Part shown: positions 1-64,000 of the stretch, piece by piece
Layout: each line of letters opens with the position of its first letter
Position numbering within the stretch: position 1 is the stretch's first letter
NCBI RefSeq assembly: GCF_036231945.1
Contig: NZ_CP109599.1
Location: 558,001-622,000 of the forward strand
Direction: 5' to 3'
Length of the DNA stretch: 64,000 bases
DNA from: Streptomyces sp. NBC_01429
GTDB taxonomy: Bacteria; Actinomycetota; Actinomycetes; Streptomycetales; Streptomycetaceae
Program-made: the position numbers and the translations under genes
The notes under the pieces: generated by a model
Told to the model about the DNA's origin: nothing
The model's database searches: none
What the model saw: the letters and a program-made list of their open reading frames with translations, nothing else

Positions 1-887
1 ATCTTCGAGATCAGCGGGTCCTTGCGGAGCGTCTTGATCATGTCGCCCTTGTCGTCGCCGTATCCGGTGACGATGTCGACGTCGTCGAACACGTCGATCC
101 GCTCGGCGCTCTGCGTCAGGGCGAACTTGTCCGTGCCCTTGGACGCCTTCGCGACGCTGTCGGGGATCTTCAGCCCGAGGTCCTCGAAGAACAGCGTCCG
201 GGTGTCGTGCGCCGTGTAGTAGCCGACCTCGCTCACGTCCTTGGGGTCGACGTGCGTCATGAACATCGCCGACTTGCCCTTGAGCTGCGGGTACTTCGCG
301 ACGGTCTTCTTGATGTCGCCCTCCAGCTCGGTGATCAGCTTCTCGCCCTCGTCGGCGAGCCCGATCGCCTTGCTGTTCGTCCGTATGATCTCGCGCCACG
401 GCGTCGCCCACGCGGCGTCCGGGTACGCCACCACAGGAGCGATCTCGCTGAGGGTCGTGTAGTCCTGCTTGGTCAGTCCCGAGTAGGCGGCCAGGATCAC
501 GTCCGGCTTCGTGTCGGCCACGGCCTCGAAGTCGATGCCGTCGGTCTCGTCGAACAGCACCGGTGTGTCGGCCTTCAGCTCCTTGAGCCGCTCCTCGGTC
601 CAGGGCAGGACGCCGTCGCCGTCGTCATCGCCGAAGTTGGCGGCGGCCATCCCGACGGGGACGACGCCGAGTGCCAACGGCACCTCGTGGTTGGCCCAGT
701 TCACCGCGGCGACGCGCTGGGGCTTGGCGGGAATGGTGGTCTTGCCGAGGGCGTGCTCGATGGTCATCGGGAACTGGCCCGAACTGCTGCCCTGGCTCTT
801 GTTCCCGGTGTCGGCCGGGCCGCCGCAGGCGGCGAGACCCACCAGGGCGGCTGCCACGACGAGCAGGCGAAGACGGTGTGCAGACAT
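1..887 (-). CDS. Iron-siderophore ABC transporter substrate-binding lipoprotein (C-terminus cut by window edge)
   Basis: The reading frame starts at ATG 887 on the minus strand and runs off the left edge, so the C-terminal end is missing. The N-terminus is a lipoprotein signal (basic start, hydrophobic stretch, lipobox LAAC), then a Gly/Ser-rich linker and a FecB/FhuD-type Fe3+-siderophore binding fold (IPAKPQRVAAVNWANHE, then ADTKPDVILAAYSG). Such proteins hand ferric siderophores to an inner-membrane ABC permease. An iron box lies about 100 bp upstream and an AraC-family gene lies further upstream on the same strand, which fits iron-responsive uptake. The cognate siderophore cannot be told from sequence. 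Confidence 0.9.
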   Translation of the reverse strand, partial: MSAHRLRLLVVAAALVGLAACGGPADTGNKSQGSSSGQFPMTIEHALGKTTIPAKPQRVAAVNWANHEVPLALGVVPVGMAAANFGDDDGDGVLPWTEERLKELKADTPVLFDETDGIDFEAVADTKPDVILAAYSGLTKQDYTTLSEIAPVVAYPDAAWATPWREIIRTNSKAIGLADEGEKLITELEGDIKKTVAKYPQLKGKSAMFMTHVDPKDVSEVGYYTAHDTRTLFFEDLGLKIPDSVAKASKGTDKFALTQSAERIDVFDDVDIVTGYGDDKGDMIKTLRKDPLISK

Positions 888-985
888 GGGTCCGTACTCA
901 GCTTTCGGAAGGTCAGGGGTGCCGGTCTCACACGTCAGGGGTCGCGGAATGGCGTCATGGCGTGGTGCACCGCTTGCGCAGTAGG

Positions 986-1004
986 TTAGGTAAGGCTTGC
1001 CTTG
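986..1004. promoter_or_regulatory. Candidate iron box (DmdR1/IdeR-type operator)
   Basis: The 19-bp imperfect palindrome TTAGGTAAGGCTTGCCTTG resembles the actinobacterial iron box (consensus about TTAGGTTAGGCTAACCTAA). It sits roughly 100 bp upstream of the siderophore-binding lipoprotein start, where an Fe2+-loaded DtxR-family repressor would block transcription. The assignment rests on motif similarity and position. Confidence 0.7.
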
Positions 1005-1162
1005 GAACTTTATGAGACGTTGACCTCATGTCGCAATCGACCTTTTGAGACATCAGTTGTAGCGATCGGGACAGGGAAAGGCGCCGGACGTCAGCAAGAG
1101 CCGCTGGGCGCGTACGCGCACGGGGGTGAGGGCGCGCGCGTGGTACGGGGTCGGTTCGGCGC

Positions 1163-1936
1163 TCAGCGCGCGCGGAACGGGCCCGGGGTGAGCCCGGTGG
1201 TACGCCGGAAGGCCACGCCGAACGCGCTCGCCGACCGGTAGCCGACCTGTTCCGCGACGGTCTCCACATCCGAGCCCCGGGTGAGCAGGGCGACCGCGTG
1301 CTGGGCGCGGACCGCCGCCACCCAGCGGGCGAAGCTCGTGCCCGTCTCGGTGTTGAACGCACGGCTGATGGTGCGGGGGCTGACGCCGAGCGCGGACGCC
1401 CAGTCCGTCAGTGTCCGCGGGTCGCCCGGGTCCTCGCGCACCGCGTCGGCTATCGGGCGCAGCAGGGCGGACGTGGGTACGTGCACGAGGAGTTCGCGCG
1501 GCGAGGGCGCGAGCACGTCGAGCACCAGGACCTCGGTCGCCGCCCGCGAGGCGGCGGAGAGCCCGGGTTCACCGAGCCGTTCCAGCAGCAGCCGCAGCAG
1601 CGGGGTGATCTCGACGGCCACCGGCGTGTCGGAGATCGAGGACGTGGTGTGGAAGCCGAAGAAACCGGCGCGGAACCAGGTGCCGGCGACCGCGGACCCG
1701 GAGTGCGGCGTACCGGCGGGCATCCACAGGCCCAGCGTCGGTGTGATCGTCCAGACCCGGGAGCCGACCACGGCGGTGGAGGCGCCGCGCTCGTTCCAGA
1801 GCAGCTCGTGGAACGGGTGGGAGTGCTCGTCCCAGACGGTGTCGTGGGCCACCAGCTCGTCGTAGCCCTGGATGACGAAGGTCGCGTCCACCGAACCGGG
1901 CGGCAGGTCCGGCAGTGTTCTGGTCTCCCTGGTCAC
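1163..1936 (-). CDS. AraC-family transcriptional regulator
   Basis: A 257-residue protein with a GTG start at 1936. The N-terminal half is a cupin-like sensor domain (HSHPFHELLWNERG, then MPAGTPHSG). The C-terminal ~100 residues form the two-helix-turn-helix AraC domain, including GVSPRTISRAFN and VAEQVGYRSASAFGVAFRR. It lies upstream of the siderophore-binding lipoprotein gene on the same strand with a 275-bp gap that holds the iron box. AraC regulators beside siderophore uptake genes often sense the ferric siderophore and activate uptake. That role is inferred from position. Confidence 0.85.
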   Translation of the reverse strand: MTRETRTLPDLPPGSVDATFVIQGYDELVAHDTVWDEHSHPFHELLWNERGASTAVVGSRVWTITPTLGLWMPAGTPHSGSAVAGTWFRAGFFGFHTTSSISDTPVAVEITPLLRLLLERLGEPGLSAASRAATEVLVLDVLAPSPRELLVHVPTSALLRPIADAVREDPGDPRTLTDWASALGVSPRTISRAFNTETGTSFARWVAAVRAQHAVALLTRGSDVETVAEQVGYRSASAFGVAFRRTTGLTPGPFRAR

Positions 1937-2009
1937 GCCGGGACGCCGCCCGCGGGTGACGTCCGGGGACGGGTGACGAGTCGCATTCGCTCACCCTAAA
2001 CGAGGGGCC

Positions 2010-2963
2010 TCAGGGCCAGGTGAGGAGGGCGCGGGCGGTGGGTTCGTCGACGACGAGGGTGTCCAGGATCCCCGAGCGCAGGATGGCCGCGATGGCGCCG
2101 CGCTTGCCGAGTCCGCCGGCGACACCGATGACGCTGTCGATGGCGCGGAGGTCCTTGAGCGCGATGCCGATCCGGCGGTCGTCCAGACCGCGCAGGGCCT
2201 GCCCCTCGGCGTCGAACATGAGGGCGCAGGTCTCCGCCGCCACCCCGGACGCCAGCAGCGCTTCCCGCTCGGCCGGGGCCAGCCGGTCGTACACCTGCGA
2301 CTCCGGCGGGGTCCAGGAACCCACCGAGACGACGGCCCGGGTCACCTTGCGGTACTGGGCGATCGTCGACTTGACGCCGGGCTGGCGGCGGAGGGACTCG
2401 GCGGAGCTGGGGTCGGGGGTGATCATCGGGGCGTAGACGGGGTGGGCCCTGCCGCCGCTGACGGAGGTGATGCGGCCGAGTATCTCCAGCCCCGTCTGCT
2501 GGACCGTGCCGGTCAGACCGGTGAGCTGCACGACGTCGCACGGCGGCAGCCGGGTCAGATGGTCGGCGATGTGGCTGACGGTCCGTCCGCTGTCGAGGCC
2601 GAGGACGTCGTCCTTGGTGACGGTCTCGGAGAGGACGTCCGCGGCCACCCTGCCGAGGCGGTCGTGGATCTGATCGCGGTCGGCCTCCGCGTCGGCGGTC
2701 TCGTCGACCCGGACCGCGTAGGCGTGGCGGAGCCCGAACCGGCCGGCGAGGGCGTCGGACACCTCGGGCGCGATGAGGGCGCTGGGCTTGATGGTGATGG
2801 TGACGAGGCCGGTCTCCAGCGCGGCGTCGAGCAACCGGCCTGTCTTGAAACGGGAGATGCCCAGGCGCTCCGCGATCTGAACCCTGGTCAGGCCGCCCAG
2901 GTAGTAGAGGCGCGCGACGCGCCCCATGAGTTCGACGTCTCTTGTCCCGGTCATGCCGCACAT
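2010..2963 (-). CDS. SorC/DeoR-type sugar-binding transcriptional regulator
   Basis: About 317 residues, the usual length of SorC-family regulators. An N-terminal HTH (LYYLGGLTRVQIAERLGISR) precedes a C-terminal sugar-phosphate binding domain of NagB/RpiA-like fold (VLGLDSGRTVSHIADHL, CDVVQLTG, then GVAGGLGKRGAIAAILRSG). ATG 2963 is the longest start. ATG 2954 is equally possible and has a better spaced AGG upstream. The gene is divergent from the ABC transporter operon at 3111 and most likely controls it in response to a phosphorylated sugar made by that pathway. Confidence 0.88.
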   Translation of the reverse strand: MCGMTGTRDVELMGRVARLYYLGGLTRVQIAERLGISRFKTGRLLDAALETGLVTITIKPSALIAPEVSDALAGRFGLRHAYAVRVDETADAEADRDQIHDRLGRVAADVLSETVTKDDVLGLDSGRTVSHIADHLTRLPPCDVVQLTGLTGTVQQTGLEILGRITSVSGGRAHPVYAPMITPDPSSAESLRRQPGVKSTIAQYRKVTRAVVSVGSWTPPESQVYDRLAPAEREALLASGVAAETCALMFDAEGQALRGLDDRRIGIALKDLRAIDSVIGVAGGLGKRGAIAAILRSGILDTLVVDEPTARALLTWP

Positions 2964-2996
2964 CCTGCACCAAGGACATCCGACTCGACAAACGAG

Positions 2997-3031
2997 TGCT
3001 CACATGAGCAATGCATTGACGTGTGAGCAAT
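2997..3031. promoter_or_regulatory. Candidate operator of the SorC-type regulator
   Basis: In the divergent intergenic region, TGCTC-ACAT-GAGCA forms a perfect interrupted palindrome at 2997-3010. The octamer TGAGCAAT occurs at 3005-3012 and again at 3024-3031, about two helical turns apart. Its position between the regulator and the transporter operon fits an operator, but binding is inferred. Confidence 0.45.
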
Positions 3032-3110
3032 TCTGGGTTCAGCATGTCACCACTCGCCACGGGAGGCGGGGAAATGCCCGAGTCATCGTTGCCGCGGGAA
3101 AGGAGCCGAA

Positions 3111-4733
3111 ATGGACAGCGACGGATCGATACCGGCCACTGTCGCCCCCGCCATGCTGGAGTGCCGGGACCTGTACAAGTCCTTCGGCGGTGTACCGGTC
3201 CTCAAAGGAGCAGGTCTCTCCCTGCTGCCCGGGACGGTCACCGCCCTCGCCGGGGAGAACGGCGCCGGCAAGTCGACCATGATGAAGATCGCCTCCGGCC
3301 AGCTCAGGGCGGACCGCGGCGAGGTGCGTGTCCGCGGGGAGCAGCTGACGCCGGGCGATCCGAAGGCCGCGCACCGGCTCGGGGTCGCGATCGTGCCGCA
3401 GGAGCTGGCCTCCATCGACGACATGACCGTCTACGAGAACCTGTTCGTGGGCCACGAGATCCGCACGCGCCTCGGACTTCTGGACCGGCAGGCGATGATC
3501 GCCGCCGCCCGCCGGGCCCTGGACGCCTTCGAGGTCGGTATCGACCCGGCCACGCGGATGTCCCGGCTGCCGGTGGGACTGCGCCAGATCGTGGAGATCG
3601 TCAAGTGCACCCACCGCGGTGCGAAGGTCCTGCTGCTGGACGAGCCGACCTCGGCCATCGCCAAGCACGAGGTCGACAGCCTGTACACGCTGGTCGGGCG
3701 ACTGCGGTCGACCGGTGTCTCGGTCATGTACACCACGCACAAGATGGAGGAGATGCGGGCGCTCGCCGACCGGGTGGTGGTGCTGCGCGACGGCGTTCTC
3801 GTCGCCGACCGGAGCATGACCGAGGTCAGCGACGACGACATCGTGACCGCCATGATCGGCCGCGATCTGGAGAGTCTCTTCCCTCCGGTGCGGCCGCCGG
3901 CCGCCGAACCCGTCCTGGAGGTCCGCGGCCTGCGGGTGGACGGCAGTGCCGAGCCGACCACGCTCACCGTCCGCGGGGGCGAGATCCTCGGCCTCGCCGG
4001 GCTCGTCGGCGCCGGGCGCACGGAGCTGCTGGAGTCCATCTTCGGAGCCCGTCCCGACGGCGGCGGCAGCGTCGCCGTGGACGGCAGGACCGTGGGGCGG
4101 CGCTCTCCGGCCGGCTCGATCCGCAGCGGGATCGCATTCGTACCGGAGGACCGCAAGGGCGCCGGGGCCGTGCTCACCATGAGCATCCTCGACAACGCCA
4201 CGCTGCCCCGCCTCGCGGACTTCAGCGTCGCGGGCTGGCTCAGGAACTCCGCCCGTACCAGCAGGGTCGACACGGCCATGAGGTCGGTACGGCTGCGCAG
4301 CCGCGGGCCGGGCCAGTCCGTCGGCACCCTCTCCGGCGGCAACCAGCAGAAGGTCGTGATCGCCCGCTGGCTGACCAGTGACGTACGGGTGCTGCTGCTG
4401 GACGAGCCCACCCGGGGCGTGGACGTCGGCGCGCGGTCGGAGATCTACCGGATCATCGCCGACCTGGCGGCCGAGGGCATGGCCGTCGTGATGGCCTCGT
4501 CCGACATGCCCGAGATCCTCGGGCTCTCCCACCGGGCGCTGGTCATGCGCGGCGGCGCCGTCGCCGCGGAGCTGGACCGCGACCAGCTCGACCACGCCGA
4601 CGTACAGGCCACCATCTTCCGGATCGCCGCCGGCCTGGAGGACAGCGGGCGGACCCCGGCACCGGCCGGCCGGACCGCGCGGCCGACGGCGGCCACCCCA
4701 TCCCCTTCACCGGCCAAGGACGACGCATCATGA
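3111..4733 (+). CDS. Sugar ABC transporter ATP-binding protein (RbsA-type, two NBDs)
   Basis: A 540-residue duplicated ATPase of the ribose/xylose/galactose importer class. The first nucleotide-binding domain has Walker A GENGAGKST, signature-like LPVGLRQ and Walker B VLLLDEPTSAI. The second has a degenerate Walker A (GLVGAGRTELL), an intact signature LSGGNQQK and Walker B VLLLDEPTRGVDVG. One degenerate site is normal in this family. AAAGGAG lies just before the ATG. It overlaps the permease gene by 4 bp, so the two are translationally coupled. It opens the catabolic operon that follows. Confidence 0.95.
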   Translation: MDSDGSIPATVAPAMLECRDLYKSFGGVPVLKGAGLSLLPGTVTALAGENGAGKSTMMKIASGQLRADRGEVRVRGEQLTPGDPKAAHRLGVAIVPQELASIDDMTVYENLFVGHEIRTRLGLLDRQAMIAAARRALDAFEVGIDPATRMSRLPVGLRQIVEIVKCTHRGAKVLLLDEPTSAIAKHEVDSLYTLVGRLRSTGVSVMYTTHKMEEMRALADRVVVLRDGVLVADRSMTEVSDDDIVTAMIGRDLESLFPPVRPPAAEPVLEVRGLRVDGSAEPTTLTVRGGEILGLAGLVGAGRTELLESIFGARPDGGGSVAVDGRTVGRRSPAGSIRSGIAFVPEDRKGAGAVLTMSILDNATLPRLADFSVAGWLRNSARTSRVDTAMRSVRLRSRGPGQSVGTLSGGNQQKVVIARWLTSDVRVLLLDEPTRGVDVGARSEIYRIIADLAAEGMAVVMASSDMPEILGLSHRALVMRGGAVAAELDRDQLDHADVQATIFRIAAGLEDSGRTPAPAGRTARPTAATPSPSPAKDDAS

Positions 4734-5746
4734 CCGCACTCTCCACCCACGACACCGCCCCGGCCCCCACCGTGCCGGAAGAACCCGGCGGACGGTTCAA
4801 CGCGGCCTGGCTGAAGGCCATGGCCCTGCGGTACTCGATGTTCCTGGTGCTGCTGCTGGTGATCGGCTACTTCTCGTACCGCAGCGCCCGGTTCGGCACG
4901 GTGGACAACCTCCAGACCATCCTGATCGCCGCCGCCCCGTTCGCGCTGATCGCCCTGGGACAGACCCTGGTGATCCTGACCGGTGGCATCGACCTGTCCG
5001 TCGGATCGGTCATCGCCGCCTCGGGGATGACCGCGGCCTGGACCGCGAAGAACTACCCCGGCAACCTGTTCCTGCCCATCGTGGCCGCCGTACTGGTCGG
5101 GCTGGTGGCGGGGTCCGTCAACGGGTTCCTCGTCTCCCGGCTCAACGTGCCACCGTTCATCGCCACGCTGGGCATGCTGACGGCGGGCAGTGGCGTGGCG
5201 TACGTCATCGGCGGGGGCGCGCCCATCAGCGGGCTGTCGGCCGACTTCGGGAAGATCGCCAACGCGAGCCTGCTCGGGCTCAAGATCCCGGTGATCGTCA
5301 TGATCGTCGGCATCGTCGCCCTCGCGGTGATCATGCGGAGGACGGCCTACGGCCTGCGCGTGTACGCCGTCGGCGGCAACCGGGTGGCCTCCGAGCTGGC
5401 CGGTGTCAACGCCCGCAACGTGCTGTTCAGCGTCTACGCCTTCTCGGGGATGCTCGCCGGGCTGTCCGGGGTGATGCTCGCCTCCCGGGTGATCTCGGGC
5501 GCTCCCGACCTGGGCCGGGGGTACGAACTCGACGCCATCGCGGCGGTCGTCATCGGCGGGGCCAGCCTGATGGGAGGCCGCGGCACCGTCTTCGGCACCG
5601 TCCTGGGGCTGCTGCTCATCCAGACGCTCAACAACGGCCTGGACATCCTGACCGTCCCCGCCTACTGGCAGAACGTGATCAAGGGCGTCCTGATCGTCGC
5701 CGCCGTCGCGGTCGACACCTGGTCGGCCCGCCGCCGCGTCACCTGA
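4730..5746 (+). CDS. Sugar ABC transporter permease (RbsC-type)
   Basis: A 338-residue membrane protein with the hallmarks of the BPD_transp_2/RbsC family: [21 protein letters not shown] near the second helix, [19 protein letters not shown] in the middle, and [20 protein letters not shown] towards the end. About 8-10 hydrophobic segments are visible. The ATG overlaps the stop of the ATPase gene (ATGA). It would form the homodimeric transport channel with the ATPase at 3111 and the binding protein at 5853. Confidence 0.95.
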
Positions 5747-5852
5747 CACTCCGCCACTCGACACACCGTCACCCGACCCACCGTCGCTGACACACCTCCG
5801 TACCCACGCCGCCCGTGCTGCCCGCATGCCCGAACCCGCAAAGGAAACGACC

Positions 5853-6920
5853 ATGCACCGTCCCGCGAGAACCAGAATCATCACCGGCATCGCCGCCTCC
5901 GGGCTGGCCCTCGGCCTCGTGGCCTGTGGCGCCGGCGACCCGGCCAAGAGCTCCGGAAGCGACGCGGACCGCCGTCTGCGCGTAGGCGTCACGGTCTACA
6001 ACATGTCGTCCTTCATCACCGAGGGCAAGGAGGGCATGGAGACCTACGCCAAGGCCAACAACATCGAACTGGTCTGGAACTCGGCCAACAACGACGTCTC
6101 CACGCAGGCCAACCAGGTCGACCAGCTGATCAACGCGGGTGTCGACGCCATCATCGTCGTCCCCGTGCAGGCAGACTCGCTGTCCCCGCAGATCGCCGCG
6201 GCCAAGCAGAAGAAGATCCCCGTACTCGCCGTCAACGCCGAACTCAACAGCGGCGATCTGGCCGCGAGCGTGCAGCCGGACGACGTGGCCGCCGGTGCCC
6301 AGGAGATGGAGATGATGGCGAAGAAGCTGGGCGGCAAGGGCAACATCGTCGTCCTCCAGGGTCCGCTCGGCGGATCGGGAGAGATCAACCGCGGCAAGGG
6401 CATCGACAAGGTCCTCGCCGAGTACCCGGACATCAAGGTCCTGGCCAAGGACACCGCGAACTGGAAGCGGGACGAGGCCGTCAACAAGATGAAGAACTGG
6501 ATCTCGGCCTTCGGCAACAAGATCGACGGTGTCGTCTCGCAGAACGACGACATGGGCCTGGGCGCCCTCCAGGCCCTCAAGGAGGCCGGCCGGAGCGTCC
6601 CGATCGTCGGTATCGACGGCATCCAGGACGGCCTCAACGCGGTCAAGGACGGCAGCTTCATCGGCACGTCCCTCCAGAACGGCACCGTGGAGCTGTCCGC
6701 CGGACTCGCCGTGGCGGACCGGATCGTGCGGGACGAGAAGGTCTCCACCGAGCCCGTCTACATCATGCCCGCCATCACGAAGGACAACGTCGGCGTCGCC
6801 ATCGAACACGTCGTCACCAAGCGCTCGGACTTCCTGGCCGGGCTGCCGAAGGTGACGGAGGAGAACCTCAAGACGGGCGACATCGCCTACGAGGGCATCC
6901 CCGGCCAGCAGCAGAAGTGA
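5853..6920 (+). CDS. Sugar ABC transporter substrate-binding lipoprotein (RbsB-type)
   Basis: I place the start at ATG 5853, preceded by AAAGGAAA, rather than an upstream in-frame ATG at 5826. This gives a 355-residue protein with a clean lipoprotein signal (lipobox LVAC, Cys25). The mature part is a type I periplasmic-binding fold (peripla_BP_4): [59 protein letters not shown]. It is the extracytoplasmic receptor of the transporter. The ligand is probably a pentose, hexose or polyol, judging from the downstream enzymes. Confidence 0.93.
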
Positions 6921-7009
6921 CTCCCCGCGGGAAGCGGACCGGGCGCGACCGCCCCGGCGGAACCGTCCGGCCGCTTCCCACCACGCCCCTACACCCCCAC
7001 GAGGCGCCC

Positions 7010-7684
7010 ATGAACGGCACGCCCGACGCGTCCGTCCAGACCATACTCGACGCCGCTCGCGACCTGATCCGGCTCGAAGCGGCCGCCCTGACCAACCTGG
7101 TGGACCAGGTGGACCGGAGCACCGCCCATGTCGTCAGCCTGATTCTCGCCGGAACCGGCAAGGTGATCACCACCGGCACCGGGACCTCCGGCATCATGGC
7201 CGAGCGCCTCTCCCATCTGCTCGCCGTCACGGGCACCCCGGCGTTCTACCTCCCCTGCCTGGACGCCCTGCACGGCGGCATGGGCTCGATCGCCCCGTCC
7301 GACCTCGTCATCGCCTTCTCCAAGGGCGGCAAGTCCGCCGAGCTGACCCAGCTGGTCACCCGGCTGGAGGAGCGCGACGTGCGGGTCGTCGCCGTCACGG
7401 AGAACCCGGGCTCCGAATTCGCCTCCGCCGCCAGCCATGTCGTCACGATCACCACCGATCCGGCGGAGGCGGACCTCGGCGGTCTCGTCGCCACCGGATC
7501 CACCCTGGTCGCGGGCGCCTGGGGAGACGCCCTCGTCGCCGTGCTGATGAGCGCGCGCCAGTACAGCTGGGAAGAGGTCATCTCCACCCACCCCGGCGGC
7601 GTCGTCGGACAGCAGGAAGCTCTGCCCGACCGGATGAGCCTGGCTCCCCGCACCGGATCCCGTATCACCGGGGAGGCCCCGTGA
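7010..7684 (+). CDS. SIS-domain sugar-phosphate isomerase (KpsF/GutQ-like, no CBS domains)
   Basis: A 224-residue single SIS domain. Supporting motifs are GTGKVITTGTGTSGIMAERLS (phosphosugar loop), VIAFSKGGKSAEL and a C-terminal HPGGVVG matching the KpsF/GutQ arabinose-5-phosphate isomerase signature. The CBS pair usual in KpsF (about 320 residues) is absent. ATG 7010 with GAGG just upstream is preferred over an in-frame ATG at 6917. It overlaps the kinase gene by 4 bp. The probable role is aldose/ketose-phosphate isomerisation in the same pathway. The exact substrate is unknown. Confidence 0.82.
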   Translation: MNGTPDASVQTILDAARDLIRLEAAALTNLVDQVDRSTAHVVSLILAGTGKVITTGTGTSGIMAERLSHLLAVTGTPAFYLPCLDALHGGMGSIAPSDLVIAFSKGGKSAELTQLVTRLEERDVRVVAVTENPGSEFASAASHVVTITTDPAEADLGGLVATGSTLVAGAWGDALVAVLMSARQYSWEEVISTHPGGVVGQQEALPDRMSLAPRTGSRITGEAP

Positions 7685-9144
7685 CCGGGACGCTCGTCGC
7701 AGGAGTGGACTCCTCCACGCAGTCGTGCAAGGTCGAGCTGCGCGGCCTGCGCGACGGCCGGCTCGTGGGCAGCGGCTCGGCGCCGCACCCGCCCGCGAGC
7801 CCGCCGGCCAGCGAACAGGACCCGGACGCCTGGTGGCAGGCGCTGCTCCTGGCCTTCTCCGCCGCGATGCGCGACGCGGGCGCCGCGCCCGGTGACGTGT
7901 CCGCCATCAGCGTCGCGGCGCAGTGCCACGGACTGGTCGTCCTCGACGCCGACGACCGGGTGATCCGGCCGGCCAAGCTCTGGAACGACACCACCTCCAC
8001 CCCCGAACTGCTCGAACTGCGGTCCCTGATCGGCGACACGGCCCTCATCCACCGCACCGGATCCCTGCCCACGGCGGCCTTCACCCTCAGCAAGATCGCC
8101 TGGCTCGCGCGCCACGAGCCGCACTCCTTCGCCCGTGTGCGCCGCGTCATGCTGCCGCACGACTACCTGGCCTTCCGGCTCACCGGCCGCGCCGTGACCG
8201 ACCGCTCCGAGGCGTCGGGCACCGGCTACTTCGACGCGACGGACAACCGCTACCTGACCGAGCATCTGGACCTCGTCGCCGACGCCGACTGGCTGCCCAT
8301 GCTCCCGGCCGTACTCGGACCCGACGAGCCGGCGGGCGAGGTCACCCCCCGGGCACTGAGCGCCCTGGGACTGCGCGGACCGGTCCTGGCGGGCGCGGGC
8401 GGCGGTGACCAGCACGCCGCCGCGCTGGGGCTCGGCATGGCCCCGGGCGACCTCATGTACTCCTTCGGCACCTCCGGTGTCGTCATGGGCGTCAGCGAGC
8501 ACGCCGTCCACGACCTGGCGGGCTTCGTGGACGGCGTCGCCGACATGGCCAACGGCTATGTCCCGCTGGTCAGCACGTTGAACGCGGCCAAGGTCACGGA
8601 CACCTTCGCCGCTCTGCTGGGCGTGGGGCACGAGGAACTCTCCCGGCTGGCCCTCCGGGCCCCGGCCCTCGGCGCCCGCCCGGTCATGGCCGCCTACCTC
8701 GACGGAGAACGCAAGCCCAACCGCCCCACCGCCCAGGGGCTGCTGAGCGGCATCACCTCCCACACCACCAGGGAACAACTGGCCCGCGCCGCCTACGAGG
8801 GAGTCGTCTTCGGCCTCTACACCGGCCAGGGGCACCTGGAGCGCAGCGCCGTGCCCACCGGTGGGCGGGTGATCGCGGTGGGCGGCGGCGCCCGGTCGGC
8901 CGCGTACACCCAGCTGCTGGCCGACATCGTGGGGCGTCCGGTCCTGACGGCCGACGCCGCCGAGGCGACGGCGCGCGGCGCCGCCGTACAGGCCGCGGCC
9001 GTCGCCACCGGCACACCGGTCGTCACCGTACGCGCGGCATGGGCGCCGCGCACCCGCGTCGCCGCCGAACCCGGTACGTTCCCGGCGCGGGCCTGGGACG
9101 ACTACCGGGCCACGGCCGCGGTGACCGAACTGGACCGGCCATGA
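7681..9144 (+). CDS. FGGY-family carbohydrate kinase (xylulokinase-like)
   Basis: A 487-residue FGGY kinase with a GTG start overlapping the SIS gene stop (GTGA). The N-terminal actin-like domain opens with GVDSSTQSCKVEL. The C-terminal domain carries MYSFGTSGVV and the ATP-binding GGGARSAAYTQLLADIVGRPV. Length and motifs fit XylB-type kinases that phosphorylate ketopentoses or related ketoses. Between an isomerase and an epimerase-like gene, it probably phosphorylates the ketose produced by one of the downstream dehydrogenases. Confidence 0.92.
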   Translation: MTGTLVAGVDSSTQSCKVELRGLRDGRLVGSGSAPHPPASPPASEQDPDAWWQALLLAFSAAMRDAGAAPGDVSAISVAAQCHGLVVLDADDRVIRPAKLWNDTTSTPELLELRSLIGDTALIHRTGSLPTAAFTLSKIAWLARHEPHSFARVRRVMLPHDYLAFRLTGRAVTDRSEASGTGYFDATDNRYLTEHLDLVADADWLPMLPAVLGPDEPAGEVTPRALSALGLRGPVLAGAGGGDQHAAALGLGMAPGDLMYSFGTSGVVMGVSEHAVHDLAGFVDGVADMANGYVPLVSTLNAAKVTDTFAALLGVGHEELSRLALRAPALGARPVMAAYLDGERKPNRPTAQGLLSGITSHTTREQLARAAYEGVVFGLYTGQGHLERSAVPTGGRVIAVGGGARSAAYTQLLADIVGRPVLTADAAEATARGAAVQAAAVATGTPVVTVRAAWAPRTRVAAEPGTFPARAWDDYRATAAVTELDRP

Positions 9145-9854
9145 CCGCCGCCGTCCACGAGCCGCTGCGCGACTGGTACCGGGCGTACCCGCCCTTCACC
9201 GTCGGCGGCAGCCTCTACGCCGTACCGCCCGCACACCGTGCCGCCACCGCGGCGGCGCTGGCCGAGCGCGACTGCCGGGTGCACGTCGACATCATCGTCG
9301 ACGCGGCCGGGCGCGGCCTCGGTGTCAGCCGCCACGAACTCGACCGGGCCCGCGCACTCGCCCCCGGCGCCAGGATCGACCTGCACCTGATCGTCGCGGA
9401 CGCGCTGCCCCCAGCGGCGACCGCCGGGATCGTCGGGGCCACGGTCGCGACCGCGGCCCGACTCGGCGTGGAGGCGGTCACCATGGACCTCGCCCGGATC
9501 GAACGGTGTCCCACCGCGATCGACGCTCTCCACCGGTCCGGCATCGCGCTCTGGCTGGAGCACTCCCCCGGGGGGCGCGTCCAGGAACTTCCCCCCGGCG
9601 TCGACGGATCCCTGGTGATGTTCATCCCGCCCGGCACCAAGCGGTCCGCCGACCCGTCGATGCTCACCGAGGTCGGCCGCCTCGCCGCCACCATGCCCAC
9701 CGCCGTCGACGGGGGCATCACCGCACCCGTCGCGGCACAGTGCGTGGCACAGGGCGCCACGTACATCGTCGCGGGCCGCAGCCTGCTCACCGCCGCGTCG
9801 CCCGCGTCCGCCCCCGCACCCCGTACCGAGAACCACCGAGAGGATCTGCCATGA
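9141..9854 (+). CDS. Ribulose-phosphate 3-epimerase-like TIM-barrel protein
   Basis: A 237-residue protein starting at ATG 9141 inside the kinase stop (ATGA). It follows the RPE pattern: CRVHVDIIVD (HxD metal pair), RIDLHLIVAD (third metal His) and PTAVDGGIT (second metal Asp and phosphate loop). The usual VHPGFGGQ loop is replaced by MFIPPGTKRSADPSML, so the active site has drifted from true RPE. It may epimerise a different ketose phosphate, such as a hexulose 6-phosphate. The family call is firm and the substrate is unknown. Confidence 0.78.
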   Translation: MTAAVHEPLRDWYRAYPPFTVGGSLYAVPPAHRAATAAALAERDCRVHVDIIVDAAGRGLGVSRHELDRARALAPGARIDLHLIVADALPPAATAGIVGATVATAARLGVEAVTMDLARIERCPTAIDALHRSGIALWLEHSPGGRVQELPPGVDGSLVMFIPPGTKRSADPSMLTEVGRLAATMPTAVDGGITAPVAAQCVAQGATYIVAGRSLLTAASPASAPAPRTENHREDLP

Positions 9855-10909
9855 CCCGCACCGGCACCGTCCCTTCCACCATGAGGGCCGGCGTCCTCAC
9901 CGGTCCGCGCACCCTGACCGTCGAGGAGGTCCCCACCCCGGCCTGCGCCGCCGACGAGGTCGTCATCCGCGTCGCCGCGGTCGGTGTGTGCGGGTCCGAC
10001 ACCCACTACTTCCGCCACGGCCGCATCGGCGACTTCGTCGTGGACGCGCCCCTGATCCTCGGTCACGAGCTGTCCGGACGCATCGTCGCTGTGGGTACGG
10101 ACGTCCCCGCAACCCGCGTCGGCGAACGCGTCGCCGTCGAACCGCAACGCCCCTGCCGCCGCTGCCGGCAGTGCCGCGCGGGCCGATACAACCTCTGCCC
10201 CGACATGGAGTTCTACGCCACCCCGCCGGTGGACGGCGCCTTCGCCGAATTCTGCGTCATCCGCACCGAGTTCGCGCACGCCGTGCCCGACGCGCTCTCC
10301 GACGAGGCCGCGGCCCTCCTGGAGCCCCTGTCGGTGGCCATCACCACCATGCGCAAGGCCGGCGTCGTCCCCGGATCCAGCATCCTCATCGCCGGCGCAG
10401 GGCCCATCGGCATCATCTGCGCCCAGACGGCGCGGGCGTTCGGAGCGGCTCGGATCGTCGTCACCGACCCCGTGGGGGAACGCCGCGAGCGCGCCCTGCG
10501 CTTCGGCGCCACCGAGGTGATCGACCCGCTGGACACCGACATCGCCACCGCCGGTCTCGACGTCGACGCCTTCGTCGACGCCAGCGGTGCGCCCGCGGCC
10601 GTCATGTCCGGCATCAAGGCCGTCGCCCCGGCCGGCCGGGTCGTCCTCGTCGGGCTCGGCTCCTCGGAGATGGCCCTGCCCGTCGAGCACATCCAGAACC
10701 GCGAGATCACCGTCACCGGCATCTTCCGCTACACCGACACCTGGCCCGCCGCCATCCACCTGGCCGCGACCGGGCAGGTCGACCTCGACTCGCTCGTCAC
10801 CGGCCGGTTCGACCTCGAACACGCCGCCGAAGCCCTGGAGAGCGACCTCGACCCGGCCGGCCTGAAGTCGGTCGTCTACCCCGTCTCCGTACCCGCCACC
10901 GCTCCGTAG
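9851..10909 (+). CDS. Zinc-dependent alcohol dehydrogenase (sorbitol/xylitol dehydrogenase-like)
   Basis: A 352-residue medium-chain dehydrogenase starting at ATG 9851, overlapping the epimerase-like gene by 4 bp. Catalytic zinc ligands are GVCGSDTHYF and GHELSG. The structural-zinc loop CRRCRQCRAGRYNLC and the Rossmann motif GAGPIGIICAQ are present. This resembles polyol (L-iditol/sorbitol/xylitol) 2-dehydrogenases that oxidise a sugar alcohol to the ketose which an FGGY kinase then phosphorylates. The polyol is inferred, not shown. Confidence 0.9.
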   Translation: MTRTGTVPSTMRAGVLTGPRTLTVEEVPTPACAADEVVIRVAAVGVCGSDTHYFRHGRIGDFVVDAPLILGHELSGRIVAVGTDVPATRVGERVAVEPQRPCRRCRQCRAGRYNLCPDMEFYATPPVDGAFAEFCVIRTEFAHAVPDALSDEAAALLEPLSVAITTMRKAGVVPGSSILIAGAGPIGIICAQTARAFGAARIVVTDPVGERRERALRFGATEVIDPLDTDIATAGLDVDAFVDASGAPAAVMSGIKAVAPAGRVVLVGLGSSEMALPVEHIQNREITVTGIFRYTDTWPAAIHLAATGQVDLDSLVTGRFDLEHAAEALESDLDPAGLKSVVYPVSVPATAP

Positions 10910-10957
10910 CCAGGCCCCGCAGACCGGCCCCCGTACTCACCGAAAGGTCACCCGCAC

Positions 10958-11722
10958 ATGTCATCACCGTTCAGCCTCGAAGGCCGCACCGCTCTCGTCA
11001 CCGGCGGCAACCAGGGACTCGGCAAGGCCTTCGCGTTCGCCCTCGCCCAGGCCGGCGCGCGCGTGGCCATCTCCGGCCGGCGCCCGGAGGCCAACCGCGC
11101 CGTCAGCGAACAGGCCGCGGCGGCCGGCTTCGAATTCGCCGCCATCACCGCCGACATCACGGACGACGCCCAGGTGACGGCCATGACGGAACAGGCCGAG
11201 GAATCCCTCGGCGGACACATCGACATCCTCGTCAACAACGCCGGCACCTGCTACCACGCGCCCTCCTTCGAGGTCACCGACGACCAGTGGTCCTCGGTGT
11301 TCGACCTGAACGTACGCGCCCTGTGGAAGACCTCCCTCGCCGTGGGGGCGGGCATGTGCCGGCGGGGCTCCGGATCGATCGTCAACATCGGCAGCATGTC
11401 CGGCCTCATCGTCAACCGGCCGCAGTGGCAGCCCGCCTACAACGCGTCCAAGGCGGCCGTCCACCACCTGACCAAGTCGCTCGCGGTCGAATGGGCCCCC
11501 CACGGCGTGCGCGTCAACGCCCTGGCCCCCGGCTACACCAAGACCGAGATGGCCCCGGTCGACCGTCCCGACCTGCGCCGCCAATGGATCGACGACTGCC
11601 CCCAGCAGCGCGCCGCGCTCCCCGAGGAGATCGCGCCCAGCGTGGTCTTCCTCGCCAGCGACGCCGCCGGCTTCATCACCGGATCCATCCTGGTCGCCGA
11701 CGGCGGCTACACCGCGGTCTGA
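10958..11722 (+). CDS. SDR-family oxidoreductase (gluconate 5-dehydrogenase-like)
   Basis: A 254-residue classical short-chain dehydrogenase: cofactor motif TGGNQGLGKA, NNAGTC, catalytic Ser in NIGSMSG and Tyr/Lys in YNASKAA. GAAAGG lies about 11 bases before the ATG. It sits between two polyol-type alcohol dehydrogenases, so a role in sugar, polyol or sugar-acid redox is likely. Close family members include gluconate 5-dehydrogenase and mannitol-type SDRs. Confidence 0.88.
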   Translation: MSSPFSLEGRTALVTGGNQGLGKAFAFALAQAGARVAISGRRPEANRAVSEQAAAAGFEFAAITADITDDAQVTAMTEQAEESLGGHIDILVNNAGTCYHAPSFEVTDDQWSSVFDLNVRALWKTSLAVGAGMCRRGSGSIVNIGSMSGLIVNRPQWQPAYNASKAAVHHLTKSLAVEWAPHGVRVNALAPGYTKTEMAPVDRPDLRRQWIDDCPQQRAALPEEIAPSVVFLASDAAGFITGSILVADGGYTAV

Positions 11723-11738
11723 GACAGGAGAAACGAAC

Positions 11739-12776
11739 ATGAACACCCTCGCCACCAACCGCCGGATCGTCGTCACCTCCCTCGACGACATCCGCGTCGA
11801 GCGGATCCCGCGCCCCGAACCCGGGCCCGGCCAGGTCCTGGTCCGCTCCACCGTCGTGGGCATCTGCGGTTCCGACATGCACGCCGTCCATGGCCGCCAC
11901 CCCTTCGTCAGCCTGCCGATGCGCCCCGGACACGAAGTGGTCGGAGTCGTCGATGGAACGGGGGCCGGGGTGGACCCCGCCCTGACCGGCACCCGCGTCG
12001 TCATCGAGCCCAACCTCGCCTGCGGCACCTGCGCCCAGTGTCTGCGGGGCCGCTACAACATCTGCGCCACCCTGGACGTCTTCGGCTGCCAGACGCCCGG
12101 CGGCATGACCGACCACTTCGTGATCGCCGCCGATCGTGCCGTACCGCTCCCCGACGACCTCGACGATCTCCGCGCCGCCCTCGTCGAGCCCGCGGCCACC
12201 CCGGTGCACGCCGTGCGCCGCGCCGGTGACCTCACGGGCCGCCGGGTCCTCGTCGTCGGAGCCGGCCCCATCGGTCTGTTCGTCCTCCTCGCCGCGCGGG
12301 CGGCCGGGGCCGCGCACATCGCGGTCGCCGACCTGCTCGACGGCAAGAGGGAACTCGCCCGCCGCCTCGGCGCCGACTCCGTCCTCGACCCGGCCGACCC
12401 CGACGCCGCGGACCACGCCGTCACGGCCCTCGGTGGCAGGGCGGACGTCGTGTTCGACTGCGTCTCCAGGGAGTCGACCGTACGGCTGGCCATCAATGTC
12501 CTGGACAAGGGCGGCCTGCTGATGACCGTCGGTGTCCCCAGCGGTCCCACCTCGATCGACCTCGACCTCGTCCAGGACCGCGAGCTGACCATCATGGGCA
12601 ACCTCATGTACACCCGTCAGGACATCGACCGCGCCATCGAGCTCCTGCGCGGCGCCACGTTCGCGCTCTCCGACATCGTCACCGCCACGTACGACATCGA
12701 GGACGCCGCCGAGGCCTTCCGCGCCTCCGACGACCCCAAGCACGTGAAAGTGCTCGTCACCGTCGCGCGGCCCTGA
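11739..12776 (+). CDS. Zinc-binding alcohol dehydrogenase (second polyol dehydrogenase-like)
   Basis: A 345-residue medium-chain dehydrogenase, distinct from the one at 9851. It has GICGSDMHAVHG and GHEVVG for the catalytic zinc, CGTCAQCLRGRYNIC for structural zinc, and VVGAGPIGLFVLLAA for NAD(P). AGGAG precedes the ATG, 16 bp after the SDR stop. It is the last gene of the operon and is followed by a strong hairpin. It probably oxidises a related polyol or sugar acid. Confidence 0.9.
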   Translation: MNTLATNRRIVVTSLDDIRVERIPRPEPGPGQVLVRSTVVGICGSDMHAVHGRHPFVSLPMRPGHEVVGVVDGTGAGVDPALTGTRVVIEPNLACGTCAQCLRGRYNICATLDVFGCQTPGGMTDHFVIAADRAVPLPDDLDDLRAALVEPAATPVHAVRRAGDLTGRRVLVVGAGPIGLFVLLAARAAGAAHIAVADLLDGKRELARRLGADSVLDPADPDAADHAVTALGGRADVVFDCVSRESTVRLAINVLDKGGLLMTVGVPSGPTSIDLDLVQDRELTIMGNLMYTRQDIDRAIELLRGATFALSDIVTATYDIEDAAEAFRASDDPKHVKVLVTVARP

Positions 12777-12803
12777 GCCGTCGCGCGCACTCGTCCGTTC
12801 CCA

Positions 12804-12827
12804 CGCCCGGCCCGTCAGGGCCGGGCG
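12804..12827. terminator. Bidirectional hairpin terminator between convergent genes
   Basis: CGCCCGGCCC and GGGCCGGGCG form a perfect 10-bp stem with a GTCA loop. It lies just after the alcohol dehydrogenase stop (12776) and overlaps the last codons of the convergent LysR gene. It lacks a T tract, as is common in high-GC actinobacteria. Confidence 0.7.
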
Positions 12828-13720
12828 GCCTCGGTACCGACCTCCTCGGCGAGTGCGCGGAACCGCAGCCCCGCCTGGCTCTCGTAGCGGGGGTTCCAGG
12901 CGACGGCCAGGCCGAGCCGGGGCTGCGGCACCTCGGTGATCAGATCGCGGAACTCCACACCGTCGCGGCCCTTCCTGGCGGCGCTGGAGGGGACGAGCGC
13001 CACCCCCATCCCGCTGCCGACCAGGAAGAGGACCGTCTCCACCTGCACGGCCTCCTGCGTGACCCTGGGTGTCACCCCGGCCTCCCGGAACAGCATCGTG
13101 GACAGGGCGTGCAGACCCGGGATGGTGCTCTGGGTGTAGTCGATGAACGGCTCGTCCGCGAGATCCCGCAGGGTGATCCGCTTCTGCCGGGCGAACCGGT
13201 GGTCCTTGGGCAGGGCGAGGACGAAACGGTCGGCCTCCACCGTCACGTACTGGAGATCGCTGCGCCGGACGAGCGGGACGCGGACGATGCACACGTCCAG
13301 TGTGTGCCGTTCCAGGGAGTCGACGAGGCCGGTGTTGGTGTCCTCCGTGAACTTCAGTGTGACGCCCGGGTAGGTCCGGCGGAAGGCGCGCAGGAGCAGG
13401 GGCAGCAGCCGGTTCTTCGCGGACCCGACGAAGCCGACGCGCAGCGTCCCGGTGGCACCGGCGGCGGTGGACTCGGCGACCCGCGCCAGCTCCGCCGCGT
13501 GGAAGACGGCGGCGCGGGCGTGTTCGAGGGCCGCCTCGCCGGCCGCGGTCAGTTCGACGCTGTGCGTGGACCGGACGAAGAGCCTGGCGCCGATCTCTTC
13601 CTCCAGCTTGCGGATGGAGACCGAGAGCGGGGGCTGTGTCATGTGCAAACGGTCCGCCGCCGTACGGAAGTTGAGGGTCTCGGCCACAGCCAGGAAGTGC
13701 TTCAGCTGCCGTAGCTCCAT
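12815..13720 (-). CDS. LysR-family transcriptional regulator
   Basis: A 301-residue protein. The start is ATG 13720, preceded by GAGGTATCACC; a longer version from 13735 lacks this spacing. The N-terminal winged HTH is classic LysR (LRQLKHFLAVAETLNFRTAADRLH, then TQPPLSVSIRKLEEEIG). The C-terminal half is the co-inducer binding domain (GTLRVGFVGSAKNRLLPLLL). It is divergent from the acyl-CoA synthetase gene 119 bp away and is likely to regulate that CoA-ester catabolic operon. Confidence 0.93.
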   Translation of the reverse strand: MELRQLKHFLAVAETLNFRTAADRLHMTQPPLSVSIRKLEEEIGARLFVRSTHSVELTAAGEAALEHARAAVFHAAELARVAESTAAGATGTLRVGFVGSAKNRLLPLLLRAFRRTYPGVTLKFTEDTNTGLVDSLERHTLDVCIVRVPLVRRSDLQYVTVEADRFVLALPKDHRFARQKRITLRDLADEPFIDYTQSTIPGLHALSTMLFREAGVTPRVTQEAVQVETVLFLVGSGMGVALVPSSAARKGRDGVEFRDLITEVPQPRLGLAVAWNPRYESQAGLRFRALAEEVGTEAARP

Positions 13721-13839
13721 GGTGATACCTCGCACGTATCAAGAGTTGGCGATCGCAGTGCGGGCATTGTATGACCAGAGCGGGGTCGGCATGGTGACTC
13801 ACACCACACACGCACGGACAGCACCAAGGGAGCCGCCCC

Positions 13840-15966
13840 ATGTCAGCCGTGCCCTCCTCGCCTGTTCCGACAGGCTTCGAGCAGGCTTTCCGCCCGCGTT
13901 CGGTCGCCGTGATCGGCGCTTCGGACGACCCGAGCCGGATCTCCGGCCGGGCCCTGCACTACCTGCGCCGCGCCGGGTACAAGGGCCGTGTCCATCCCGT
14001 CAACCACAAACGGGCGACGGTGCAGGGACTGCCGGCGTATCCGTCGCTGGACGCGGTTCCCGAGGTCCCGGACATGGCACTGATCTGCCTCCCCTCGCGG
14101 CTGCTCGCACAGGCGGTCACCGACTGCGTGGCGAAGGGCGTGGGCGCCGCCGTCATCTACGCGGCCGGTTTCGCGGAGACGGGCGAGGAGGGCCGGGCGC
14201 TCCAGGAGGAGCTGGCCGGGATCGCCCGGCGGGGGAACCTGCGGCTCTTCGGACCCAACTGTCTGGGGCTGCTGCACGCGGCCAGTGGCTTCGTCGGCAC
14301 CTTCAGCAGCGCCTTCGACGAGGCGATTCCCACGGGCGGCAATGTCGCGGTGGTCAGCCAGAGCGGTGCCTACGGTGGCCATCTGGCCTATCTGTGCCGT
14401 CGCCGCAACATCGACATCGGCTACTGGGTGTCGACCGGAAACGAGGCCGGCACCGATGTCGCCGACTGCATCCACTGGCTCGCCCTCCAGGACGACGTGT
14501 CGGTGATCCTCGCCTACGCCGAGGGCGTCCGGGACGCGGAGCGGCTGCGTACCGCACTGACGGTGGCCCACGAGCAGCGCAAGCCGGTCATCTTCATGAA
14601 GGTCGGGTCCTCCGGCACCGGCGCTGTGGCGGCGCAGTCCCACACCGCCTCGCTGGTGGGGAGCGACAGCGTCTACGACGCGTTGTTCCGGCAGTACGGT
14701 GTGCACCGCGCCCGCACCACCCAGGAGCAGGTCGACCTGGCCTACGCGTGCAGCAGGGGTGTGCTGCCGGCCGGCCGCAGGCTGGGCATCGTCACCGTCT
14801 CGGGCGGCTTCGGTGTGCAGTTGTGCGACGCCGCCGAGCGGTACGGGCTGGACGTCGCGGGACTGCCCGAGGAGGCCAGGGCCCGGCTGCGCGAGGTCAA
14901 CCCGATGGGCAGCGACGACAATCCCTGCGACACCACGGCGGGCTGGCTCAACGACATGAGCCTGATCACCGACACCTACCGGGTCATGTACGCCCAGGGC
15001 GACTACGACAGTGTGATCGGCTCGTTCACCATGCTGCCGGACTCGCCGACGTACGGCGAAGGCATCAAGGAGGCGATCCGCAAGGGCACTTCGGACTTCA
15101 TGGACCGGCCGACCGTGCTGTGCATGGAGGCCCGTCCCGAAGTCGTGCGGTCCTACGAGGAAGCGGGCTTCCTCGTGTACGACGACTCCGAGCGCGCCGT
15201 CGCTGCCCTCGACGGGCTCACCCGGCTGCGGGAGGGTTTCGAGCGTCCGCTGCCTACGCCGGGCGGTACGGAGGCGCTGCGCCGGGAGGTGCCGGACGGG
15301 CCGCTCTCCGAAGCGGCCGCGCAGCGGCTGCTGGCCTCGGCGGGCGTACCGTTCCCCGCCTCCCGGGTGGTGACGTCGGCCCAGGAGGCCGCCGAGGCCG
15401 CGACGGAGACCGGGTTCCCGGTCGTGATGAAGATCGTCTCGCCCGGCATCCCGCACAAGACGGAGATCGGCGGTGTGGTGCTCGGTGTCGCTGACGCGCA
15501 GGCCGCCGCTGCCGAGTTCACCGCGCTGACCGAGCGCGCCGCCGCCGCGCGCCCCGACGCGCGGGTGGACGGGGTGCTGGTCGCGCGGACGGCGCCGCGG
15601 GGCCCGGAGGTGATCGTCGGCGCGCGGCGCGACCCGGTCTTCGGTCCGGTCGTGATGTTCGGCACCGGCGGGGTACGGGCGGAGCTGTACCGCGATGTCG
15701 CGACCCGGGTCGGCGCCGTCGACCGGGACGAGGCGCTGCGCATGATCGCCGAGACGCGCGGACACGCCCTGCTGACCGGGTTCCGGGGCGCGCCCGAGGC
15801 GGATGTCGACGCCGTCGCCGACCTGCTGGTGACCGTCTCCGCGTTCGCCGTCGCCAACGCGGACCGGATCGAGGCCGTGGAGCTGAACCCGGTGGTCGTC
15901 CTCGCGGCCGGGCAGGGTGTGCTGGCGCTGGACGCCCTGGTGGTGGAGCGCGAGGGGGCGTCGTGA
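13840..15966 (+). CDS. Acetate-CoA ligase family protein (ADP-forming acyl-CoA synthetase)
   Basis: A 708-residue fused NDP-forming acyl-CoA synthetase. The N-terminal CoA-binding Rossmann domain starts FRPRSVAVIGASDDPSRISG, followed by succinyl-CoA-synthetase-like ligase domains (FGPNCLGLLH, VSQSGAYGG, QSHTASLVGSD with a candidate phospho-His). The C-terminal ~220 residues are an ATP-grasp domain (VVMKIVSPGIPHKTEIGG, VMFGTGGVRAELY). It activates a carboxylic acid to its CoA ester at the cost of ATP to ADP. It leads a run of CoA-ester enzymes and overlaps the next gene by 4 bp. Confidence 0.9.
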   Translation: MSAVPSSPVPTGFEQAFRPRSVAVIGASDDPSRISGRALHYLRRAGYKGRVHPVNHKRATVQGLPAYPSLDAVPEVPDMALICLPSRLLAQAVTDCVAKGVGAAVIYAAGFAETGEEGRALQEELAGIARRGNLRLFGPNCLGLLHAASGFVGTFSSAFDEAIPTGGNVAVVSQSGAYGGHLAYLCRRRNIDIGYWVSTGNEAGTDVADCIHWLALQDDVSVILAYAEGVRDAERLRTALTVAHEQRKPVIFMKVGSSGTGAVAAQSHTASLVGSDSVYDALFRQYGVHRARTTQEQVDLAYACSRGVLPAGRRLGIVTVSGGFGVQLCDAAERYGLDVAGLPEEARARLREVNPMGSDDNPCDTTAGWLNDMSLITDTYRVMYAQGDYDSVIGSFTMLPDSPTYGEGIKEAIRKGTSDFMDRPTVLCMEARPEVVRSYEEAGFLVYDDSERAVAALDGLTRLREGFERPLPTPGGTEALRREVPDGPLSEAAAQRLLASAGVPFPASRVVTSAQEAAEAATETGFPVVMKIVSPGIPHKTEIGGVVLGVADAQAAAAEFTALTERAAAARPDARVDGVLVARTAPRGPEVIVGARRDPVFGPVVMFGTGGVRAELYRDVATRVGAVDRDEALRMIAETRGHALLTGFRGAPEADVDAVADLLVTVSAFAVANADRIEAVELNPVVVLAAGQGVLALDALVVEREGAS

Positions 15967-16820
15967 CGATGGACCCGCGGAAGCTGCTGCGGCGGGAGTT
16001 CGCGCCGGTACGGCAGCGGTACACCGCCCGGGACCGCGCCCTCTACGCGCTGAGCCTGGGCGTCGGCGCAGATCCGCTCGACGCCCGTCAGCTCGCGTAC
16101 GTACGGGAGGAGGACGGGCGCGTCTTCCCCACCATGGCGAACGTGCTCGGCTACCCGGGCTTCTGGGCCCGGGAGGAGGACACCGGCATCGACTGGCGGC
16201 GGCTGCTGCACGTCGAGCAGTCGATGACACTGCACGCCCCCCTGCCGCCGGAGGGCGAGGTGGTGGGCAGCACCCGGGTCACCGGCGTCGTGGACAAGGG
16301 TGTGGACAAGGGCGCCCTGCTCTACCAGGAGCGGCGGATCGTGGAGGCGGGCAGCGGACGGCTCCTGGCCGAGGTGGGCCAGGTCAGCCTGTTGCGCGGG
16401 GACGGCGGCTGCGGCAGCACCAGGGACGCCGCCGCGCCGGCGCACCGGATGCCGGGACGAGCGCCGGACGCCGTGCACGACCTGCCCACCCTGCCCCAGG
16501 CCGCGCTGCTCTACCGGCTCAACGGCGACACCAACCCGGTGCACTCCGATCCCGCGACCGCGCGGGCGGCGGGGTTCGACCGGCCCATCCTGCACGGACT
16601 GTGCACCTTCGGTGTGGCCGTGCACGCCCTGCTGGCCGGCGCCCTGGGCTGGGACGACTCCGGGCCGCACCGGCTGCGGGTCCGCTTCACCGCCCCGGTC
16701 CTCCCCGGGGAGACGCTGCGGACCGAGTCCTGGACCGACGGGAACGTCGTGTCCTTCCGCACCACCGCGGTCGAACGCGGCACGGTCGTCCTGGACGCCG
16801 GCCGTGTCGACCTGATCTGA
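15963..16820 (+). CDS. MaoC-family enoyl-CoA hydratase/dehydratase (double hotdog)
   Basis: A 285-residue double-hotdog protein with a GTG start in the previous stop (GTGA); an ATG two codons on (15969) is the alternative. The N-terminal half carries a degenerate hotdog (FPTMANVLGYPGFW). The C-terminal half has the hydratase-2 motif YRLNGDTNPVHSDPATARAAGF and HGLCTFG, which include the catalytic Asp/His of R-specific hydratases. This is the layout of peroxisomal-type 2-enoyl-CoA hydratase 2. It probably hydrates an enoyl-CoA made in the same pathway. Confidence 0.88.
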   Translation: MTMDPRKLLRREFAPVRQRYTARDRALYALSLGVGADPLDARQLAYVREEDGRVFPTMANVLGYPGFWAREEDTGIDWRRLLHVEQSMTLHAPLPPEGEVVGSTRVTGVVDKGVDKGALLYQERRIVEAGSGRLLAEVGQVSLLRGDGGCGSTRDAAAPAHRMPGRAPDAVHDLPTLPQAALLYRLNGDTNPVHSDPATARAAGFDRPILHGLCTFGVAVHALLAGALGWDDSGPHRLRVRFTAPVLPGETLRTESWTDGNVVSFRTTAVERGTVVLDAGRVDLI

Positions 16821-16842
16821 CCTGACGAACAGGAGCCGCATC

Positions 16843-17592
16843 ATGGATCTGGACATCGGCGGCAGGACCGCCATCATCACCGGCTCGGCCCGGGGACTGG
16901 GCTCGGCGACCGCCCACCGGCTGGCCCGGGAAGGCGCTCACGTCGTCATCACCGACATCGACGGGGCGGCCGCGGAAGCGACCGCCGGGGAACTGACCGG
17001 GCTGGGCCACCGGGCGATCGCGGTCCGCGCCGACATCACCTCGGGCACGGACGTGGAGGCCCTGGTCGCCGCCACCGTCGAGGAGTTCGGCGGGGTGGAC
17101 ATCCTCGTCAACAACGCGGGCTTCCCCCGCGACACGCTGCTCACGAAGATGACGGACGCGGACTGGGACTCGGTGATCGAGGTGATCCTCAAGGGGTCGT
17201 TCCTGGTCACCCGGGCCGTCATGCCGCATCTGATCGCGCGGCGCTGGGGCCGGGTCGTCAACATCTCCTCGCGCAGCTATCTGGGCAACCCCGGCCAGGC
17301 CAACTACTCCAGCGCCAAGGCGGGCATCCTCGGCTTCACCCGTGCGCTCGCCGCGGAGCAGGGGCGGTACGGCATCACCGTGAACGCCGTCGCCCCGGGC
17401 TTCATGGAGACCGAGGCGGTCCGCGCGCTCGATCACTACGAGAAGATCCGGGAGAAGGCGGTGGCCGCCCAGCCGCTGCGCCGTACCGGACAGCCCTCGG
17501 ACATCGCCGACGCGGTGGCGTTCCTCGCCTCGGAGCGCGCCTCCTTCATCACCGGCGAGACCCTGCACGTGACCGGCGGCCGGTTCGGCTGA
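16843..17592 (+). CDS. SDR-family oxidoreductase (FabG-like)
   Basis: A 249-residue classical SDR: TGSARGLGSATA cofactor loop, DILVNNAGF, catalytic Ser in NISSRSYLG, Tyr/Lys in YSSAKAG and C-terminal TGETLHVTGG. AGGAG precedes the ATG. Next to a MaoC hydratase it probably acts on the resulting 3-hydroxyacyl-CoA, as FabG-like 3-hydroxyacyl-CoA dehydrogenases do. Its substrate is not visible from sequence. Confidence 0.9.
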   Translation: MDLDIGGRTAIITGSARGLGSATAHRLAREGAHVVITDIDGAAAEATAGELTGLGHRAIAVRADITSGTDVEALVAATVEEFGGVDILVNNAGFPRDTLLTKMTDADWDSVIEVILKGSFLVTRAVMPHLIARRWGRVVNISSRSYLGNPGQANYSSAKAGILGFTRALAAEQGRYGITVNAVAPGFMETEAVRALDHYEKIREKAVAAQPLRRTGQPSDIADAVAFLASERASFITGETLHVTGGRFG

Positions 17593-17742
17593 CCGCCGGG
17601 CCACCGGGCCTCCGGGCCCCCGTACCAAGGGCGACCACTCCCCCATGCGCCCGTGAGCACAGCACCCACCCGTGACGCCGCGCACGCCGTCGCGCCGCCG
17701 AAGCACTCCCAGCCTGCCCAACGATGTCAATGGAGATATCCC

Positions 17743-19119
17743 ATGGCTGCTCCCCAGGAAGCCGTCGCCGGGGCCACACGCCCGGCCGGCCCGTCCCCGT
17801 CCCCCGGCCGCAGCAGAGCTCGTTTCATGATCGTCGCGCTGCTGTTCGTGGTCTCCACGCTCAACAACGCCGACCGCGCGATCCTGTCCATCACGGGAAC
17901 CGAGATCCAGGGCCAGATCGGCATCAGCGACATCACGCTGGGCTATCTGTTCTCCGCCTTCTCCTGGGCCTACATGCTGGCGCAGCTGCCCGGCGGCTGG
18001 ATCGTGGACAAGTGGGGCGCCCGCAAGGTGTACGCGGGCAGCATCCTCGCTTGGTCGGTGGCGACGATGCTCCAGGGCTTCGTCCCGCTGTTCGGCATCG
18101 CCTCGGCGATGATCGCGCTGTTCGTCCTGCGGATCGCGGTCGGCCTGGCCGAAGGACCGGCCTACCCGACCAACGGACGGGTGGTGGCGACCTGGTTCCC
18201 CGCGGCCGAACGCGGCACCGCCTCCGCCATCTTCAACTCCTCGCAGTACGCGGCGCCGGTGGTCTTCACCCCGTTCATGGCCTGGCTCACGCACGGCTGG
18301 GGCTGGCCGTCCGCGTACTTCGTCATGGGCGGCGTGGGGATCCTGCTCAGCGTCTGGTGGTGGGTGGCCTACCGCCAGCCGCGCGAGCACCCGCGCGTCA
18401 ACCGGGCCGAGCTGGAGCACCTGGTCGAGGGCGGCGCGCTCGTCGACATCGAGGAGGCCGCGTCCGTCGGCACGAAGTCGGGGGTGGACACCTGGTCCGT
18501 CGTACGGCAGTTGCTCACCAGCCGCATGATGATCGGCCTCTACATGGGCCAGTTCTTCATCACCACGATCGTCTACTTCTTCCTGACCTGGTTCCCGATC
18601 TACCTGATCAAGGAACTCGGCATGCCCCTGCTGGAGGCCGGATTCACCGCGTCCATACCCGCTCTCTTCGGCTTCATCGGCGGGATCCTCGGCGGTCTGC
18701 TCTCGGACGCGCTGCTGCGTCGCGGCATGTCGGTGACCGCGGCCCGCAAGATCCCCATCGTCGCCGGTCTGTCGCTGTCCACCTGCATCATCGCCTGCGC
18801 CTGGACCTCGACACAGACGGTGGTCATCGTGCTGATGGCGATGGCGTTCTTCGGCAAGGGGCTGGGCAGCCTCGGCTGGACCGTCGTCTCGGACACCTCC
18901 CCGAAGGAGGCCGCCGGTCTGTCCGGGGGCCTGTTCAACACCTTCGCCAACCTGGCCGGGATCACCACCCCGATCGTCATCGGCTACGTCGTCGACATCA
19001 CGGGGTCCTTCGACGGCGCGCTGATCTTCGTCGGTGCCTCCGGTCTGGCCGCTGTGCTGTCCTTCGTGCTGGTCGTGGGCCGTATCGAACGTATCCATCT
19101 CAAGGAGGCCACCCCGTGA
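17743..19119 (+). CDS. MFS transporter, anion:cation symporter (ACS)-like family
   Basis: A 458-residue, 12-helix carrier starting at ATG 17743 (an in-frame ATG at 17653 adds a non-hydrophobic tail). It shows NNADRAILSITG in helix 1, the MFS loop GGWIVDKWGARKVYAG and RIAVGLAEGPAYPTN, typical of the ACS family that takes up hexuronates, galactonate, phthalate or tartrate with protons. A conserved helix 7-9 region follows a central linker. Within this locus it is the likely importer of the carboxylic acid being degraded. Confidence 0.88.
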   Translation: MAAPQEAVAGATRPAGPSPSPGRSRARFMIVALLFVVSTLNNADRAILSITGTEIQGQIGISDITLGYLFSAFSWAYMLAQLPGGWIVDKWGARKVYAGSILAWSVATMLQGFVPLFGIASAMIALFVLRIAVGLAEGPAYPTNGRVVATWFPAAERGTASAIFNSSQYAAPVVFTPFMAWLTHGWGWPSAYFVMGGVGILLSVWWWVAYRQPREHPRVNRAELEHLVEGGALVDIEEAASVGTKSGVDTWSVVRQLLTSRMMIGLYMGQFFITTIVYFFLTWFPIYLIKELGMPLLEAGFTASIPALFGFIGGILGGLLSDALLRRGMSVTAARKIPIVAGLSLSTCIIACAWTSTQTVVIVLMAMAFFGKGLGSLGWTVVSDTSPKEAAGLSGGLFNTFANLAGITTPIVIGYVVDITGSFDGALIFVGASGLAAVLSFVLVVGRIERIHLKEATP

Positions 19120-20000
19120 CGGCACCGCAGACCCCCGAGAGCCACGACGCCTGGCGGGGGCGGCACGAGGAGGCCGAGGACACGCTGAGCGCGGACACGG
19201 TCCGCGCGCTGGCCGCCGTCCTGGACCGCGCACCGGACGGTACGGACGCGGCGCCGCCCCTCGCGCACTGGCTCTGTTTCCAGCCCCGAGCGCCACAGAG
19301 CGAGCTGGGCCCCGACGGACACCCCCGGCGCGGCGGCTTCCTGCCGCCCGTCCGGCTGCCCCGCCGCATGTGGGCCGGCGGCGCCCTCACCTTCTCGCGT
19401 CCGCTGCGCACCGGTGAACCGGTCCGCCGCAGGTCGGTCGTCGCGGACGTACGGGAGCGCGAGGGACGCGGCGGTCCGCTGGTCTTCGTCGGTGTCGACC
19501 ACGAACTGCGGCAGGGGGGCGCCGTCGTCCTCACCGAGCGGCAGGACATCGTCTACCGGGCCGCCGAAGGCGCCGCCCCGGCATCCGGCCCGGCATCCGG
19601 CCCGGCACAGAGCGCTCCACGGGAGCGGCCGCCCGAGGAGGCGCCCGCGCCCGGAACGTGGCAGCGCTCCCTCGTACCGGACCCGGTGCTGCTGTTCCGC
19701 TACTCCGCGCTGACGTTCAACGGGCACCGCATCCACTACGACCGCGCCTACGCGCGGCAGGAAGAGGGCTACCCCGGGCTCGTCGTGCACGGGCCGCTCA
19801 CGGCGACGCTGCTGCTGGACCTCTACGTCGGGCGGCGGCCCGGCGCCCGCGTCACCGGCTTCCGCTTCCGCGCGCTGCGACCGGCCTTCGACGGTCGGGA
19901 ACTCACCCTGCACGGCACGCCGACGGAGGCGGGCGCCGTCCTGTACGCCGCCGACGACCAAGGACGGACCGTGATGAGCGCGGAGGTGGACGCCGCATGA
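19116..20000 (+). CDS. MaoC/FAS1-like dehydratase (mesaconyl-/itaconyl-CoA hydratase-like)
   Basis: A 294-residue protein with a GTG start in the MFS stop and AAGGAGG nine bases upstream. The N-terminal hotdog holds GGALTFSRPLRTGEPVRR. The C-terminal hotdog holds LLFRYSALTFNGHRIHYDRAYA and YPGLVVHGPLTATLLLDL, the pattern of mesaconyl-C4-CoA and itaconyl-CoA hydratases of the HTD2-like group. A short repeat (ASGPASGPA) sits in the linker. Beside a CitE-type lyase it would fit hydration of a branched unsaturated C5 dicarboxyl-CoA. Confidence 0.8.
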   Translation: MTAPQTPESHDAWRGRHEEAEDTLSADTVRALAAVLDRAPDGTDAAPPLAHWLCFQPRAPQSELGPDGHPRRGGFLPPVRLPRRMWAGGALTFSRPLRTGEPVRRRSVVADVREREGRGGPLVFVGVDHELRQGGAVVLTERQDIVYRAAEGAAPASGPASGPAQSAPRERPPEEAPAPGTWQRSLVPDPVLLFRYSALTFNGHRIHYDRAYARQEEGYPGLVVHGPLTATLLLDLYVGRRPGARVTGFRFRALRPAFDGRELTLHGTPTEAGAVLYAADDQGRTVMSAEVDAA

Positions 20001-20911
20001 CCGGCCAGGCACCCGGCGCCGCGCGGTCGCTGCTGTTCGTGCCCGCCGGAGACGAACGACTCCTCGCGAAGGCACATCTGCGGGGCGCGCACGGACTGGT
20101 CCTCGACCTGGAGGACGCCGTACCGGAATCCGGGAAGGAAGCGGCCCGCCGCGCCCTGCCCGGCCACATCGACCGGCTGGCCGCCGAGGGCCAGTACCTG
20201 GTGGTACGCACCGGGTCGGTCCGCGAGGAGTGGGAGAAGGACCTGCGGGCCGCGCTCCGTCCCGGCCTGCGAGCGGTGATGCTGCCCAAGGCCGAACACC
20301 CGGAGCAGCTCGCCGGGATGGCCGCGTTCCTCGACGCGGCGGAGCGGGAGCGCGGGCTGCCCGAGGGGGCGGTCGGACTGATCGCGCTGATCGAGTCGCC
20401 GGCCGCGCTGTTCGCGCTGCCGGCCCTGGCGAAGGCACCCCGGGTGCGCGCGCTGGCGTTCGGCAGCGAGGACTTCTCGCTGGCGCTGGGCGTGGCGCCC
20501 ACGCCGTCGGTGCTGACCGAGCCGTGCCGCTGGATCGCGCTGGCGGCCTCGGCCGCCGGGATCGGCTCCTTCGCGCTGCCGCTCTCGCTGGCCGTCCTGG
20601 ACCGGCCCGACGCGCTCGCGGAGGCCGCGCGGCGGGCCCGGGGGCTGGGCGTCACCGGGGCGCTGTGCGTCCACCCCAAGCAGGTCGCCGCCGTCAACGC
20701 GGCCTGGGCACCCGACGACACCGAGATCGGCTGGGCCCGCAGGGTGACCGCGGCCTGGGACACCGCGGGCCGCGGCGGACCCGCGCCGGGCGTCATCCGC
20801 GTCGACGGACAGATGGTCGACGCGCCCGTCCTGCGCCGCGCGCGCGGCCTCCTCGCCGCGATACCGGCCGGGGAACACCCGGAGAACACCGACCCTGGAG
20901 GGGGCAGATGA
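19997..20911 (+). CDS. HpcH/HpaI (CitE-like) CoA-ester lyase
   Basis: A 304-residue TIM-barrel lyase starting at ATG 19997 within the previous stop. CitE-type motifs are RSLLFVPAGDERLLAKA, GLVLDLEDAVPE (metal Asp/Glu), LVVRTGS, GLIALIESPAAL (metal Glu) and ALAFGSEDF (metal Asp). Members cleave citramalyl-CoA, malyl-CoA or citryl-ACP to an acetyl-CoA (or acyl-CoA) plus a 2-oxo acid. With a mesaconyl/itaconyl-type hydratase upstream and a CoA-transferase downstream, (S)-citramalyl-CoA lyase is a plausible role. Malyl- or HMG-like substrates remain open. Confidence 0.85.
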   Translation: MTGQAPGAARSLLFVPAGDERLLAKAHLRGAHGLVLDLEDAVPESGKEAARRALPGHIDRLAAEGQYLVVRTGSVREEWEKDLRAALRPGLRAVMLPKAEHPEQLAGMAAFLDAAERERGLPEGAVGLIALIESPAALFALPALAKAPRVRALAFGSEDFSLALGVAPTPSVLTEPCRWIALAASAAGIGSFALPLSLAVLDRPDALAEAARRARGLGVTGALCVHPKQVAAVNAAWAPDDTEIGWARRVTAAWDTAGRGGPAPGVIRVDGQMVDAPVLRRARGLLAAIPAGEHPENTDPGGGR

Positions 20912-21768
20912 GCAGCGCACACGTCCGGCTGACGATCACGGAAGGGGTGGCGACCGTCGTCTTCGACAACCCGCCCCTGCACGTGTGGAACGCCGCGATG
21001 ACCCGCGGCCTGGCCGCAGCGCTGGACACGGTGGAGGGCGACGCGTCCGTCGGCGTCGTGATCCTGACCGGCGCCGGGGACCGGGCGTTCTGCGCGGGCT
21101 CCGACATCGCCGAGTTCGCCACGATGCGGGCGCCGGGCGAGGCGGTGGCGAGGAAGCTCCGCCCGCAGCACGAGCTGTTCGCGCGGCTGGCGTCCTTCCC
21201 CCGGCCGGTGATCGCCGCGCTGAACGGGCACACGCTCGGCGGCGGTCTGGAGATCGCCGTGTGCTGCGACCTGATCGTGGCCGAGGAGCAGATCAGCATC
21301 GGTTCGCCGGAGATCAGGCTCGGCGTCTTCCCCAGCAGCGGGGGCACGTTCCGTGTCGCCCGCCGGATCGGGGCCGGGCGTGCCAAGGAGATGCAGCTGC
21401 TCGGCGAGCAGGTGGACGCGGCGACCGCGCTGGCCTGGGGTCTGGTCAACCGGGTGGCCCCGCGCGGCGGGGCGGTCGGTGTCGCGCGGGAGCTGGCGGC
21501 CGTCCTGCTGCGGCGTCCGCCCCGCTCGCTGGCGCTGTGCAAATCGGTGATCGACGCGGCACACGACCTCACCGAGGAAGAACTGATCGAACGCTCGCTG
21601 GCCGCCAGCGACGAGGCGTTCACCTCCGCCGAGAGCGCGGAGGGGGTACGGGCGTTCCTCGCCAAGCGCGCCCCCGACTTCCGTGCCCCGTCCGACTTCC
21701 TCACCCCGCCCGGCCGTTCCGTCGAGCAGCCCGTCGAGCGTTCCGTCGAGAAGGAGACTCACGCATGA
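20908..21768 (+). CDS. Enoyl-CoA hydratase/isomerase (crotonase) family protein
   Basis: A 286-residue crotonase with an ATG in the previous stop codon. It has the CoA-binding FCAGSDIAEF, the oxyanion-hole GHTLGGGLEIAVCCDL and SPEIRLGVFPSSGGTFR, in which the first catalytic Glu is placed as in hydratases. A loosely conserved tail repeats a VEQPVERSVEK-like stretch. It probably hydrates or isomerises an enoyl-CoA intermediate. Confidence 0.9.
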   Translation: MSSAHVRLTITEGVATVVFDNPPLHVWNAAMTRGLAAALDTVEGDASVGVVILTGAGDRAFCAGSDIAEFATMRAPGEAVARKLRPQHELFARLASFPRPVIAALNGHTLGGGLEIAVCCDLIVAEEQISIGSPEIRLGVFPSSGGTFRVARRIGAGRAKEMQLLGEQVDAATALAWGLVNRVAPRGGAVGVARELAAVLLRRPPRSLALCKSVIDAAHDLTEEELIERSLAASDEAFTSAESAEGVRAFLAKRAPDFRAPSDFLTPPGRSVEQPVERSVEKETHA

Positions 21769-22961
21769 CCCGCGCGGCCATCGTCGCCCCTGTCCGTACC
21801 CCCATCGGTGCCTTCGGCGGCAGCCTGCGGCAGGTGCCCGTGGAGAAGCTGGGCGCCACCGTCGCGAAGGCGACCGTCGAGCGGGCCGGTCTCGATCCCG
21901 CCCTGATCGAGGACGTGGTCTTCGCCCAGTCCTACGCGAACAGCGAGACGCCGTGCGTCGGCCGCTGGATCGCGCTGGAGGCCGGATTCCCCGTCGAGGT
22001 CGCCGGGATGCAGCTGGACCGGCGCTGCGGCGGCGGGCTCCAGGCCATCGCCACGGCGGCCATGATGGTGCAGTCCGGGGCGGCCGAGGTCGTCATGGCG
22101 GGCGGCGTCGAGAGCATGAGCAATGTCGAGTACTACACGACCGACATGCGCTGGGGCGGGCGCTTCGGCTCCACCGTCTTCCACGACCGGCTCGACCGGG
22201 GCCGTGAACGGGCCCAGCCCGTCGAGCGGTTCGGGGAGATCTCCGGGATGATCGAGACCGCTGAGAACCTGGCCGGCGACTACGGGATCACCCGCGAGCA
22301 GGCCGACGCCTACGCCGTCCGCAGCCAGCGGCGGGCGGCGGCGGCCTGGGAATCCGGCGCCTTCGCCGACGAGGTCGTCCCGGTGACGGTGCCACAGCGC
22401 AAAGGCGGTCCCGTGGTCTTCGACCGCGACGAGGGCATACGTCCCGACACCTCGCCGGAGAAGCTGGCGGGACTGCGCGCGGTGGAGCCCGGTGGGATCG
22501 TCACCGCGGGCAACGCCTGTCAGCAGAACGACGCCGCGGCGGCCTGCCTGGTCGTCTCCGAGGACCTGCTGGAGCCGCTGGGACTGACCCCGATCGCCTA
22601 CCTCAAGGGCTGGGCCGCGGCGGGGTGCGAGCCCTCCCGTATGGGCATCGGCCCCGTTCCCGCCACCGAGCGCCTCCTGAAGCGGCTGGGCATGAGCCTG
22701 GCGGACATGGACCTGATCGAGGTGAACGAGGCATTCGCCTGCCAGGTGCTCGCGGTGCTCGGCGCCTGGGGCATCGACGACACGGAGCGCGTCAATGTCA
22801 ACGGTTCCGGTATCTCGCTGGGGCACCCCGTGGGCGCGACCGGTGTGCGCGTCATGACCACGCTGCTGCACGAACTGGAGCGGCGCGACGCCCGGTTCGG
22901 ACTGGAGACCATGTGCATCGGGGGAGGTCAGGGCATTGCAGCCGTCTTCGAACGCCCCTGA
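21765..22961 (+). CDS. Thiolase-family acetyl-CoA acyltransferase
   Basis: A 398-residue thiolase, ATG overlapping the crotonase stop. Catalytic features are the nucleophilic Cys in LDRRCGGGLQA, MAGGVESMSN, the His in NEAFACQV and NGSGISLGHPVGATG, and the C-terminal Cys in ETMCIGGGQG. It would release acetyl-CoA (or propionyl-CoA) from a 3-oxoacyl-CoA. Its presence implies a beta-oxidation-like step in addition to the lyase step. Confidence 0.93.
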   Translation: MTRAAIVAPVRTPIGAFGGSLRQVPVEKLGATVAKATVERAGLDPALIEDVVFAQSYANSETPCVGRWIALEAGFPVEVAGMQLDRRCGGGLQAIATAAMMVQSGAAEVVMAGGVESMSNVEYYTTDMRWGGRFGSTVFHDRLDRGRERAQPVERFGEISGMIETAENLAGDYGITREQADAYAVRSQRRAAAAWESGAFADEVVPVTVPQRKGGPVVFDRDEGIRPDTSPEKLAGLRAVEPGGIVTAGNACQQNDAAAACLVVSEDLLEPLGLTPIAYLKGWAAAGCEPSRMGIGPVPATERLLKRLGMSLADMDLIEVNEAFACQVLAVLGAWGIDDTERVNVNGSGISLGHPVGATGVRVMTTLLHELERRDARFGLETMCIGGGQGIAAVFERP

Positions 22962-24129
22962 ACAGCGGCGCGGTCCCCTGGCGGGGCTGCGCGTCGTCGA
23001 GGTCTCGGCCTTCGTCGCCGCCCCGCTCGCGTCCATGACCCTGGCCCAGCTGGGCGCCGAGGTGATCCGGATCGACCCCGTCGGCGGAGGCATCGACTAC
23101 CACCGCTGGCCGGAGACCGATGACGGGACCAGTCTCTACTGGGCCAGTCTCAACAAGGGCAAGCGGTCGGTGACGCTCCCGCTCAACACCCCGGAGGGAC
23201 AGCGGGAGGCGGCCCGGATCATCTGCGCGGACGGTCCGGGCGCGGGCATACTCGTCACCAATCTGCCGGCGCGCGGCTGGCTCGGCTACGAGCAGCTCTC
23301 CGCGCTGCGGCCGGACCTGATCATGATGCGGTTGCAGGGTGACCACGACGGCTCCCCCGCGGTCGACTACTCCGTCAACTGCGCCAGCGGCTTCCCGCAC
23401 GCCACCGGCGACGACCCCGCGCCGGTCAACCACGTCCTGCCTGCCTGGGACATCGCCGCCGGGCTCTACCTGACGGTGGGTCTGCTGGCCGCCGAGCGCC
23501 GCCGGCAGGCGACGGGCCGGGGCCAGGAAGTCACGCTGGCCCTGTCGGATGTCATGCTCGCCACCGTCGGAAACCTCGGCTATCTCGCGGACGTCCAGAT
23601 CAACGGCGCCTCCCGGGAGCCGATCGGCAACAGCCTCTACGGGGCCTTCGGACGGGACTTCGGCACCGCCGACGGCCGCCGCGTCATGGTCGTGGCCCTC
23701 ACCACGCGCCAGTTCCGGTCGCTGGGCCGGGCCACCGGCCTCACCGAGAAGCTGGAGATGACCGGCCCGCTGATGGACGTGGACCTGACGACGGAGGGCG
23801 GCCGCTACGCCGCCCGGCACGCCATCGCCGCCGTACTCGAACCCTGGTTCGCGTCGCGGACGCTGGCCGAACTGCGGTCCGTGTTCGAGGACTCGGGGGT
23901 GCTGTGGGGGCCGTACCAGACGTTTCGGCAGCTGGTCGAGGAGGACCCGCGCTGCTCGGCGCAAAACCCGCTGTTCTCCTGGATGGAGCAGCCGGGCATC
24001 GGCAAACTCCTCGCCCCGGGTTCACCGCTGGTGTTCTCCGCCGACCCGGCGCCGGTGGCCGCGCCGGCGCCCCTGCTGGGGGCGGACACCGACGCTGTTC
24101 AGTCCCGGGGAGGGAACGCGCGGAGGTGA
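22936..24129 (+). CDS. CaiB/BaiF-type (family III) CoA-transferase
   Basis: A 397-residue family III CoA-transferase. The only reasonable start is TTG 22936, inside the thiolase gene (26-bp overlap), preceded by GGGAGGTCAGGG. Motifs are GLRVVEVSAFVAAPLASMTLAQLGAEVIRI, a LNKGKRSVTL-like CoA loop and the central domain with the PSN-like region. The catalytic Asp is expected in the SVNCASGFPHATGDDP region, which is unusual, since many members show GxDLxxQA. It probably moves CoA from succinyl-CoA or a product CoA ester onto the starting acid. Confidence 0.85.
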   Translation: MQPSSNAPEQRRGPLAGLRVVEVSAFVAAPLASMTLAQLGAEVIRIDPVGGGIDYHRWPETDDGTSLYWASLNKGKRSVTLPLNTPEGQREAARIICADGPGAGILVTNLPARGWLGYEQLSALRPDLIMMRLQGDHDGSPAVDYSVNCASGFPHATGDDPAPVNHVLPAWDIAAGLYLTVGLLAAERRRQATGRGQEVTLALSDVMLATVGNLGYLADVQINGASREPIGNSLYGAFGRDFGTADGRRVMVVALTTRQFRSLGRATGLTEKLEMTGPLMDVDLTTEGGRYAARHAIAAVLEPWFASRTLAELRSVFEDSGVLWGPYQTFRQLVEEDPRCSAQNPLFSWMEQPGIGKLLAPGSPLVFSADPAPVAAPAPLLGADTDAVQSRGGNARR

Positions 24130-24275
24130 GGGAGTAAGCGGAGGGGGCTGTACCGGTAGTGCGGATGATCTTCCGGTGGGTAGGGTGCGCCCTCGGGCAC
24201 CGGACACCTGTCCGCACACTGCCCTCAGGACTCCGCACGTGACCGCGCGGCGACGGTCGCCTCCGTGGCCGGAAA

Positions 24276-25157
24276 GTGAGCAGACAGATGCAACCGACGT
24301 TCGTACTGGTTCACGGAGCCTTCGCCAACTCGTTCTCCTTCGCGCCGCTCCAGGCCGAACTCGGCCTCCTCGGGCACCGTTCGGTCGCCGTCGACCTGCC
24401 GGGCCACGGATTCGGGGCGACCTATTCGCGCGCCTATCAGGCCCCGCAGGATCTCGGACGGCTCGCCACCGAGCCCGGCTCGATCAGGGGCGTCACGCTC
24501 GCCGACAACGCGGCGCACCTGATCGGGATCCTGGAACGGGCCAAGCGGAACGGCCCGGTGATCCTGGTCGCCCACAGCCGCGGCGGCATCACGGCCACGG
24601 CGGCGGCCAACGCGCGGCCGGACCTGATCGACCGCATCGTCTACGTGTCGGCCTGGTGCCCGGTCCGGCTCGACGTCGGCGACTACTACGCCGAGCCGGA
24701 GATGGCCACGGTCGACGCCGCCTCGCTGGTTCCGGCGATGGCCGGGAACCCGGCCGAACTCGGCCTGCTGCGCACCAACTTCCGCACCGCGGATCCGGCC
24801 GTGCTCGCGGCGTTCAAGGCGGCCTTCCTCGCCGACGGCACCGACGCGGAGTTCCTGACCTTCCTGAACACCTTCCAGCCCGACGAGAACCTGGACGCCG
24901 GTACCTCCGACGACCGGGCGCAGGCCGCGACCTGGGGCCGCGTCCCGAAGACCTTCGTCCGCCTGGCCGACGACACGAGTCTGCCGCTCGCCCTCCAGGA
25001 CCGGCTGATCCGCGAGGGCGACGAGCTGACGCCGGACAACCCGTACGACGTCCGCACGCTTGAGGGCAGCCACCTGAAGTGGCTGACCGACCCGGCGCCG
25101 GCGGCCCGGGTCCTGGGGGAACTCGCCTCGCTGCCGGCCGCGGCGGCCCGGTCATGA
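24276..25157 (+). CDS. Alpha/beta-fold hydrolase (HNL/esterase-like)
   Basis: A 293-residue alpha/beta hydrolase, GTG 24276 or ATG 24288. FVLVHGAFANSFSF is the oxyanion region, VAHSRGG carries the nucleophilic Ser, and the C-terminal LEGSHLKWLTDP carries the catalytic His. The pattern matches the salicylate esterase/hydroxynitrile lyase-like group of small hydrolases. It is a single gene convergent with the NmrA-type reductase gene, and no substrate is suggested by context. Confidence 0.85.
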   Translation: MSRQMQPTFVLVHGAFANSFSFAPLQAELGLLGHRSVAVDLPGHGFGATYSRAYQAPQDLGRLATEPGSIRGVTLADNAAHLIGILERAKRNGPVILVAHSRGGITATAAANARPDLIDRIVYVSAWCPVRLDVGDYYAEPEMATVDAASLVPAMAGNPAELGLLRTNFRTADPAVLAAFKAAFLADGTDAEFLTFLNTFQPDENLDAGTSDDRAQAATWGRVPKTFVRLADDTSLPLALQDRLIREGDELTPDNPYDVRTLEGSHLKWLTDPAPAARVLGELASLPAAAARS

Positions 25158-25198
25158 CCGCGGCCGGGTGACCGACCGCGCCCGGAGGACGGGCGGCG

Positions 25199-26062
25199 TC
25201 ATGTCGTACGTCCTCCGTTTCGTGCCCTCTCCCGTTCGGCGACGTCGCGGAAGCCGCGCGGCGGGCGGCCGGTGAGGCGCTGGACGGCGTCGGTGGTGCG
25301 GTCCTCGGCTCCCGCGGCGACGGCGCGGTCCAGACCGGCCAGCATCGCGGCGAACTCCGGAGGGATCCCCGCCGCCGTGAGGTGATCGCGCATCTCCTCG
25401 TAGGACAGCTGACGGTGGGTCACGGGCCGGCCGGTGACCTCGGTGGTGATCCTCGCGATGTCGTCGTAGCCGAGCGCCTCCGGTCCGGTGAGGACCGGGT
25501 CGGTGTTGGGGGCGCGGTCGTCGGTCAGGGCGCGCACGGCGACGGCCGCGATGTCGTCGGCGTCGACGAAGCCGACGCGTCCGTTCCCGGCGGCCGTGCG
25601 GATCGTGCCGTTCTCCCGGATGCTGAGGGCGTGCGCGTGCGTGCCCGTGAAATTCTGCATGAACCAGGACGGCCGCAGCACCGCCCACTCGTCGAACAGG
25701 CCGGGCAGGGCCTGGTGCACCTTCCCCACCGCCGAGCCGCCCTCGGGAATGGCCGAGGAGCTGAGGAGCACCGCTCGGCGTACGGCGGCGGCGCGGGCCC
25801 GCTGGAGGAAGGGCAGCATGACCGCCGCCGGGTCGGGGTCGCCCAGGGGCGGTATGAGGTAGACCCGGTCCACCCCGTCGAGGGCACCGGCGTGGGAGTC
25901 GGGGTCGTACCAGTCGAAGCGGACCGGCTCCGCGCCCGGGACCGGGGCGGCGCGCCGGCCGGCGGCCTTCACCCGCCGGCCCGAGGCGACCAGCCGCGCG
26001 GCGGTCCGGCTGCCGGTGGTGCCGGTGGCTCCGATCACCAGGGTCGCGCGGGGCGCGCTCAT
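25199..26062 (-). CDS. NmrA-family NAD(P)-binding reductase
   Basis: A 287-residue atypical SDR. ATLVIGATGTTGSRTAARL is the NAD(P) loop, RVKAAGRR follows strand 2, and VRRAVLLSSSAIPEGG and LRPSWFMQNF are typical of NmrA-like quinone or isoflavone-reductase-type proteins. ATG 26062 overlaps the stop of a 26-codon small ORF upstream (ATGA). It is divergent from the TetR gene at 26234 across a twin-palindrome operator and is the likely target of that regulator. Confidence 0.87.
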   Translation of the reverse strand: MSAPRATLVIGATGTTGSRTAARLVASGRRVKAAGRRAAPVPGAEPVRFDWYDPDSHAGALDGVDRVYLIPPLGDPDPAAVMLPFLQRARAAAVRRAVLLSSSAIPEGGSAVGKVHQALPGLFDEWAVLRPSWFMQNFTGTHAHALSIRENGTIRTAAGNGRVGFVDADDIAAVAVRALTDDRAPNTDPVLTGPEALGYDDIARITTEVTGRPVTHRQLSYEEMRDHLTAAGIPPEFAAMLAGLDRAVAAGAEDRTTDAVQRLTGRPPRGFRDVAERERARNGGRTT

Positions 26063-26139
26063 CGGGTGCTCCTGACGAAGTCGGTGCCGGGTTCCTGGAG
26101 GGGGCGGTACAGGTCCGCCGGTGCCGTGTTCGTGGTCAT
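26059..26139 (-). CDS. 26-residue small ORF translationally coupled to the NmrA-type gene
   Basis: ATG 26139 is preceded by GGACGGAGCCCTC, a good Shine-Dalgarno. The frame runs 26 codons and its TGA overlaps the ATG of the reductase gene. The peptide begins MTTNTAPADLYR, which to my eye resembles the N-terminus of SnoaL-like (nuclear transport factor 2 fold) proteins often found beside such reductases, and ends GTDFVRSTR. It may be the deletion remnant of such a gene, kept as a leader that couples translation. It could also be a chance leader ORF. Confidence 0.45.
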   Translation of the reverse strand: MTTNTAPADLYRPLQEPGTDFVRSTR

Positions 26140-26161
26140 GAGGGCTCCGTCCCGTACAATA

Positions 26162-26210
26162 CGGACCACGGGTCCGCTTTTGTGGCCGACGATACGGACC
26201 GCCGGTCCGT
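26162..26210. promoter_or_regulatory. Twin palindromic operator of the divergent TetR-type regulator
   Basis: CGGACC-ACG-GGTCCG (26162-26176) and ACGGACC-GCC-GGTCCGT (26194-26210) are two perfect interrupted palindromes of the same half-site, both preceded by ATA/ATAC. Their centres are 33 bp apart, about three helical turns, between the NmrA-type reductase and TetR genes. This is the arrangement expected for cooperative binding of two TetR dimers and autoregulation. Confidence 0.75.
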
Positions 26211-26233
26211 TTTGCAAACGGAGGAGCGAGTTC

Positions 26234-26851
26234 ATGGAAGGCGCGCCCGAGCGCAGGCCACGCAAGGACGCCGCCCGCAACCGGGAGGCGGTCCTGGCGG
26301 CGGCCGACGATCTCTTCGCCCGCTGCGAGCGGCCCGAGACCCTCACCATGGCCGATATCGCGGCAGCCGCCGGAGTCGGCAAGGCGACGCTCTTCCGCGG
26401 CTTCGGCGACCGGACCGGCCTGATCCGCGCGCTGTACGAGGCACGGCTCGAACCGGTCAAGCGCGCCATCGAGGAAGGGCCGGCGCCCCTGGGGCCCGCC
26501 ACGCCTCCGCTCCAGCGCGTCCCCGCCCTGCTCGACGCCGTCCTGTGCTTCAAGCTCGACAACCGGCACCTCGCCCTGGCCCTGGAGGAGGCCGGCGGCG
26601 ACAGCCCCTACCGGGCCGAGCACTACGAGCGGTGGCACTCCATGCTCAGCGCCGTGCTGGAGCGGATTCCCGGGCTCACCGACAGCCATTTCACCGCGCA
26701 CGCGCTGCTCGCCGCCACCCGCGCCGACCTCGTCGAGCACCTCGTCACCGAGGAGCACGCGACCCGCGAGCGGATGCGGGCACAGCTGGCGGCCCTCATC
26801 GCCAGGATCCTGGACACGTCGTCCTCTCCGCGGCCGCACCCGAGCCCTTGA
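26234..26851 (+). CDS. TetR-family transcriptional regulator
   Basis: A 205-residue regulator starting at ATG 26234 after GGAGGAGCGAG. The HTH is typical: DAARNREAVLAAADDLFAR, then TMADIAAAAGVGKATLFRGFGDR. The C-terminal ligand domain is alpha-helical and not otherwise recognisable. It is divergent from the NmrA-type reductase gene with two perfect palindromes between them, so it probably represses both until a ligand, perhaps a reductase substrate, is bound. Confidence 0.92.
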   Translation: MEGAPERRPRKDAARNREAVLAAADDLFARCERPETLTMADIAAAAGVGKATLFRGFGDRTGLIRALYEARLEPVKRAIEEGPAPLGPATPPLQRVPALLDAVLCFKLDNRHLALALEEAGGDSPYRAEHYERWHSMLSAVLERIPGLTDSHFTAHALLAATRADLVEHLVTEEHATRERMRAQLAALIARILDTSSSPRPHPSP

Positions 26852-26862
26852 GGCCGGACCGC

Positions 26863-27084
26863 CTACTCCGGCAGGGGGCGGTCCTGGACGACGCTCTTCA
26901 TCACGAGGGTGGAGGTCAGCCGCCGGACGCCCGGCAGCTCGGCCAGTTGCCCGTCGTACAGCCGCTGGCAGGCGGCCAGGTCGGTGGTGGCGACGCGCAG
27001 GAGGTAGTCGGGTTCGCCGAACAGCCGCTGGGCCTGGATGACATGCGGGACGGCGGTCACGGCAAGATTCTCCCTCAGGACGAC
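26863..27084 (-). pseudogene. Truncated Lrp/AsnC regulator (only the C-terminal ligand domain remains)
   Basis: The frame ends with a clear Lrp/AsnC C-terminal (RAM) domain: VIQAQRLFGEPDYLLRVATTDL, then LPGVRRLTSTLVMKSVV. The N-terminal helix-turn-helix half, about 80 residues in normal family members, is missing; upstream codons show no HTH in any frame. A GTG at 27060 with GAGGGAG upstream could still yield a 65-residue stand-alone RAM domain, so it may be expressed as a ligand-binding fragment. A 5' deletion is the simplest explanation. Confidence 0.65.
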
Positions 27085-27402
27085 CGGCGCACCCTCGTCG
27101 CCAACGGACAGCAGACGCTGATCCGGGTCAGCAGGCCCGAGGGGTGATCCGGCGGGCCGCCGCCCGGCTCGCGACGCCCGGCACGCGCGCTCGCCGTGTT
27201 GCCGGGCCCGTCCCCGCACGTCGAGTACGGGGACGGCACCGGCCGCCGGCACCCGGTTCGGGTGGTGAGCCGGGCTCTCCCGGCGAGGATGCCCCGCACC
27301 GCCCCGCGGACGGACCATGATCCGGGCAGGCGAAGGTTCCGGGGCCGTCAGGCCCCGCCGACCGGACCCGTCCGACCGACCGATCCGACCGGAGCACACC
27401 AC

Positions 27403-28599
27403 ATGCGCTTGTCACCGTTCCGAGCAGCGACCGCTCTGCTGCTGGCCCTTCCCCTCCTCGGCGCCCCCGCCGTCACCCACGCGGCCACCCCGTCCGCACC
27501 GGTCGCCGTGGGGCGCTCCCCGCACGCCGTTCCCGGGGAGTACATCGTCACGCTCAAGCCGGGCCGTGCGGCCGGCGAGGTCCTGCGGACCCTGCGCGTC
27601 ACGCCCCGGTTCAGCTACACCGACGCGCTGAACGGCTTCGCCGCGCGCCTCGACCCGGCGCTGCTGCGCGCCGTGCGGACCAGTCCCGCCGTGGCGGCGG
27701 TCGAGGAGAACTCCCGCCTCACCGTCCACGGCTCCGCCCGCCGCGACGGCCCGCCCGGCCGCGCCACCCGGGCCCCCGCCCCGGTCTGGGGCCTGGACCG
27801 GATCGACCAACGGGCGCTGCCGCTCGACCACGCCTTCACCACCCGTGGCCACGGGGAGGGCGTGAGCGCGTACGTCGTCGACACCGGAATCGACTACACG
27901 CACCCGGAGTTCGGCGGCCGGGCCGTTCCCGGCTTCGACGCCGTCGGCGACGGCGGGAACGGCCTCGACTGCAACGGCCACGGTACGCACGTCGCCGGCA
28001 CCGTCGGGGGCCTGACCTACGGCGTCGCCCCGCGGGCGCGCCTCGTCTCCGTCCGGGTGGTGGACTGCACCGGCAACGGCGACAAGGCCCAGTACATCGC
28101 CGGGCTGGACTGGGTCGCCCGTAACGCCGAGGGCCCCGCGGTCGTCAACGCCTCCCTCGGTGAGGAGAAGTCCACGGCCATCAACGACGCGACCACCGCG
28201 CTGTCCGGCCGGGGCGTCCTGCCCGTGGTCTCGGCGGGCAACGACGCCTCCGACGCCTGTTCGGCCTCGCCCGCCTCCGCCGCCGGAGTCCTGACCGTGG
28301 CCGCCTCGGACCGCGAGGACAGGGAGTCGGACTTCTCCAACTGGGGCCCCTGCGTGTCCCTGTACGCCCCCGGACAGGCCATCACCTCCGCCTGGCCCGG
28401 CGGCGGCAGCCGCGTCCTGAACGGCACCTCCATGGCCGCACCGCACGCCACCGGTGTCGCCGCCCTCTACCTCGCCGGACACCCGGCCGCGACCCCCGAA
28501 GCGGTGCGGAGCTTCCTCGTCGGCCGGTCCACCGGGAACGCCCTGACCCACGTCCACCCGGGCACGCCCAACCGGCTGCTGTTCACCGCCGGTCTGTGA
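27403..28599 (+). CDS. Secreted S8-family serine peptidase (subtilisin/proteinase K-like)
   Basis: A 398-residue preproenzyme. A Sec signal peptide ends near THAA (residues 1-28). An I9 inhibitor prodomain follows (PGEYIVTLKPG to VEENSRLTVHG, about 45-110), then the catalytic domain. The catalytic triad is Asp160 (VVDTGID), His193 (GHGTH) and Ser343 (GTSMAAP), with oxyanion Asn280 (SAGND). GGAG precedes the ATG. The gene is monocistronic and followed by a strong hairpin. It resembles exported Streptomyces subtilases of the proteinase K subfamily. Confidence 0.95.
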   Translation: MRLSPFRAATALLLALPLLGAPAVTHAATPSAPVAVGRSPHAVPGEYIVTLKPGRAAGEVLRTLRVTPRFSYTDALNGFAARLDPALLRAVRTSPAVAAVEENSRLTVHGSARRDGPPGRATRAPAPVWGLDRIDQRALPLDHAFTTRGHGEGVSAYVVDTGIDYTHPEFGGRAVPGFDAVGDGGNGLDCNGHGTHVAGTVGGLTYGVAPRARLVSVRVVDCTGNGDKAQYIAGLDWVARNAEGPAVVNASLGEEKSTAINDATTALSGRGVLPVVSAGNDASDACSASPASAAGVLTVAASDREDRESDFSNWGPCVSLYAPGQAITSAWPGGGSRVLNGTSMAAPHATGVAALYLAGHPAATPEAVRSFLVGRSTGNALTHVHPGTPNRLLFTAGL

Positions 28600-28614
28600 A
28601 CACGCTCCTCGCCC

Positions 28615-28641
28615 GCTCCCGGGACCGCGGGTCCCGGGAGC
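28615..28641. terminator. Hairpin terminator between convergent peptidase and GNAT genes
   Basis: GCTCCCGGGACC and GGTCCCGGGAGC form a perfect 12-bp stem with a GCG loop, 15 bp after the peptidase stop and 15 bp before the convergent GNAT stop. It would terminate both transcripts. No T tract follows, as is usual at this GC content. Confidence 0.75.
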
Positions 28642-28656
28642 ACCGGCGCGGCGTCC

Positions 28657-29619
28657 TCAGAGAGGACGGGTGAACGTGACCCGGTCCAGCGACGGGCCGT
28701 CGTAGTCCGCGATCGGGGCGGAGTCGGTGAAGCCCATGGCGTTGTGGAAGGCGATGGAACGGGAGTTCTGGGGTGAGGTGATGGCCTTGACGACGGTCCG
28801 GCCGTCGGCGCGCGCCCGCTCGAAGAACCGCTCGTAGAGAAAGCGGCCGAGGCCGGAGCGGCGCCAGGCGGGGGCGATACCGGTGAAGTGGATGTACGCC
28901 TCCTGCGGCTCGGACGGCGAGAGGAAGCCGATGACGAAGCCGGCCAGCTCGCCGTCGCGCTCGGCGATCAGGCTCGTCTCGAAGAAGTGGCTGAGGAAGA
29001 GACGGGTCAGATCACGGGCGGCGGGGCGCCCCCACCAGTCGTCGACCACCGCGACGATGGCGTCGAAGTCCGCAGGTGTCGCCGGGCGCGTGGTGAAGGG
29101 CTCCAGCGTGGCCGTGACCGGTGCGCCGAGCTTCCTGCGGAAGACCACCCGGTCCTGGCCGGGACCGTCGTAGTCGCTGTGCGTGGGAAGTCCGTCGCTC
29201 TCGCGGTCGCCGGCGTCCAGCTCGAATCCCATGGCGCGGTGGAAGGCGACGGAGCCGGTGTTCCCCGGCGAGGTGATGGCGTGCACCTCCGTGCGGCCCG
29301 CCGCGGCGGCGTGCTCGAAGAAGGTGGTGTAGAGCGTGCGGGCGATGCCCTGCCCGCGCAGCCGGGGATCCACTCCGACGAAGTGGATGTACGCCTCCGT
29401 CGCGTTGTCGGCGGAGTGGAATCCGACCAGGAACGCCCGGATACCGGTCTCGTCCTCCACCACCAGACTGGTCGAGGCGAAGTGCTGGAGGAACAGCCGC
29501 GGCAGCAGCAGCGACAGCTCTCGTGCGCCCTCCGGGGTGCGGGAGTCCCCCCACCACTTCTGGACGCACTCCACGAGTGTGGGGTAGTCGGCCGTACGAG
29601 CCCGGCGTACGTCGTGCAT
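28657..29619 (-). CDS. Tandem (two-domain) GNAT N-acetyltransferase
   Basis: A 320-residue protein from ATG 29619 (GAAAGG upstream). It consists of two GNAT domains in tandem, about 1-170 and 175-320, that are clearly copies of each other: LFLQHF/LFLSHF, EAYIHFVGVDPRLRGQGIAR/EAYIHFTGIAPAWRRSGLGR, and AITSPGNTGSVAFHRAMGF/AITSPQNSRSIAFHNAMGF. Both keep an acetyl-CoA pyrophosphate loop (R/Q-x-x-G-x-G/A). Each ends in a DYDGP-type repeat. The substrate is unknown. It lies 58 bp after the NRPS/PKS operon's last gene and might be read through from it. Confidence 0.88.
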   Translation of the reverse strand: MHDVRRARTADYPTLVECVQKWWGDSRTPEGARELSLLLPRLFLQHFASTSLVVEDETGIRAFLVGFHSADNATEAYIHFVGVDPRLRGQGIARTLYTTFFEHAAAAGRTEVHAITSPGNTGSVAFHRAMGFELDAGDRESDGLPTHSDYDGPGQDRVVFRRKLGAPVTATLEPFTTRPATPADFDAIVAVVDDWWGRPAARDLTRLFLSHFFETSLIAERDGELAGFVIGFLSPSEPQEAYIHFTGIAPAWRRSGLGRFLYERFFERARADGRTVVKAITSPQNSRSIAFHNAMGFTDSAPIADYDGPSLDRVTFTRPL

Positions 29620-29654
29620 GCCTTGCCTTTCCGTCGAATCGGGTACCACGGTCC

Positions 29655-29675
29655 TCGGCGGCGCGGTGCCGCCGA
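29655..29675. terminator. Hairpin after the CocE-type hydrolase gene
   Basis: TCGGCGGC and GCCGCCGA form a perfect 8-bp stem around a 5-nt loop, immediately after the hydrolase stop (29678, minus strand). It could end or attenuate the NRPS/PKS operon transcript before the GNAT gene. The stem is short and no T tract follows. Confidence 0.4.
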
Positions 29676-29677
29676 CC

Positions 29678-31651
29678 TTACTTCCGCGGGGGTGTGTCAC
29701 TGCCCCGGGACAGGCCGCCGTCGGGAATCACCGGCAGCGTGACCCTGGACGGGTGCGCCGCGTCGTGCAGCACGGTCTGGCGCGCCGGGCGCAGGGCCGT
29801 GGACTCCCCCAGCCAGCTGCCGGTGTTGGGGTTCGGGTCGTACTGGGGGTAGTCGCTGGAGGAGATGTCCAGCCGGATCCGGTGCCCCTTCCTGAACAGG
29901 TTGCTGGTCGGCCACACCTTGATCGTGTACGCGTACACCTTGCCCGGTGTGATCGGCTTCGGATCGGTCGACGACTCGCGGTAACTGGCGCGCACGATGC
30001 CGCTGTTGAGGTTCACGGCCGTGCCGTCGGGATGTACGTCGACGAGCTTGGCGGTCCAGTCGGTGTCCGGTGCCGAGGACGCGGCGTACAGCTTCACCGT
30101 GATCGGTCCGGTGACCTCGGTGTCCTCGGTCATCGGCGCGCCTGTGTAGACGGCGATGTCCGGGCGCTGTTCGATCTGCTGCTGGTCGTACGGGCCCTGC
30201 GTACTGATCGCCGCCGTGCAGCAGGAGTGGCCGCCGACGCTGGGCACCGGGTTGCGCGGATCGTAGGTGTAGTGGTCGGCCTGAGCGCCGGTGTCCTCGC
30301 CGGGCGGGGTGGTCGAGAGGGTGCCGTCCTGGGTGTTGCCCGCGGCGTGGCCGGTGCTGCCCAGGTAGTAGTCGGTCCAGCGGGTCCCCGGCAGCGGCCA
30401 GGAGGACGCGGTGCGCCACTTGTCGGCGCCCATCACGAAGTAGTCCACACCGTCGCGCCGGACTCCGTTGTCCTTGCCCTTGAGGTGGTGGTCCCACCAG
30501 GCGAGCATCATCTCGTTGATCGGGCTGTCGGCCGCCGGGCCGATCCGCTGGAGCATCGGGGCGGCGGCGCTGGTGGGGCGCCCCCAGCCCGTGTGGTCCC
30601 AGGGCCCGATGACCAGCCGCTGGTTGTCGCGCGCCGCGGGCGAACCGGCCCGCCGGGCCATCCCCTGGTAGTTCTTCACCGAGCCGTCCAGGAAGGCGTC
30701 GTACCAGCCCGCGTAGTTGAGCACCGGGATGTCGACCTTCTCGTAGTGCTCCTTCGGCGCCCAGCGGCGCCAGTATTCCCCGTTCGTACGGTGCTTGATC
30801 CAGTCGAAGAAGTACGGGGCGACCTTCGGATCACCGGGGTGAAACGGGCGGAACCTGTTGTACGGGGCCGTGCCCAGCCATTTCGCCACGTCCTGGTAGT
30901 CCCGGTTGACCTGGTGGTACGTCTTCCAGTCGGCGCGGTTGGCGGCGGCCGACGGAACGATCTTGCGCATCGCCCACGGCACGACGAAGTTCAGCCGGAA
31001 CGCGCCGCCCTCGTAGGTCCAGCCGTCGTAGTAGTCGTCGGAGGTGAGGGCGGGCACGATCGTCCTGAGGTGCGGCGGACGCTGCTGGGCGGCCAGCCAC
31101 TGGGTGGCGCCGACGTAGGAGGACCCGTACATGCCCACCTTGCCGTTGGAGCCCGGCAGCCGGGCGGCCCACTCCACACTGTCGTAGCCGTCCTCGCCCT
31201 CGTTGGCGAACTCGTAGAAGTCGCCGTCCGAGGCGTACTGGCCGCGCACGTCCTGCACCACGACGAGGTAGCAGTGCGAGGCGAACCACTGCGGGGACTG
31301 GTAATTCGACGGCTGCACCTCGGCGTCGGCCTTGCCGTACTGGGTGCGCATCAGGATCACCGGGACCTTGTCCTCGGTGCGCGGCCGGTAGACGTCCGCG
31401 CGCAGCACGGTGCCGTCGCGCATCTTCGCGCCGACGTCCGTGGTCTCGCCGACCTCGCAGGGCCCCCGGCCGGTGCTGGGGGGCCACGCTCCGGCGGCGG
31501 CCGGGGCTCCGGCCTGCCCGGCGGCCCCGGCCGCCGTGGCGTCGGCGGGCACCCCGGACCCGGTGAGGACCACCGAGGCCAGCGCGAGCGCGAGCGCGCC
31601 GGTGAGCGTCGCCGCCGGCCGGCCGTCGGCGCGCCTCGGGCGGCGGTTCAC
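29678..31651 (-). CDS. Secreted CocE/NonD-family (X-Pro dipeptidyl-peptidase-like) hydrolase
   Basis: A 657-residue exported hydrolase. GTG 31651 overlaps the oxidase stop (GTGA). The N-terminus has RR pairs before a hydrophobic core, so Tat or Sec export is likely. The catalytic triad of the CocE family is visible: Ser in YGSSYVG (near 178), Asp in NYAGWYDAF and His in GPWDHTGW. A C-terminal jelly-roll X-Pro dipeptidyl-peptidase domain follows. Relatives include cocaine esterase, alpha-amino-acid ester hydrolase and glutaryl-7-ACA acylase. As the last coupled gene of the NRPS/PKS operon it may remove an N- or O-acyl prodrug group outside the cell (inference). Confidence 0.87.
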   Translation of the reverse strand: MNRRPRRADGRPAATLTGALALALASVVLTGSGVPADATAAGAAGQAGAPAAAGAWPPSTGRGPCEVGETTDVGAKMRDGTVLRADVYRPRTEDKVPVILMRTQYGKADAEVQPSNYQSPQWFASHCYLVVVQDVRGQYASDGDFYEFANEGEDGYDSVEWAARLPGSNGKVGMYGSSYVGATQWLAAQQRPPHLRTIVPALTSDDYYDGWTYEGGAFRLNFVVPWAMRKIVPSAAANRADWKTYHQVNRDYQDVAKWLGTAPYNRFRPFHPGDPKVAPYFFDWIKHRTNGEYWRRWAPKEHYEKVDIPVLNYAGWYDAFLDGSVKNYQGMARRAGSPAARDNQRLVIGPWDHTGWGRPTSAAAPMLQRIGPAADSPINEMMLAWWDHHLKGKDNGVRRDGVDYFVMGADKWRTASSWPLPGTRWTDYYLGSTGHAAGNTQDGTLSTTPPGEDTGAQADHYTYDPRNPVPSVGGHSCCTAAISTQGPYDQQQIEQRPDIAVYTGAPMTEDTEVTGPITVKLYAASSAPDTDWTAKLVDVHPDGTAVNLNSGIVRASYRESSTDPKPITPGKVYAYTIKVWPTSNLFRKGHRIRLDISSSDYPQYDPNPNTGSWLGESTALRPARQTVLHDAAHPSRVTLPVIPDGGLSRGSDTPPRK

Positions 31652-32865
31652 CGCTCCGCCTTCCCGGCCGGCGCCGCCCGGCCGACCGGCGGATCGGACC
31701 GGTGCAGTGTCTCCGGGCCGATCCGCGCCACCTCCGTACAGCCGACCAGGCCCATGGTCAGGTCGAGGTCGGCGAGCAGGCCCCGGACGACGTGCCGCAC
31801 CCCGGCGGCGCCGCCGAGGGCGAGACCGTAGACGTAGGGGCGGCCGAGCAGTACGGCACGGGCGCCCAGGGCCAGCGCCTTGAACACGTCGGAGCCGCCG
31901 CGGATACCGGAGTCGAAGAGCACCTCCGTCTCCTCGCCGACCTCGGCCACGACATCGACGAGCGCGTCGAGGGCGGCGACCGCTCCGTCCACCTGGCGCC
32001 CTCCGTGGTTGGAGACCACGATGCCGTCCATCCCGGCCTCCACGGCCCGGCGCGCGTCCTGCGGGTGCAGGATGCCCTTGAGCACGATCGGGCCGTCCCA
32101 GTGCTCCCGCAGGAAGCCCAGTTCGTCCCAGGTGTGCGCCTTTCCGCTGAAGATCGGCAGCCACTGCATGGCGGCGGCGCGCGGGTCCTCCTCGGCGGGA
32201 CGGTCCAGCCGGGAGCGGAAGACCGGATCGGAGAGCGGGATGGCGACGCCGTTGCCGCGGATGAACGGCAGATACGCCTGGTCCAGGTCGTGGGGGCGCC
32301 AGGCCAGCTGCCAGGTGTCCAGGGTGACGACGAGGGTCGTGTACCCGGCGGCGCGGGCCCGCTTGAGGATGCTGGCGGTCACCTCGTCGTCGTGCGGCCA
32401 GTACAGCTGGAACCAGCGCTGCCCGTCGCCGTTGGCCTCGGCGGCCTCCTCGATCGTGTACGAGGACGCGGTGCTCAGCACCATCGGTACACCGGTGGCC
32501 TCGGCCGCGCGGGCGGTCGCGAGTTCGCCGTCCGGGTGGACGACGGACTGCACGCCGATGGGGGCGAGCAGCACCGGGGCGGCCAGTTCGCTGCCGAGCA
32601 CGGTGGTGCGCAGGTCACGGCCGGTGGCGTCGCGCAGCATGCGGGGGACGATCCGGTACGCGTCGAACGCGGCGCGGTTGGCGCGGGCGGTGGCGCCGGT
32701 GCCGGCCGCCCCCGCGACGTACCAGTACGGCTGGGGGCCCATGCGGTCGCGGGCCGTGTCCTCCAGGGCCGACAGGTCCGTGGTGAACGGCGGGACCCGG
32801 TCTTCCAGCCCCCTCATGTAGATCTCGAACTGGTACTCCGCGAAACCGGGCCGGGGCGCTGCCAT
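31648..32865 (-). CDS. FMN-dependent alpha-hydroxy-acid oxidase/lactate 2-monooxygenase-like
   Basis: A 405-residue TIM-barrel flavoprotein starting at ATG 32865 (GAAGGAG upstream; a longer frame from 32898 is less likely). Family motifs are YWYVAGAAG, APVLLAPIGVQS, LSTASSYTIEE, QLYWPHDDE, VLKGILHPQDAR (flavin Lys), IVVSNHGGRQVDG (catalytic His, Arg) and FDSGIRGGSDVFKALALGARAV. The length and the QSVVHPDGE variant favour lactate 2-monooxygenase-like proteins. The same superfamily supplies Hmo of hydroxyphenylglycine biosynthesis and MftD. It overlaps the CocE-type gene by 4 bp, placing it in the NRPS/PKS operon. Confidence 0.9.
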   Translation of the reverse strand: MAAPRPGFAEYQFEIYMRGLEDRVPPFTTDLSALEDTARDRMGPQPYWYVAGAAGTGATARANRAAFDAYRIVPRMLRDATGRDLRTTVLGSELAAPVLLAPIGVQSVVHPDGELATARAAEATGVPMVLSTASSYTIEEAAEANGDGQRWFQLYWPHDDEVTASILKRARAAGYTTLVVTLDTWQLAWRPHDLDQAYLPFIRGNGVAIPLSDPVFRSRLDRPAEEDPRAAAMQWLPIFSGKAHTWDELGFLREHWDGPIVLKGILHPQDARRAVEAGMDGIVVSNHGGRQVDGAVAALDALVDVVAEVGEETEVLFDSGIRGGSDVFKALALGARAVLLGRPYVYGLALGGAAGVRHVVRGLLADLDLTMGLVGCTEVARIGPETLHRSDPPVGRAAPAGKAER

Positions 32866-32925
32866 GCGTTCTCCTTCGTCTTCTCGGATCCGCGACACCG
32901 GGGCTCCGGCATCGGGGGAGACAGG

Positions 32926-33261
32926 TCAGGGCTTGTGCGGGGGGTGTTCGTCCTGGCCGCCGGGAGCCGGTCCCGGGCTCCGGGCCATACCGATCAGGAG
33001 CAGGGCCAGTTGGGCGCCGGACGGTCCCAGCGCGTCCCGGTAGGAGCGCAGCACGGCGTTCTCCCGCGCCAGGTCCGTGCTCGGACGCCCGGCCGCGCGA
33101 CGGACCCGCCGCAGGCGCCGGTCCTCGCGCAGGCGCAGCTCCACCAGCCGGATGAGGTCGCCGTCCAGGTCCCGCAGCCGCTCCTGGTGCCGTTCCACGT
33201 CCTCGTGGGAGGTGTCCTCGTGGGAGGTGTCCAGGCGCGCCCGCGCCGGGCGTTCGCTCAT
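32926..33261 (-). CDS. Chorismate mutase-like (AroQ-type) helical protein
   Basis: A 111-residue protein, ATG overlapping the NRPS stop. Residues about 25-95 follow the AroQ helix pattern: RLRDLDGDLIRLVELRLRED, a basic RRVRRAAGRP, TDLARENAVL, and a final hydrophobic helix. Some active-site positions (first Arg, Asp/Arg of DLARE) seem kept, while the usual Lys of helix 1 looks like Arg. The N-terminus contains TSHED twice, from a 15-bp tandem duplication. In an NRPS/PKS operon that also has an AroA-like enzyme it may direct chorismate towards a precursor. The family call is moderate. Confidence 0.55.
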   Translation of the reverse strand: MSERPARARLDTSHEDTSHEDVERHQERLRDLDGDLIRLVELRLREDRRLRRVRRAAGRPSTDLARENAVLRSYRDALGPSGAQLALLLIGMARSPGPAPGGQDEHPPHKP

Positions 33262-36200
33262 GTCCGGTCCGTCCCTGCGGCCAGTTCGCGCAGCAACCGG
33301 CGGTAGACCGCCGCCACTTCCGCCACGAACGAGGAGGAGGTGCGCTGCGGCCGGTGCCCGAGCACGACTTCAGCGCCGCCGTCGGTCTCCGGCCATATCT
33401 CCGCCTCCACCTCGTGCAGGGCGTGTGCGGTGCCCGGCCGGACGAAGAGCGCCGTGCAGCCTTCGAGCGCGAGGTGCCGCGACGGGGCGTCCTGGAGGGC
33501 GAACAGCGTCTGGAAGAGCGGGTGCCGGGAGCGGTCGCGAGCGGGGCCGGCCGTCAGCCGCACGACTTCCTCGAACGGTATGTCCTGAGCGGCCAGCGCC
33601 GCGTGCACGCCGTCCAGGAGCGCGGGCAGGGCGTCCGTCGTGCCGTCGCCGGCCGGGCGTGTACGGAAACAGACGACGTCGATGAGGCAGCCGACGGCGT
33701 CGGCGGTGTCCGGGTGGTAGCGCTTGGCGATCGGTGCGCCGATCGCCAGATCCCGGTCTCCGGTCACCACGGCCAGCGCTTCGGCGTAGGCCGCGAGTGT
33801 CACCGCGAAGCGGGTGCTGCCCCAGCGGTGCGCGCGGGTCTCCAGCGCGGCCCAGTCCGCGGCGGAGATCCGGAAGGCGGGCGGGGGCGCCGTGCCGCCG
33901 CCGCCCGGGTCCGGCACGGTGAGCGGTGGTACGCCGGTCAGTTCGGCGGTCCAGAACGCGCGGTGCTTTTCGAGGCCGGTCCCGTCCACCTGGGCGCGGC
34001 AGGCCGCGAGGACGGTCGCGAGCGGAGCGGGGGGCCGGGCGTCCGGTGTCGCTCCCCGGAGGCGGGCGGCGTAGGCGGCGGAGAGGTCCTCGGCCAGCGG
34101 CCGTACCGAGCCGCCGTCGAAGGCGATGTGGTGGGCGACGATGCCCAGCAGCCATTCGTCGCCCGACGCCAACGGCGTGATGACGCACCGCCAGGTGGCG
34201 CCCGCCCCGATGTCCAGTGGCCGGCCGAGCGCGCGACGGAGCGTCGCCAGGCCCGCCTGCCGGTCGGCCGCCGGGTCCAGTTCCCGTACGTCCACCGGAC
34301 CGGGCCGCCCGTCCAGCAGCGCGACGGGGCGCCGGTCGAAGACGTAGCGGGCGTGCAGCGACTGGTGCCGGTGGTGCACGTCCGCCGCCGCGGCCCGGAA
34401 TGCCTCCGGGACGAAGGCTCCGGTCACCCGCCAGACCAGCTCGCAGTGGGCCGAGGTGTCGGCGGGGTCGAGCTGGTGCGCGTACAGGAATCCGCTCTGG
34501 GCGGGCAGCAGCGTCAGCGGCTCGCCGGACACCGGCCGGGGCTCGGCGGCGGGGGACCTCTCCGCTTCTGTCCGGCTCTCGATCCAGTGCGTCAGCTCCC
34601 GCACGGTCGGGCCGGCGATGAACACGGAGGCCGGGACGAGTACACCGGTGCGTGCGCCGATCCGCACGCACAGCCGGGCTCCGTCCAGCGAGTCGCCGCC
34701 CAGCTCGAAGAACGAGGTGTCGTACGGGACCGCGTCGTCCCCGCGCAGGACTTCGGCGAAGGTGCGCGCCACCTCGCCCAGCACCGAGCCGTCGCCGGTC
34801 CCGGGGGCGGGTCCGGGGCTGTCGCCGGACCGGGGCCGCGCGCCCGTCCGCCGGGTCACCAGGTCCAGCAGCGCACCGGTGTCCAGCTTGCCGTTGCCGG
34901 TCAGCGGGAACGCGTCGACGGCGGCGAGCGCCCTGGGCACCAGGTAGTCCGGCAGCCGCTCCGCCAACGCGTCGCGCACGGTCCGCTCGCTCACCGCCCG
35001 CCCGGCCACGACGGTGTACGCGGCGGCCAGCCCGACACAACCGCCGTTCTCCATCAGGGGGATGACGGCGCACCTGTGGATCCCCGGCAGCCCGGCCACC
35101 CGGGCCTCCACCTCGCCCGGCTCGATCCGGTGTCCGCGCACCTTGACCTGACGGTCGTCGCGGCCCGCGTAGTGCAGCACCCCTTCGGCGGAGAGGTGAC
35201 CGAGGTCGCCGGTCCGGTAGATCCGGCGCGGGCCCCCGAGATCGATCTCGGTGAAGCTCTTCGCGGTCTGCCCGGGATTCGCCAGATAGCCGTTGGCCAG
35301 GCCGGCGCCCGCGACGCAGATCTCGCCGGTCACGCCCGGCGGGCAGGGCCGCGACTCCCCGTCCAGGACGAACACTTCGGTACGGGGCACGGGACGGCCC
35401 AGGGGGATCTCCCCGCCGGCCCGGTGGTCGGCGGACGTGATCCGGTGGGTCGTGGTGAAGACCGTGTTCTCGACGGGTCCGTAGCCGTTCACCAGGGCGA
35501 TGCCGGGGTGTGCGCGGACGAACCGGTGGACGTGCGCCGGGGAGAGCCGCTCGCCCCCGACCAGCAGTTGGCGTACCCCGTCGAAGCAGCCCGGGTCCTC
35601 CTCCACGAACAGGTTGAAGACCGAGGCGGTGAGCCAGAGGGTGTTCACGCCCGCTTCGCGGACCAGGGCGCGCAGGCTGTCCACGGTCAGATAGGGCTCG
35701 TCGATCAGCACACTGGTGCCGCCGCCGAGCAGCGCCGACCACAGTTCCAGCGACGCGCCGTCCCACGGCAGCGGGGCGGCCTGGGGAATGACCGTGCCGG
35801 GGCCGGTGCCGACGAGGCCGGCCGGGCTGAACAGCCGTACCGTACCGGCGTGCGGGGACAGCACCCCCTTGGGGCGGCCGGTGCTGCCCGAGGTGAAGAA
35901 GACACAGCAGGTGTCCGTCTCCCGGACGGACGGGGCGGCCGGGGCGGCGGCCGACGCCGCGCGGGCCGCCGCCCGCGTCAGGTCCTCCTCGGGCACCCAC
36001 ACCGGGCGTGCCCAGCCCTCCGCGTGTTCCGGGGCTGCGGCGATCAGCGGTGCGCCGGTCAGCTCCGCGAGCTCCGCCACCCGGGGGCGGGGCCAGCGCG
36101 GGTCCATGGCGGCGTAGGCGGCGCCCAGTTTGAGCACGGCCAGCACGGTCGCCACGAACCGCGGCGACCTCGGCATCAGCACCGGCACGAGGTCACCGGC

Positions 36201-36380
36201 GCGCACACCGGCCCGCGCCAGCGCGGCCGCGAAGGCGTCCGAGGCGCGGTCCAGCGTCCGGTAGTCCACGACGGTGTCGCGGTGGATCAGCGCGAGGGCG
36301 TCCGGGTGCTCAGCGGCCCGCCTCCGGAAGATCTCGTGAATGACACCCCGGCCGTCTTCCGGGCCGTACTCGTCCGTCAT
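33258..36380 (-). CDS. Nonribosomal peptide synthetase module A-T-C
   Basis: A 1040-residue protein, ATG 36380 preceded by GGAGGGG and overlapping the MFS stop. The order is adenylation (about 10-530: TSGSTGRPKG, GYGPVEN, YRTGDLGH, GKLD), carrier (FFELGGDSLDG, near 570) and condensation (about 625-1025: intact AHHIAFDGGS). By-eye alignment to PheA gives the specificity code DGLWLGGVFK, close to valine-type codes. A terminal C domain after A-T is unusual. It either hands the chain to a partner carrier, such as the free ACP at 37789, or catalyses release. No thioesterase follows. Confidence 0.93.
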   Translation of the reverse strand: MTDEYGPEDGRGVIHEIFRRRAAEHPDALALIHRDTVVDYRTLDRASDAFAAALARAGVRAGDLVPVLMPRSPRFVATVLAVLKLGAAYAAMDPRWPRPRVAELAELTGAPLIAAAPEHAEGWARPVWVPEEDLTRAAARAASAAAPAAPSVRETDTCCVFFTSGSTGRPKGVLSPHAGTVRLFSPAGLVGTGPGTVIPQAAPLPWDGASLELWSALLGGGTSVLIDEPYLTVDSLRALVREAGVNTLWLTASVFNLFVEEDPGCFDGVRQLLVGGERLSPAHVHRFVRAHPGIALVNGYGPVENTVFTTTHRITSADHRAGGEIPLGRPVPRTEVFVLDGESRPCPPGVTGEICVAGAGLANGYLANPGQTAKSFTEIDLGGPRRIYRTGDLGHLSAEGVLHYAGRDDRQVKVRGHRIEPGEVEARVAGLPGIHRCAVIPLMENGGCVGLAAAYTVVAGRAVSERTVRDALAERLPDYLVPRALAAVDAFPLTGNGKLDTGALLDLVTRRTGARPRSGDSPGPAPGTGDGSVLGEVARTFAEVLRGDDAVPYDTSFFELGGDSLDGARLCVRIGARTGVLVPASVFIAGPTVRELTHWIESRTEAERSPAAEPRPVSGEPLTLLPAQSGFLYAHQLDPADTSAHCELVWRVTGAFVPEAFRAAAADVHHRHQSLHARYVFDRRPVALLDGRPGPVDVRELDPAADRQAGLATLRRALGRPLDIGAGATWRCVITPLASGDEWLLGIVAHHIAFDGGSVRPLAEDLSAAYAARLRGATPDARPPAPLATVLAACRAQVDGTGLEKHRAFWTAELTGVPPLTVPDPGGGGTAPPPAFRISAADWAALETRAHRWGSTRFAVTLAAYAEALAVVTGDRDLAIGAPIAKRYHPDTADAVGCLIDVVCFRTRPAGDGTTDALPALLDGVHAALAAQDIPFEEVVRLTAGPARDRSRHPLFQTLFALQDAPSRHLALEGCTALFVRPGTAHALHEVEAEIWPETDGGAEVVLGHRPQRTSSSFVAEVAAVYRRLLRELAAGTDRT

Positions 36381-37792
36381 CGCACCCCTCCGGACTCCAG
36401 CCGCCTCGGCCGGCCCTGTGCCTCTCGCGGCTCTTTCGATGCTTCTTCGTTCCCGGCGCCGTTCGCGTCCGGCGCCCCGCGCCCGCCTCTTCGCGCCTCG
36501 GGCAGCCGACGGCCCAGCAGCAGCGCGCCGGGGATACAGGTCAGAGCGCCCAGGCCCATCACCACCGCCAGCGGCCAGGCGCGGCCGCCGGCGAGCAGCA
36601 GGCCGCCCAGCAGCGGGCCCAGGACCAGGCCGGTCGACATGGCCGCGGAGTAGGCGCCGTTGTACCGGCCGCGTACCGCGTCGTGCGCCAGCTGGTTGAC
36701 CAGCGTGGGCAGCGCGACGGCGAGCAGCGCCTCGCCGACGGCGAAGACCGCCAGCGCGCCGATCACCAGGGCGGCCTCGACCGGCGTACGGCCGGTCACC
36801 GTCGCCAGCAGGAGCACCAGCCAGCAGCCGGCCCAACTGGCCGCCGTGGCGGCGAGGAGCACGGTGGGCCTGGCCCGGGAGATCCGCGTGATCGCCGCGA
36901 ACTGGATCAGCACGACGCAGCAGGTGTTGGCCACGAACGCCCACGCCATGATCCGGGCGTCCATGCCCCGCACCGCGACCAGCCCGGGGATGCTGGACTC
37001 CAGCTGCCCGTACCCGAACACCATGAGCGCGACGGTGAAGGCGAGGACCTTGAGCAGGGCCCGGTCCCGCAGGACGGCCCCGTAGCCGCGCGGGCCGGTG
37101 GTGGAAGCCGGGCCGGTGGCGGAAGCCGGGCCGGTGGCGGATCCGGGACCGGTGGCGGATCCGGGACCGGTGCTCGTGCTTGTGCTCGCCGCGACCGGGT
37201 CCCGCCGCCGGCCGATCGCGAGGACGAGTACCGCCCCGGCCACCAGGAAGGACAGCGCGTCGCAGACGTACAGCAACTGGAAGCGGCCTGGGTGGGCGGA
37301 CGAGGCGAAGATGCCGCCCAGCACCCCGCCGAGCCCGACCCCGGCGTTCAGCGCGACGAATTGCAGTCCGAAGGCCGCGGAGCGGGTCTCGCCCTCGGTC
37401 CGTTCCGCGATGACGATGCTCCATACCGAGACCATCGCGCCGTGGGCCAGTCCATAGGCCAGCCCCGCGGGCACAGCGCCCCGTACGTCGGTGACCAGGG
37501 CGAATCCGGCGGTGCCCACGGCGGCGCTCGTCATGGCCGCGGCGGCCGTACCGCGTACCCCGAAACCGTCGGCGAGCCGCCCCGCCAGCGGGCCGCCGAC
37601 CAGGGACGCCGCCGCGATCACCGAGATGACGGCGGTGGCGGTCCCCACGGAGAACCCGCGTACCCGGGTCAGGTACAGGACGAGGAACGGCTGCACCAGC
37701 CCGGTGCCCACCGCGCTGATCAGGTTGGCGCCCATCACCGCCCGGGTGCGCGGTGGCAGCTCGCGCAGGGCGGCCACGGACTGGATCGTCAC
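36377..37792 (-). CDS. MFS transporter, probable product exporter
   Basis: A 471-residue, 12-helix MFS protein with the drug-efflux-like pattern GPLAGRLADGFGVRG after helix 2 and GPLLGGLLLAGG later. The central loop contains GP[GA]S[AT]T repeated about four times, encoded by a 72-bp tandem repeat, and the C-terminus is a charged tail. It overlaps both neighbours by 4 bp inside the NRPS/PKS operon, so it most likely exports the product and may give self-resistance. Confidence 0.88.
   Translation of the reverse strand: MTIQSVAALRELPPRTRAVMGANLISAVGTGLVQPFLVLYLTRVRGFSVGTATAVISVIAAASLVGGPLAGRLADGFGVRGTAAAAMTSAAVGTAGFALVTDVRGAVPAGLAYGLAHGAMVSVWSIVIAERTEGETRSAAFGLQFVALNAGVGLGGVLGGIFASSAHPGRFQLLYVCDALSFLVAGAVLVLAIGRRRDPVAASTSTSTGPGSATGPGSATGPASATGPASTTGPRGYGAVLRDRALLKVLAFTVALMVFGYGQLESSIPGLVAVRGMDARIMAWAFVANTCCVVLIQFAAITRISRARPTVLLAATAASWAGCWLVLLLATVTGRTPVEAALVIGALAVFAVGEALLAVALPTLVNQLAHDAVRGRYNGAYSAAMSTGLVLGPLLGGLLLAGGRAWPLAVVMGLGALTCIPGALLLGRRLPEARRGGRGAPDANGAGNEEASKEPREAQGRPRRLESGGVR
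37097..37168. repeat. 18-bp in-frame minisatellite inside the MFS gene
   Basis: Four 18-bp units of the form GGTGGCGGATCCGGGACC (with small variations) lie head to tail in the central cytoplasmic-loop coding region, adding six residues each. Copy number would be expected to vary between strains without breaking the frame. Confidence 0.85.
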
Positions 37793-38109
37793 GGCCGGCC
37801 GGCTCCCCCGGGCCCGGCCGCCGTGCCGCCTCCGGCCGCCGTGACCGCGGCGCTCACGGCACCGAGCGTCGCGTTGTCCAGCAGGGTGCCGAGCCCCACC
37901 GAGACCCCGAACTCCTCGCGCAGCCGCTGCACCAGGGCCATGGCCTGCATGGACGTACCGCCCAGCGCGAAGAAGTCGTCCTCGGCGCCGAGGACGGCAC
38001 CGGCCCCCGCACCGGCCCCCGCGCCCGCACCCGGATTCGCACCGGGGTCGGGGCCGGGATCCAGGATCTCCCGCCAGATTGAGGCGACTCGCTCGTCGAC
38101 CGACGACAT
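37789..38109 (-). CDS. Free-standing carrier protein (ACP/PCP)
   Basis: A 106-residue phosphopantetheine-binding protein. The attachment Ser lies in FFALGGTSMQAM. An Ala/Gly/Pro-rich linker (PGAGAGAGAGAG) separates the first helix from the rest. It overlaps the MFS gene by 4 bp and starts 6 bp after the KASIII-like gene. It may carry the acyl or aminoacyl group handled by the KASIII-like proteins or by the terminal C domain of the A-T-C module. Confidence 0.88.
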   Translation of the reverse strand: MSSVDERVASIWREILDPGPDPGANPGAGAGAGAGAGAVLGAEDDFFALGGTSMQAMALVQRLREEFGVSVGLGTLLDNATLGAVSAAVTAAGGGTAAGPGGAGRP

Positions 38110-38115
38110 GATGGC

Positions 38116-39033
38116 TCAGCCCTCCACGGCACGTAGCAGAACTGCGGCGAGGTGTACCGCACTTGATCCCAGCAGGACGACGACGGGGTACGCCGCCCGC
38201 GCGGTCGCGGACTCCGTACGGTCGATGAGGTTGATCAGCGGATCGCTGCCCAGGCAGTGCGCGACGCGCGGCACGTTGTCCTGGTACAGCTGGGACGGCG
38301 CGAAGCCCGCCTCGCCCAGGAAGACCCGCAGCGTGTCGGCCGCGAGATTGCTGGGCAGCACCGCGGCGACCTCACCCGGCGTCCGCCCGGTCGCCGACCA
38401 CAGATCCTCGAACAGGCCCTGGTACAGGCCCAGCTGGGCCTGGAGCCGCTTCCCGGCGGGGCCGGGGCCGAAGAGGTCGTAGGAGACCCGGCGGGCGCCG
38501 CCGACGATCTCCCACCCGCGCCGCTGCGCGGACACGACGGCCGCGGCCGCTCCGTCGCTCGCGATCGCCGAGCCGCCGAAGAGGACCCGGCTGCCCGGCT
38601 CCGCCGTGCTCGCCAGGTCGGCCGAGGCCACCACCACGGCCCGGGATGCTCCCGAACTCACCATCGCGGCGGCCATGTTGACGGCAGCGACGGCGGTGGA
38701 GCAATCGGCGAAGCCGAGCGTCAGCGGGTAGGCGCCGCGCATTCCCAGGTCGTCGAGCAGCTTCGCGACGGCGGCCTGGGACGCCTCGCCCCTGGGCAGT
38801 GACTCGGTGGCGAACAGGACGGTGTCGACCTCCGCCGGGTCGGCGCCCGCGGCCTCCAGCGCGTCTTCCACGGCCGGGCGCAGCAGGTCCAGGACATCCC
38901 CCTCGGCGAGCCGGTACTCGTCGAAAGAGGCCCCGGCGCGCGGCGGTTGCCGCGCGTACTCCGGCAGTTCGGCCACCTTGAGCCGCCGGGCTCCGAGGGC
39001 GGCGGCGCAGCCGTTCAGGTAGGCGGTGCTCAT
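38116..39033 (-). CDS. KASIII/FabH-like acyltransferase, copy 1 (altered active site)
   Basis: A 305-residue thiolase-fold protein with ATG overlapping the flavin reductase stop. The nucleophilic Cys is present at 111 (FADCSTA). The canonical HQAN motif is replaced by LPSN (226-229), so the active-site His is missing there, and the usual GN-S/T loop is replaced by RVAHCLGSDPLINL (His259). Copy 2 at 39575 shares the same changes. Such proteins may do acyl transfer or C-O/C-N bond formation rather than decarboxylative condensation. Substrates are unknown. Confidence 0.8.
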   Translation of the reverse strand: MSTAYLNGCAAALGARRLKVAELPEYARQPPRAGASFDEYRLAEGDVLDLLRPAVEDALEAAGADPAEVDTVLFATESLPRGEASQAAVAKLLDDLGMRGAYPLTLGFADCSTAVAAVNMAAAMVSSGASRAVVVASADLASTAEPGSRVLFGGSAIASDGAAAAVVSAQRRGWEIVGGARRVSYDLFGPGPAGKRLQAQLGLYQGLFEDLWSATGRTPGEVAAVLPSNLAADTLRVFLGEAGFAPSQLYQDNVPRVAHCLGSDPLINLIDRTESATARAAYPVVVLLGSSAVHLAAVLLRAVEG

Positions 39034-39578
39034 CCCACGCCCTCCGTCCGGCCCGGCTCCCCGGTCGTACGGAATGTGCCGCCCTCGAAGACCAGGGGCG
39101 GCGCCTGGCGCAGCGTCGCGCACTCGCGCACCGAGCCGACCACGATCACATGGTCGCCCACCGCGATGAACCGGGCGGAGTCGCAGGTGAAGTGGGCCAG
39201 CGATCCGGGCAGTCGCAGGCCGCCGTGCGGGGACGGCCGGCCGGTCTCCATCCCGGCGAACCCGGCGGGGCCCACCGGGCGGTCGGGGTCGGCGAACTTC
39301 CGGGCCAGCGCGTCCTGTTCGGCGGCCAGCACATTGACGACGAAGCCGCCGTACCGTTCGATCAGCGCTCTGATCCGGGCCCCCGCGCCCACGGAGAAGG
39401 ACACCAGGGGCGGCGCGAGCGACAGTGTGCCGAAGGAGTTCACGGTCATGCCGTGCACCTCCTCGCCCCGGCCGCCGGTGACGACGGTGACCCCGGTGGG
39501 CAGACAGCGGGCGACGGCGCGGAGTGCGGCGGTGGTGACCGGCCCCGTGGTGGCCCCGGCCGCGGTCCCGGCGTTCAG
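39030..39578 (-). CDS. Flavin reductase-like protein (HpaC/FMN-binding split barrel), CTG start
   Basis: The frame encodes RFP-type flavin reductase: VARCLPTGVTVVTGG, GMTVNSFGTLSLAPPLVSFSV, RKFADPDRP and HFTCDSARFIAVGDHVIVVG. The first ATG/GTG in frame (39458) would remove the conserved N-terminal strand. Upstream to the neighbouring stop the only start-like codon is CTG 39578, which overlaps the previous TGA as CTGA and has GGAGGGA six bases ahead. This gives 182 residues, a normal family length. It probably supplies reduced FMN to the luciferase-like monooxygenase at 41913. Confidence 0.85.
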   Translation of the reverse strand: MNAGTAAGATTGPVTTAALRAVARCLPTGVTVVTGGRGEEVHGMTVNSFGTLSLAPPLVSFSVGAGARIRALIERYGGFVVNVLAAEQDALARKFADPDRPVGPAGFAGMETGRPSPHGGLRLPGSLAHFTCDSARFIAVGDHVIVVGSVRECATLRQAPPLVFEGGTFRTTGEPGRTEGVG

Positions 39579-40552
39579 AAGGCTCCCTCCGGCGCCTCGG
39601 GCAGAGCCCTCGCACCCAGCAGCACGGCCGCGAGATGGGAGATCCCGGCGCCGAGCAGCACCAGGTGGCCGTCGGTGGCGCCGGTCGTGGACACACCGGC
39701 GGACTTCGCCTCGGCGAGCCGGTCGGCGAGGTTGATCAGCGGATCGCTGCCCAGGCAGTGCGCGATCCGCCCCACGTTGCCGAGCGCGAGCTTGTCGCCG
39801 CCGTAGCCGACGTCGGAGAGATAGATCTCCAGTACGTTGCGGGCGAAGTTGCTGGGCAGTACGGCGTGTACGTCCTCGGGCCGGAGCGGGTGACGTGCCG
39901 CGAGGCGGGCGAACAGCTCGCGGTGTGCGGCGACCCGTGAGGCCAGCTCACGCCGCGCGCCGCCCCCGTTGCCGGTCCCGGCGGAGGTGTGGTGGGCCAT
40001 GCCCAGCACCGGCAGGCCGGCCGCGGTGGCCGACACCAGCGCGGCGGCCGCCGCGTCGCTGGCGATGGCCGCGCCGCCCGCCACGACGCGCTCGCCGCCG
40101 GTGGCGTGGTCGGCCAGATCGCCGGAGACCACCAGGACATGGCGTGCGCTGCCGTCCCTGACGAGGGAGGCCGCTGTGCCCACGGCCGCCATGGCGGTGG
40201 CGCAGTCCATCAGCCCGAGTGTGCTCGCCGTGGCCCGGGTCAGCCCCGCCTCGGCGAGGAGTTCGGCGACATCGCGGTGGGCCGAGCGGTCGCGCGGCAG
40301 CGAGTCGGTGGCCAGCAGCACCAGGTCGACCTCGTCGCCCGGGACCCCGGCATCGCCCAGGGTCCGCCGGACGGCCTCGGCCATCAGCTCCACGACGGGC
40401 GCGTCCGACCACCGGTAGGTGTCGAACCCGGCGGCCGGGGAGGTCAGTTCGGCGGCGGTCCGCGGATCGGCCAGGAGTTCCGGCAGCTCGGCAACGGAGT
40501 CGCGGTACTCGCCCAGTTCGTAGGCCGGGGCACAGAGCCGTGCGGTGATCAT
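39575..40552 (-). CDS. KASIII/FabH-like acyltransferase, copy 2 (altered active site)
   Basis: A 325-residue paralogue of the protein at 38116, with the nucleophilic Cys at 117 (LMDCATA), LPSN in place of HQAN, and RIAHCLGSDPLINL in place of the Asn loop. ATG overlaps the stop of the free C-domain gene, and its own stop is shared with the CTG start of the flavin reductase. The two copies are clearly diverged from each other, so a heterodimer or two sequential reactions are both possible. Confidence 0.8.
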   Translation of the reverse strand: MITARLCAPAYELGEYRDSVAELPELLADPRTAAELTSPAAGFDTYRWSDAPVVELMAEAVRRTLGDAGVPGDEVDLVLLATDSLPRDRSAHRDVAELLAEAGLTRATASTLGLMDCATAMAAVGTAASLVRDGSARHVLVVSGDLADHATGGERVVAGGAAIASDAAAAALVSATAAGLPVLGMAHHTSAGTGNGGGARRELASRVAAHRELFARLAARHPLRPEDVHAVLPSNFARNVLEIYLSDVGYGGDKLALGNVGRIAHCLGSDPLINLADRLAEAKSAGVSTTGATDGHLVLLGAGISHLAAVLLGARALPEAPEGAF

Positions 40553-41916
40553 CCGTGTCCCCCTTCCGCGGCCTTCTCGGCGAGCGCCGTGAAGCGCTCG
40601 GCGATCCGCCGCGCGGTGGGCGCTTCGTACAGCTCGGTGTCGTACTCCAGCCAGCCCCGGGCGCCGTCCGGCCCCGGGTAGACGGCCAGCGTCAGGTCGT
40701 AGCGCGCGGTGCCCTTGTCCAGGTCCTCGGTGACCGCGCGGGCGCCCTGGATCTCCCGGCCGCCCTCCCCGAGGTTGTCGAAGACGAAGACGGCGTCCAG
40801 GAGCGGGTGGGTGCCCGGCACCCGGCGCTCCTCGGCGATCAGCTCGCCGGGGTGGGCGGCGTGGGCGAGTCCGGCCCTGGTGGCCGTGCGGGCCGCCCGG
40901 GTGCGCGCGGCGTGCGAGCCGTCGCCCGCGTCGCGCAGCCGTACCGGCAGCACGTTGAGGAGATAGCCGACGACATCGGTGGTGCCGGGCCGGTCCCGGC
41001 CCGCCGTGAACGTGCCGAGCAGCACGTCGTCGCGGCCTCCGTACTCGGCGAGCGCGGCCCAGGCGACGGCGAGCCATCCGGTGTACGCGGTGGCGGCCTC
41101 GCGCTGTGCCGCGGCGGCGATCCCGTCGGCGACCGCGCGGGGCAGGGTGAACTCCACCCGGGCGCCGCTGCGGCCGGTACCGGAGCCGCGGGGCCGGTCG
41201 GTGGGCAGCGGCGGCGGGGCTCCGGCGACCTCGGCCTTCCAGTACGCCGCCGCGGCCCGGCCCGCCGCGCTCTCCAGCAGGCGCCGCTGTTCGTGCGCGA
41301 AGCCGCTGAAGGGGGGCGCGGCGACCGGTCCGGTGTCCGCGGTCCTGGCCAGCTCGTCCAGCAGCAGCTCGAACGACCAGGCGTCGAAGACGAGGTTGTG
41401 CACCACGACCAGCAGCCATGCCCCGTCGGCCCCGTCTTCCGCCGGCCCTCCCCCGGCGGCCGTCCCCTCCGCGAGCGCGACCCGCAGGAGCGGGCCGTTC
41501 GCCAGATCGAACGGTTCGGCGGCCAGCTCGCGGGCGAGCGCGTGCGCCTCGTCGGCCCCCGCGCAGCGGGTGCGTACCACCCGGGGCGGCAGCCTCGGAC
41601 GCACCACCGGGCGGACACCGTCGCCGGTCCCCTCCCCGTCGCTCTCGAAGGTGGTACGCAGTGCCTCGTGGGCCTGGACGAAGCCGAGCACCCGCTCGGC
41701 CAGCAGGTCGAGGCCGACGGGAGCGCCGGTGAGGCGGACCACCTGGCAGACCACGTCCACCGGGCGGTCGCCCACCCAGCGGTGTGCCTCCCACAGCCGC
41801 CGCTGACCAGGTGTCAGTTGTGGCTGTTTTCGGGGTACTTGGGGAATGCGTTGACGTATCAGCGCCCGCTGCTCGGGGGTGAGAGCGGCGAGCCGGGCGA
41901 CGAGGTCGGCACTCAC
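40549..41916 (-). CDS. Free-standing NRPS condensation domain with altered HHxxxDG motif
   Basis: A 455-residue C domain with GTG 41916 overlapping the monooxygenase stop. Family motifs include LTPGQRRLWEAHR, AHEALRTTF, LLGTFTAGRDRP and VGYLLNVLPVRL. The core HHxxxDG reads HNLVFDA (173-179), so the second, catalytic His is Asn and the Gly is Ala. It is not a DxxxxD cyclisation motif. It may be catalytically unusual or a recruitment platform. Codons about 20-37 use AT-rich rare triplets (ATA, CGA, ACA, CAA), unlike neighbours. Confidence 0.88.
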   Translation of the reverse strand: MSADLVARLAALTPEQRALIRQRIPQVPRKQPQLTPGQRRLWEAHRWVGDRPVDVVCQVVRLTGAPVGLDLLAERVLGFVQAHEALRTTFESDGEGTGDGVRPVVRPRLPPRVVRTRCAGADEAHALARELAAEPFDLANGPLLRVALAEGTAAGGGPAEDGADGAWLLVVVHNLVFDAWSFELLLDELARTADTGPVAAPPFSGFAHEQRRLLESAAGRAAAAYWKAEVAGAPPPLPTDRPRGSGTGRSGARVEFTLPRAVADGIAAAAQREAATAYTGWLAVAWAALAEYGGRDDVLLGTFTAGRDRPGTTDVVGYLLNVLPVRLRDAGDGSHAARTRAARTATRAGLAHAAHPGELIAEERRVPGTHPLLDAVFVFDNLGEGGREIQGARAVTEDLDKGTARYDLTLAVYPGPDGARGWLEYDTELYEAPTARRIAERFTALAEKAAEGGHG

Positions 41917-42944
41917 GCGTAACGCCTCCGGAGTTCGTTGAGGTGGCTGAGACTCTCGACGACCAGGTCCTCGTCGACGCCGAAGTCGATCAGGCAGGCG
42001 ATCTCGTCGACGCCCATGCCCTTGAACCGGTCGACGACCTTCACGCAGGAGTCCGGGGTGCCGAGCAGCGCCCCCTTCTCGAAATACTTGTCGAAGGCGA
42101 ACTTGATCAGCTCGTCCTGGTCGGCGGCCGAGATGTCCCGGACGCCGGCCCCCGGCGCGAGGTTCTTCTTCTGCGAGTCGATGACGGTGAAGAAGGACCG
42201 CAGATAGTCGCTGAAGGGAGCCTCGACCGTCTCCCGTACCTCGTCGAGATCGGTGCCGATGAAGGTGTGCAGCATCAGCGTGACCGTGGTGCTCTCGGGG
42301 TCGTGCCCGTACTCGTCGAGGGCCTTGTAGTAGAGGGCGAGCTTCTCCGCCAGTTCCTCGTTGGTCATGTCGATGAGCGCGGTCAGCACATTGCAGCCGA
42401 GCCGCCCGGCCGTCTCGAAGGTCTCCGGGCTCTTGGTGCAGGTGAGCCAGATCGGGAGTTCGGGCTGTACGGGCTGCGGATGCAGCTCCACCTCGACGTG
42501 GTTGCCCAGGCCGTCCTGGACGTAGACCGGAGCGCCCTCCCACAGTTCGCGGATGGTGGTGACCGCCTCGAAGGTGCGCTGCCTGCGGTCCTGCCAGCCG
42601 TCCGGTTTGATGGCGAAGTCCAGCGGGCTGAAGCCGGTGGCGAGCGCGATGCCGGCGCGGCCGCGGGAGAGGTTGTCGACCACCGCCCATTCCTCGGCCA
42701 CCCGGATGGGGCTGTGCAGCGGCAGGATGACGCTGCCCGCCCGGATCCGCAGCCGCTGGGTGGCCATCGCCAGACCGGCGCCGAGCACCGAGGGGTTGGG
42801 GTAGAGGCCGCCGAAACGGTGGAAGTGCCGTTCCGGGGTCCAGATCGCGGTGAAGCCGTTCTCGTCCGCGTAGCGGGCCGCGTCGAGTACGAACCGGTAC
42901 TTGTTCTTCTCGTCGCCGGAGAAGAAGATCAGGCTGAAGTCCAC
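41913..42944 (-). CDS. Luciferase-like FMN monooxygenase (natural-product LLM, MupA/Atu3640 type)
   Basis: A 343-residue TIM-barrel protein with GTG 42944 and AGGAG upstream, starting 2 bp after the PKS stop. Motifs typical of the secondary-metabolite LLM family are DFSLIFFSGDE, FTAIWTPERHFH, GLYPNPSVLGAGLA, AGSVILPLHSPIRVAEEWAVVDN, GIALATGFSPLDF and IWLTCTKSPETF. Members use reduced FMN and O2, which matches the flavin reductase in the same operon. The expected step is hydroxylation or oxidation of a carrier-bound intermediate. Confidence 0.9.
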   Translation of the reverse strand: MDFSLIFFSGDEKNKYRFVLDAARYADENGFTAIWTPERHFHRFGGLYPNPSVLGAGLAMATQRLRIRAGSVILPLHSPIRVAEEWAVVDNLSRGRAGIALATGFSPLDFAIKPDGWQDRRQRTFEAVTTIRELWEGAPVYVQDGLGNHVEVELHPQPVQPELPIWLTCTKSPETFETAGRLGCNVLTALIDMTNEELAEKLALYYKALDEYGHDPESTTVTLMLHTFIGTDLDEVRETVEAPFSDYLRSFFTVIDSQKKNLAPGAGVRDISAADQDELIKFAFDKYFEKGALLGTPDSCVKVVDRFKGMGVDEIACLIDFGVDEDLVVESLSHLNELRRRYA

Positions 42945-42946
42945 GG

Positions 42947-45900
42947 TCAGCGCTCCTGTTCCTGCCGGGCTGTTCGCTTCCGGTCTGTCTCCCGCTCGCC
43001 GGTTCCCTGCGGGGCGGTCTCCTGCGGGGCCGTTTCCCGCGGGACGGTTTCCGGTGGGGCGGATTCCTGCGGGGCGGCTGCCTGTTCGGCCTCGGTCAGC
43101 AGCCGTTCGATCTCCTCCGGTCCGAGCCCGGACAGCTCGGCCGCCAGGGACTCGATGTCGTCGCCGCCGGGCCCCGCGTCCGCACGCGCGCCGTTCCCGG
43201 CACCGACCGCCGCCGCTCCGGCCCGCGTACGGGAGTCGATCCGCTCCTGCACGAAGCCGGCCAGCGCCCGCGGTGTCGGCGCCCCGAGTACGTCGGCGAG
43301 CGGCACCTCGGCCGAGAACTGGTCGCGGAGACTGGACAGCAGCCGCACGATCAGCAGCGAGTCGCCGCCGAACTCGAAGATGTCGCCGTCCAGGGAGATC
43401 TCCTCGCTGCCCAGCGCCCCTCGCACCAGCCGCAGCACCTGGTCGCTCAGATCGCCCGCCCCGTCGTCCCGCGTACCGTCGCCGGTGCCGCCGGCCGCCG
43501 TGACGCCCGTCGTCGGCCGCGCGATGCGCTCGTCGCGGACCCACTGGTCGAGCCGGTGTCCGATGTCCCAGGTGGAGACGGCCACCTGGGAGACGTCCCG
43601 CAGCGTCAGCAGCCGGCGGATGGCCTCCAGGCCCTCCTCGGGCTGGATCGCCTTGTCGTCCATGCTCCGGCCGATCGCGGAGATCGCCCGCTTCTCGTCC
43701 TGGTGGTGCTGCCAGACGTCCCAGGCCGCGCTGATCCACACCGTACGGTCCAGGCCGCGGTTGGCCCGCTCGGCGGCGGCGTCCATGAAGTGGTTGGCGG
43801 CGCCGTATCCGAGCAGCCGCAGCCCGCCGAGCACGCCGGCCAGCGAGGACAGCAGCAGGCAGAAGTCCACCGGGTGGTCGGCGAGGACGCGTTCCAGCGC
43901 GATCTGGCCGTGCGCCTTGGGCGCGAAGTGCCACTGGCACTGCTCGACGCTCGCCGCGGTGATCGCCCGGTCCCACTGCTCGCTGGGCAGCCCGGCCGCG
44001 TGCACCACACCGTCCAGGGCGCCGAACCGCGCGGTGACCCGCTCCACCGCGTCGCGCAGCGCGTCCTCGTCGGCCACGTCGGCGTGTACGAGGAACGGCT
44101 CGGTGCCGTCGGCCGCCAGGGCGCGCAGCCGGTTGACGCGCAACGAGGTGCCGTCGTCCTCCTCGTGCTCGGCCAGCCACGCGTCCCAGCTCTCGCGGGG
44201 CGGCAGCGGATCGCGGGTGAGCAGCGCGAGCCGGGCGCCGGGGCATTCGCGGCGCAGCCAGTGGGCGATGGTGGAACCGATCTCGCCCAGGCCGCCCGTG
44301 ATCAGATAGACGCCCCCGTCGCGCAGGCGGGAGGCGGCCTTGGCGGTCCAGTCGGCGCGTACGGGCTCCATGTCGGTGATCCAGCGGGTGGCACCGCGCA
44401 GCGTGGTGGCGATCTCGGGGCGGCGCGACCCGGCCAGTTCGGTGGCCAGGGTGCGCAGCGACCGGTCGTCCGGGGTCGCGGGGAGGTCGAAGTGCCGGGA
44501 GCCGATGTTGCCGTGTTCCTGGCCGATGACCCGGGCGGCGACGGAGAGGGAGACCAGTTCGGCGGCGGGTTCCGGCTCGGCCGGGCTGATGGCGTAGGCG
44601 CCCGCGCTGATGAGGTCGAGGTGCAGCGGGCGGGTGACGCCGTGCTCGCTGACCGCCTTGACCAGGGCGATCAGGCTGTAGAGGCCGTTTCGCTGGGCCA
44701 GTTCGAAGCGTTCCCTGCCGCGCCCGGCGGGCAGGGGGGCGGTGGACCAGGCGTGCACCACGCGGTCCGGCAGCCGGTCCTCGGCGAGCAGGTCCCCGAC
44801 GAGCCGGGTGTGGTCCTCCTCGGAGTCCGGCCGCAGCGTCCAGGTGTCGCCGTCGCGTCCGTAGGCGGTGCCCGCCGTGACGGTGAGCACCTCGCCGGCG
44901 AAGGCGTGTCCGGCCAGCCGCGCGGCGGTTCCCTCCGCGTCGGCGAACAGGAGTACGGGGTCGGCGACGGGTTCGGCGGTCGCGTCGAGCGTGCCGACGG
45001 CCTGCCGCCACACCGGGGCGGAGAACCACTCGTCCACGGGCAGCTTGGGTACGGCCGTGCCGCCGCCCGCGCCGGTGAGCGGTCCGCCGCCGGGCTCGAC
45101 CCAGTAGCGGGTCCCTTCGAAGGGGTAGGTGGGCAGCGGCACCCGCGCCCGCCCCCGGTCCTGGTAGAAGCCCTGCCAGCGCACGCTCAGGCCGGCCGCC
45201 CACAGCCGGCCGAGCGCCGCGGTCACCGCGGTCAGGTCGGCGCCGGCGTCCCGTCCGCGTGCCGTCGAGGTGAGGACCGGCACGCCGGTCTCGCGGTCCG
45301 GATGCCTGCGGGTGAAGGTGGCCAGCGTCTGGCCGGGCCCCACTTCGAGGAAGACGTGGTCGCCGTCGGCGAGCACCGTGGCGAGGCTGTCGGCGAACCG
45401 TACGGTCTCGCGCAGATGCCCGCCCCAGTAGGCCGGGTCCGTCGCCTCCTCGTCGCGTATCCAGGTACCGGTCCGGTTGGAGAGGAACGGAATCCGGGGG
45501 CGGCTCAGTTCGACGCCGCGCAGCACCTCGGTGAGCGGGCCGACCGCGGGGTCCATCATCGCCGAGTGGAAGGCGTGCGAGGTGACGACCTTGCGGTGCG
45601 CCACGCCGTCGGCGCTCAGCCGGGCGGTCAGCTCGCGGACGGCCTCCGCGGTGCCGGCGACGGTACACACGGCGGGCTCGTTGACGGCGGCGAGCGCGAC
45701 CTCGCCGCCGTCGAGATACGGGGTCAGCTCCTCGGGCGGGAGCATGACCGCGGCCATCACCCCGCGCGGCAGCCCGTCCACCAGCCGACCGCGCTCCGCG
45801 ATCACCCGCAGCGCGTCGGGCAGCCGGAACACCCCGGCCAGGGTGGCGGCGACGTACTCGCCGACGCTGTGCCCGATCAGCGCGGCCGGGCGGATGCCCC

Positions 45901-47866
45901 AGGCCATCCACTGCCGGGCCAGCGCGTACTCGACCGCGAACAGCGCGGGCTGGGTCAGCCGGGTGCGGTTCAGGTCGTGCGCCTCGCCCGTGTACCCGCG
46001 CGTGCGGGGATGGAGGGCGTCGCGCAGGTCCAGGCCGAGATGCGGCCGCAGCAGCTCCGCGCATTCGTCCAGCACGGCGCGGAACACGGGGAGCTGGCCG
46101 TACCAGCCCTCTCCCATGCCGGGGTGCTGTGCGCCCTGGCCGGGGAAGAGCAGGACCATCGGGCGGTCGGCGGGCTGCCCGGAGTCCTGATGGGTGAAGC
46201 GCGGATCGGCGGTGCGCAGGGCGCGTACCGCCGTGGCCCGGTCGGGGGCGGTGATCACGGCGCGGTAGTTGAAGGTACGGCGGCCGGTGGCGAGGGTGTA
46301 CGCGGTGTCGTCCAGGCCGGTGTCACCGAGGGCGGAGCCGTCGGGCGCGGCCCCGGTCTCCGGCTCCCCCGCCGGCGCCGTCTGCTCCAGATGGTCGGCG
46401 AGTTCCTGGCGCGCGGTCTCCAGCGCGGCCGGGGACTTGGCGGAGACCGGCAGCAGCACCACCCGCGGGGCGGGCGCGCTGCCCCGGGCCGCGGGGCCGG
46501 CCGCCGCGGCCTCCTCCAGGATGACGTGCGCGGTGGTGCCGCCCATGCCCGTGGAGGTGACCGCGCAGCGCAGGGGGCCGCCGTCCGGGGACTCCCACGG
46601 CTCGGCCCGGGTACCGACGCGGAAGCGGGTGCCCTCGACGGCACACTGCGGGTTCCAGCCGGTGAAGTGCGGGGTGGGCACCAGGGTGCGGTGGTGCAGC
46701 ATCAGAACGCACTTGATCAGCCCGGTGACGCCGGCCGCCGTGCTCAGATGGCCGAGGTTCGCCTTGACCGACCCGACGGTCAGCGGCGGCGCGCCCGCCA
46801 CCTGGTAGGACTGCGCCGCCGCGGCCAGCTCGATGGGGTCGCCCATCCTGGTGCCGGTGCCGTGCGCCTCCAGATAGCTGACGCTCGCGGGGGCCACGTC
46901 GGCCACGGCGAGCGCCTCGGCCAGTACGGCGGCCTGGCCCGCGACGCCCGGCGCGGTGTAACCGACCCGGTCGGCGCCGTCGTTGCCGATCGCGGAGCCG
47001 CGCAGCACCGCCCAGACCGTGTCGCCCTCGGCGAGCGCGTCCTCCAGCCGCTTGAGCACGACGACGCCGACGCCGTTGCCGAAGACCGTGCCGTCGGCTT
47101 CGGCGTCGAAGGGCCGTACGGTCCCGGACGCCGACGTGATCCCGTCGGTCTCGTGGACGTAGCCGGCCTCCTGCGGAAAGCGGAGCGCCACCCCGCCCGC
47201 CAGTGCCGCGTCGCACTCCTGCGCAAGCAGGCTCTGCATCGCCAGGTGTACGGCGACCAGCGAGGTGGAGCAGGCGGTCTGCACCGAGAGGCTCGGTCCG
47301 GTCAGATTGAGGTGGTAGGAGGCCCTGGTGGTGAGGTAGTTGGGGTCGTTGCCCATCAACGCGGACAGGTCCTCGCGCATCCGGGGCAGTGAGCCGTTGA
47401 AACCGCGCTCGCCGGTCAGCACGTTGTGCAGCAGATAGGTGCTGCTCAGCGCGCCGGCGAAGACGCCGATCCGGCCGGGGTACTGCTCGGAGTCGTGGCC
47501 GCTGTGCTCCAGGGCCGACCAGGAGGACTGGAGGAAGAGCCGCAGCTGCGGGTCCATCCGCTCGGCCTCGCGCGCGCTGAGGTAGAAGAACGACGCGTCG
47601 AAGAGGTCGGCGTCCTCGACCACCGAGGCCCGCCGGACGTAGCGGGGGTTGGCGAGCGACTCCGAGGGCACTCCCGCGGCGCGCAGCCGCTCCTCGTCCA
47701 CATCGGTGAGGTGTTCGGTGCCCGCCAGCAGATTGCGCCAGAACTCGGCGTGACCGCGGGCGCCCGGCAGCCGGCAGTCCAGGCCGACGACCGCGATCCG
47801 GCCGTCGAGGGCGGCGTCGGCGGGGGCCGCCGTGGCGTCCGTCTCGCCGTAGGGACGGTCAGTCAC
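42947..47866 (-). CDS. Type I polyketide synthase module KS-AT-KR-ACP
   Basis: A 1639-residue protein, GTG 47866 with AGGAGG six bases upstream and an 8-bp overlap with the A-T gene. KS (about 22-450) has Cys199 (TACSTS), His335 (EAHGTGT) and His373 (NLGHLS). AT has GHSVGEY and SHAFHSAM; HAFH predicts malonyl-CoA. KR has GGLGEIGS, Ser in LLSSLAG and Tyr in GYGAANHF but no LDD signature. ACP shows FEFGGDSLL. A charged, repetitive tail of about 100 residues ends the protein and may act in docking. No DH, ER or TE is present. Confidence 0.95.
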   Translation of the reverse strand: MTDRPYGETDATAAPADAALDGRIAVVGLDCRLPGARGHAEFWRNLLAGTEHLTDVDEERLRAAGVPSESLANPRYVRRASVVEDADLFDASFFYLSAREAERMDPQLRLFLQSSWSALEHSGHDSEQYPGRIGVFAGALSSTYLLHNVLTGERGFNGSLPRMREDLSALMGNDPNYLTTRASYHLNLTGPSLSVQTACSTSLVAVHLAMQSLLAQECDAALAGGVALRFPQEAGYVHETDGITSASGTVRPFDAEADGTVFGNGVGVVVLKRLEDALAEGDTVWAVLRGSAIGNDGADRVGYTAPGVAGQAAVLAEALAVADVAPASVSYLEAHGTGTRMGDPIELAAAAQSYQVAGAPPLTVGSVKANLGHLSTAAGVTGLIKCVLMLHHRTLVPTPHFTGWNPQCAVEGTRFRVGTRAEPWESPDGGPLRCAVTSTGMGGTTAHVILEEAAAAGPAARGSAPAPRVVLLPVSAKSPAALETARQELADHLEQTAPAGEPETGAAPDGSALGDTGLDDTAYTLATGRRTFNYRAVITAPDRATAVRALRTADPRFTHQDSGQPADRPMVLLFPGQGAQHPGMGEGWYGQLPVFRAVLDECAELLRPHLGLDLRDALHPRTRGYTGEAHDLNRTRLTQPALFAVEYALARQWMAWGIRPAALIGHSVGEYVAATLAGVFRLPDALRVIAERGRLVDGLPRGVMAAVMLPPEELTPYLDGGEVALAAVNEPAVCTVAGTAEAVRELTARLSADGVAHRKVVTSHAFHSAMMDPAVGPLTEVLRGVELSRPRIPFLSNRTGTWIRDEEATDPAYWGGHLRETVRFADSLATVLADGDHVFLEVGPGQTLATFTRRHPDRETGVPVLTSTARGRDAGADLTAVTAALGRLWAAGLSVRWQGFYQDRGRARVPLPTYPFEGTRYWVEPGGGPLTGAGGGTAVPKLPVDEWFSAPVWRQAVGTLDATAEPVADPVLLFADAEGTAARLAGHAFAGEVLTVTAGTAYGRDGDTWTLRPDSEEDHTRLVGDLLAEDRLPDRVVHAWSTAPLPAGRGRERFELAQRNGLYSLIALVKAVSEHGVTRPLHLDLISAGAYAISPAEPEPAAELVSLSVAARVIGQEHGNIGSRHFDLPATPDDRSLRTLATELAGSRRPEIATTLRGATRWITDMEPVRADWTAKAASRLRDGGVYLITGGLGEIGSTIAHWLRRECPGARLALLTRDPLPPRESWDAWLAEHEEDDGTSLRVNRLRALAADGTEPFLVHADVADEDALRDAVERVTARFGALDGVVHAAGLPSEQWDRAITAASVEQCQWHFAPKAHGQIALERVLADHPVDFCLLLSSLAGVLGGLRLLGYGAANHFMDAAAERANRGLDRTVWISAAWDVWQHHQDEKRAISAIGRSMDDKAIQPEEGLEAIRRLLTLRDVSQVAVSTWDIGHRLDQWVRDERIARPTTGVTAAGGTGDGTRDDGAGDLSDQVLRLVRGALGSEEISLDGDIFEFGGDSLLIVRLLSSLRDQFSAEVPLADVLGAPTPRALAGFVQERIDSRTRAGAAAVGAGNGARADAGPGGDDIESLAAELSGLGPEEIERLLTEAEQAAAPQESAPPETVPRETAPQETAPQGTGERETDRKRTARQEQER
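43003..43077. repeat. 15-bp in-frame tandem repeat in the PKS C-terminal tail
   Basis: Five imperfect 15-bp units (type TTCCTGCGGGGCGGT on the plus strand) encode the ETAPQ/ETVPR-like pentapeptides in the PKS tail. They lie downstream of the ACP, in a region that should tolerate length change. Confidence 0.8.
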
Positions 47867-49823
47867 AAGTGCCTCCTGAGGTGCGGTTGTCCGGGAACGA
47901 GGGGGCGTTACGGGTACGGGCGGCCGCGCGGCGGGCACCGCGGGCGCCGCGGCGGCGCGCTCCCCGGGCGACTCCCGCCGCTGAGTCCTCCTGGCCGCTC
48001 CCGATGAGCCGGGCCAGGCCGCGGACGGTCGGTGCGCGGTACAGGTCGGTCATCCGCAGCGCGGGCGCGAGGGTGCGGGTGAGCCGTTCGTGCACGGCGG
48101 CCACCCGCAGCGAAGTGCCGCCGAGATCGAAGAAGTTGTCGTCCGGGCCGACCGTGCCGACGTCCAGTACCTCACGCCATGCCTCGGCCACCGCCCGCTC
48201 CAGCGCTCCGGCTCCGACGGGCGCGGCGCCGCTGTCCCGCGCGGTGGCCCGCGCCGGTTCCGCTGCCACCGAGGGGGCCGGCAGCGCGGCCCGGTCGATC
48301 TTGTGATTGGGCGTCAGCGGCAGCTCGGCCAGCGGGACGAACGCGGTGGGTACGGCGTGGTCGGGCAGCACGGCACGCAACGCGGCCCGCAGGGCGGCCG
48401 GTTCGGCAGTCACCCCGTCGGACGCCACCAGATACGCGGCCAACTGCCGTTCTCCCGACCGGTCCTCGAACGGCATCACGACCGCCTCGCGCACCTGCGG
48501 CAGGTCCTTCAGCGCGCTCTCCACCTCCCCGGTCTCCACCCGGATCCCGGAGATCTTCACCTGGAAGTCGCGCCGCCCGATCAGCAGCAGCGTGCCGTCG
48601 TCCAGCCGCCGGGCGAGGTCACCGGTGCGGTGGGTGCGGCCGTCCGGGACCGCGCCCGGTGCGAGATAGGCGCTTTCGACGACGATCTCGCCCTCGCCCG
48701 GCCCCAGTACCGGGCGGCCCTCGGCGTCCTCCAGCCGTACGGCCGTCTCCGCCACCGGGAACCCCAGCGGGAAGACGCCGGTGGGCGGTCGGTAGTCCCG
48801 GTCGGCGACCCGCAGCAGGGCGCAGGAGCACTCGGTGGACCCGTAGGCGCCGGCGACGCGGCAGTGCGCGCCGAAAGCCCGCCGGGCGGCGTCGAGGTCG
48901 GCGAGGTGCAAGGTGTCCCCGCCGAGCGCCAGCATGCGCATCCCGGGCAGTTCGGTGGTGCGCGACTCCATGGCCCGCACCAGCGCGCGGAAGACGGGGA
49001 GCGTGGAGTGGTAGACCGTGACGCGCTCGGCGGCCATCCAGTCCAGCAGGCCGCCGATGCCCAGGGCCTTCAGGTCGACCGGGTAGAGCGCGGCCCCGTT
49101 GAGGAGCGCGGCGAAGGTGTCCTGGACCGCGGAGTCCCAGCTGTAGGCGGACTGGAGGGTGACGCGGTCGAGCGGGCCGATGCCCAGCCCGTCGGTCCAG
49201 GCCCGGGTGTGGTGGAGCACGTTGCGGTGGGTCTGCGTGACGGGCTTGGGCCGCCCGGTGCTGCCGGAGGTGTGGAGGACGTATGCCTCACTGCCGGGAC
49301 GCACCGGCGCGGGCGGCGCGCTGTCCGCCGGCGCCCCCGGTCCGGCCCCGGCGATGGCGTCGCCGGCCGTCCGTACCAGGTCCTCGTACGCCAGCACCGG
49401 CCGCGTGCCGGCGATCCGGCGGGCCGCCCGCGCGTGGGCCGAGACGGCGACCAGCGCGCGTACGCCCGCGCCGTCGGCCAGGTGGCCGAGCCGGGGCTCC
49501 GGGTAGGCGGCGTCCAGCGGTACGTAGGACATACCGGCGCGCAGCACCCCGAGGAGCGCGGCGATCATCTCCGCGCCGTGCGAGAAGAGCAGCCCGATCC
49601 GGTCGCCGGGCCGCAGGCCCGCCGCCGCCAGCGCGGCGGCGACCCCGGCCGAGCGCCACGCGGTCTCCCGGTAGGTCCACCGGACCTCGGGGGTGACCAC
49701 GGCCTCGCGTTCGGGGTGCGCGGCGGCCTGTTCCAGGAAGCGGCTCACCAGTGTGCCCGCGCTCCGCGCGGTGGGGAACGGCCGGTGTCCCGTGTCCACT
49801 TCGGATACCGCGTCCGCCGTCAC
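47859..49823 (-). CDS. NRPS adenylation-carrier didomain (A-T), probable loading unit
   Basis: A 654-residue protein with GTG 49823 overlapping the MDR stop. A domain (about 25-520) has TSGSTGRPKPV, GAYGSTEC, HRTGDLARR, GRRDFQVKISG and PLTPNHKIDR. The carrier (near 590) has FFDLGGTSLRV. By-eye alignment gives the code DSQHAGACAK, which I do not match to a known substrate; Asp at the first position favours an amino acid. Position before the PKS module suggests it loads the starter, perhaps the amino acid made by the upstream AroA-like, aminotransferase, FrhB and MDR enzymes. Confidence 0.92.
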   Translation of the reverse strand: MTADAVSEVDTGHRPFPTARSAGTLVSRFLEQAAAHPEREAVVTPEVRWTYRETAWRSAGVAAALAAAGLRPGDRIGLLFSHGAEMIAALLGVLRAGMSYVPLDAAYPEPRLGHLADGAGVRALVAVSAHARAARRIAGTRPVLAYEDLVRTAGDAIAGAGPGAPADSAPPAPVRPGSEAYVLHTSGSTGRPKPVTQTHRNVLHHTRAWTDGLGIGPLDRVTLQSAYSWDSAVQDTFAALLNGAALYPVDLKALGIGGLLDWMAAERVTVYHSTLPVFRALVRAMESRTTELPGMRMLALGGDTLHLADLDAARRAFGAHCRVAGAYGSTECSCALLRVADRDYRPPTGVFPLGFPVAETAVRLEDAEGRPVLGPGEGEIVVESAYLAPGAVPDGRTHRTGDLARRLDDGTLLLIGRRDFQVKISGIRVETGEVESALKDLPQVREAVVMPFEDRSGERQLAAYLVASDGVTAEPAALRAALRAVLPDHAVPTAFVPLAELPLTPNHKIDRAALPAPSVAAEPARATARDSGAAPVGAGALERAVAEAWREVLDVGTVGPDDNFFDLGGTSLRVAAVHERLTRTLAPALRMTDLYRAPTVRGLARLIGSGQEDSAAGVARGARRRGARGARRAAARTRNAPSFPDNRTSGGTCD

Positions 49824-50938
49824 CTGGGGGCGCTCCCCTCGGGCGGGCCGTAGCCGAAGAGGACGGCGGGGTGCGCGGGCCGCTCCCGCAGCTGTGCGTA
49901 GGCCGGGGCCGCCCGGTCCAGCGTGAACCGCGGCAGCCCCATCGCCGAGGGGCGGATGGCGTCGGAGTCGATCAGGTCGAGGGCTCGCTGGAGGTTCTCG
50001 GTGACCGTGCCCTCACCGTCCGGTGCCGTGACGTCGCGCAGCCCGCGCGCGTACGCGGCGTCCCGGTATCCGGCGCCGCAGCGGGCCGCGTACCGGATGT
50101 CGAGATTGCCCAGGTCCACACTGAAGTCGATGCGCGCGGCGAAGCGGCCGACGCCGACCAGCCGCGGCCGGCCCGGTGCCCGGCCCGCCCAGCGGGCCGC
50201 GGCGGCGATCGTGCCGCCCGCGTCCCCCGTACCGCACAGGAACACGCACCGGCCGCCGCTGGCGCCCGCCGGCTCCTCCTCCTGGCGGGTCTTCTCCAGG
50301 AAGCTCGCGTCATCGGCGGCGGCCAGCCCGAGCGCGGCCGCCGTACGCAGCCGCTCGGGGCGCAGATCGACCAGCGTGACCCGCGCACCGTGCGCGGCGG
50401 CGGTCTGCGCGACCAGTTGTCCGACCATGCCCGCGCCGATCACGGCGACCTCGTCGGCGGGGTCCAGCATCGCCCGGTCCACCGCGTGCACGGCCGTCGC
50501 CGCCAGGCCCGCCACCACCGCGTCCGCCAGGTCCAGGGCATCGGGGACGCGGCGGCACAGCAGGTAGGGGACGGTCACCGCCTCGCTGTGCACGGCCTCG
50601 CCCCAGCCCATCGCGATCACCCGGTCGCCGGGCACGTATCCGGGGACCTCCGGGCCGACGGCGTCCACCACCCCCGCCGAGCAGTAGCCGAGGGGGAACC
50701 GCTCCCCGGTCCGCGCGCTGCGGTCCAGATAGTGCAGCTCGGTCCCGGGACTGACCAGGCTCCACGCGGCACGCAGCCGCAGCTCGCCGCGGCCCGGCGG
50801 CTCGCGCCGCACCTCCTCCACGACCGGCTCGGCGGCGCCCTTCGCGACCAGCTGCCGTACCAGCAGGGCTTCTCCGGCCGATGCCCCGGCCGCCTCCGAT
50901 TCCGTACGCGCCACCGGAGCGCTGTGCACCGCGGTCAT
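49820..50938 (-). CDS. Medium-chain dehydrogenase/reductase (zinc-ligand-poor)
   Basis: A 372-residue MDR protein with ATG overlapping the FrhB-type stop. PGTELHYLDRS, PLGYCSAGVVDAVG and VAVIGAGMVGQLVAQTAAAHGARVTLVDLRPERL show the GroES-like and Rossmann parts. The usual structural-zinc Cys cluster is absent. It resembles sugar- or tetrapyrrole-type MDRs rather than classical alcohol dehydrogenases. In this operon it probably reduces or oxidises the precursor handled by the FrhB-type protein and aminotransferase. Confidence 0.85.
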   Translation of the reverse strand: MTAVHSAPVARTESEAAGASAGEALLVRQLVAKGAAEPVVEEVRREPPGRGELRLRAAWSLVSPGTELHYLDRSARTGERFPLGYCSAGVVDAVGPEVPGYVPGDRVIAMGWGEAVHSEAVTVPYLLCRRVPDALDLADAVVAGLAATAVHAVDRAMLDPADEVAVIGAGMVGQLVAQTAAAHGARVTLVDLRPERLRTAAALGLAAADDASFLEKTRQEEEPAGASGGRCVFLCGTGDAGGTIAAAARWAGRAPGRPRLVGVGRFAARIDFSVDLGNLDIRYAARCGAGYRDAAYARGLRDVTAPDGEGTVTENLQRALDLIDSDAIRPSAMGLPRFTLDRAAPAYAQLRERPAHPAVLFGYGPPEGSAPR

Positions 50939-52152
50939 TTGCCGCCCTCCTCTTCCGGAGCCGCGATCAGCCGTTCGTCCGGCACGATCTCCAGCTCTTC
51001 CCGATAGCCCGGTATCGGCCCGAGCGGCACCGGCCCGCCGGACCGCTCGTAGGACGCCCGCCGGTTGCGTTTGCGCTCCAGCCCGAGATTGAGGCCGGCC
51101 AGATCCACCGGCGTATGGCTGAGCAGACCTCGGTCCACCCCCGCGGCGACCGCCTCCGCCCCGGCCCGCGTACGGATGAACACCCGCCCGCGCTTGGCCT
51201 GTCCGACGCCGGACACACTCGCGGCGAAGATGTTCGGATCGCCGTCGCTGACACTGACGTCGGCCAGCCCGGACATCCAGTCGCCGCAGGACAGACAGCG
51301 GTGTGTCTTGTTGCCCGCGAAGTCCCGCACCGCGCGCCAGAACTCCACCCGGTGGTCCGTGCCGTCGTCCGTCCGGATGCCGATGTCGCCGGGATAGGCG
51401 CCCTCGCGGTAGCGCAGCCGTACCACGGAGTCCAGCGGGACGCCCGCCCGTTCGCGGATCACGGCGGCGGTGCCCTCGGGGCGCGTACTGGACGAGCAGG
51501 CGGGCTCGATCAGGAGCACCACGTGGTCGCGCGCCCAGCGGCCCGCCGCGGTGTCCATCGCCTGGAGCTTGCGCATGGCCTGGATGTGGCAGGCCACTCC
51601 GGTCATGGCGACCCGGGCGTCCGGCTCGTCGAGCATGAGATGCCGCAGTTCCCCTAAATAGGGGGCGAGTTGATAGGTGGACTGGGCGGTCTCCACCAGT
51701 TCGCCGGGGGCCCGTACCAGCACCGGCGCGGCCCGCCAGGGCTCCCGCTCGTCCCGTCCCATCGAGAGCACCGCCGTCACCCCCAGCTCCCGCATGGCGA
51801 CCTGGAGCAGGGCGGTGAGGCTGCCGCCGCTCGCGGACGCCTCGTAGACCTCGGGGTCCAGGGAGTGCCCGGCGACCACCTCGGAGAAGACCCCGGTCCA
51901 GCGCTCCTGCGGGGTCCGGGTGCGGCCGAACAGCCGTGCCTCGGCGGCCGGGGTGCCCGGGTCGGCTCCCGGGCAGACATCGACGCAGTCGGTGCACTCC
52001 CCGCAGTCGGAGACGGTCCAGGACTCCGCGGTGAGCACGGGCTCCAGTCCGTCGAATCCGATCACACCGGCGGGGCAGGCCAGTTGGCAGACCCCGCACA
52101 CGGCGCACAGCCCCGGTGCCAGTACGTCCTTCTCCAGCTGCTGGAACGTCAT
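50935..52152 (-). CDS. FrhB-type Fe-S flavoprotein (coenzyme F420 hydrogenase/dehydrogenase beta family)
   Basis: A 405-residue protein with ATG overlapping the aminotransferase stop. The N-terminus has two [4Fe-4S] ferredoxin motifs (CAVCGVCQLACP, CGECTDCVDVCP). FrhB N and C domains follow (YEASASGGSLTALL, MTGVACHIQAM, HRCLSCGDWMSGLADVSVSDG). Relatives transfer electrons from F420H2 or ferredoxin through FAD to organic substrates, including C=C reduction. Codon 166 is TTA, so translation should depend on the bldA tRNA in Streptomyces. A precursor-reducing role is inferred. Confidence 0.88.
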   Translation of the reverse strand: MTFQQLEKDVLAPGLCAVCGVCQLACPAGVIGFDGLEPVLTAESWTVSDCGECTDCVDVCPGADPGTPAAEARLFGRTRTPQERWTGVFSEVVAGHSLDPEVYEASASGGSLTALLQVAMRELGVTAVLSMGRDEREPWRAAPVLVRAPGELVETAQSTYQLAPYLGELRHLMLDEPDARVAMTGVACHIQAMRKLQAMDTAAGRWARDHVVLLIEPACSSSTRPEGTAAVIRERAGVPLDSVVRLRYREGAYPGDIGIRTDDGTDHRVEFWRAVRDFAGNKTHRCLSCGDWMSGLADVSVSDGDPNIFAASVSGVGQAKRGRVFIRTRAGAEAVAAGVDRGLLSHTPVDLAGLNLGLERKRNRRASYERSGGPVPLGPIPGYREELEIVPDERLIAAPEEEGGK

Positions 52153-53531
52153 ATGCGACCGCCCCCGTACGCAGCTCCCCCCGCCGCCGACCGTGGTCCC
52201 GTCCGTGGCGCGGGCTCGGCCCCCGCCACCGCCGCCGCGATCGCCTCGATCATCCAGCGGTAGTCGCTCTCCTCCAGCAGCGCGGGCGGCACGACCTTGA
52301 CCGTGGCGCCCTCCGGGCCGCCGCCGAACAGCAGCAGCCGCCCGCGTAACGCGCCGCCGGTCACCGCCTTCGCCAGTCCCGGGTCGAAACTCCCCTCGCG
52401 TACGCAGTCGAAGGCGCCCAGCGCCCCGGTCGTACGGACGGAGCGCATCCACGGGTGGCGGGCGGCGAGCGCCAGCAGATCGGTACGCAACCGCTCACCG
52501 AGCGCCCGCGCGCGGCCCGCCACGTCCTGCCGCACGATGATCTCCAGGACAGCCACGGCCGCCGCGCAGGCGACGGGGTGGCCGGAGAAGGTCGAGGTCT
52601 GCACACTCGGCGGCAGCGCGTCCAGCACGGCTCGCTCCCCCACCACCGCGGCGACCGGGAAGCCGTTGCCCAGCGTCTTGCCGAGCAGCGTCAGGTCCGG
52701 GACCTCGGTCATCAGCTCGGCGGTGAACAGCCGCCCGGCGCGCCCCAGTCCCGTGTAGATCTCGTCCAGCACCAGCAGCGCGCCTCTGGAGTGCGCCTGC
52801 CGGGCGATCTCGTCCAGGATCGCGGGCGGTACGGCCAGCACGCCCTCGGTCACCTGGACGGGTTCGACGACCACAGCGGCGGTGCCGCCGCGCCGATCGG
52901 CGTCGTCCAGGGCCGCGGACAGCCCGGCCGCGAAACGTGCCACGTCGTCGGCCGCGCCCTCGACCCGGGGGTCGGGCAGTTCCGCGACGACGACATGGTC
53001 CGGCCGCGGTCCGCCGTAGGTCTTGAACTCCGCCCGCCAGGTCAGCGCGAGCGCTCCGGCGGTCTTGCCGTGGTAGCCGTGGCGGAAGGCCAGCACGGCC
53101 TGGTGTCCGGTGGCGGCCCGCGCGATCTTCAGCGCCGACTCCACCGCCTCGGCGCCGGTCGCGGTGGGCAGCACCGCGGGCTCCGTGTACGGGGACAGGG
53201 CGCCGATCCGCTCGATCATGCGCCTGCGGGTGTCCGAGCCCAGCTTGCAGCCGGTGTGCGTGAGGCGGTTCAACTGGGCCGCCACGGCCGCCGTGACGTC
53301 CGGGTGCTGATGGCCCAAGGTCGCCGCGCCGCTGCCGGCCGTCCCGTCGAACCAGGCGGTGCCGTCCTCGGTGTGGAGCCAGGGGCCGCTGCCGGTGCTG
53401 AATTCCGGCCCGAGTGTGGTGCCGGTGGACCGTGCCTCCACCGCACCGCGCTGTCCGCTCTCCCGACCCCGGGCACCGTCCACCGCGTCTTTCACTCCCT
53501 CGGCCGTCGCATCGGTCATCGCTTCGGTCAT
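52149..53531 (-). CDS. Class III PLP-dependent aminotransferase
   Basis: A 460-residue fold-type I enzyme with ATG overlapping the AroA-like stop. Motifs are LPTATGAEAVESALKIARAATG, FRHGYHGKT, LVLDEIYTGLGR (Asp256) and the PLP Lys285 in LLGKTLGNGFP. Class III enzymes act on amines distal to the carboxylate as well as on alpha-amino acids. Codon 395 is TTA. Beside the AroA-like enzyme it may aminate a cyclic keto acid to give a non-standard amino acid for the A-T loading unit (inference). Confidence 0.9.
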   Translation of the reverse strand: MTEAMTDATAEGVKDAVDGARGRESGQRGAVEARSTGTTLGPEFSTGSGPWLHTEDGTAWFDGTAGSGAATLGHQHPDVTAAVAAQLNRLTHTGCKLGSDTRRRMIERIGALSPYTEPAVLPTATGAEAVESALKIARAATGHQAVLAFRHGYHGKTAGALALTWRAEFKTYGGPRPDHVVVAELPDPRVEGAADDVARFAAGLSAALDDADRRGGTAAVVVEPVQVTEGVLAVPPAILDEIARQAHSRGALLVLDEIYTGLGRAGRLFTAELMTEVPDLTLLGKTLGNGFPVAAVVGERAVLDALPPSVQTSTFSGHPVACAAAVAVLEIIVRQDVAGRARALGERLRTDLLALAARHPWMRSVRTTGALGAFDCVREGSFDPGLAKAVTGGALRGRLLLFGGGPEGATVKVVPPALLEESDYRWMIEAIAAAVAGAEPAPRTGPRSAAGGAAYGGGRI

Positions 53532-54994
53532 CGCTGGCCGTCCTCCGCAATCCGGGCGCCGACGGCGCGTTGTACATCGGCGAAGCCGGGGAACGACGTG
53601 CGGTGGCAGGCCCCGCCGCGCACCGTGGTGCGTCCGGGCAGACACATCCCGAGCGTCGCCGCGGCCATGGCGACGCGGTGGTCCTCGAAGCCCGGTACGG
53701 TCCCGGCGCGCAGCGCGGCGCCCCCGGTCACCGTCAGCCCGTCCGCGGCGACCTCCACCCGGCCCCCGAACGCGCCGACCATGCGGGCCGTCGTCGCCAG
53801 CCGGTCCGTCTCCTTGAAGCGCAGCTCCTCGGCGCAGCCGATCCACGACGTGCCCGGCAGCAGGGCGGCGACCGCGGCGAGCAGCGGCACCTCGTCGATC
53901 AGCGCGTGCAGGACGGCGGGATCGTCGACCCGTACCGAATCCAGGCCGTCCAGCCCGCCCCTGGCCACCACCGTCCCGGTCGGCTCACCGCCGCTGGTGG
54001 ACCGCTCGTCCTCGTACGAGATGTCCGCACCGGCCCGCCGCAGCACCTCGAAGAAGCCCAGCCGGGTCGGGTTGAGGCAGACACCCGGCACACGCAGCAC
54101 CTCGCCGTCGCCCCACATCAGATGGGCCGCGACGGGATACGCCGCGAGTGAGGGGTCGGCGGGGACGTCGATGACGGGCGGGACCGTGTACGGGCCGCCG
54201 TCCCAGATGAGTTCGTGTTCGGTCCGGGTCAGCCCCGCGCCGAACGCGGCGAGCATCCGTTCGGTGTGGTCGCGCGAGCGGACGGGGTGGCGCACGGTCG
54301 CGGGCAGCCCCGCCGCGGCCACGGCGAGCAGCACCGCGGAGCGCGCCTGCGCGCTCCCCACCGACAACCGCACCGCTCCGGGCCTGCACACCGGTCCGCC
54401 CACCAGCACGGGCAAGCATCCCGGGTCGCCCAAGTAGTCTATTTCGGCGCCGAGTTCGGCCAGTGGGTCGACGATCCACTCCATCGGCCGGTGCCGCAGC
54501 ACCTCGTCCCCGTCCACCACGGCGCGGGTTCCGGTCCCGGCCAGCACCCCGATCAGCAGCCGCGCGGCGGCGCTGGACCCGCCGGTCTCCAGGTACGGCG
54601 CGTCGTCCGGCCAGGTGTCGATGTCAGGATGTCCGCGGACCGGCTGCCGGACGGGCCGGGCACCGCGCCGTACGGTGAGTGTGTCCCGCTCGATGTCCAC
54701 CCGCAACCCCAAGGCGCGCAAGGCGGGGAGCAACGCCCGTACGGCGCCGCCCGAGTTGGCGTTGCGCACCGTGAGGACGGCGGGGGCGCCGGGCAGCAGG
54801 GCGGCCAGCAGTGCCCGATGACTCACGGACTTGTCGCCCGGCACGGCGACGGCCAGTGGCCCCTGGCCGCGTGCCGATCTGCCGCCGTCCACCACGAGAT
54901 GCGGCGCCTGCGTGGCCGGCCTGTCGAATTCCCGGACCACTTCGCGGCCGGTTCCGTGGACGGCTTCCTGGATATCCTTCCGGGCCTCAAGCAC
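53528..54994 (-). CDS. EPSP synthase (AroA)-like enolpyruvyltransferase homologue
   Basis: A 488-residue protein, GTG 54994 with GGGAG six bases upstream, first gene of the operon. AroA landmarks are present: GDKSVSHR (Lys55, Ser56, Arg60), RPM (Arg169), SAQ (214-216), IDEVPLL, EELRFKETDR and DHRVAM. The PEP/glyphosate loop NxGT is changed to GSSA in GGSSAAAR (138-145), and the C-terminal Lys equivalent to E. coli K411 seems absent. It has about 30 extra N-terminal residues. It may use another shikimate-like substrate, dehydrate it, or be an insensitive second copy. It is unlikely to be the housekeeping enzyme. Confidence 0.87.
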   Translation of the reverse strand: MLEARKDIQEAVHGTGREVVREFDRPATQAPHLVVDGGRSARGQGPLAVAVPGDKSVSHRALLAALLPGAPAVLTVRNANSGGAVRALLPALRALGLRVDIERDTLTVRRGARPVRQPVRGHPDIDTWPDDAPYLETGGSSAAARLLIGVLAGTGTRAVVDGDEVLRHRPMEWIVDPLAELGAEIDYLGDPGCLPVLVGGPVCRPGAVRLSVGSAQARSAVLLAVAAAGLPATVRHPVRSRDHTERMLAAFGAGLTRTEHELIWDGGPYTVPPVIDVPADPSLAAYPVAAHLMWGDGEVLRVPGVCLNPTRLGFFEVLRRAGADISYEDERSTSGGEPTGTVVARGGLDGLDSVRVDDPAVLHALIDEVPLLAAVAALLPGTSWIGCAEELRFKETDRLATTARMVGAFGGRVEVAADGLTVTGGAALRAGTVPGFEDHRVAMAAATLGMCLPGRTTVRGGACHRTSFPGFADVQRAVGARIAEDGQR

Positions 54995-55074
54995 ACGGTG
55001 CTCCCATCACTGGGTCCCCCGAGATCTGTGAGCGAAAGCGGGCTCGGCATTCGGCCGGCCACGCCCTTCCCCGC

Positions 55075-55087
55075 TACGTTTCACGTA
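55075..55087. promoter_or_regulatory. Palindrome upstream of the AroA-like/NRPS operon (candidate operator)
   Basis: TACGT-TTC-ACGTA is a perfect 13-bp interrupted palindrome 81 bp upstream of the GTG of the first operon gene. TACGT half-sites are common in actinobacterial regulator sites. No regulator gene lies in the cluster itself. Confidence 0.4.
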
Positions 55088-55441
55088 AAGGCGGGCATGC
55101 ACAACACGCCCGGAACCAACGCTGGGGTGATGCGGGAGGAAATCCCCGCTCAGCGGATTTCATGACGCGTGCGACCAAGGCGAAAACGGGTAACAACGCG
55201 TCCTTCCCCAACAGTTGGCAAACCCGAGGGGGCTCCCTCGGCGTGTTCGACTCAACCATTCCCGTGGAGCGGATGTCAACGGACCGTGGAACTCTTCACA
55301 ACGGTCAGTAGTACCTGTCAGTCACCGAAAAGAACCGAGCATTCCCCTGCGCAAGCGCCCGTAATCACCAGTGATCGCAAAGGATTCCAAGGCATTCGAT
55401 GAGCGCGCGTCGCGCCGCGGCGGAGCCCCGTCCGGCCGCCG

Positions 55442-55475
55442 CCTGGCCCTGCGGCCGACACTCCGCAGGGCCAGG
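55442..55475. other. Strong intergenic hairpin, possible structured RNA or attenuator
   Basis: CCTGGCCCTGCGG and CCGCAGGGCCAGG form a perfect 13-bp stem with an 8-nt loop, followed on the plus strand by an A/G-rich stretch and TTTT about 20 bases later. It is not adjacent to a gene end, so it is not an obvious terminator. It may belong to an untranslated RNA or a long leader. Confidence 0.4.
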
Positions 55476-55688
55476 AAAAGGGAAAGAGAGTTTTGCGCCC
55501 CAATTGCCCGGCGAGGCACGGAACCCCGGGTCCACCGTGCGGGGATATCGGTGAACGGTGATTTCCGGACAGTCTTTCGGGATCGCGGAGAAGCGATGTT
55601 TCGCTTCCCGCATTCGGGCTCGCCGCCCTGGCACGGGACCTCGAAGCCCCCGTGACGGCGGAATGCGCACGGGGGCGCTCCCGCGAAA

Positions 55689-55729
55689 CCAGCCGGTGGG
55701 CGGGGGAGAGTCCCCCGCCCACCGGCTGG
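55689..55729. terminator. Terminator downstream of the mycofactocin-coupled SDR
   Basis: A perfect 19-bp stem (CCAGCCGGTGGGCGGGGGA paired with its complement) with a 3-nt GAG loop begins 2 bp after the SDR stop (minus strand). It should isolate the mycofactocin transcript from the NRPS/PKS operon promoter. Confidence 0.85.
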
Positions 55730-55731
55730 CG

Positions 55732-56577
55732 TCAGCGATTCATGCGGCCCAGGTCCACGGGCAGCTGGATACCGGTCACATGGCGGGCCTCGTCGGAGGC
55801 TATCCAGGCGATGGCCGCCGCGATGTCCTCGGAGTCGCTCATGTCCTCGGGAAGAGTGCCCTGGTAGAAGCCAGTCAGCTCGGGGTGGTTGTCCAGCATG
55901 TCCAGGATGCCGGGAACGAGTTCGGTCTTCACACCGTGCGGGTGCACGCTGTTCACCCGGATTCGGTACTCGGCCAGTTCGTTGGCCAGCGTCTTGGCGA
56001 GTCCCGTGACGCCGTGCTTGGCGGCCACGTAATCGGCCAGCATGGGCAGCCCCTTGAGCCCGGCCACGGAGCTGGTGAAGACGATCGCCCCTCCGGTGGC
56101 TTGTTCGAGCATCAGCGGAATCGCCGCCTTGACGGTGTGGAACGCACCGGTCAGATTGATGTCGAGGGTGGTGTTCCAGTTGTCGAGGTCGATCTCCCAG
56201 GCGCGGCCGGTCGTCGTCATACCGGCGTTGGCCACCACGACGTCCAGGCGGCCCAGTTCGGCCACGCTCTCCTCCAGGGCCGCACGTAAGGCGGCGAAGT
56301 CGCGCACGTCGACCTTGTGCGTCAGAACGCGGCGGCCGGTCTTCTCGACCAGCCGGGCCGTCTCCGCCAGGTCCTCCGGGGTCGCTCCCGGGTAATCCGT
56401 GGTCGGCAGGTCCTCACAGATGTCCAGCGCGATGATGTCGGCGCCCTCCAGGGCGAAGCGCACCGCCTCCGCGCGGCCCTGCCCTCGGGCGGCACCGGTG
56501 ACGAACACGACTTTGTCCTCGAACCTGCGAGCGATGGGCACGCTCGGCAGTGGAGCCGCGGGGACGTTACCAGTCAT
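55732..56577 (-). CDS. Mycofactocin-coupled SDR-family oxidoreductase
   Basis: A 281-residue SDR from ATG 56577 (TTG 56589 is the longer option). It has the signature of the mycofactocin-dependent group: VTGAARGQGRAEAVRFALEGADIIALDIC, an insertion after the second strand, VANAGMTT, Ser in FTSSVAG, YVAAKHG and NSVHPHGVKTEL. Such enzymes hold NAD tightly and pass electrons to mycofactocin. It lies 258 bp downstream of mftF on the same strand. Codon 97 is TTA, implying bldA dependence. A strong terminator follows. Confidence 0.9.
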   Translation of the reverse strand: MTGNVPAAPLPSVPIARRFEDKVVFVTGAARGQGRAEAVRFALEGADIIALDICEDLPTTDYPGATPEDLAETARLVEKTGRRVLTHKVDVRDFAALRAALEESVAELGRLDVVVANAGMTTTGRAWEIDLDNWNTTLDINLTGAFHTVKAAIPLMLEQATGGAIVFTSSVAGLKGLPMLADYVAAKHGVTGLAKTLANELAEYRIRVNSVHPHGVKTELVPGILDMLDNHPELTGFYQGTLPEDMSDSEDIAAAIAWIASDEARHVTGIQLPVDLGRMNR

Positions 56578-56835
56578 TACTCGGTCCAATCGTCGGGCGA
56601 GGCGTTCCTCGCCGAAATTCGGGCGGTCGGTCTCGACCGTGGCGTGACGTTCTTGTCGGGTCGGCCGCCGGGGGCCGCCCTCGTCGTTTCCGGCTCACGC
56701 TGTACAGACCTGCGGGAAGTGGCCCCGCCCGGCAGGGTGGCCCCCGAGCCCCGTACATGCCGCTCCACCCGGGTCCGCCTTCGGGCCGCCCCCGGCGCCC
56801 GGACACCCTGGACGACGAGGCGCCTTCGCGGAGGT

Positions 56836-58221
56836 TCACCGGCTGATCCGCGGTCGCAGAGCAGCGCTCGAACGGCCCTTGAGCGCGGACAGCCACACCC
56901 CGGCCCCGTACGCGAGGTCGTCCAGTCGCCGGGCGACGCCGTAGCGGACCGGGTCCAGGGCGACCCGGTCGCGCCGGTATTCCAGCGCGAGGTCCGCGAG
57001 CGCGGCGACCGCCGCGGCCCGGCGCGCGCGGCGGGAGACGAGACATCCGAGGACCGTGAGGGGCCACCAGTGCCGGGTCAGCAGCGCGGAGGTCTGGGTC
57101 ACCGCGCCGAAGGCTCCGTTGGCGGTGAGCCGCAGTGCCAGCCGGTGCGGGTGCCGGGTGCCGTCGACCTTGCGGGCGATCTTCAGGCTGACACCCGCGA
57201 GGACGGCTCCGGCAGCGGGCACCGACCAGCGCCGCTGGACGAGCAGCAGAGCGATGAAGGCCAGGCTCCACGGGGCGAACACGGCCGGTGCGATGAACCC
57301 GGGGTGACGCTCGGCGAGCGGATGCGCCCCGGTTCCGTACACGGCCTTGCGGAGGAACCAGTCGTCGAGGCGCGTGCGGTGCTCGTGTGCGGCGGTGGCG
57401 CCGGGCTCGTAGCGCACCCGCCGGCCCCGTTCTATCAGCCGCCAGCACAGATCGACGTCCTCACCGACTCGCATCCGGTCGTCGAAGCCGCCCTCCAGAG
57501 CGTCCGTCCGCACCACGGTGCAGGCCGTGGACGCCCAGGAGACGGGGGTGCCCGGGCGCACGGCCGCCGGGTGCGCGCCCAGGTCCAGCGCGGACCGGGC
57601 GTGCTCGTAGCGCGCGATCCACCCCGCCCGGGGCACCGGCAAGCCGGTGATGCGGGGTACGGCCATGGCGACCCTGGGGTCGGCGAAGTGCCGCAGCAGT
57701 GTGGGGAGGGTGTCCGGGGTGAGCACGATGTCCGAGTCGGCGAAGACCACGAAGGGAGTCGTGACGAGCCGCCAGCCCGCGTTGCGTGCGCCTGCCGGTC
57801 CCACGTTGACCGGCAGGGACACCAGCCGGGCCTCGTGCTCGGCGACGACGGCGGCGACGGCCTCCGGGTCGCGCGAGCCGTCGTCGACCACGATCACGGG
57901 CTGCCCGGCGCCGATGCTGGCCAGGAGACGGGCGAGTTGCCGCGGGCGGTCCCGTACCGGAACGACCACGGTGTAGCGCGGCTCCGGGGGCGCCGGGAGC
58001 CTCTCGACGACGGGGTTGGCCATGCCGAGTTCGAGGAGGCGGTCCGCCAGCAGGGCGCTCGCCGCGTCCCGCACCCGCATCGTGGCGCCGGTGAAGAGGC
58101 GTTGGGCCCTCGGGGTCAGCCGGATCAGCCGGGTCGGGAATCCGCCGACGAGCGCCCGCCCGCCGTCGAGGACCCGGGTGTGCCGGTCGAGCGCGATCAC
58201 GAAGCCGTGGGGAAGCGTCAT
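56836..58221 (-). CDS. mftF: Mycofactocin system glycosyltransferase MftF
   Basis: A 461-residue GT2-family protein, ATG 58221 overlapping the mftE stop. An N-terminal ~85-residue region precedes the GT-A domain: YTVVVPVRDRPRQLARLL, VIVVDDGSRD, VVFADSDIVLTPDTL (DxD) and MRVGEDVDLCWRL. Hydrophobic segments near 320-410 suggest membrane association. In the known pathway MftF adds an oligoglucose chain to the AHDP-derived redox cofactor. Gene order in the mft operon supports the name. Confidence 0.93.
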   Translation of the reverse strand: MTLPHGFVIALDRHTRVLDGGRALVGGFPTRLIRLTPRAQRLFTGATMRVRDAASALLADRLLELGMANPVVERLPAPPEPRYTVVVPVRDRPRQLARLLASIGAGQPVIVVDDGSRDPEAVAAVVAEHEARLVSLPVNVGPAGARNAGWRLVTTPFVVFADSDIVLTPDTLPTLLRHFADPRVAMAVPRITGLPVPRAGWIARYEHARSALDLGAHPAAVRPGTPVSWASTACTVVRTDALEGGFDDRMRVGEDVDLCWRLIERGRRVRYEPGATAAHEHRTRLDDWFLRKAVYGTGAHPLAERHPGFIAPAVFAPWSLAFIALLLVQRRWSVPAAGAVLAGVSLKIARKVDGTRHPHRLALRLTANGAFGAVTQTSALLTRHWWPLTVLGCLVSRRARRAAAVAALADLALEYRRDRVALDPVRYGVARRLDDLAYGAGVWLSALKGRSSAALRPRISR

Positions 58222-59030
58222 CGGGGCACACTCTCCGTTCGGGGTGGAACGCACGCGGCCCCGGTGCCCGGCGGTGTCGCCCGCTGAGCGGGATCGATGA
58301 GCCGACCGCGGCTGTCGACCGTGTGCGCGGTGATCCGCCGCAGGGCCGCTGACACCATGGCCTCCGTTGTCCGGCGCCCCTCCTCGGCCGTGGCGCCGGT
58401 CGGATCGCCGAGCACACCGGAGGCGGACACCGCCCGGACGCCGTGCGCCATCAGCTCCGGCATGAGCTCGGTCAGCGGCCGCACGTCCCCGACGACGGCG
58501 GCCGCGAGCCGTACCCGTTCCGGGGCCAGGTGCAGCATCACCGACGTCTCGGTGCGGCCGGCGTGCGGGTCGCCGCCCGGAACGTCGCAACCGGTCCACG
58601 CGACGTCGTGACCCTCGGCCCGCGCCTGCCCGAGGGCGGCGTCGAGCGTGACGACGTTCCCACCGTGGCCGTTGACGAAGACCACACGCCCCGCCCACCG
58701 GCCGAGCGAGCGCACCATCTCCACGATCACCGTGCGCAGCGCCTCGTGCCCGATGGACACCGTGCCGGGGAAATCGGCGTGTTCACCGCTGGCGCCGTAC
58801 ACGAGCGGCGGCGCCACCAGCGGTGTGCGTCCCGGCGGGGCGGGCAGGATGGCCGCCACCCGGTGCGCGACAGCGGCGGCGATGACGCTGTCGGTGTCGA
58901 AGGGTAAGTGCGGACCGTGCTGTTCGATGGAGCCGATCGGGACCAGGACCAGCGCGTCCGAGGGGATCAACGGCCAGGTCGTGCCCGCCAGTTCACGCCC
59001 GGACGGGGGCCCGGTGATGTCCTGTGTCAT
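58218..59030 (-). CDS. mftE: Mycofactocin precursor peptide peptidase MftE (creatininase family)
   Basis: A 270-residue creatininase-fold protein overlapping mftD and mftF by 4 bp. Metal and active-site motifs are VPIGSIEQHGPHLPFDTDS, NGHGGN and AGRTETS (Glu). MftE releases the modified C-terminal Val-Tyr dipeptide from MftA. Codon 42 is TTA, a bldA-type codon. The C-terminal tail of about 20 residues is Pro/Arg-rich and variable. Confidence 0.94.
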   Translation of the reverse strand: MTQDITGPPSGRELAGTTWPLIPSDALVLVPIGSIEQHGPHLPFDTDSVIAAAVAHRVAAILPAPPGRTPLVAPPLVYGASGEHADFPGTVSIGHEALRTVIVEMVRSLGRWAGRVVFVNGHGGNVVTLDAALGQARAEGHDVAWTGCDVPGGDPHAGRTETSVMLHLAPERVRLAAAVVGDVRPLTELMPELMAHGVRAVSASGVLGDPTGATAEEGRRTTEAMVSAALRRITAHTVDSRGRLIDPAQRATPPGTGAACVPPRTESVPR

Positions 59031-60229
59031 GGTCGGACGACCGGCGACCGGGTGGTGGCCCCGAGGGCCAGGGGGAAGCCTGGTGGTATCACGAGGTCCT
59101 CGGGGGACAGTTCGTGGACCGAGGAGTGACCGAGGCCCAGTACGGCCGAGTCAAGCCCGCCGCGCAGGATGTCGAGCACGTTCTCCACACCGGCCTGTCC
59201 GTTCGCCGCCAGGCCCCACAGGTAGGCGCGGCCGATGAGGACGGCTCGCGCACCGAGGGCCAGGGCCTTGGCCACGTCCCCGCCGCGGCGGACGCCGCCG
59301 TCCATCAGAACCTCGATCTGGTCGCCGACCGCTTCCACCACGGAGGGCAGTATCCGGATGGTGGCGGGGGTGGTGTCCAGGTTGTTCCCGCCGTGGTTGG
59401 ACACCGACAGCGCCGACACGCCCGCGTCCACGGCCCGTTTGGCGTCGTCCACCCTGGCAACGCCCTTGAGCAGGAACGGGCCGCCCCACTCCTCCCGCAG
59501 CCAGGCGACGTCCTCCCAGGTCGGCGGGGCCGTCTGCATCCATTCGCCGTAGGCGCCGAAGAAGGTGGGGGTTCGGCCGTCGGGCGCTCGCAGGTTCGGG
59601 GTGGTGAGGTCGGGGAGGCGGCCGGACTTCGCGTACGTCCACAGCCAGCCCGGCCGGGGCAGCACGTCGGGGGCGAACCGCAGTGCGGTCCTCAGGTCGA
59701 GCCTCTCCGGAATGGCGGGGCTCCCCCAGTCCCGGCCGTTCGAGAAGGACCAGTCGAGGGTGACGATGAGCGCCTTGGCACCGGCGCTCCGCGCCCGGTC
59801 CATGCGCTGCACCATCGACGCGCGAGTGCCGCTCCAGTACAGCTGGAAGAAGATGTCGGGACCCGCCGCGGCGACCTCTTCGACCGGCTTGCTCGCGTAC
59901 GAGCTGAGTCCCATGACGACGCCCCGGCTCGCCGCGGCACGCGCCACGGCCACCTCGCCCTCCGGATGCACGGCCTGGACGCCGGTCGGGGAGATGAGAA
60001 CGGGCAGCGAGGTCGGAACACCCAGTACGGTCGTGGCCAGGCTCCGCTGCGCGTGATGGCCCACGACGCGCGGGATGAAGCCGAGTTGGGCGAACGCCTC
60101 GGTGTTCGCGTCGATCGTACGGCCGCGCTCCGAGCCCGCGACGAGGGCACCGTAGACCGGGCTCGGGAGTCGTCTCTTGGCGCGGCGCTGCGCCTCGGCA
60201 ACCGTCTCGAACCAGGGGTTTCTAGGCAT
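59027..60229 (-). CDS. mftD: Mycofactocin maturation FMN enzyme MftD
   Basis: A 400-residue FMN-dependent alpha-hydroxy-acid dehydrogenase-like protein, ATG 60229. Motifs are SLPVLISPTGVQAVHPEGE, FQLYWSGTRAS, FLLKGVARVDDAKRAVDAG, LSVSNHGGNNLDT and MDGGVRRGGDVAKALALGARAV. The NHGGNN form in place of NHGGRQ is typical of MftD, which oxidatively deaminates the AHDP intermediate to premycofactocin. A 274-bp gap with a GT-rich tract separates it from mftC. Confidence 0.94.
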   Translation of the reverse strand: MPRNPWFETVAEAQRRAKRRLPSPVYGALVAGSERGRTIDANTEAFAQLGFIPRVVGHHAQRSLATTVLGVPTSLPVLISPTGVQAVHPEGEVAVARAAASRGVVMGLSSYASKPVEEVAAAGPDIFFQLYWSGTRASMVQRMDRARSAGAKALIVTLDWSFSNGRDWGSPAIPERLDLRTALRFAPDVLPRPGWLWTYAKSGRLPDLTTPNLRAPDGRTPTFFGAYGEWMQTAPPTWEDVAWLREEWGGPFLLKGVARVDDAKRAVDAGVSALSVSNHGGNNLDTTPATIRILPSVVEAVGDQIEVLMDGGVRRGGDVAKALALGARAVLIGRAYLWGLAANGQAGVENVLDILRGGLDSAVLGLGHSSVHELSPEDLVIPPGFPLALGATTRSPVVRP

Positions 60230-60415
60230 GCGGGATATCTCTTCCGGTGAGCGGGTGGATGAACGGCCGCCGGAGCGCGGCCAGGGCGTGTCCGCGAAGT
60301 GGCGCCGGGGGCCGGGAACGGAGCGGGGCCGGCGGCGTGCACCGCACGCGCGCCGTCCCGGCGCCGTCCCGGCGCCCGGTCCTCGTCCTCGGGACGCCGA
60401 GCGCGGACGCGGCGA

Positions 60416-60467
60416 GCGTGTGTGTCGCGTGTGCGTATGTGCCGTGTGCTTATGTGCGTGTGTGTCA
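60416..60467. repeat. GT-rich low-complexity tract between mftC and mftD
   Basis: About 50 bases consist mainly of TGTG, GTGCGT and TATGTG units (CA-rich on the coding minus strand), in the middle of the 274-bp gap between the mftC stop (60504) and the mftD start (60229). Short repeats GCGCCGTCCCG flank it at about 60350. It is the only non-coupled junction between mftB and mftF and could hold a processing site or internal promoter. Confidence 0.6.
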
Positions 60468-60503
60468 GGCGCCGCCGACCTGGCGGGACTTCGCGGACAC
60501 GGC

Positions 60504-61754
60504 CTACAGGAGACGCAGCCCGGCCAACGGGTCCTCGGCGCAGGCGCTCACCGGAGGTCTCTCCAGGTCCTCGCGACGTCCGAGTACGAGATCCACCGGC
60601 CCTGTCCGCCCGCGCGGGGCGGTGCGGCGCGAGTGGTCCACCGAGGAGTGGGGAACCGACGCGCCGTCGTCCGGACGCCGGGCGAGGCTCTCCTCCCCGA
60701 ATCCGCGGACGCATTCGGGGTCGGGACCGTCGAGGGGCAGCCCGGTGAAGAACTTGGCCGCCATGCACCCGCCCTTGCAGGTGTCGTAGAAGGCGCAGGA
60801 CGAGCAGGCTCCGCCGCTCTGCGGGGTGCGCAGTTTCCGGAACAGTTCCGACTCACGCCAGACCTCGGTGAATCCGCCGGGCCCACGGACGTTTCCGGCG
60901 AGGAAATCGTCGTGGATGGCGAACGGGCAGGCGTAGACGTCACCGACCGGGTCGATCAGGCAGACGACACGTCCGGCCCCGCACAGGTTGAGACCGGGCA
61001 GCGCCTGGCCGTAGGCGGAGAGATGGAAGAACGAGTCACCGGTCAGGACCTGTTCGCCGTGGTCGAGCAACCAGTCGTACAGTTGACGCTGTTGGGCACC
61101 GGTGGGATGCAGCTCGTCCCAGACGTCCGCGCCTCGCCCGGAGGGGCGCAGGCGGGTCAGGCGCAGCTGGGCGTGGTAGCGGTCGGCGATTTCCTTGAAC
61201 TGGTCCAGCTGGGAGATGTTGTGCCGGGTGCACACCACCGACAGCTTGAAGTTCTTCATCCCGGCGTCGGCGAGGTTCTTCATGGCACGCACGGCCGTGG
61301 CGTGGGAACCGGCGCCGCGTATGGCGTCGTTGACGTCCGCGGTGGCTCCGTCGAGCGAGATCTGCACGTCCACGTAGTCGTTGCCTGCCAGGCGGCGGGC
61401 CGCGTCGGGAGTGATCCGGGCCCCGTTGGTGGAGAACTTCACCCCCACGCGGTGGGCGGTGGCGTAGTCCAGGAGTTCCCAGAAGTCGGAGCGCAGGGTG
61501 GGTTCGCCGCCGCCGATGTTGACGTAGAAGACCTGCATGGCCTCCAGTTCGTCGATGACGGCCTTGGCCTCCGCCGTGGTCAGCTCGCGCGGATCGCGCC
61601 TTCCGGAGCTGGACAGGCAGTGGGTGCAGGCCAGGTTGCACGCGTACGTCAGTTCCCAGGTGAGGCAGATCGGCGCGTCGAGTCCGTACTCGAACAGGTC
61701 GACCAGCCGCGAGGCGCCCGGCACGGGTTCCTCGGTCTTCGCCAAGGCGGTCAT
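60504..61754 (-). CDS. mftC: Mycofactocin radical SAM maturase MftC
   Basis: A 416-residue radical SAM/SPASM enzyme, ATG 61754 overlapping the mftB stop. The SAM cluster is CNLACTHC (Cys39, 43, 46), then GGGEPTLR and VQISLDG. The C-terminal SPASM Cys pattern is CGAGRVVC, YACPFAIH, CSSCAFYDTCKGGC and PECV. It decarboxylates and then crosslinks the terminal Val-Tyr of MftA with the help of MftB. A tail of about 60 residues beyond the SPASM domain is low-complexity and probably dispensable. Confidence 0.95.
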   Translation of the reverse strand: MTALAKTEEPVPGASRLVDLFEYGLDAPICLTWELTYACNLACTHCLSSSGRRDPRELTTAEAKAVIDELEAMQVFYVNIGGGEPTLRSDFWELLDYATAHRVGVKFSTNGARITPDAARRLAGNDYVDVQISLDGATADVNDAIRGAGSHATAVRAMKNLADAGMKNFKLSVVCTRHNISQLDQFKEIADRYHAQLRLTRLRPSGRGADVWDELHPTGAQQRQLYDWLLDHGEQVLTGDSFFHLSAYGQALPGLNLCGAGRVVCLIDPVGDVYACPFAIHDDFLAGNVRGPGGFTEVWRESELFRKLRTPQSGGACSSCAFYDTCKGGCMAAKFFTGLPLDGPDPECVRGFGEESLARRPDDGASVPHSSVDHSRRTAPRGRTGPVDLVLGRREDLERPPVSACAEDPLAGLRLL

Positions 61755-62026
61755 GGGTTCCTTCCTACGACCATCGACGACTGGGCGAGGACGGTGAGTG
61801 CCCTGCCGTAGGCGGGCAGTTCGTCCTCGTGGACTCCGGCGGTGAGGCATGCCAGGCGCGCCGTGGGCGCGTCCGCGAGCGACTGCACGACCGCGAGCAG
61901 TCGGCGGTCCTTGAGGAATGAGAGTCTGCGCGTCCCGAAGTGGTAGAGAAGCGCGCCGAAGGGTTCGGGCCGCACCGAGACCTGAGTGTGCAGATCCCAG
62001 CCGCGGTCGAGGTCGACCGTAGTCAC
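61751..62026 (-). CDS. mftB: Mycofactocin precursor chaperone MftB (PqqD-like RRE)
   Basis: A 91-residue protein with GTG 62026, ten bases after the mftA stop. The MftB/PqqD-like fold is recognisable: GWDLHTQVSVRPEPFGALLYHFGTRRLSFLKDR. It binds the leader of MftA and presents it to MftC. A 4-bp overlap with mftC points to stoichiometric co-expression. Confidence 0.93.
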   Translation of the reverse strand: MTTVDLDRGWDLHTQVSVRPEPFGALLYHFGTRRLSFLKDRRLLAVVQSLADAPTARLACLTAGVHEDELPAYGRALTVLAQSSMVVGRNP

Positions 62027-62035
62027 GGGGGCTCC

Positions 62036-62170
62036 CTAGTAGACGCCGCACATGCCGTCGATGGAAATCTCCTCGATGAGGTCCACGGCTTCGATCAACG
62101 CCTCGGTGGTCACGTCCTCCTCGGACTCGGCGGACGGAGCAGAGCTGAGCTCGTTCATGTGGCTCTCCAT
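62036..62170 (-). CDS. mftA: Mycofactocin precursor peptide MftA
   Basis: A 44-residue acidic peptide from ATG 62170; ATG 62158 (40 residues) is a close alternative, as both have GGAG-type sites. The C-terminus IDGMCGVY is the invariant MftA core, whose last Val-Tyr becomes mycofactocin. The leader is rich in Glu/Asp and includes VTTEALIEAVDLIEEISI, the part bound by MftB. It lies between mftR and mftB. Confidence 0.95.
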   Translation of the reverse strand: MESHMNELSSAPSAESEEDVTTEALIEAVDLIEEISIDGMCGVY

Positions 62171-62239
62171 GGGTAGGCTCCGGCGGCTCCGCGGCAGTGC
62201 GCGGCGAGCCGCTCCGTTCGAACACCCAGAGAGTAATGA

Positions 62240-62252
62240 CACCGGGTGCCAA
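62240..62252. promoter_or_regulatory. Candidate MftR-type site upstream of mftA
   Basis: CACCGGGTGCCAA lies 70 bp upstream of the mftA start, in the short mftR-mftA gap. The same 13-mer with one mismatch occurs at 63126-63138 in the mftR-mftG divergent region. Sharing between the two promoter regions of the locus suggests a common regulator, most simply MftR. Confidence 0.5.
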
Positions 62253-62280
62253 AAGTGAAGGGGATCGGCGTCGCCAGTTC

Positions 62281-62940
62281 TCAACAGCCGTGCGACCGTT
62301 GGCATTTCCGCCGGGTTTCGGCCAGGGGGCCGAAACCTGAGGCGAGGTGCCGCAGGGAGGCGTCGAGGAGCTCCTCCAGGCTCGCCGCCTCGTCGGTCAG
62401 CCAGTGCTCGTAGGAGGCGATACACGCGGCCAGGACCGTGTGCCCGATCAGCCGGGGTGTCATGTCGGAGCGGTCCAGCTCCATGCGCCGGGCGGCGAAC
62501 CGCGTGACCAGCTCCCGCCACGACGCGTAGCGCAGGGCCGAGTCGGCCTGGAGTGTGGGAACCCGCAGGATCAGCGACATGCGTTGCCGGTGCCAGGTCA
62601 CCACGGAGGTGTCGAACCGGTTGAACTCGACCACCGCGCCCCTCAGCGCGTCCATGGTCGGGAGGGCGGGATCGGCGGCGGCCAGCAGGGCTTCGAGCCT
62701 GACCAGCTGTCCCTCGAAATCTCCCCACACCAGGTCGTTCTTGGAGGCGAAGTAGCGGAAGAAGGTTCGACGGCCGATTCCGGCCGCGGCGGCGATGTCA
62801 TCGACGGTCGTCCGGTCGAAGCCGTGCCGGGCGAACAGCTCGAAGCCCAGTTGTTCCAGCGCGTCCCGCGAGGTCACCCGTGGCCGGCCCGCCCTGCCCT
62901 GCCCCACGGTGACGTCGGCCTTACCCCGATGGCTCTCCAC
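62281..62940 (-). CDS. mftR: Mycofactocin system TetR-family regulator MftR
   Basis: A 219-residue TetR protein. GTG 62940 with GGGGGAGGAACTCGG upstream is the best start, although the frame extends to ATG 63015. The HTH is FARHGFDRTTVDDIAAAAGIGRRTFFRYFASKNDLVWGDFE, typical of MftR. The ligand domain has HRQRMSLILRVPTLQADS. It is upstream of mftA on the same strand and divergent from mftG. MftR is known in mycobacteria as an acyl-CoA-responsive repressor of mft genes. Confidence 0.92.
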   Translation of the reverse strand: MESHRGKADVTVGQGRAGRPRVTSRDALEQLGFELFARHGFDRTTVDDIAAAAGIGRRTFFRYFASKNDLVWGDFEGQLVRLEALLAAADPALPTMDALRGAVVEFNRFDTSVVTWHRQRMSLILRVPTLQADSALRYASWRELVTRFAARRMELDRSDMTPRLIGHTVLAACIASYEHWLTDEAASLEELLDASLRHLASGFGPLAETRRKCQRSHGC

Positions 62941-63125
62941 CCGAGTTCCTCCCCCGTGCCATGGCCGGGCGACTCCCGGCAACGGGAAGCCTACGAGGTC
63001 TCCCGCAGGCCGCACGCTCCTGAGCGTGCGGCCGCCGGAACGGCTGTCGCGGTCCCGCGCCGGATCACGCGCGGTTGTTCTCTTCCCCGCGGGGCTCGGT
63101 TATGTTGGCCTCCATCGAGTTTCAG

Positions 63126-63159
63126 CACCGAGTGCCAATATCCCGGGGGCAGTTGGCAC
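63126..63159. promoter_or_regulatory. Candidate MftR operator between mftR and mftG
   Basis: CACCGAGTGCCAA (63126-63138) matches the site upstream of mftA at 12 of 13 positions. In addition GTGCCAA at 63132-63138 is inverted as TTGGCAC at 63153-63159 with a 14-bp spacer, giving a 28-bp dyad of the size used by TetR-family dimers. Confidence 0.55.
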
Positions 63160-63241
63160 GACCGTGTGCTGTGGGCAGAGAGATCCCGTGTACCCGAGAG
63201 GACCCACTGGTGGAGGAGGCGTCGGCCTGCGGCCGTGCACG

Positions 63242-64000
63242 ATGCGGGCGTCCCGCGAGGTCACCCCGTTGAGCCGGTACGACGTGATCGTCGTCGGAGC
63301 CGGGGGCGGCGGGGCGCCGCTGGCCGCGCGGCTGAGCGAGGACCCCGACCGTACGGTGCTCCTCCTGGACGCGGGGCCGGTACCTCGGTCGCTCGCCGAG
63401 TTCCCGGACGAGCTGCTGGACGCGCGGCTGGTTCCGGGCGCCCGGGCCGGGAGCCACGCTGTCCAGCCGTTCCCCGTCCAGCTGACCCCTGACCATCCCT
63501 ACACCGTGCCCCGCGGCCGGTACCTGGGCGGCTCCACCACCGTCAACGGGGGCTACTTCGTCCGCGCGCGCCGCGCGGACTTCGACCGCTGGGCCGCGGC
63601 CGGGAACCCCGCCTGGGCCTACGAGCGCGTCCTGCCGTTCCTGCGCATGCTGGAGACCGACCTCGACCACGGCGCGAGCCACCTGCACGGAGGCGGCGGA
63701 CCGGTGCTCGTCCGGCGCGGCGGCCTCGGGCACCCCGCCGCCGCGGCGTTCGAAGCCGCCGCGCTGGAACTGGGCTTTCCCCGCGAGCCGGACAAGAACG
63801 ACCAGGCCGGGCCCGGCTTCGGCCCGGTGCCCGCCAACGCCGTCGACGGCATACGGCGCAACACCGGCGTCAGCTATCTGCTGAGCGCCCTCGACCGGCC
63901 GAATCTGACGGTGACCGGGCATCGCCGCGTGCGCAGGGTGGTCGTTTCGCACGGCCGCGCCACCGGCGTGGTCGTCGACCGGGGCGGGCGCGGCCACGTC
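63242..64000 (+). CDS. mftG: Mycofactocin-associated GMC oxidoreductase MftG (C-terminus beyond window)
   Basis: The frame continues past the right edge; about 253 residues are seen. It is a GMC-type FAD oxidoreductase: YDVIVVGAGGGGAPLAARLSED (FAD loop), then RGRYLGGSTTVNGGYFVRARRADFDRWAAAGN. ATG 63242 is the listed start, but TTG 63269 has a better Shine-Dalgarno (GAGG 8-9 bases ahead) and matches the usual beginning of the family. MftG is thought to move electrons from mycofactocinol to the respiratory chain. It is divergent from mftR. Confidence 0.9.
   Translation, partial: MRASREVTPLSRYDVIVVGAGGGGAPLAARLSEDPDRTVLLLDAGPVPRSLAEFPDELLDARLVPGARAGSHAVQPFPVQLTPDHPYTVPRGRYLGGSTTVNGGYFVRARRADFDRWAAAGNPAWAYERVLPFLRMLETDLDHGASHLHGGGGPVLVRRGGLGHPAAAAFEAAALELGFPREPDKNDQAGPGFGPVPANAVDGIRRNTGVSYLLSALDRPNLTVTGHRRVRRVVVSHGRATGVVVDRGGRGHV

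Follow-up and report, generated by a model that had tools for sequence, protein, structure and literature searches.

KASIII-like proteins with a Cys-His-Asp catalytic set have been described in several biosynthetic pathways, and the triads of CerJ, ChlB3 and AfcL, as well as mutants of them, have been published (PMC4425429, PMC9573744, PMC12186527). In CerJ, a Val occupies the position of the first His, and the loss of that His was taken as the loss of condensation (PMC4425429). Pau29 has a Ser-His-Asp set and an Asn in the first-His position (PMC4425429). The catalytic residues of ChlB3 are Cys113, His296 and Asp301, His296 being the counterpart of the second DpsC His (PMC9573744). Cys/His/Asp is likewise present in AfcL and AfcO; the former, a KASIII-like protein, catalyses peptide bond formation in an NRPS system that lacks C domains (PMC12186527).

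The window analysed here, a stretch of 64,000 nucleotides from the 8.08-Mb, Streptomyces-type chromosome of Streptomyces sp. NBC_01429, encodes two such KASIII-like proteins on the minus strand, KAS1 (39575..40552, 325 aa) and KAS2 (38116..39033, 305 aa), which are 46% identical in a pairwise alignment. The initial annotation had singled them out as a pair with LPSN for HQAN and a common AHCLGSDPLINL, both of which are indeed found there on the minus strand. From their sequences, we consider, with a probability of about 0.78, that they would be KASIII-fold non-decarboxylative acyltransferases rather than ketosynthases, with a triad of the CerJ/ChlB3 type, and that KAS2 would load the adjacent ACP. 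Both resemble defective starter enzymes of fatty acid synthesis but, as a known alternative catalytic set is present, most likely move acyl chains between carriers in an antibiotic-type pathway.

Active-site register and comparison with described systems

Both proteins score above the cut-off of PF08545, the N-terminal KASIII family, and their AlphaFold2 models align with ChlB3, CerJ and FabH at Z of about 31-32, which places them in the KASIII/thiolase fold. Genome-wide matches to the canonical C-terminal family, PF08541, include neither of them, and their scores for the NCBIfam FabH model TIGR00747 are 36.1 and 26.1 bits, against a cut-off of 292.1. The nucleophilic Cys is found in LMDCAT of KAS1 and FADCST of KAS2, and its retention, noted at the outset, holds for all 20 KAS1 and KAS2 sequences.

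The register of the other residues was set in three ways: the proteins were aligned with CorB and with the FabHs encoded in this genome, and a profile of 23 family sequences was aligned with FabHs of solved structure. P-S-N-(F/L)-A lies under P-H-Q-A-N without gaps, with Ser in place of the catalytic His and Asn in place of Gln. The His is thus lost, as initially proposed, but the Asn of LPSN is not that of HQAN. In the same three alignments, (A/G)-H-C-x-x-S-D lies under G-N-T-S-A-A-S, with a His in place of the catalytic Asn and an Asp five residues further. The stretch AHCLGSDPLINL, said to replace the Asn loop, is common to the pair, but that description overlooked the His of AHCLGSD in the very column of the FabH Asn and the Asp at +5. 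KAS1 and KAS2 therefore have Ser and His where FabH has the His of HQAN (His244) and the Asn of GN(T/S) (Asn274), and the family profile gives the same correspondence; with FabH they have in common the fold and the nucleophilic Cys, although their clade is separate.

The putative triad of KAS2 consists of Cys111, His259 (codon 38257..38259, minus strand) and Asp264 (38242..38244, minus strand), with Ser228 in the column of the FabH catalytic His. His259 occupies the column of FabH Asn274, which is that of CerJ His295 and ChlB3 His296, and Asp264, at His+5, corresponds to ChlB3 Asp301. His265 (39758..39760, minus strand) and Asp270 (39743..39745, minus strand) would play the same roles in KAS1, together with Cys117, Ser234 being in the FabH His column. 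Of the activities that had been envisaged for the pair, non-decarboxylative acyl transfer fits this putative Cys-His-Asp site best, and we found no support for ring-forming chemistry. The idea of a new active site was rejected because CerJ and ChlB3 have the same triad. It gives way to a testable assignment, in which the pair belongs to its own subfamily of KASIII-like acyltransferases with Cys-His-Asp.

ChlB3 of the chlorothricin pathway (7EQI) resembles the pair in that its triad has the His where FabH has Asn and the Asp at +5, and in its MNFSR/PSNFAR and HxxxSD motifs. That pathway also combines two acyltransferases, ChlB3 and ChlB6, with one discrete ACP, ChlB2; likewise, KAS1, KAS2 and an ACP are found together in 8/8 KAS2 loci. 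However, ChlB3 is about 16% identical to the KAS pair and sits on a separate branch, and the locus described here is a hybrid NRPS-PKS without a 6-methylsalicylate synthase. CerJ of the cervimycin pathway (3S3L), with identities to the pair in the same range (about 16-17% for CerJ/ChlB3), similarly has Cys-His-Asp and has lost the FabH His, replaced by Val in CerJ and by Ser here. CerJ attaches malonyl units to a sugar by ester bonds, whereas no glycosyl acceptor is evident at this locus. As for AfcL and AfcO of the AFC-BC11 system in Burkholderia, which we likened to the pair by description, they are KASIII-like acyltransferases with Cys/His/Asp that act together with carrier proteins during peptide assembly. 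Unlike AFC-BC11, which has no C domains, this locus harbours C domains, the KAS1-adjacent one being devoid of the catalytic His.

Gene cluster and proposed roles of the two proteins

KAS1 and KAS2 are part of a closely spaced run of minus-strand genes that extends from position 54994 downwards. Its first half codes for an EPSP-synthase-like enolpyruvyl transferase (53528..54994), a class III aminotransferase (52149..53450), an FrhB-like F420 hydrogenase/dehydrogenase beta subunit (50935..52155), a zinc-ADH/BchC-like oxidoreductase (49820..50935), an A-T loading protein with an unusual code that is conserved in all loci (47859..49823), a type I PKS module with a KS-AT-KR-T organization (42947..47938), a luciferase-like monooxygenase (LLM) of the MupA/Atu3671 family (41913..42944), a free-standing condensation domain (C; 40549..41916) and KAS1, whose start codon is ATGA-coupled to the C gene. 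KAS1 is followed by genes for a flavin reductase, KAS2, a discrete carrier protein with a PP-binding domain and a GGTS motif (37789..38109), an MFS exporter (36377..37792), an A-T-C NRPS with an intact HHIAFDG (33258..36374) and, at 29678..33261, a chorismate-mutase-like protein, an FMN-dependent 2-hydroxyacid dehydrogenase and a probably secreted S15 peptidase, the last three being present in some KAS2 loci. The S15 peptidase (29678-31627) is found in several loci with the A-T-C protein and the MFS exporter and could be prodrug-activating. A double-GNAT protein at the cluster edge (28657-29700, minus strand), conserved in several genomes, might be a self-resistance acetyltransferase. On the other side, the cluster is bordered by a mycofactocin-type operon (55732-63015, minus strand) with genes for an SDR, a GT2, a creatininase-like MftE, an MftD-like FMN dehydrogenase and an MftR-type TetR regulator.

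KAS1 was found in 8/296 congeneric genomes, this one included. Among 396 sampled genomes of the phylum there were no further orthologues, with a single remote relative at 28% identity; the named relatives are all from Streptomyces or an actinobacterium. The order of the ADH, A-T, PKS, LLM, C and KAS1 genes is constant in loci with enough sequence, and the EPSPS, aminotransferase and FrhB genes are upstream of this cassette in 6/6 genomes whose upstream flank was read. The conserved set at 49820-54994, from the EPSP-synthase-like protein to the BchC-like oxidoreductase, suggests a shikimate-derived amino acid starter for the A-T protein. The codes of the A domains, read by eye, matched none that we could name. 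We found no characterized cluster matching this locus in the literature. Nevertheless, Gene0445-0451 of S. albulus CICC11022 are seven adjacent, co-regulated and expressed genes with no known product, in the order F420 hydrogenase, Zn-oxidoreductase, A, KS-AT-KR, one gene, C, one gene (PMC9617413). They probably represent the same core operon, which was matched by described gene order, not by sequence.

KAS2 is present in eight loci, each of which also has KAS1 and continues with the ACP, MFS and A-T-C genes. In our window, 6 bp separate the KAS2 stop codon from the ATG of the ACP gene downstream, and no ACP was found in loci without KAS2. This invariable succession and the 6-bp spacing favour KAS2 as the enzyme that may charge the ACP, its likely acyl acceptor, which is the task of ChlB3. 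Conversely, four loci, one of them a 6.4-kb contig, have KAS1 and a flavin reductase and no match for KAS2 or ACP, and KAS1 therefore need not be the enzyme that discharges the ACP. In the mechanism that we propose, the His-Asp pair would activate the Cys. An acyl chain bound as a thioester to a carrier protein would move onto this Cys and from there, without decarboxylation, onto a thiol, hydroxyl or amine, in a ping-pong scheme such as that proposed for ChlB3. For KAS2, the donor might be a T domain of the assembly line and the acceptor the discrete ACP encoded alongside, as when ChlB3 loads ChlB2, and the A-T-C protein would then act on the ACP-bound chain. KAS1, whose gene directly follows those for the PKS, the monooxygenase and the C domain, would transfer an acyl group at a step shared by the cassette as a whole.

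The flavin reductase (HpaC/HsaB-like; 39030..39578, minus strand) does lie between the KAS genes, as annotated initially (Flavin_Reduct, E 4.8e-32). No ATG, GTG or TTG start covers its domain, the only listed one, a GTG at 39458, being inside it. Its start is likely the CTG at 39578, which overlaps the KAS1 stop codon (CTGA) and has the Shine-Dalgarno-like GGAGGGAG upstream. Most plausibly, the enzyme supplies reduced flavin to the LLM. A flavin reductase is absent between KAS1 and KAS2 in 7/8 KAS2-bearing loci and follows KAS1 in loci without KAS2. As its presence does not track that of KAS2, a functional tie to the KAS pair was rejected as positional.

The C protein next to KAS1 bears on the role of the latter. 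Its HHxxxDG motif is degenerate (HNLVFDA, at 41380-41400), and HN..DA, or PN..DA in two cases, is found in 11/11 loci read, the window and ten others, so that the catalytic His is replaced by Asn, whereas the C domain of the A-T-C protein has kept HHIAFDG. The C and KAS1 genes adjoin in 12/12 loci, and AfcL sets a precedent for peptide bond formation by a Cys/His/Asp protein. Because of the motif loss, this adjacency and the precedent, we tentatively suggest that KAS1 does the chemistry of which the C domain is incapable. KAS1 would make a C-N or C-O bond, with the C domain merely binding or positioning the substrate, and KAS2 would be left with carrier-to-carrier transfer. We hold this division of labour to be less likely than not, as some relatives of C domains may work with altered motifs, and this one is otherwise full length and conserved. 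It would refine the acyltransferase explanation, not contradict it. Somewhat more speculatively, condensation might be split, with KAS1 replacing the His-less C domain and its duplicate KAS2 feeding the product to the ACP for a further A-T-C step. This orphan cassette, with a His-less C domain beside an invariant KASIII-like acyltransferase, offers a tractable system in which to ask if NRPS condensation could be taken over by KASIII folds.

We consider it unlikely that KAS1 and KAS2 function only as a heterodimer of the PqsB/PqsC kind. They are adjacent paralogues that form sister clades, and KAS2 was never seen without KAS1, all of which would fit with such an assembly. Nevertheless, KAS1 occurs without KAS2 in the four loci mentioned above, and, unlike in PqsBC-type pairs, in which one partner is devoid of catalytic residues, both proteins have kept the full triad.

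Conservation, phylogeny and predicted structure

Acyl transfer by a Cys-His-Asp site is also in line with the conservation of the residues. The Cys, the Ser in the HQAN-His column, the His in the Asn column and the Asp at +5 are invariant in 12 KAS1 and 8 KAS2 orthologues. As all 20 retain them, the changes are not due to chance, which bears out the early view that the site is conserved rather than decaying. The same columns of the canonical FabHs of this genome (4/4) contain C, H, N and S. A further 23 relatives at a greater distance and 25 ChlB3-like proteins all have the His and Asp as well, with Cys or Ser as the nucleophile, and altogether they are kept in 68/68 aligned His-x4-Asp proteins. 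In an alignment of 23 sequences, most of them with 22-45% identity, only M1, G97, H259 and D264 are invariant; the chance that both CerJ catalytic positions would land among four invariant columns by random placement is about 1e-4. The His-x4-Asp of the relatives aligns onto CerJ (TGHVGAGD), ChlB3 (GHLGASD), NatS (GHTGAAD) and 9z38 (GHCGASD), and ChlB3 and 9z38 have in common an Asn-aromatic-(S/A)-Arg stretch, MNFSRE and MNYSRE beside PSNFAR. A C-terminal profile restricted to the KAS proteins gave a weak match to 9z38 in the PDB (E 0.12) in the same register. A TAL-repeat match of the low-complexity profile A2 was ignored.

That these proteins are decarboxylative or Claisen ketosynthases, forming C-C bonds and possibly rings with an unusual active site, would agree with their KASIII fold and the retained Cys. 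However, the replacement of both the FabH His and Asn, giving Cys-His-Asp instead, and the interpretation of the first-His loss in CerJ make this quite improbable. Decaying or purely structural KAS copies, which the FabH scores far under the cut-off might evoke, have a negligible likelihood in view of a triad present in 20/20 sequences, frames intact across species and orthologue identities of about 59-84%.

Our phylogenetic tree groups KAS1 and KAS2 as sister clades (100/100) within one branch that also includes 21 relatives (100/98). The ChlB3-like proteins are on their own, neighbouring branch (100/99), outside of which KAS1 and KAS2 fall, and the FabHs form a third (100/100), away from the pair; clustering with ordinary FabH, which would have spoken against the initial proposal, was thus not observed. 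If this tree, which has long branches, four FabHs as the outgroup and no CerJ, were rooted on the FabHs, the His-x4-Asp proteins would make up one clade with two main branches. Because the branches are distinct and long and the outgroup is small, we regard KAS1 and KAS2 as mechanistically of the CerJ/ChlB3 type and phylogenetically as a separate subfamily. By sequence comparison, the pair is a subfamily of its own, well apart from FabH.

The AlphaFold2 models, built from 14 aligned sequences, have pLDDT values of 75.4 for KAS1 and 84.8 for KAS2. The best Z scores of the KAS2 model are with ChlB3 (32.2), NatS (32.0), DpsC (31.6) and CerJ (31.4), tied with about 31 for FabH. As FabH, OleA, DpsC, ChlB3 and CerJ are within about 1 Z of each other, the fold search was discarded as a means to discriminate acyltransferases from FabH; the predicted models settle the fold, not the subfamily.

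Several relatives of the pair are annotated as '3-oxoacyl-ACP synthase'. As a rule, we propose that a His in the Asn loop, an Asp five residues on and the lack of the HQAN His denote an acyltransferase, not a ketosynthase. The same His-x4-Asp is found in a commoner family of Streptomyces KASIII-like proteins (L009-L023), with LNRC, H(P/L/N)NL and HCFAADPLINL motifs. Another adjacent pair of KASIII-like proteins with His-x4-Asp, one of them with Ser for Cys, is encoded in a congeneric genome (G257; L024, 169-2394).

Follow-up and report, generated by a model that had tools for sequence, protein, structure and literature searches.

Predicted MftR operators upstream of mftA and between mftR and mftG in the mycofactocin locus of Streptomyces sp. 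NBC_01429

Two related palindromic motifs in the mycofactocin locus of Streptomyces sp. NBC_01429 are very probably operators of MftR, the TetR-family repressor encoded between them; we infer binding, repression, the position of the promoter and the ligand from sequence. Taken separately, the site upstream of mftA (site 1) is almost certainly an MftR operator, and the site in the spacer between the divergent mftR and mftG genes (site 2) is probably a genuine, lineage-specific operator for mftR and/or mftG. The original prediction proposed a candidate MftR site from a 13-bp motif shared by the two places and from an inverted repeat, GTGCCAA-N14-TTGGCAC, at the second. The candidate site stands, as it is conserved in all 21 loci from MftR-bearing Streptomyces, absent from the 8 loci of MftR-less ones, and matches Omft, the footprinted operator of M. 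smegmatis; the proposed unit does not, because a palindrome within each site most likely takes the place of the N14 repeat. If so, an operator described in mycobacteria would become a regulatory code across actinobacteria.

The mycofactocin locus and its gene order

The window (the whole 64-kb stretch of DNA that was analysed) contains a mycofactocin locus, as had been proposed from the letters alone: mftA, mftB, mftC, mftD, mftE, mftF, and mftR all score above the cut-offs of NCBIfam equivalog models. The minus strand carries mftF (56836-58221, TIGR03965), mftE (58218-59030, TIGR03964), mftD (59027-60229, TIGR03966), mftC, encoding the radical SAM maturase (60504-61754, TIGR03962, 649 bits), mftB (61751-62026, TIGR03967), and mftA (62036-62158, TIGR03969, 37 bits against a cut-off of 25), which encodes the 40-residue mycofactocin precursor with the C-terminus IDGMCGVY. 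These are followed on the same strand by mftR (62281-62940, start codon uncertain), whose TetR-family product scores 269 bits with TIGR03968 against a cut-off of 224.9 and contains the TetR_N and TetR_C_14 ("MftR C-terminal domain") domains. The divergent gene on the plus strand, mftG (63269-64000, start codon uncertain), encodes a GMC oxidoreductase and crosses the end of the window. TIGR03970 matches its N-terminal half, with a score below the whole-protein cut-off because the window end cuts the gene; the full-length product in L084 has 516 amino acids. Adjoining the locus on the minus strand (49820-54862) is a row of EPSP-synthase-like, class III aminotransferase, FrhB/FdhB-like ferredoxin-type, and dehydrogenase-like genes, which may form a small biosynthetic cluster.

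We found mftC in 28 of 392 sampled Streptomyces genomes, giving 29 loci. Most of these have mftR, a convergent mftG, and then mftA divergent from mftG, with a single operator between mftG and mftA. L124 (Streptomyces sp. SolWspMP-5a-2, MftR 85% identical) has the same mftG / mftR / mftA order as the window, and in L127 mftR likewise lies immediately before mftA.

Structure and rarity of the two sites

Both 13-mers are where the original prediction placed them on the plus strand, CACCGGGTGCCAA at 62240-62252 and CACCGAGTGCCAA at 63126-63138. Each covers an arm and the centre of a GGCA-N5-TGCC palindrome, and the true symmetry of each site is that of an imperfect palindrome of 19 bp: AATGACACCGGGTGCCAAA has its centre at 62244 and TTCAGCACCGAGTGCCAAT at 63130. 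The minus strand reads TTTGGCA-CCCGG-TGTCATTA at site 1 and ATTGGCA-CTCGG-TGCTGAAA at site 2. Seven of the eight core letters are present in each (the arm at fault is TGTC in site 1 and TGCT in site 2), and the outer T-N2/N2-A flank letters are partly present. Predicted operator 1, of the Omft type (TTTGGCACCCGGTGTCATTACTC; 62231-62253, minus strand, core 62238-62250), is centred 86 bp before the mftA ATG, with mftR adjacent. Predicted operator 2, of the same type (TTCAGCACCGAGTGCCAATATCC; 63121-63143, plus strand, core 63124-63136), lies between the divergent mftR and mftG.

The operator of M. smegmatis MftR was defined by a DNase I footprint as TCCATTCTGGCACTCGATGCCATATAT, with the palindrome T-N2-GGCA-N5-TGCC-N2-A (Mendauletova and Latham, PMC8728441). 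A matrix built from Streptomyces sites only gives this operator 18.3 bits, a score equalled by 1 of 20,000 shuffles. The same authors report that M. smegmatis MftR bound unhindered when the palindrome carried single substitutions; thus, sequence by itself is a loose guide.

Within the window, the motif is unremarkable when up to two mismatches are allowed (6 matches versus 4.1 expected). Across the 8.08-Mb genome, the exact pattern CACCGRGTGCCAA occurs twice, both times in the mft locus, and its reversed control does not occur. Searching with the fuller operator pattern, at two mismatches or fewer, again finds just these two places, site 2 being the sole match besides site 1; a third place requires three mismatches, and the reversed control has 8 matches at up to three. 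In leave-one-out scoring, site 1 reaches 37.0 bits, the highest value in the window, and site 2 reaches 25.7 bits, whereas the next-best unrelated site in the 64 kb has 6.0. Across the 29 loci, the 846,038 positions that lie beyond the 550-bp regions preceding mftA, mftB, mftR, and mftG all score 13.3 or less. The MftR regulon predicted for this one strain would comprise two sites at whole-genome scope. A weak operator-like site of about 12 to 13 bits, TTTGGCGTCCCATGCCAATCACG, is present 10 kb past mftG, outside the window (L084:17889-17911, 74889 on the window scale).

The operator accompanies MftR

Motif discovery in related mft promoters, the check suggested along with the original prediction, found the operator blind: Gibbs sampling upstream of mftA, with no motif supplied, recovered the palindrome in all 21 Streptomyces loci whose genomes have MftR; operator 1 is also kept in L124. 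In the 8 loci from seven MftR-less genomes, the sampler returned another motif and not the palindrome. Leave-one-out scores were 20.6 to 38.1 bits in the former versus at most 2.7 in the latter, where a larger pseudocount raised the best score to 6.2 (L090). In L088 and L089, tblastn missed mftA or recovered too little, and 550 bp ahead of mftB served as the upstream region instead; the L080 contig stops before mftR, and the MftR of that genome is encoded on a different contig.

In a genome-wide search, 21 of the 28 mft genomes had an MftR above the family cut-off; they are exactly the operator-bearing ones, and the remaining seven had only weaker TIGR03968 relatives. The chance of such a split is 1 in 4,292,145 if loci are taken as independent, but they are actually related; on the MftC tree, the MftR label needs four changes, at least three of which are forced by well-supported branches. 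L069 and L075 retain the mft operon and mftG, have neither MftR nor the operator, and group with the operator-bearing L076, L077, and L079. This provides an internal control: with no regulator there is no operator, while the cofactor genes persist. It is this pattern of co-occurrence that links the motif to MftR itself. L069 and L075 also have in common a different mftG-mftA spacer.

Beyond the genus sample, all 62 testable MftR loci from the named and class-level sets have an operator-like site of at least 8 bits upstream of mftA (best of both strands); 56 reach 15 bits, 50 exceed 18.0, and 47 reach 20. The named set comprises 80 loci, of which 58 (L124-L181) were scanned as MftR relatives and 22 (L182-L203) form a paralog set. 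Some of the 58 (e.g., L173-L175 and L180) are low-identity relatives with no mftA in the locus; mftA was detected in 43 named loci, and 40 were left once L126, L135, and L137, with too little upstream DNA, were set aside. The class set consists of the best-scoring 30 loci among 97 matching genomes, and these 30 all have a site of at least 12 bits near mftR; mftA was detectable in 22 of them. Because the named, class, and genus sets overlap (L128, for example, is by its length the contig of L077), the counts are not independent.

Operator-like sites were also seen next to other genes. In Actinoplanes, Actinoallomurus, and Actinocorallia (L135:3628-3650, L136:2853-2911, and L138:6436-6458), strong sites are found by SDR genes that resemble the mycofactocin-coupled SDR of the window, and so the MftR regulon may include client enzymes of the cofactor in other genera. 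In Frankia (L154:4941, L161:4917, and L166:4917), an operator is immediately upstream of mftR, and no mftC was found within the locus; in L154 and L161, it is also just upstream of a long divergent oxidoreductase-like ORF.

Promoter elements and a proposed mechanism

A putative -10 element of the mftA promoter, TACTCT (TANNNT; 62230-62235, minus strand), touches operator 1, and a putative weak -35 element, TTCACT (62254-62259, minus strand), is 18 bp away from that -10 element. A consensus scan for a sigma-70-type promoter at the site gave no match, and the -35/-10 reading thus rests on conservation. TANNNT occurs at this offset in 18 of the 21 loci from MftR-bearing Streptomyces, in 34 of the 40 testable named loci, and in 8 of the 22 class loci; by eye, a similar element is placed one base earlier in mycobacterial-type sites among the class loci. 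In the genus loci, a partly conserved TTCACT/CTTCCT block, the CTTC-type flank, is found 18 bp ahead of the -10-like element. Comparison of the spacer with Rfam gave no structured RNA at the gathering threshold.

Since the palindrome of site 1 occupies the promoter spacer and abuts the -10-like element, MftR most likely acts on mftA as a repressor that blocks RNA polymerase. In the mechanism that we propose, an MftR dimer would occupy the GGCA-N5-TGCC palindrome. Bound to site 1, it would cover the spacer and the -10-like edge of the mftA promoter and keep RNA polymerase off the mftABCDEF operon, and at site 2, in the divergent spacer, it would most likely damp mftR and/or mftG. A metabolic ligand would free MftR from the DNA and allow the cluster to be expressed.

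Alternative explanations

The motif might belong to a different regulator acting on mft genes, for instance a TetR relative from the same subfamily whose gene lies elsewhere in the genome. Weaker TIGR03968 matches do exist, three more of them in the NBC_01429 genome and others in all seven genomes without a true MftR, yet the eight mft loci of those seven genomes lack the motif, which tracks MftR. In a negative control of 22 loci of distant TetR relatives (L182-L203), where sites were unexpected, 11 carried an operator-like site of at least 8 bits ahead of the regulator gene itself. A threshold of 8 bits thus does not single out MftR, nor is this type of motif confined to it; the motif type looks like a subfamily trait. 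However, the best of these sites scores 18.0 bits, whereas mftA operators in the genus score at least 20.6, and we consider it improbable that another regulator owns the motif at mft genes. TGACAC-N3-GTGTCA-like palindromes often precede the TetR gene in the control loci and might represent a subfamily-wide autoregulatory code. It is harder still to credit that the conserved block is the mftA promoter only, made of sigma-factor elements with no repressor involved: the TANNNT element and the CTTC-type flank do belong to the block, but most of its information is in the palindrome that matches the footprinted Omft, and the block is absent where MftR is absent though the mft operon persists (L069 and L075).

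For site 2, the competing view is that site 1 is real and site 2 is a functionless chance resemblance. Neither L124 nor L127, the two nearest loci that have mftR directly before mftA, yielded site 2; the site has one imperfect arm (TGCT), and its neighbour TATCCC is without the final T of TANNNT, leaving no complete -10-like element alongside. Against chance, its leave-one-out score falls among those of the mftA operators and far from the 13.3-bit maximum of the outside positions, it is the second of only two matches in the genome at up to two mismatches, and it is located in the promoter spacer shared by mftR and mftG. We regard a chance resemblance as rather unlikely and continue to read site 2 as a probable operator. 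The GTGCCAA-N14-TTGGCAC repeat is indeed present here on the plus strand (GTGCCAA at 63132-63138, TTGGCAC at 63153-63159), and it could be the operator or mark two cooperating operators; operator-like pairs 31-32 bp apart (about three helical turns) are found in three separate settings (L085/L086, L136, and L177), and the outer arm here implies about 30 bp. Such repeats are of ordinary frequency, however: the window has 372 perfect 7-bp inverted repeats with loops of 3-20, or about 5.8 per kb, and the N14 repeat is within chance. The outer arm has no operator-like partner either, as no nearby position exceeds -8 under the symmetric operator matrix, and we judged it a non-operator. Two cooperating operators 30 bp apart were rejected for this locus, and a role of the repeat in any such form is very unlikely; the GGCA-N5-TGCC palindrome in each site is most likely the binding unit. 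A CIRCE-like heat-shock element was rejected as well. CIRCE, the operator of HrcA, has 9-bp arms separated by 9 bp; its half-site resembles GAGTGCCAA, and a second arm is absent at that spacing here.

DNA contacts and ligand pocket of MftR

Mutation of Asp38 or Arg48 abolished or weakened DNA binding by M. smegmatis MftR, and Arg47 is the proposed salt-bridge partner (PMC8728441). With residue numbering carried over from M. smegmatis by motif spacing, Asp38, Arg47, and Arg48 are present in all 20 aligned MftRs of the genus; the position of Arg29 is His in the window MftR. In M. smegmatis the ligand is long-chain acyl-CoA, and oleoyl-CoA binding was undetectable without His68 (PMC8728441). The window MftR has Gln at position 68 (across the 20 genus proteins, Gln in 11, Glu in 6, and His in 3) and Gly at position 67, versus Ser67 of M. 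smegmatis, with Asp16 kept; it therefore lacks the His68 and Ser67 pair of the M. smegmatis acyl-CoA site. With Gln in place of His68, induction by acyl-CoA is not assured and cannot simply be carried over.

A more speculative proposal is that the lineage with mftR between mftG and mftA gained the second MftR operator, in the mftR-mftG spacer, which would place the repressor and the mycofactocin-oxidising MftG under one switch with the biosynthetic operon, a switch answering to a ligand other than long-chain acyl-CoA. The different ligand is suggested because the His68/Ser67 acyl-CoA site is missing from most Streptomyces MftRs, and we hold the proposal as a whole as no better than tentative. 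A changed ligand pocket outside mycobacteria would bear on when bacteria need mycofactocin.

Comparison with known systems

Our literature search, with subscription papers mostly outside its scope, found no paper on a Streptomyces MftR operator. The distant TetR relatives of the control set are similar in having a palindrome upstream of the regulator in about half of the 22 loci, with TGRCAC-N3-GTGYCA-like sites; they differ in that these sites are untied to mft genes and score lower under the MftR matrix. The Streptomyces motif appears to be largely the expected extension of an operator type, Omft, described in M. smegmatis and other mycobacteria (PMC8728441). The two have in common the GGCA-N5-TGCC palindrome, a TetR-family MftR that keeps the HTH residues Asp38, Arg47, and Arg48, and a position just upstream of mftA. 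Unlike Omft, the Streptomyces operator has the consensus TTYGGCACNCGGTGYCATTA and is placed in most sampled loci as a single site between mftG and mftA, and Streptomyces sp. NBC_01429 has its second site between mftR and mftG, together with an MftR in which the ligand-pocket His68 of M. smegmatis is Gln.
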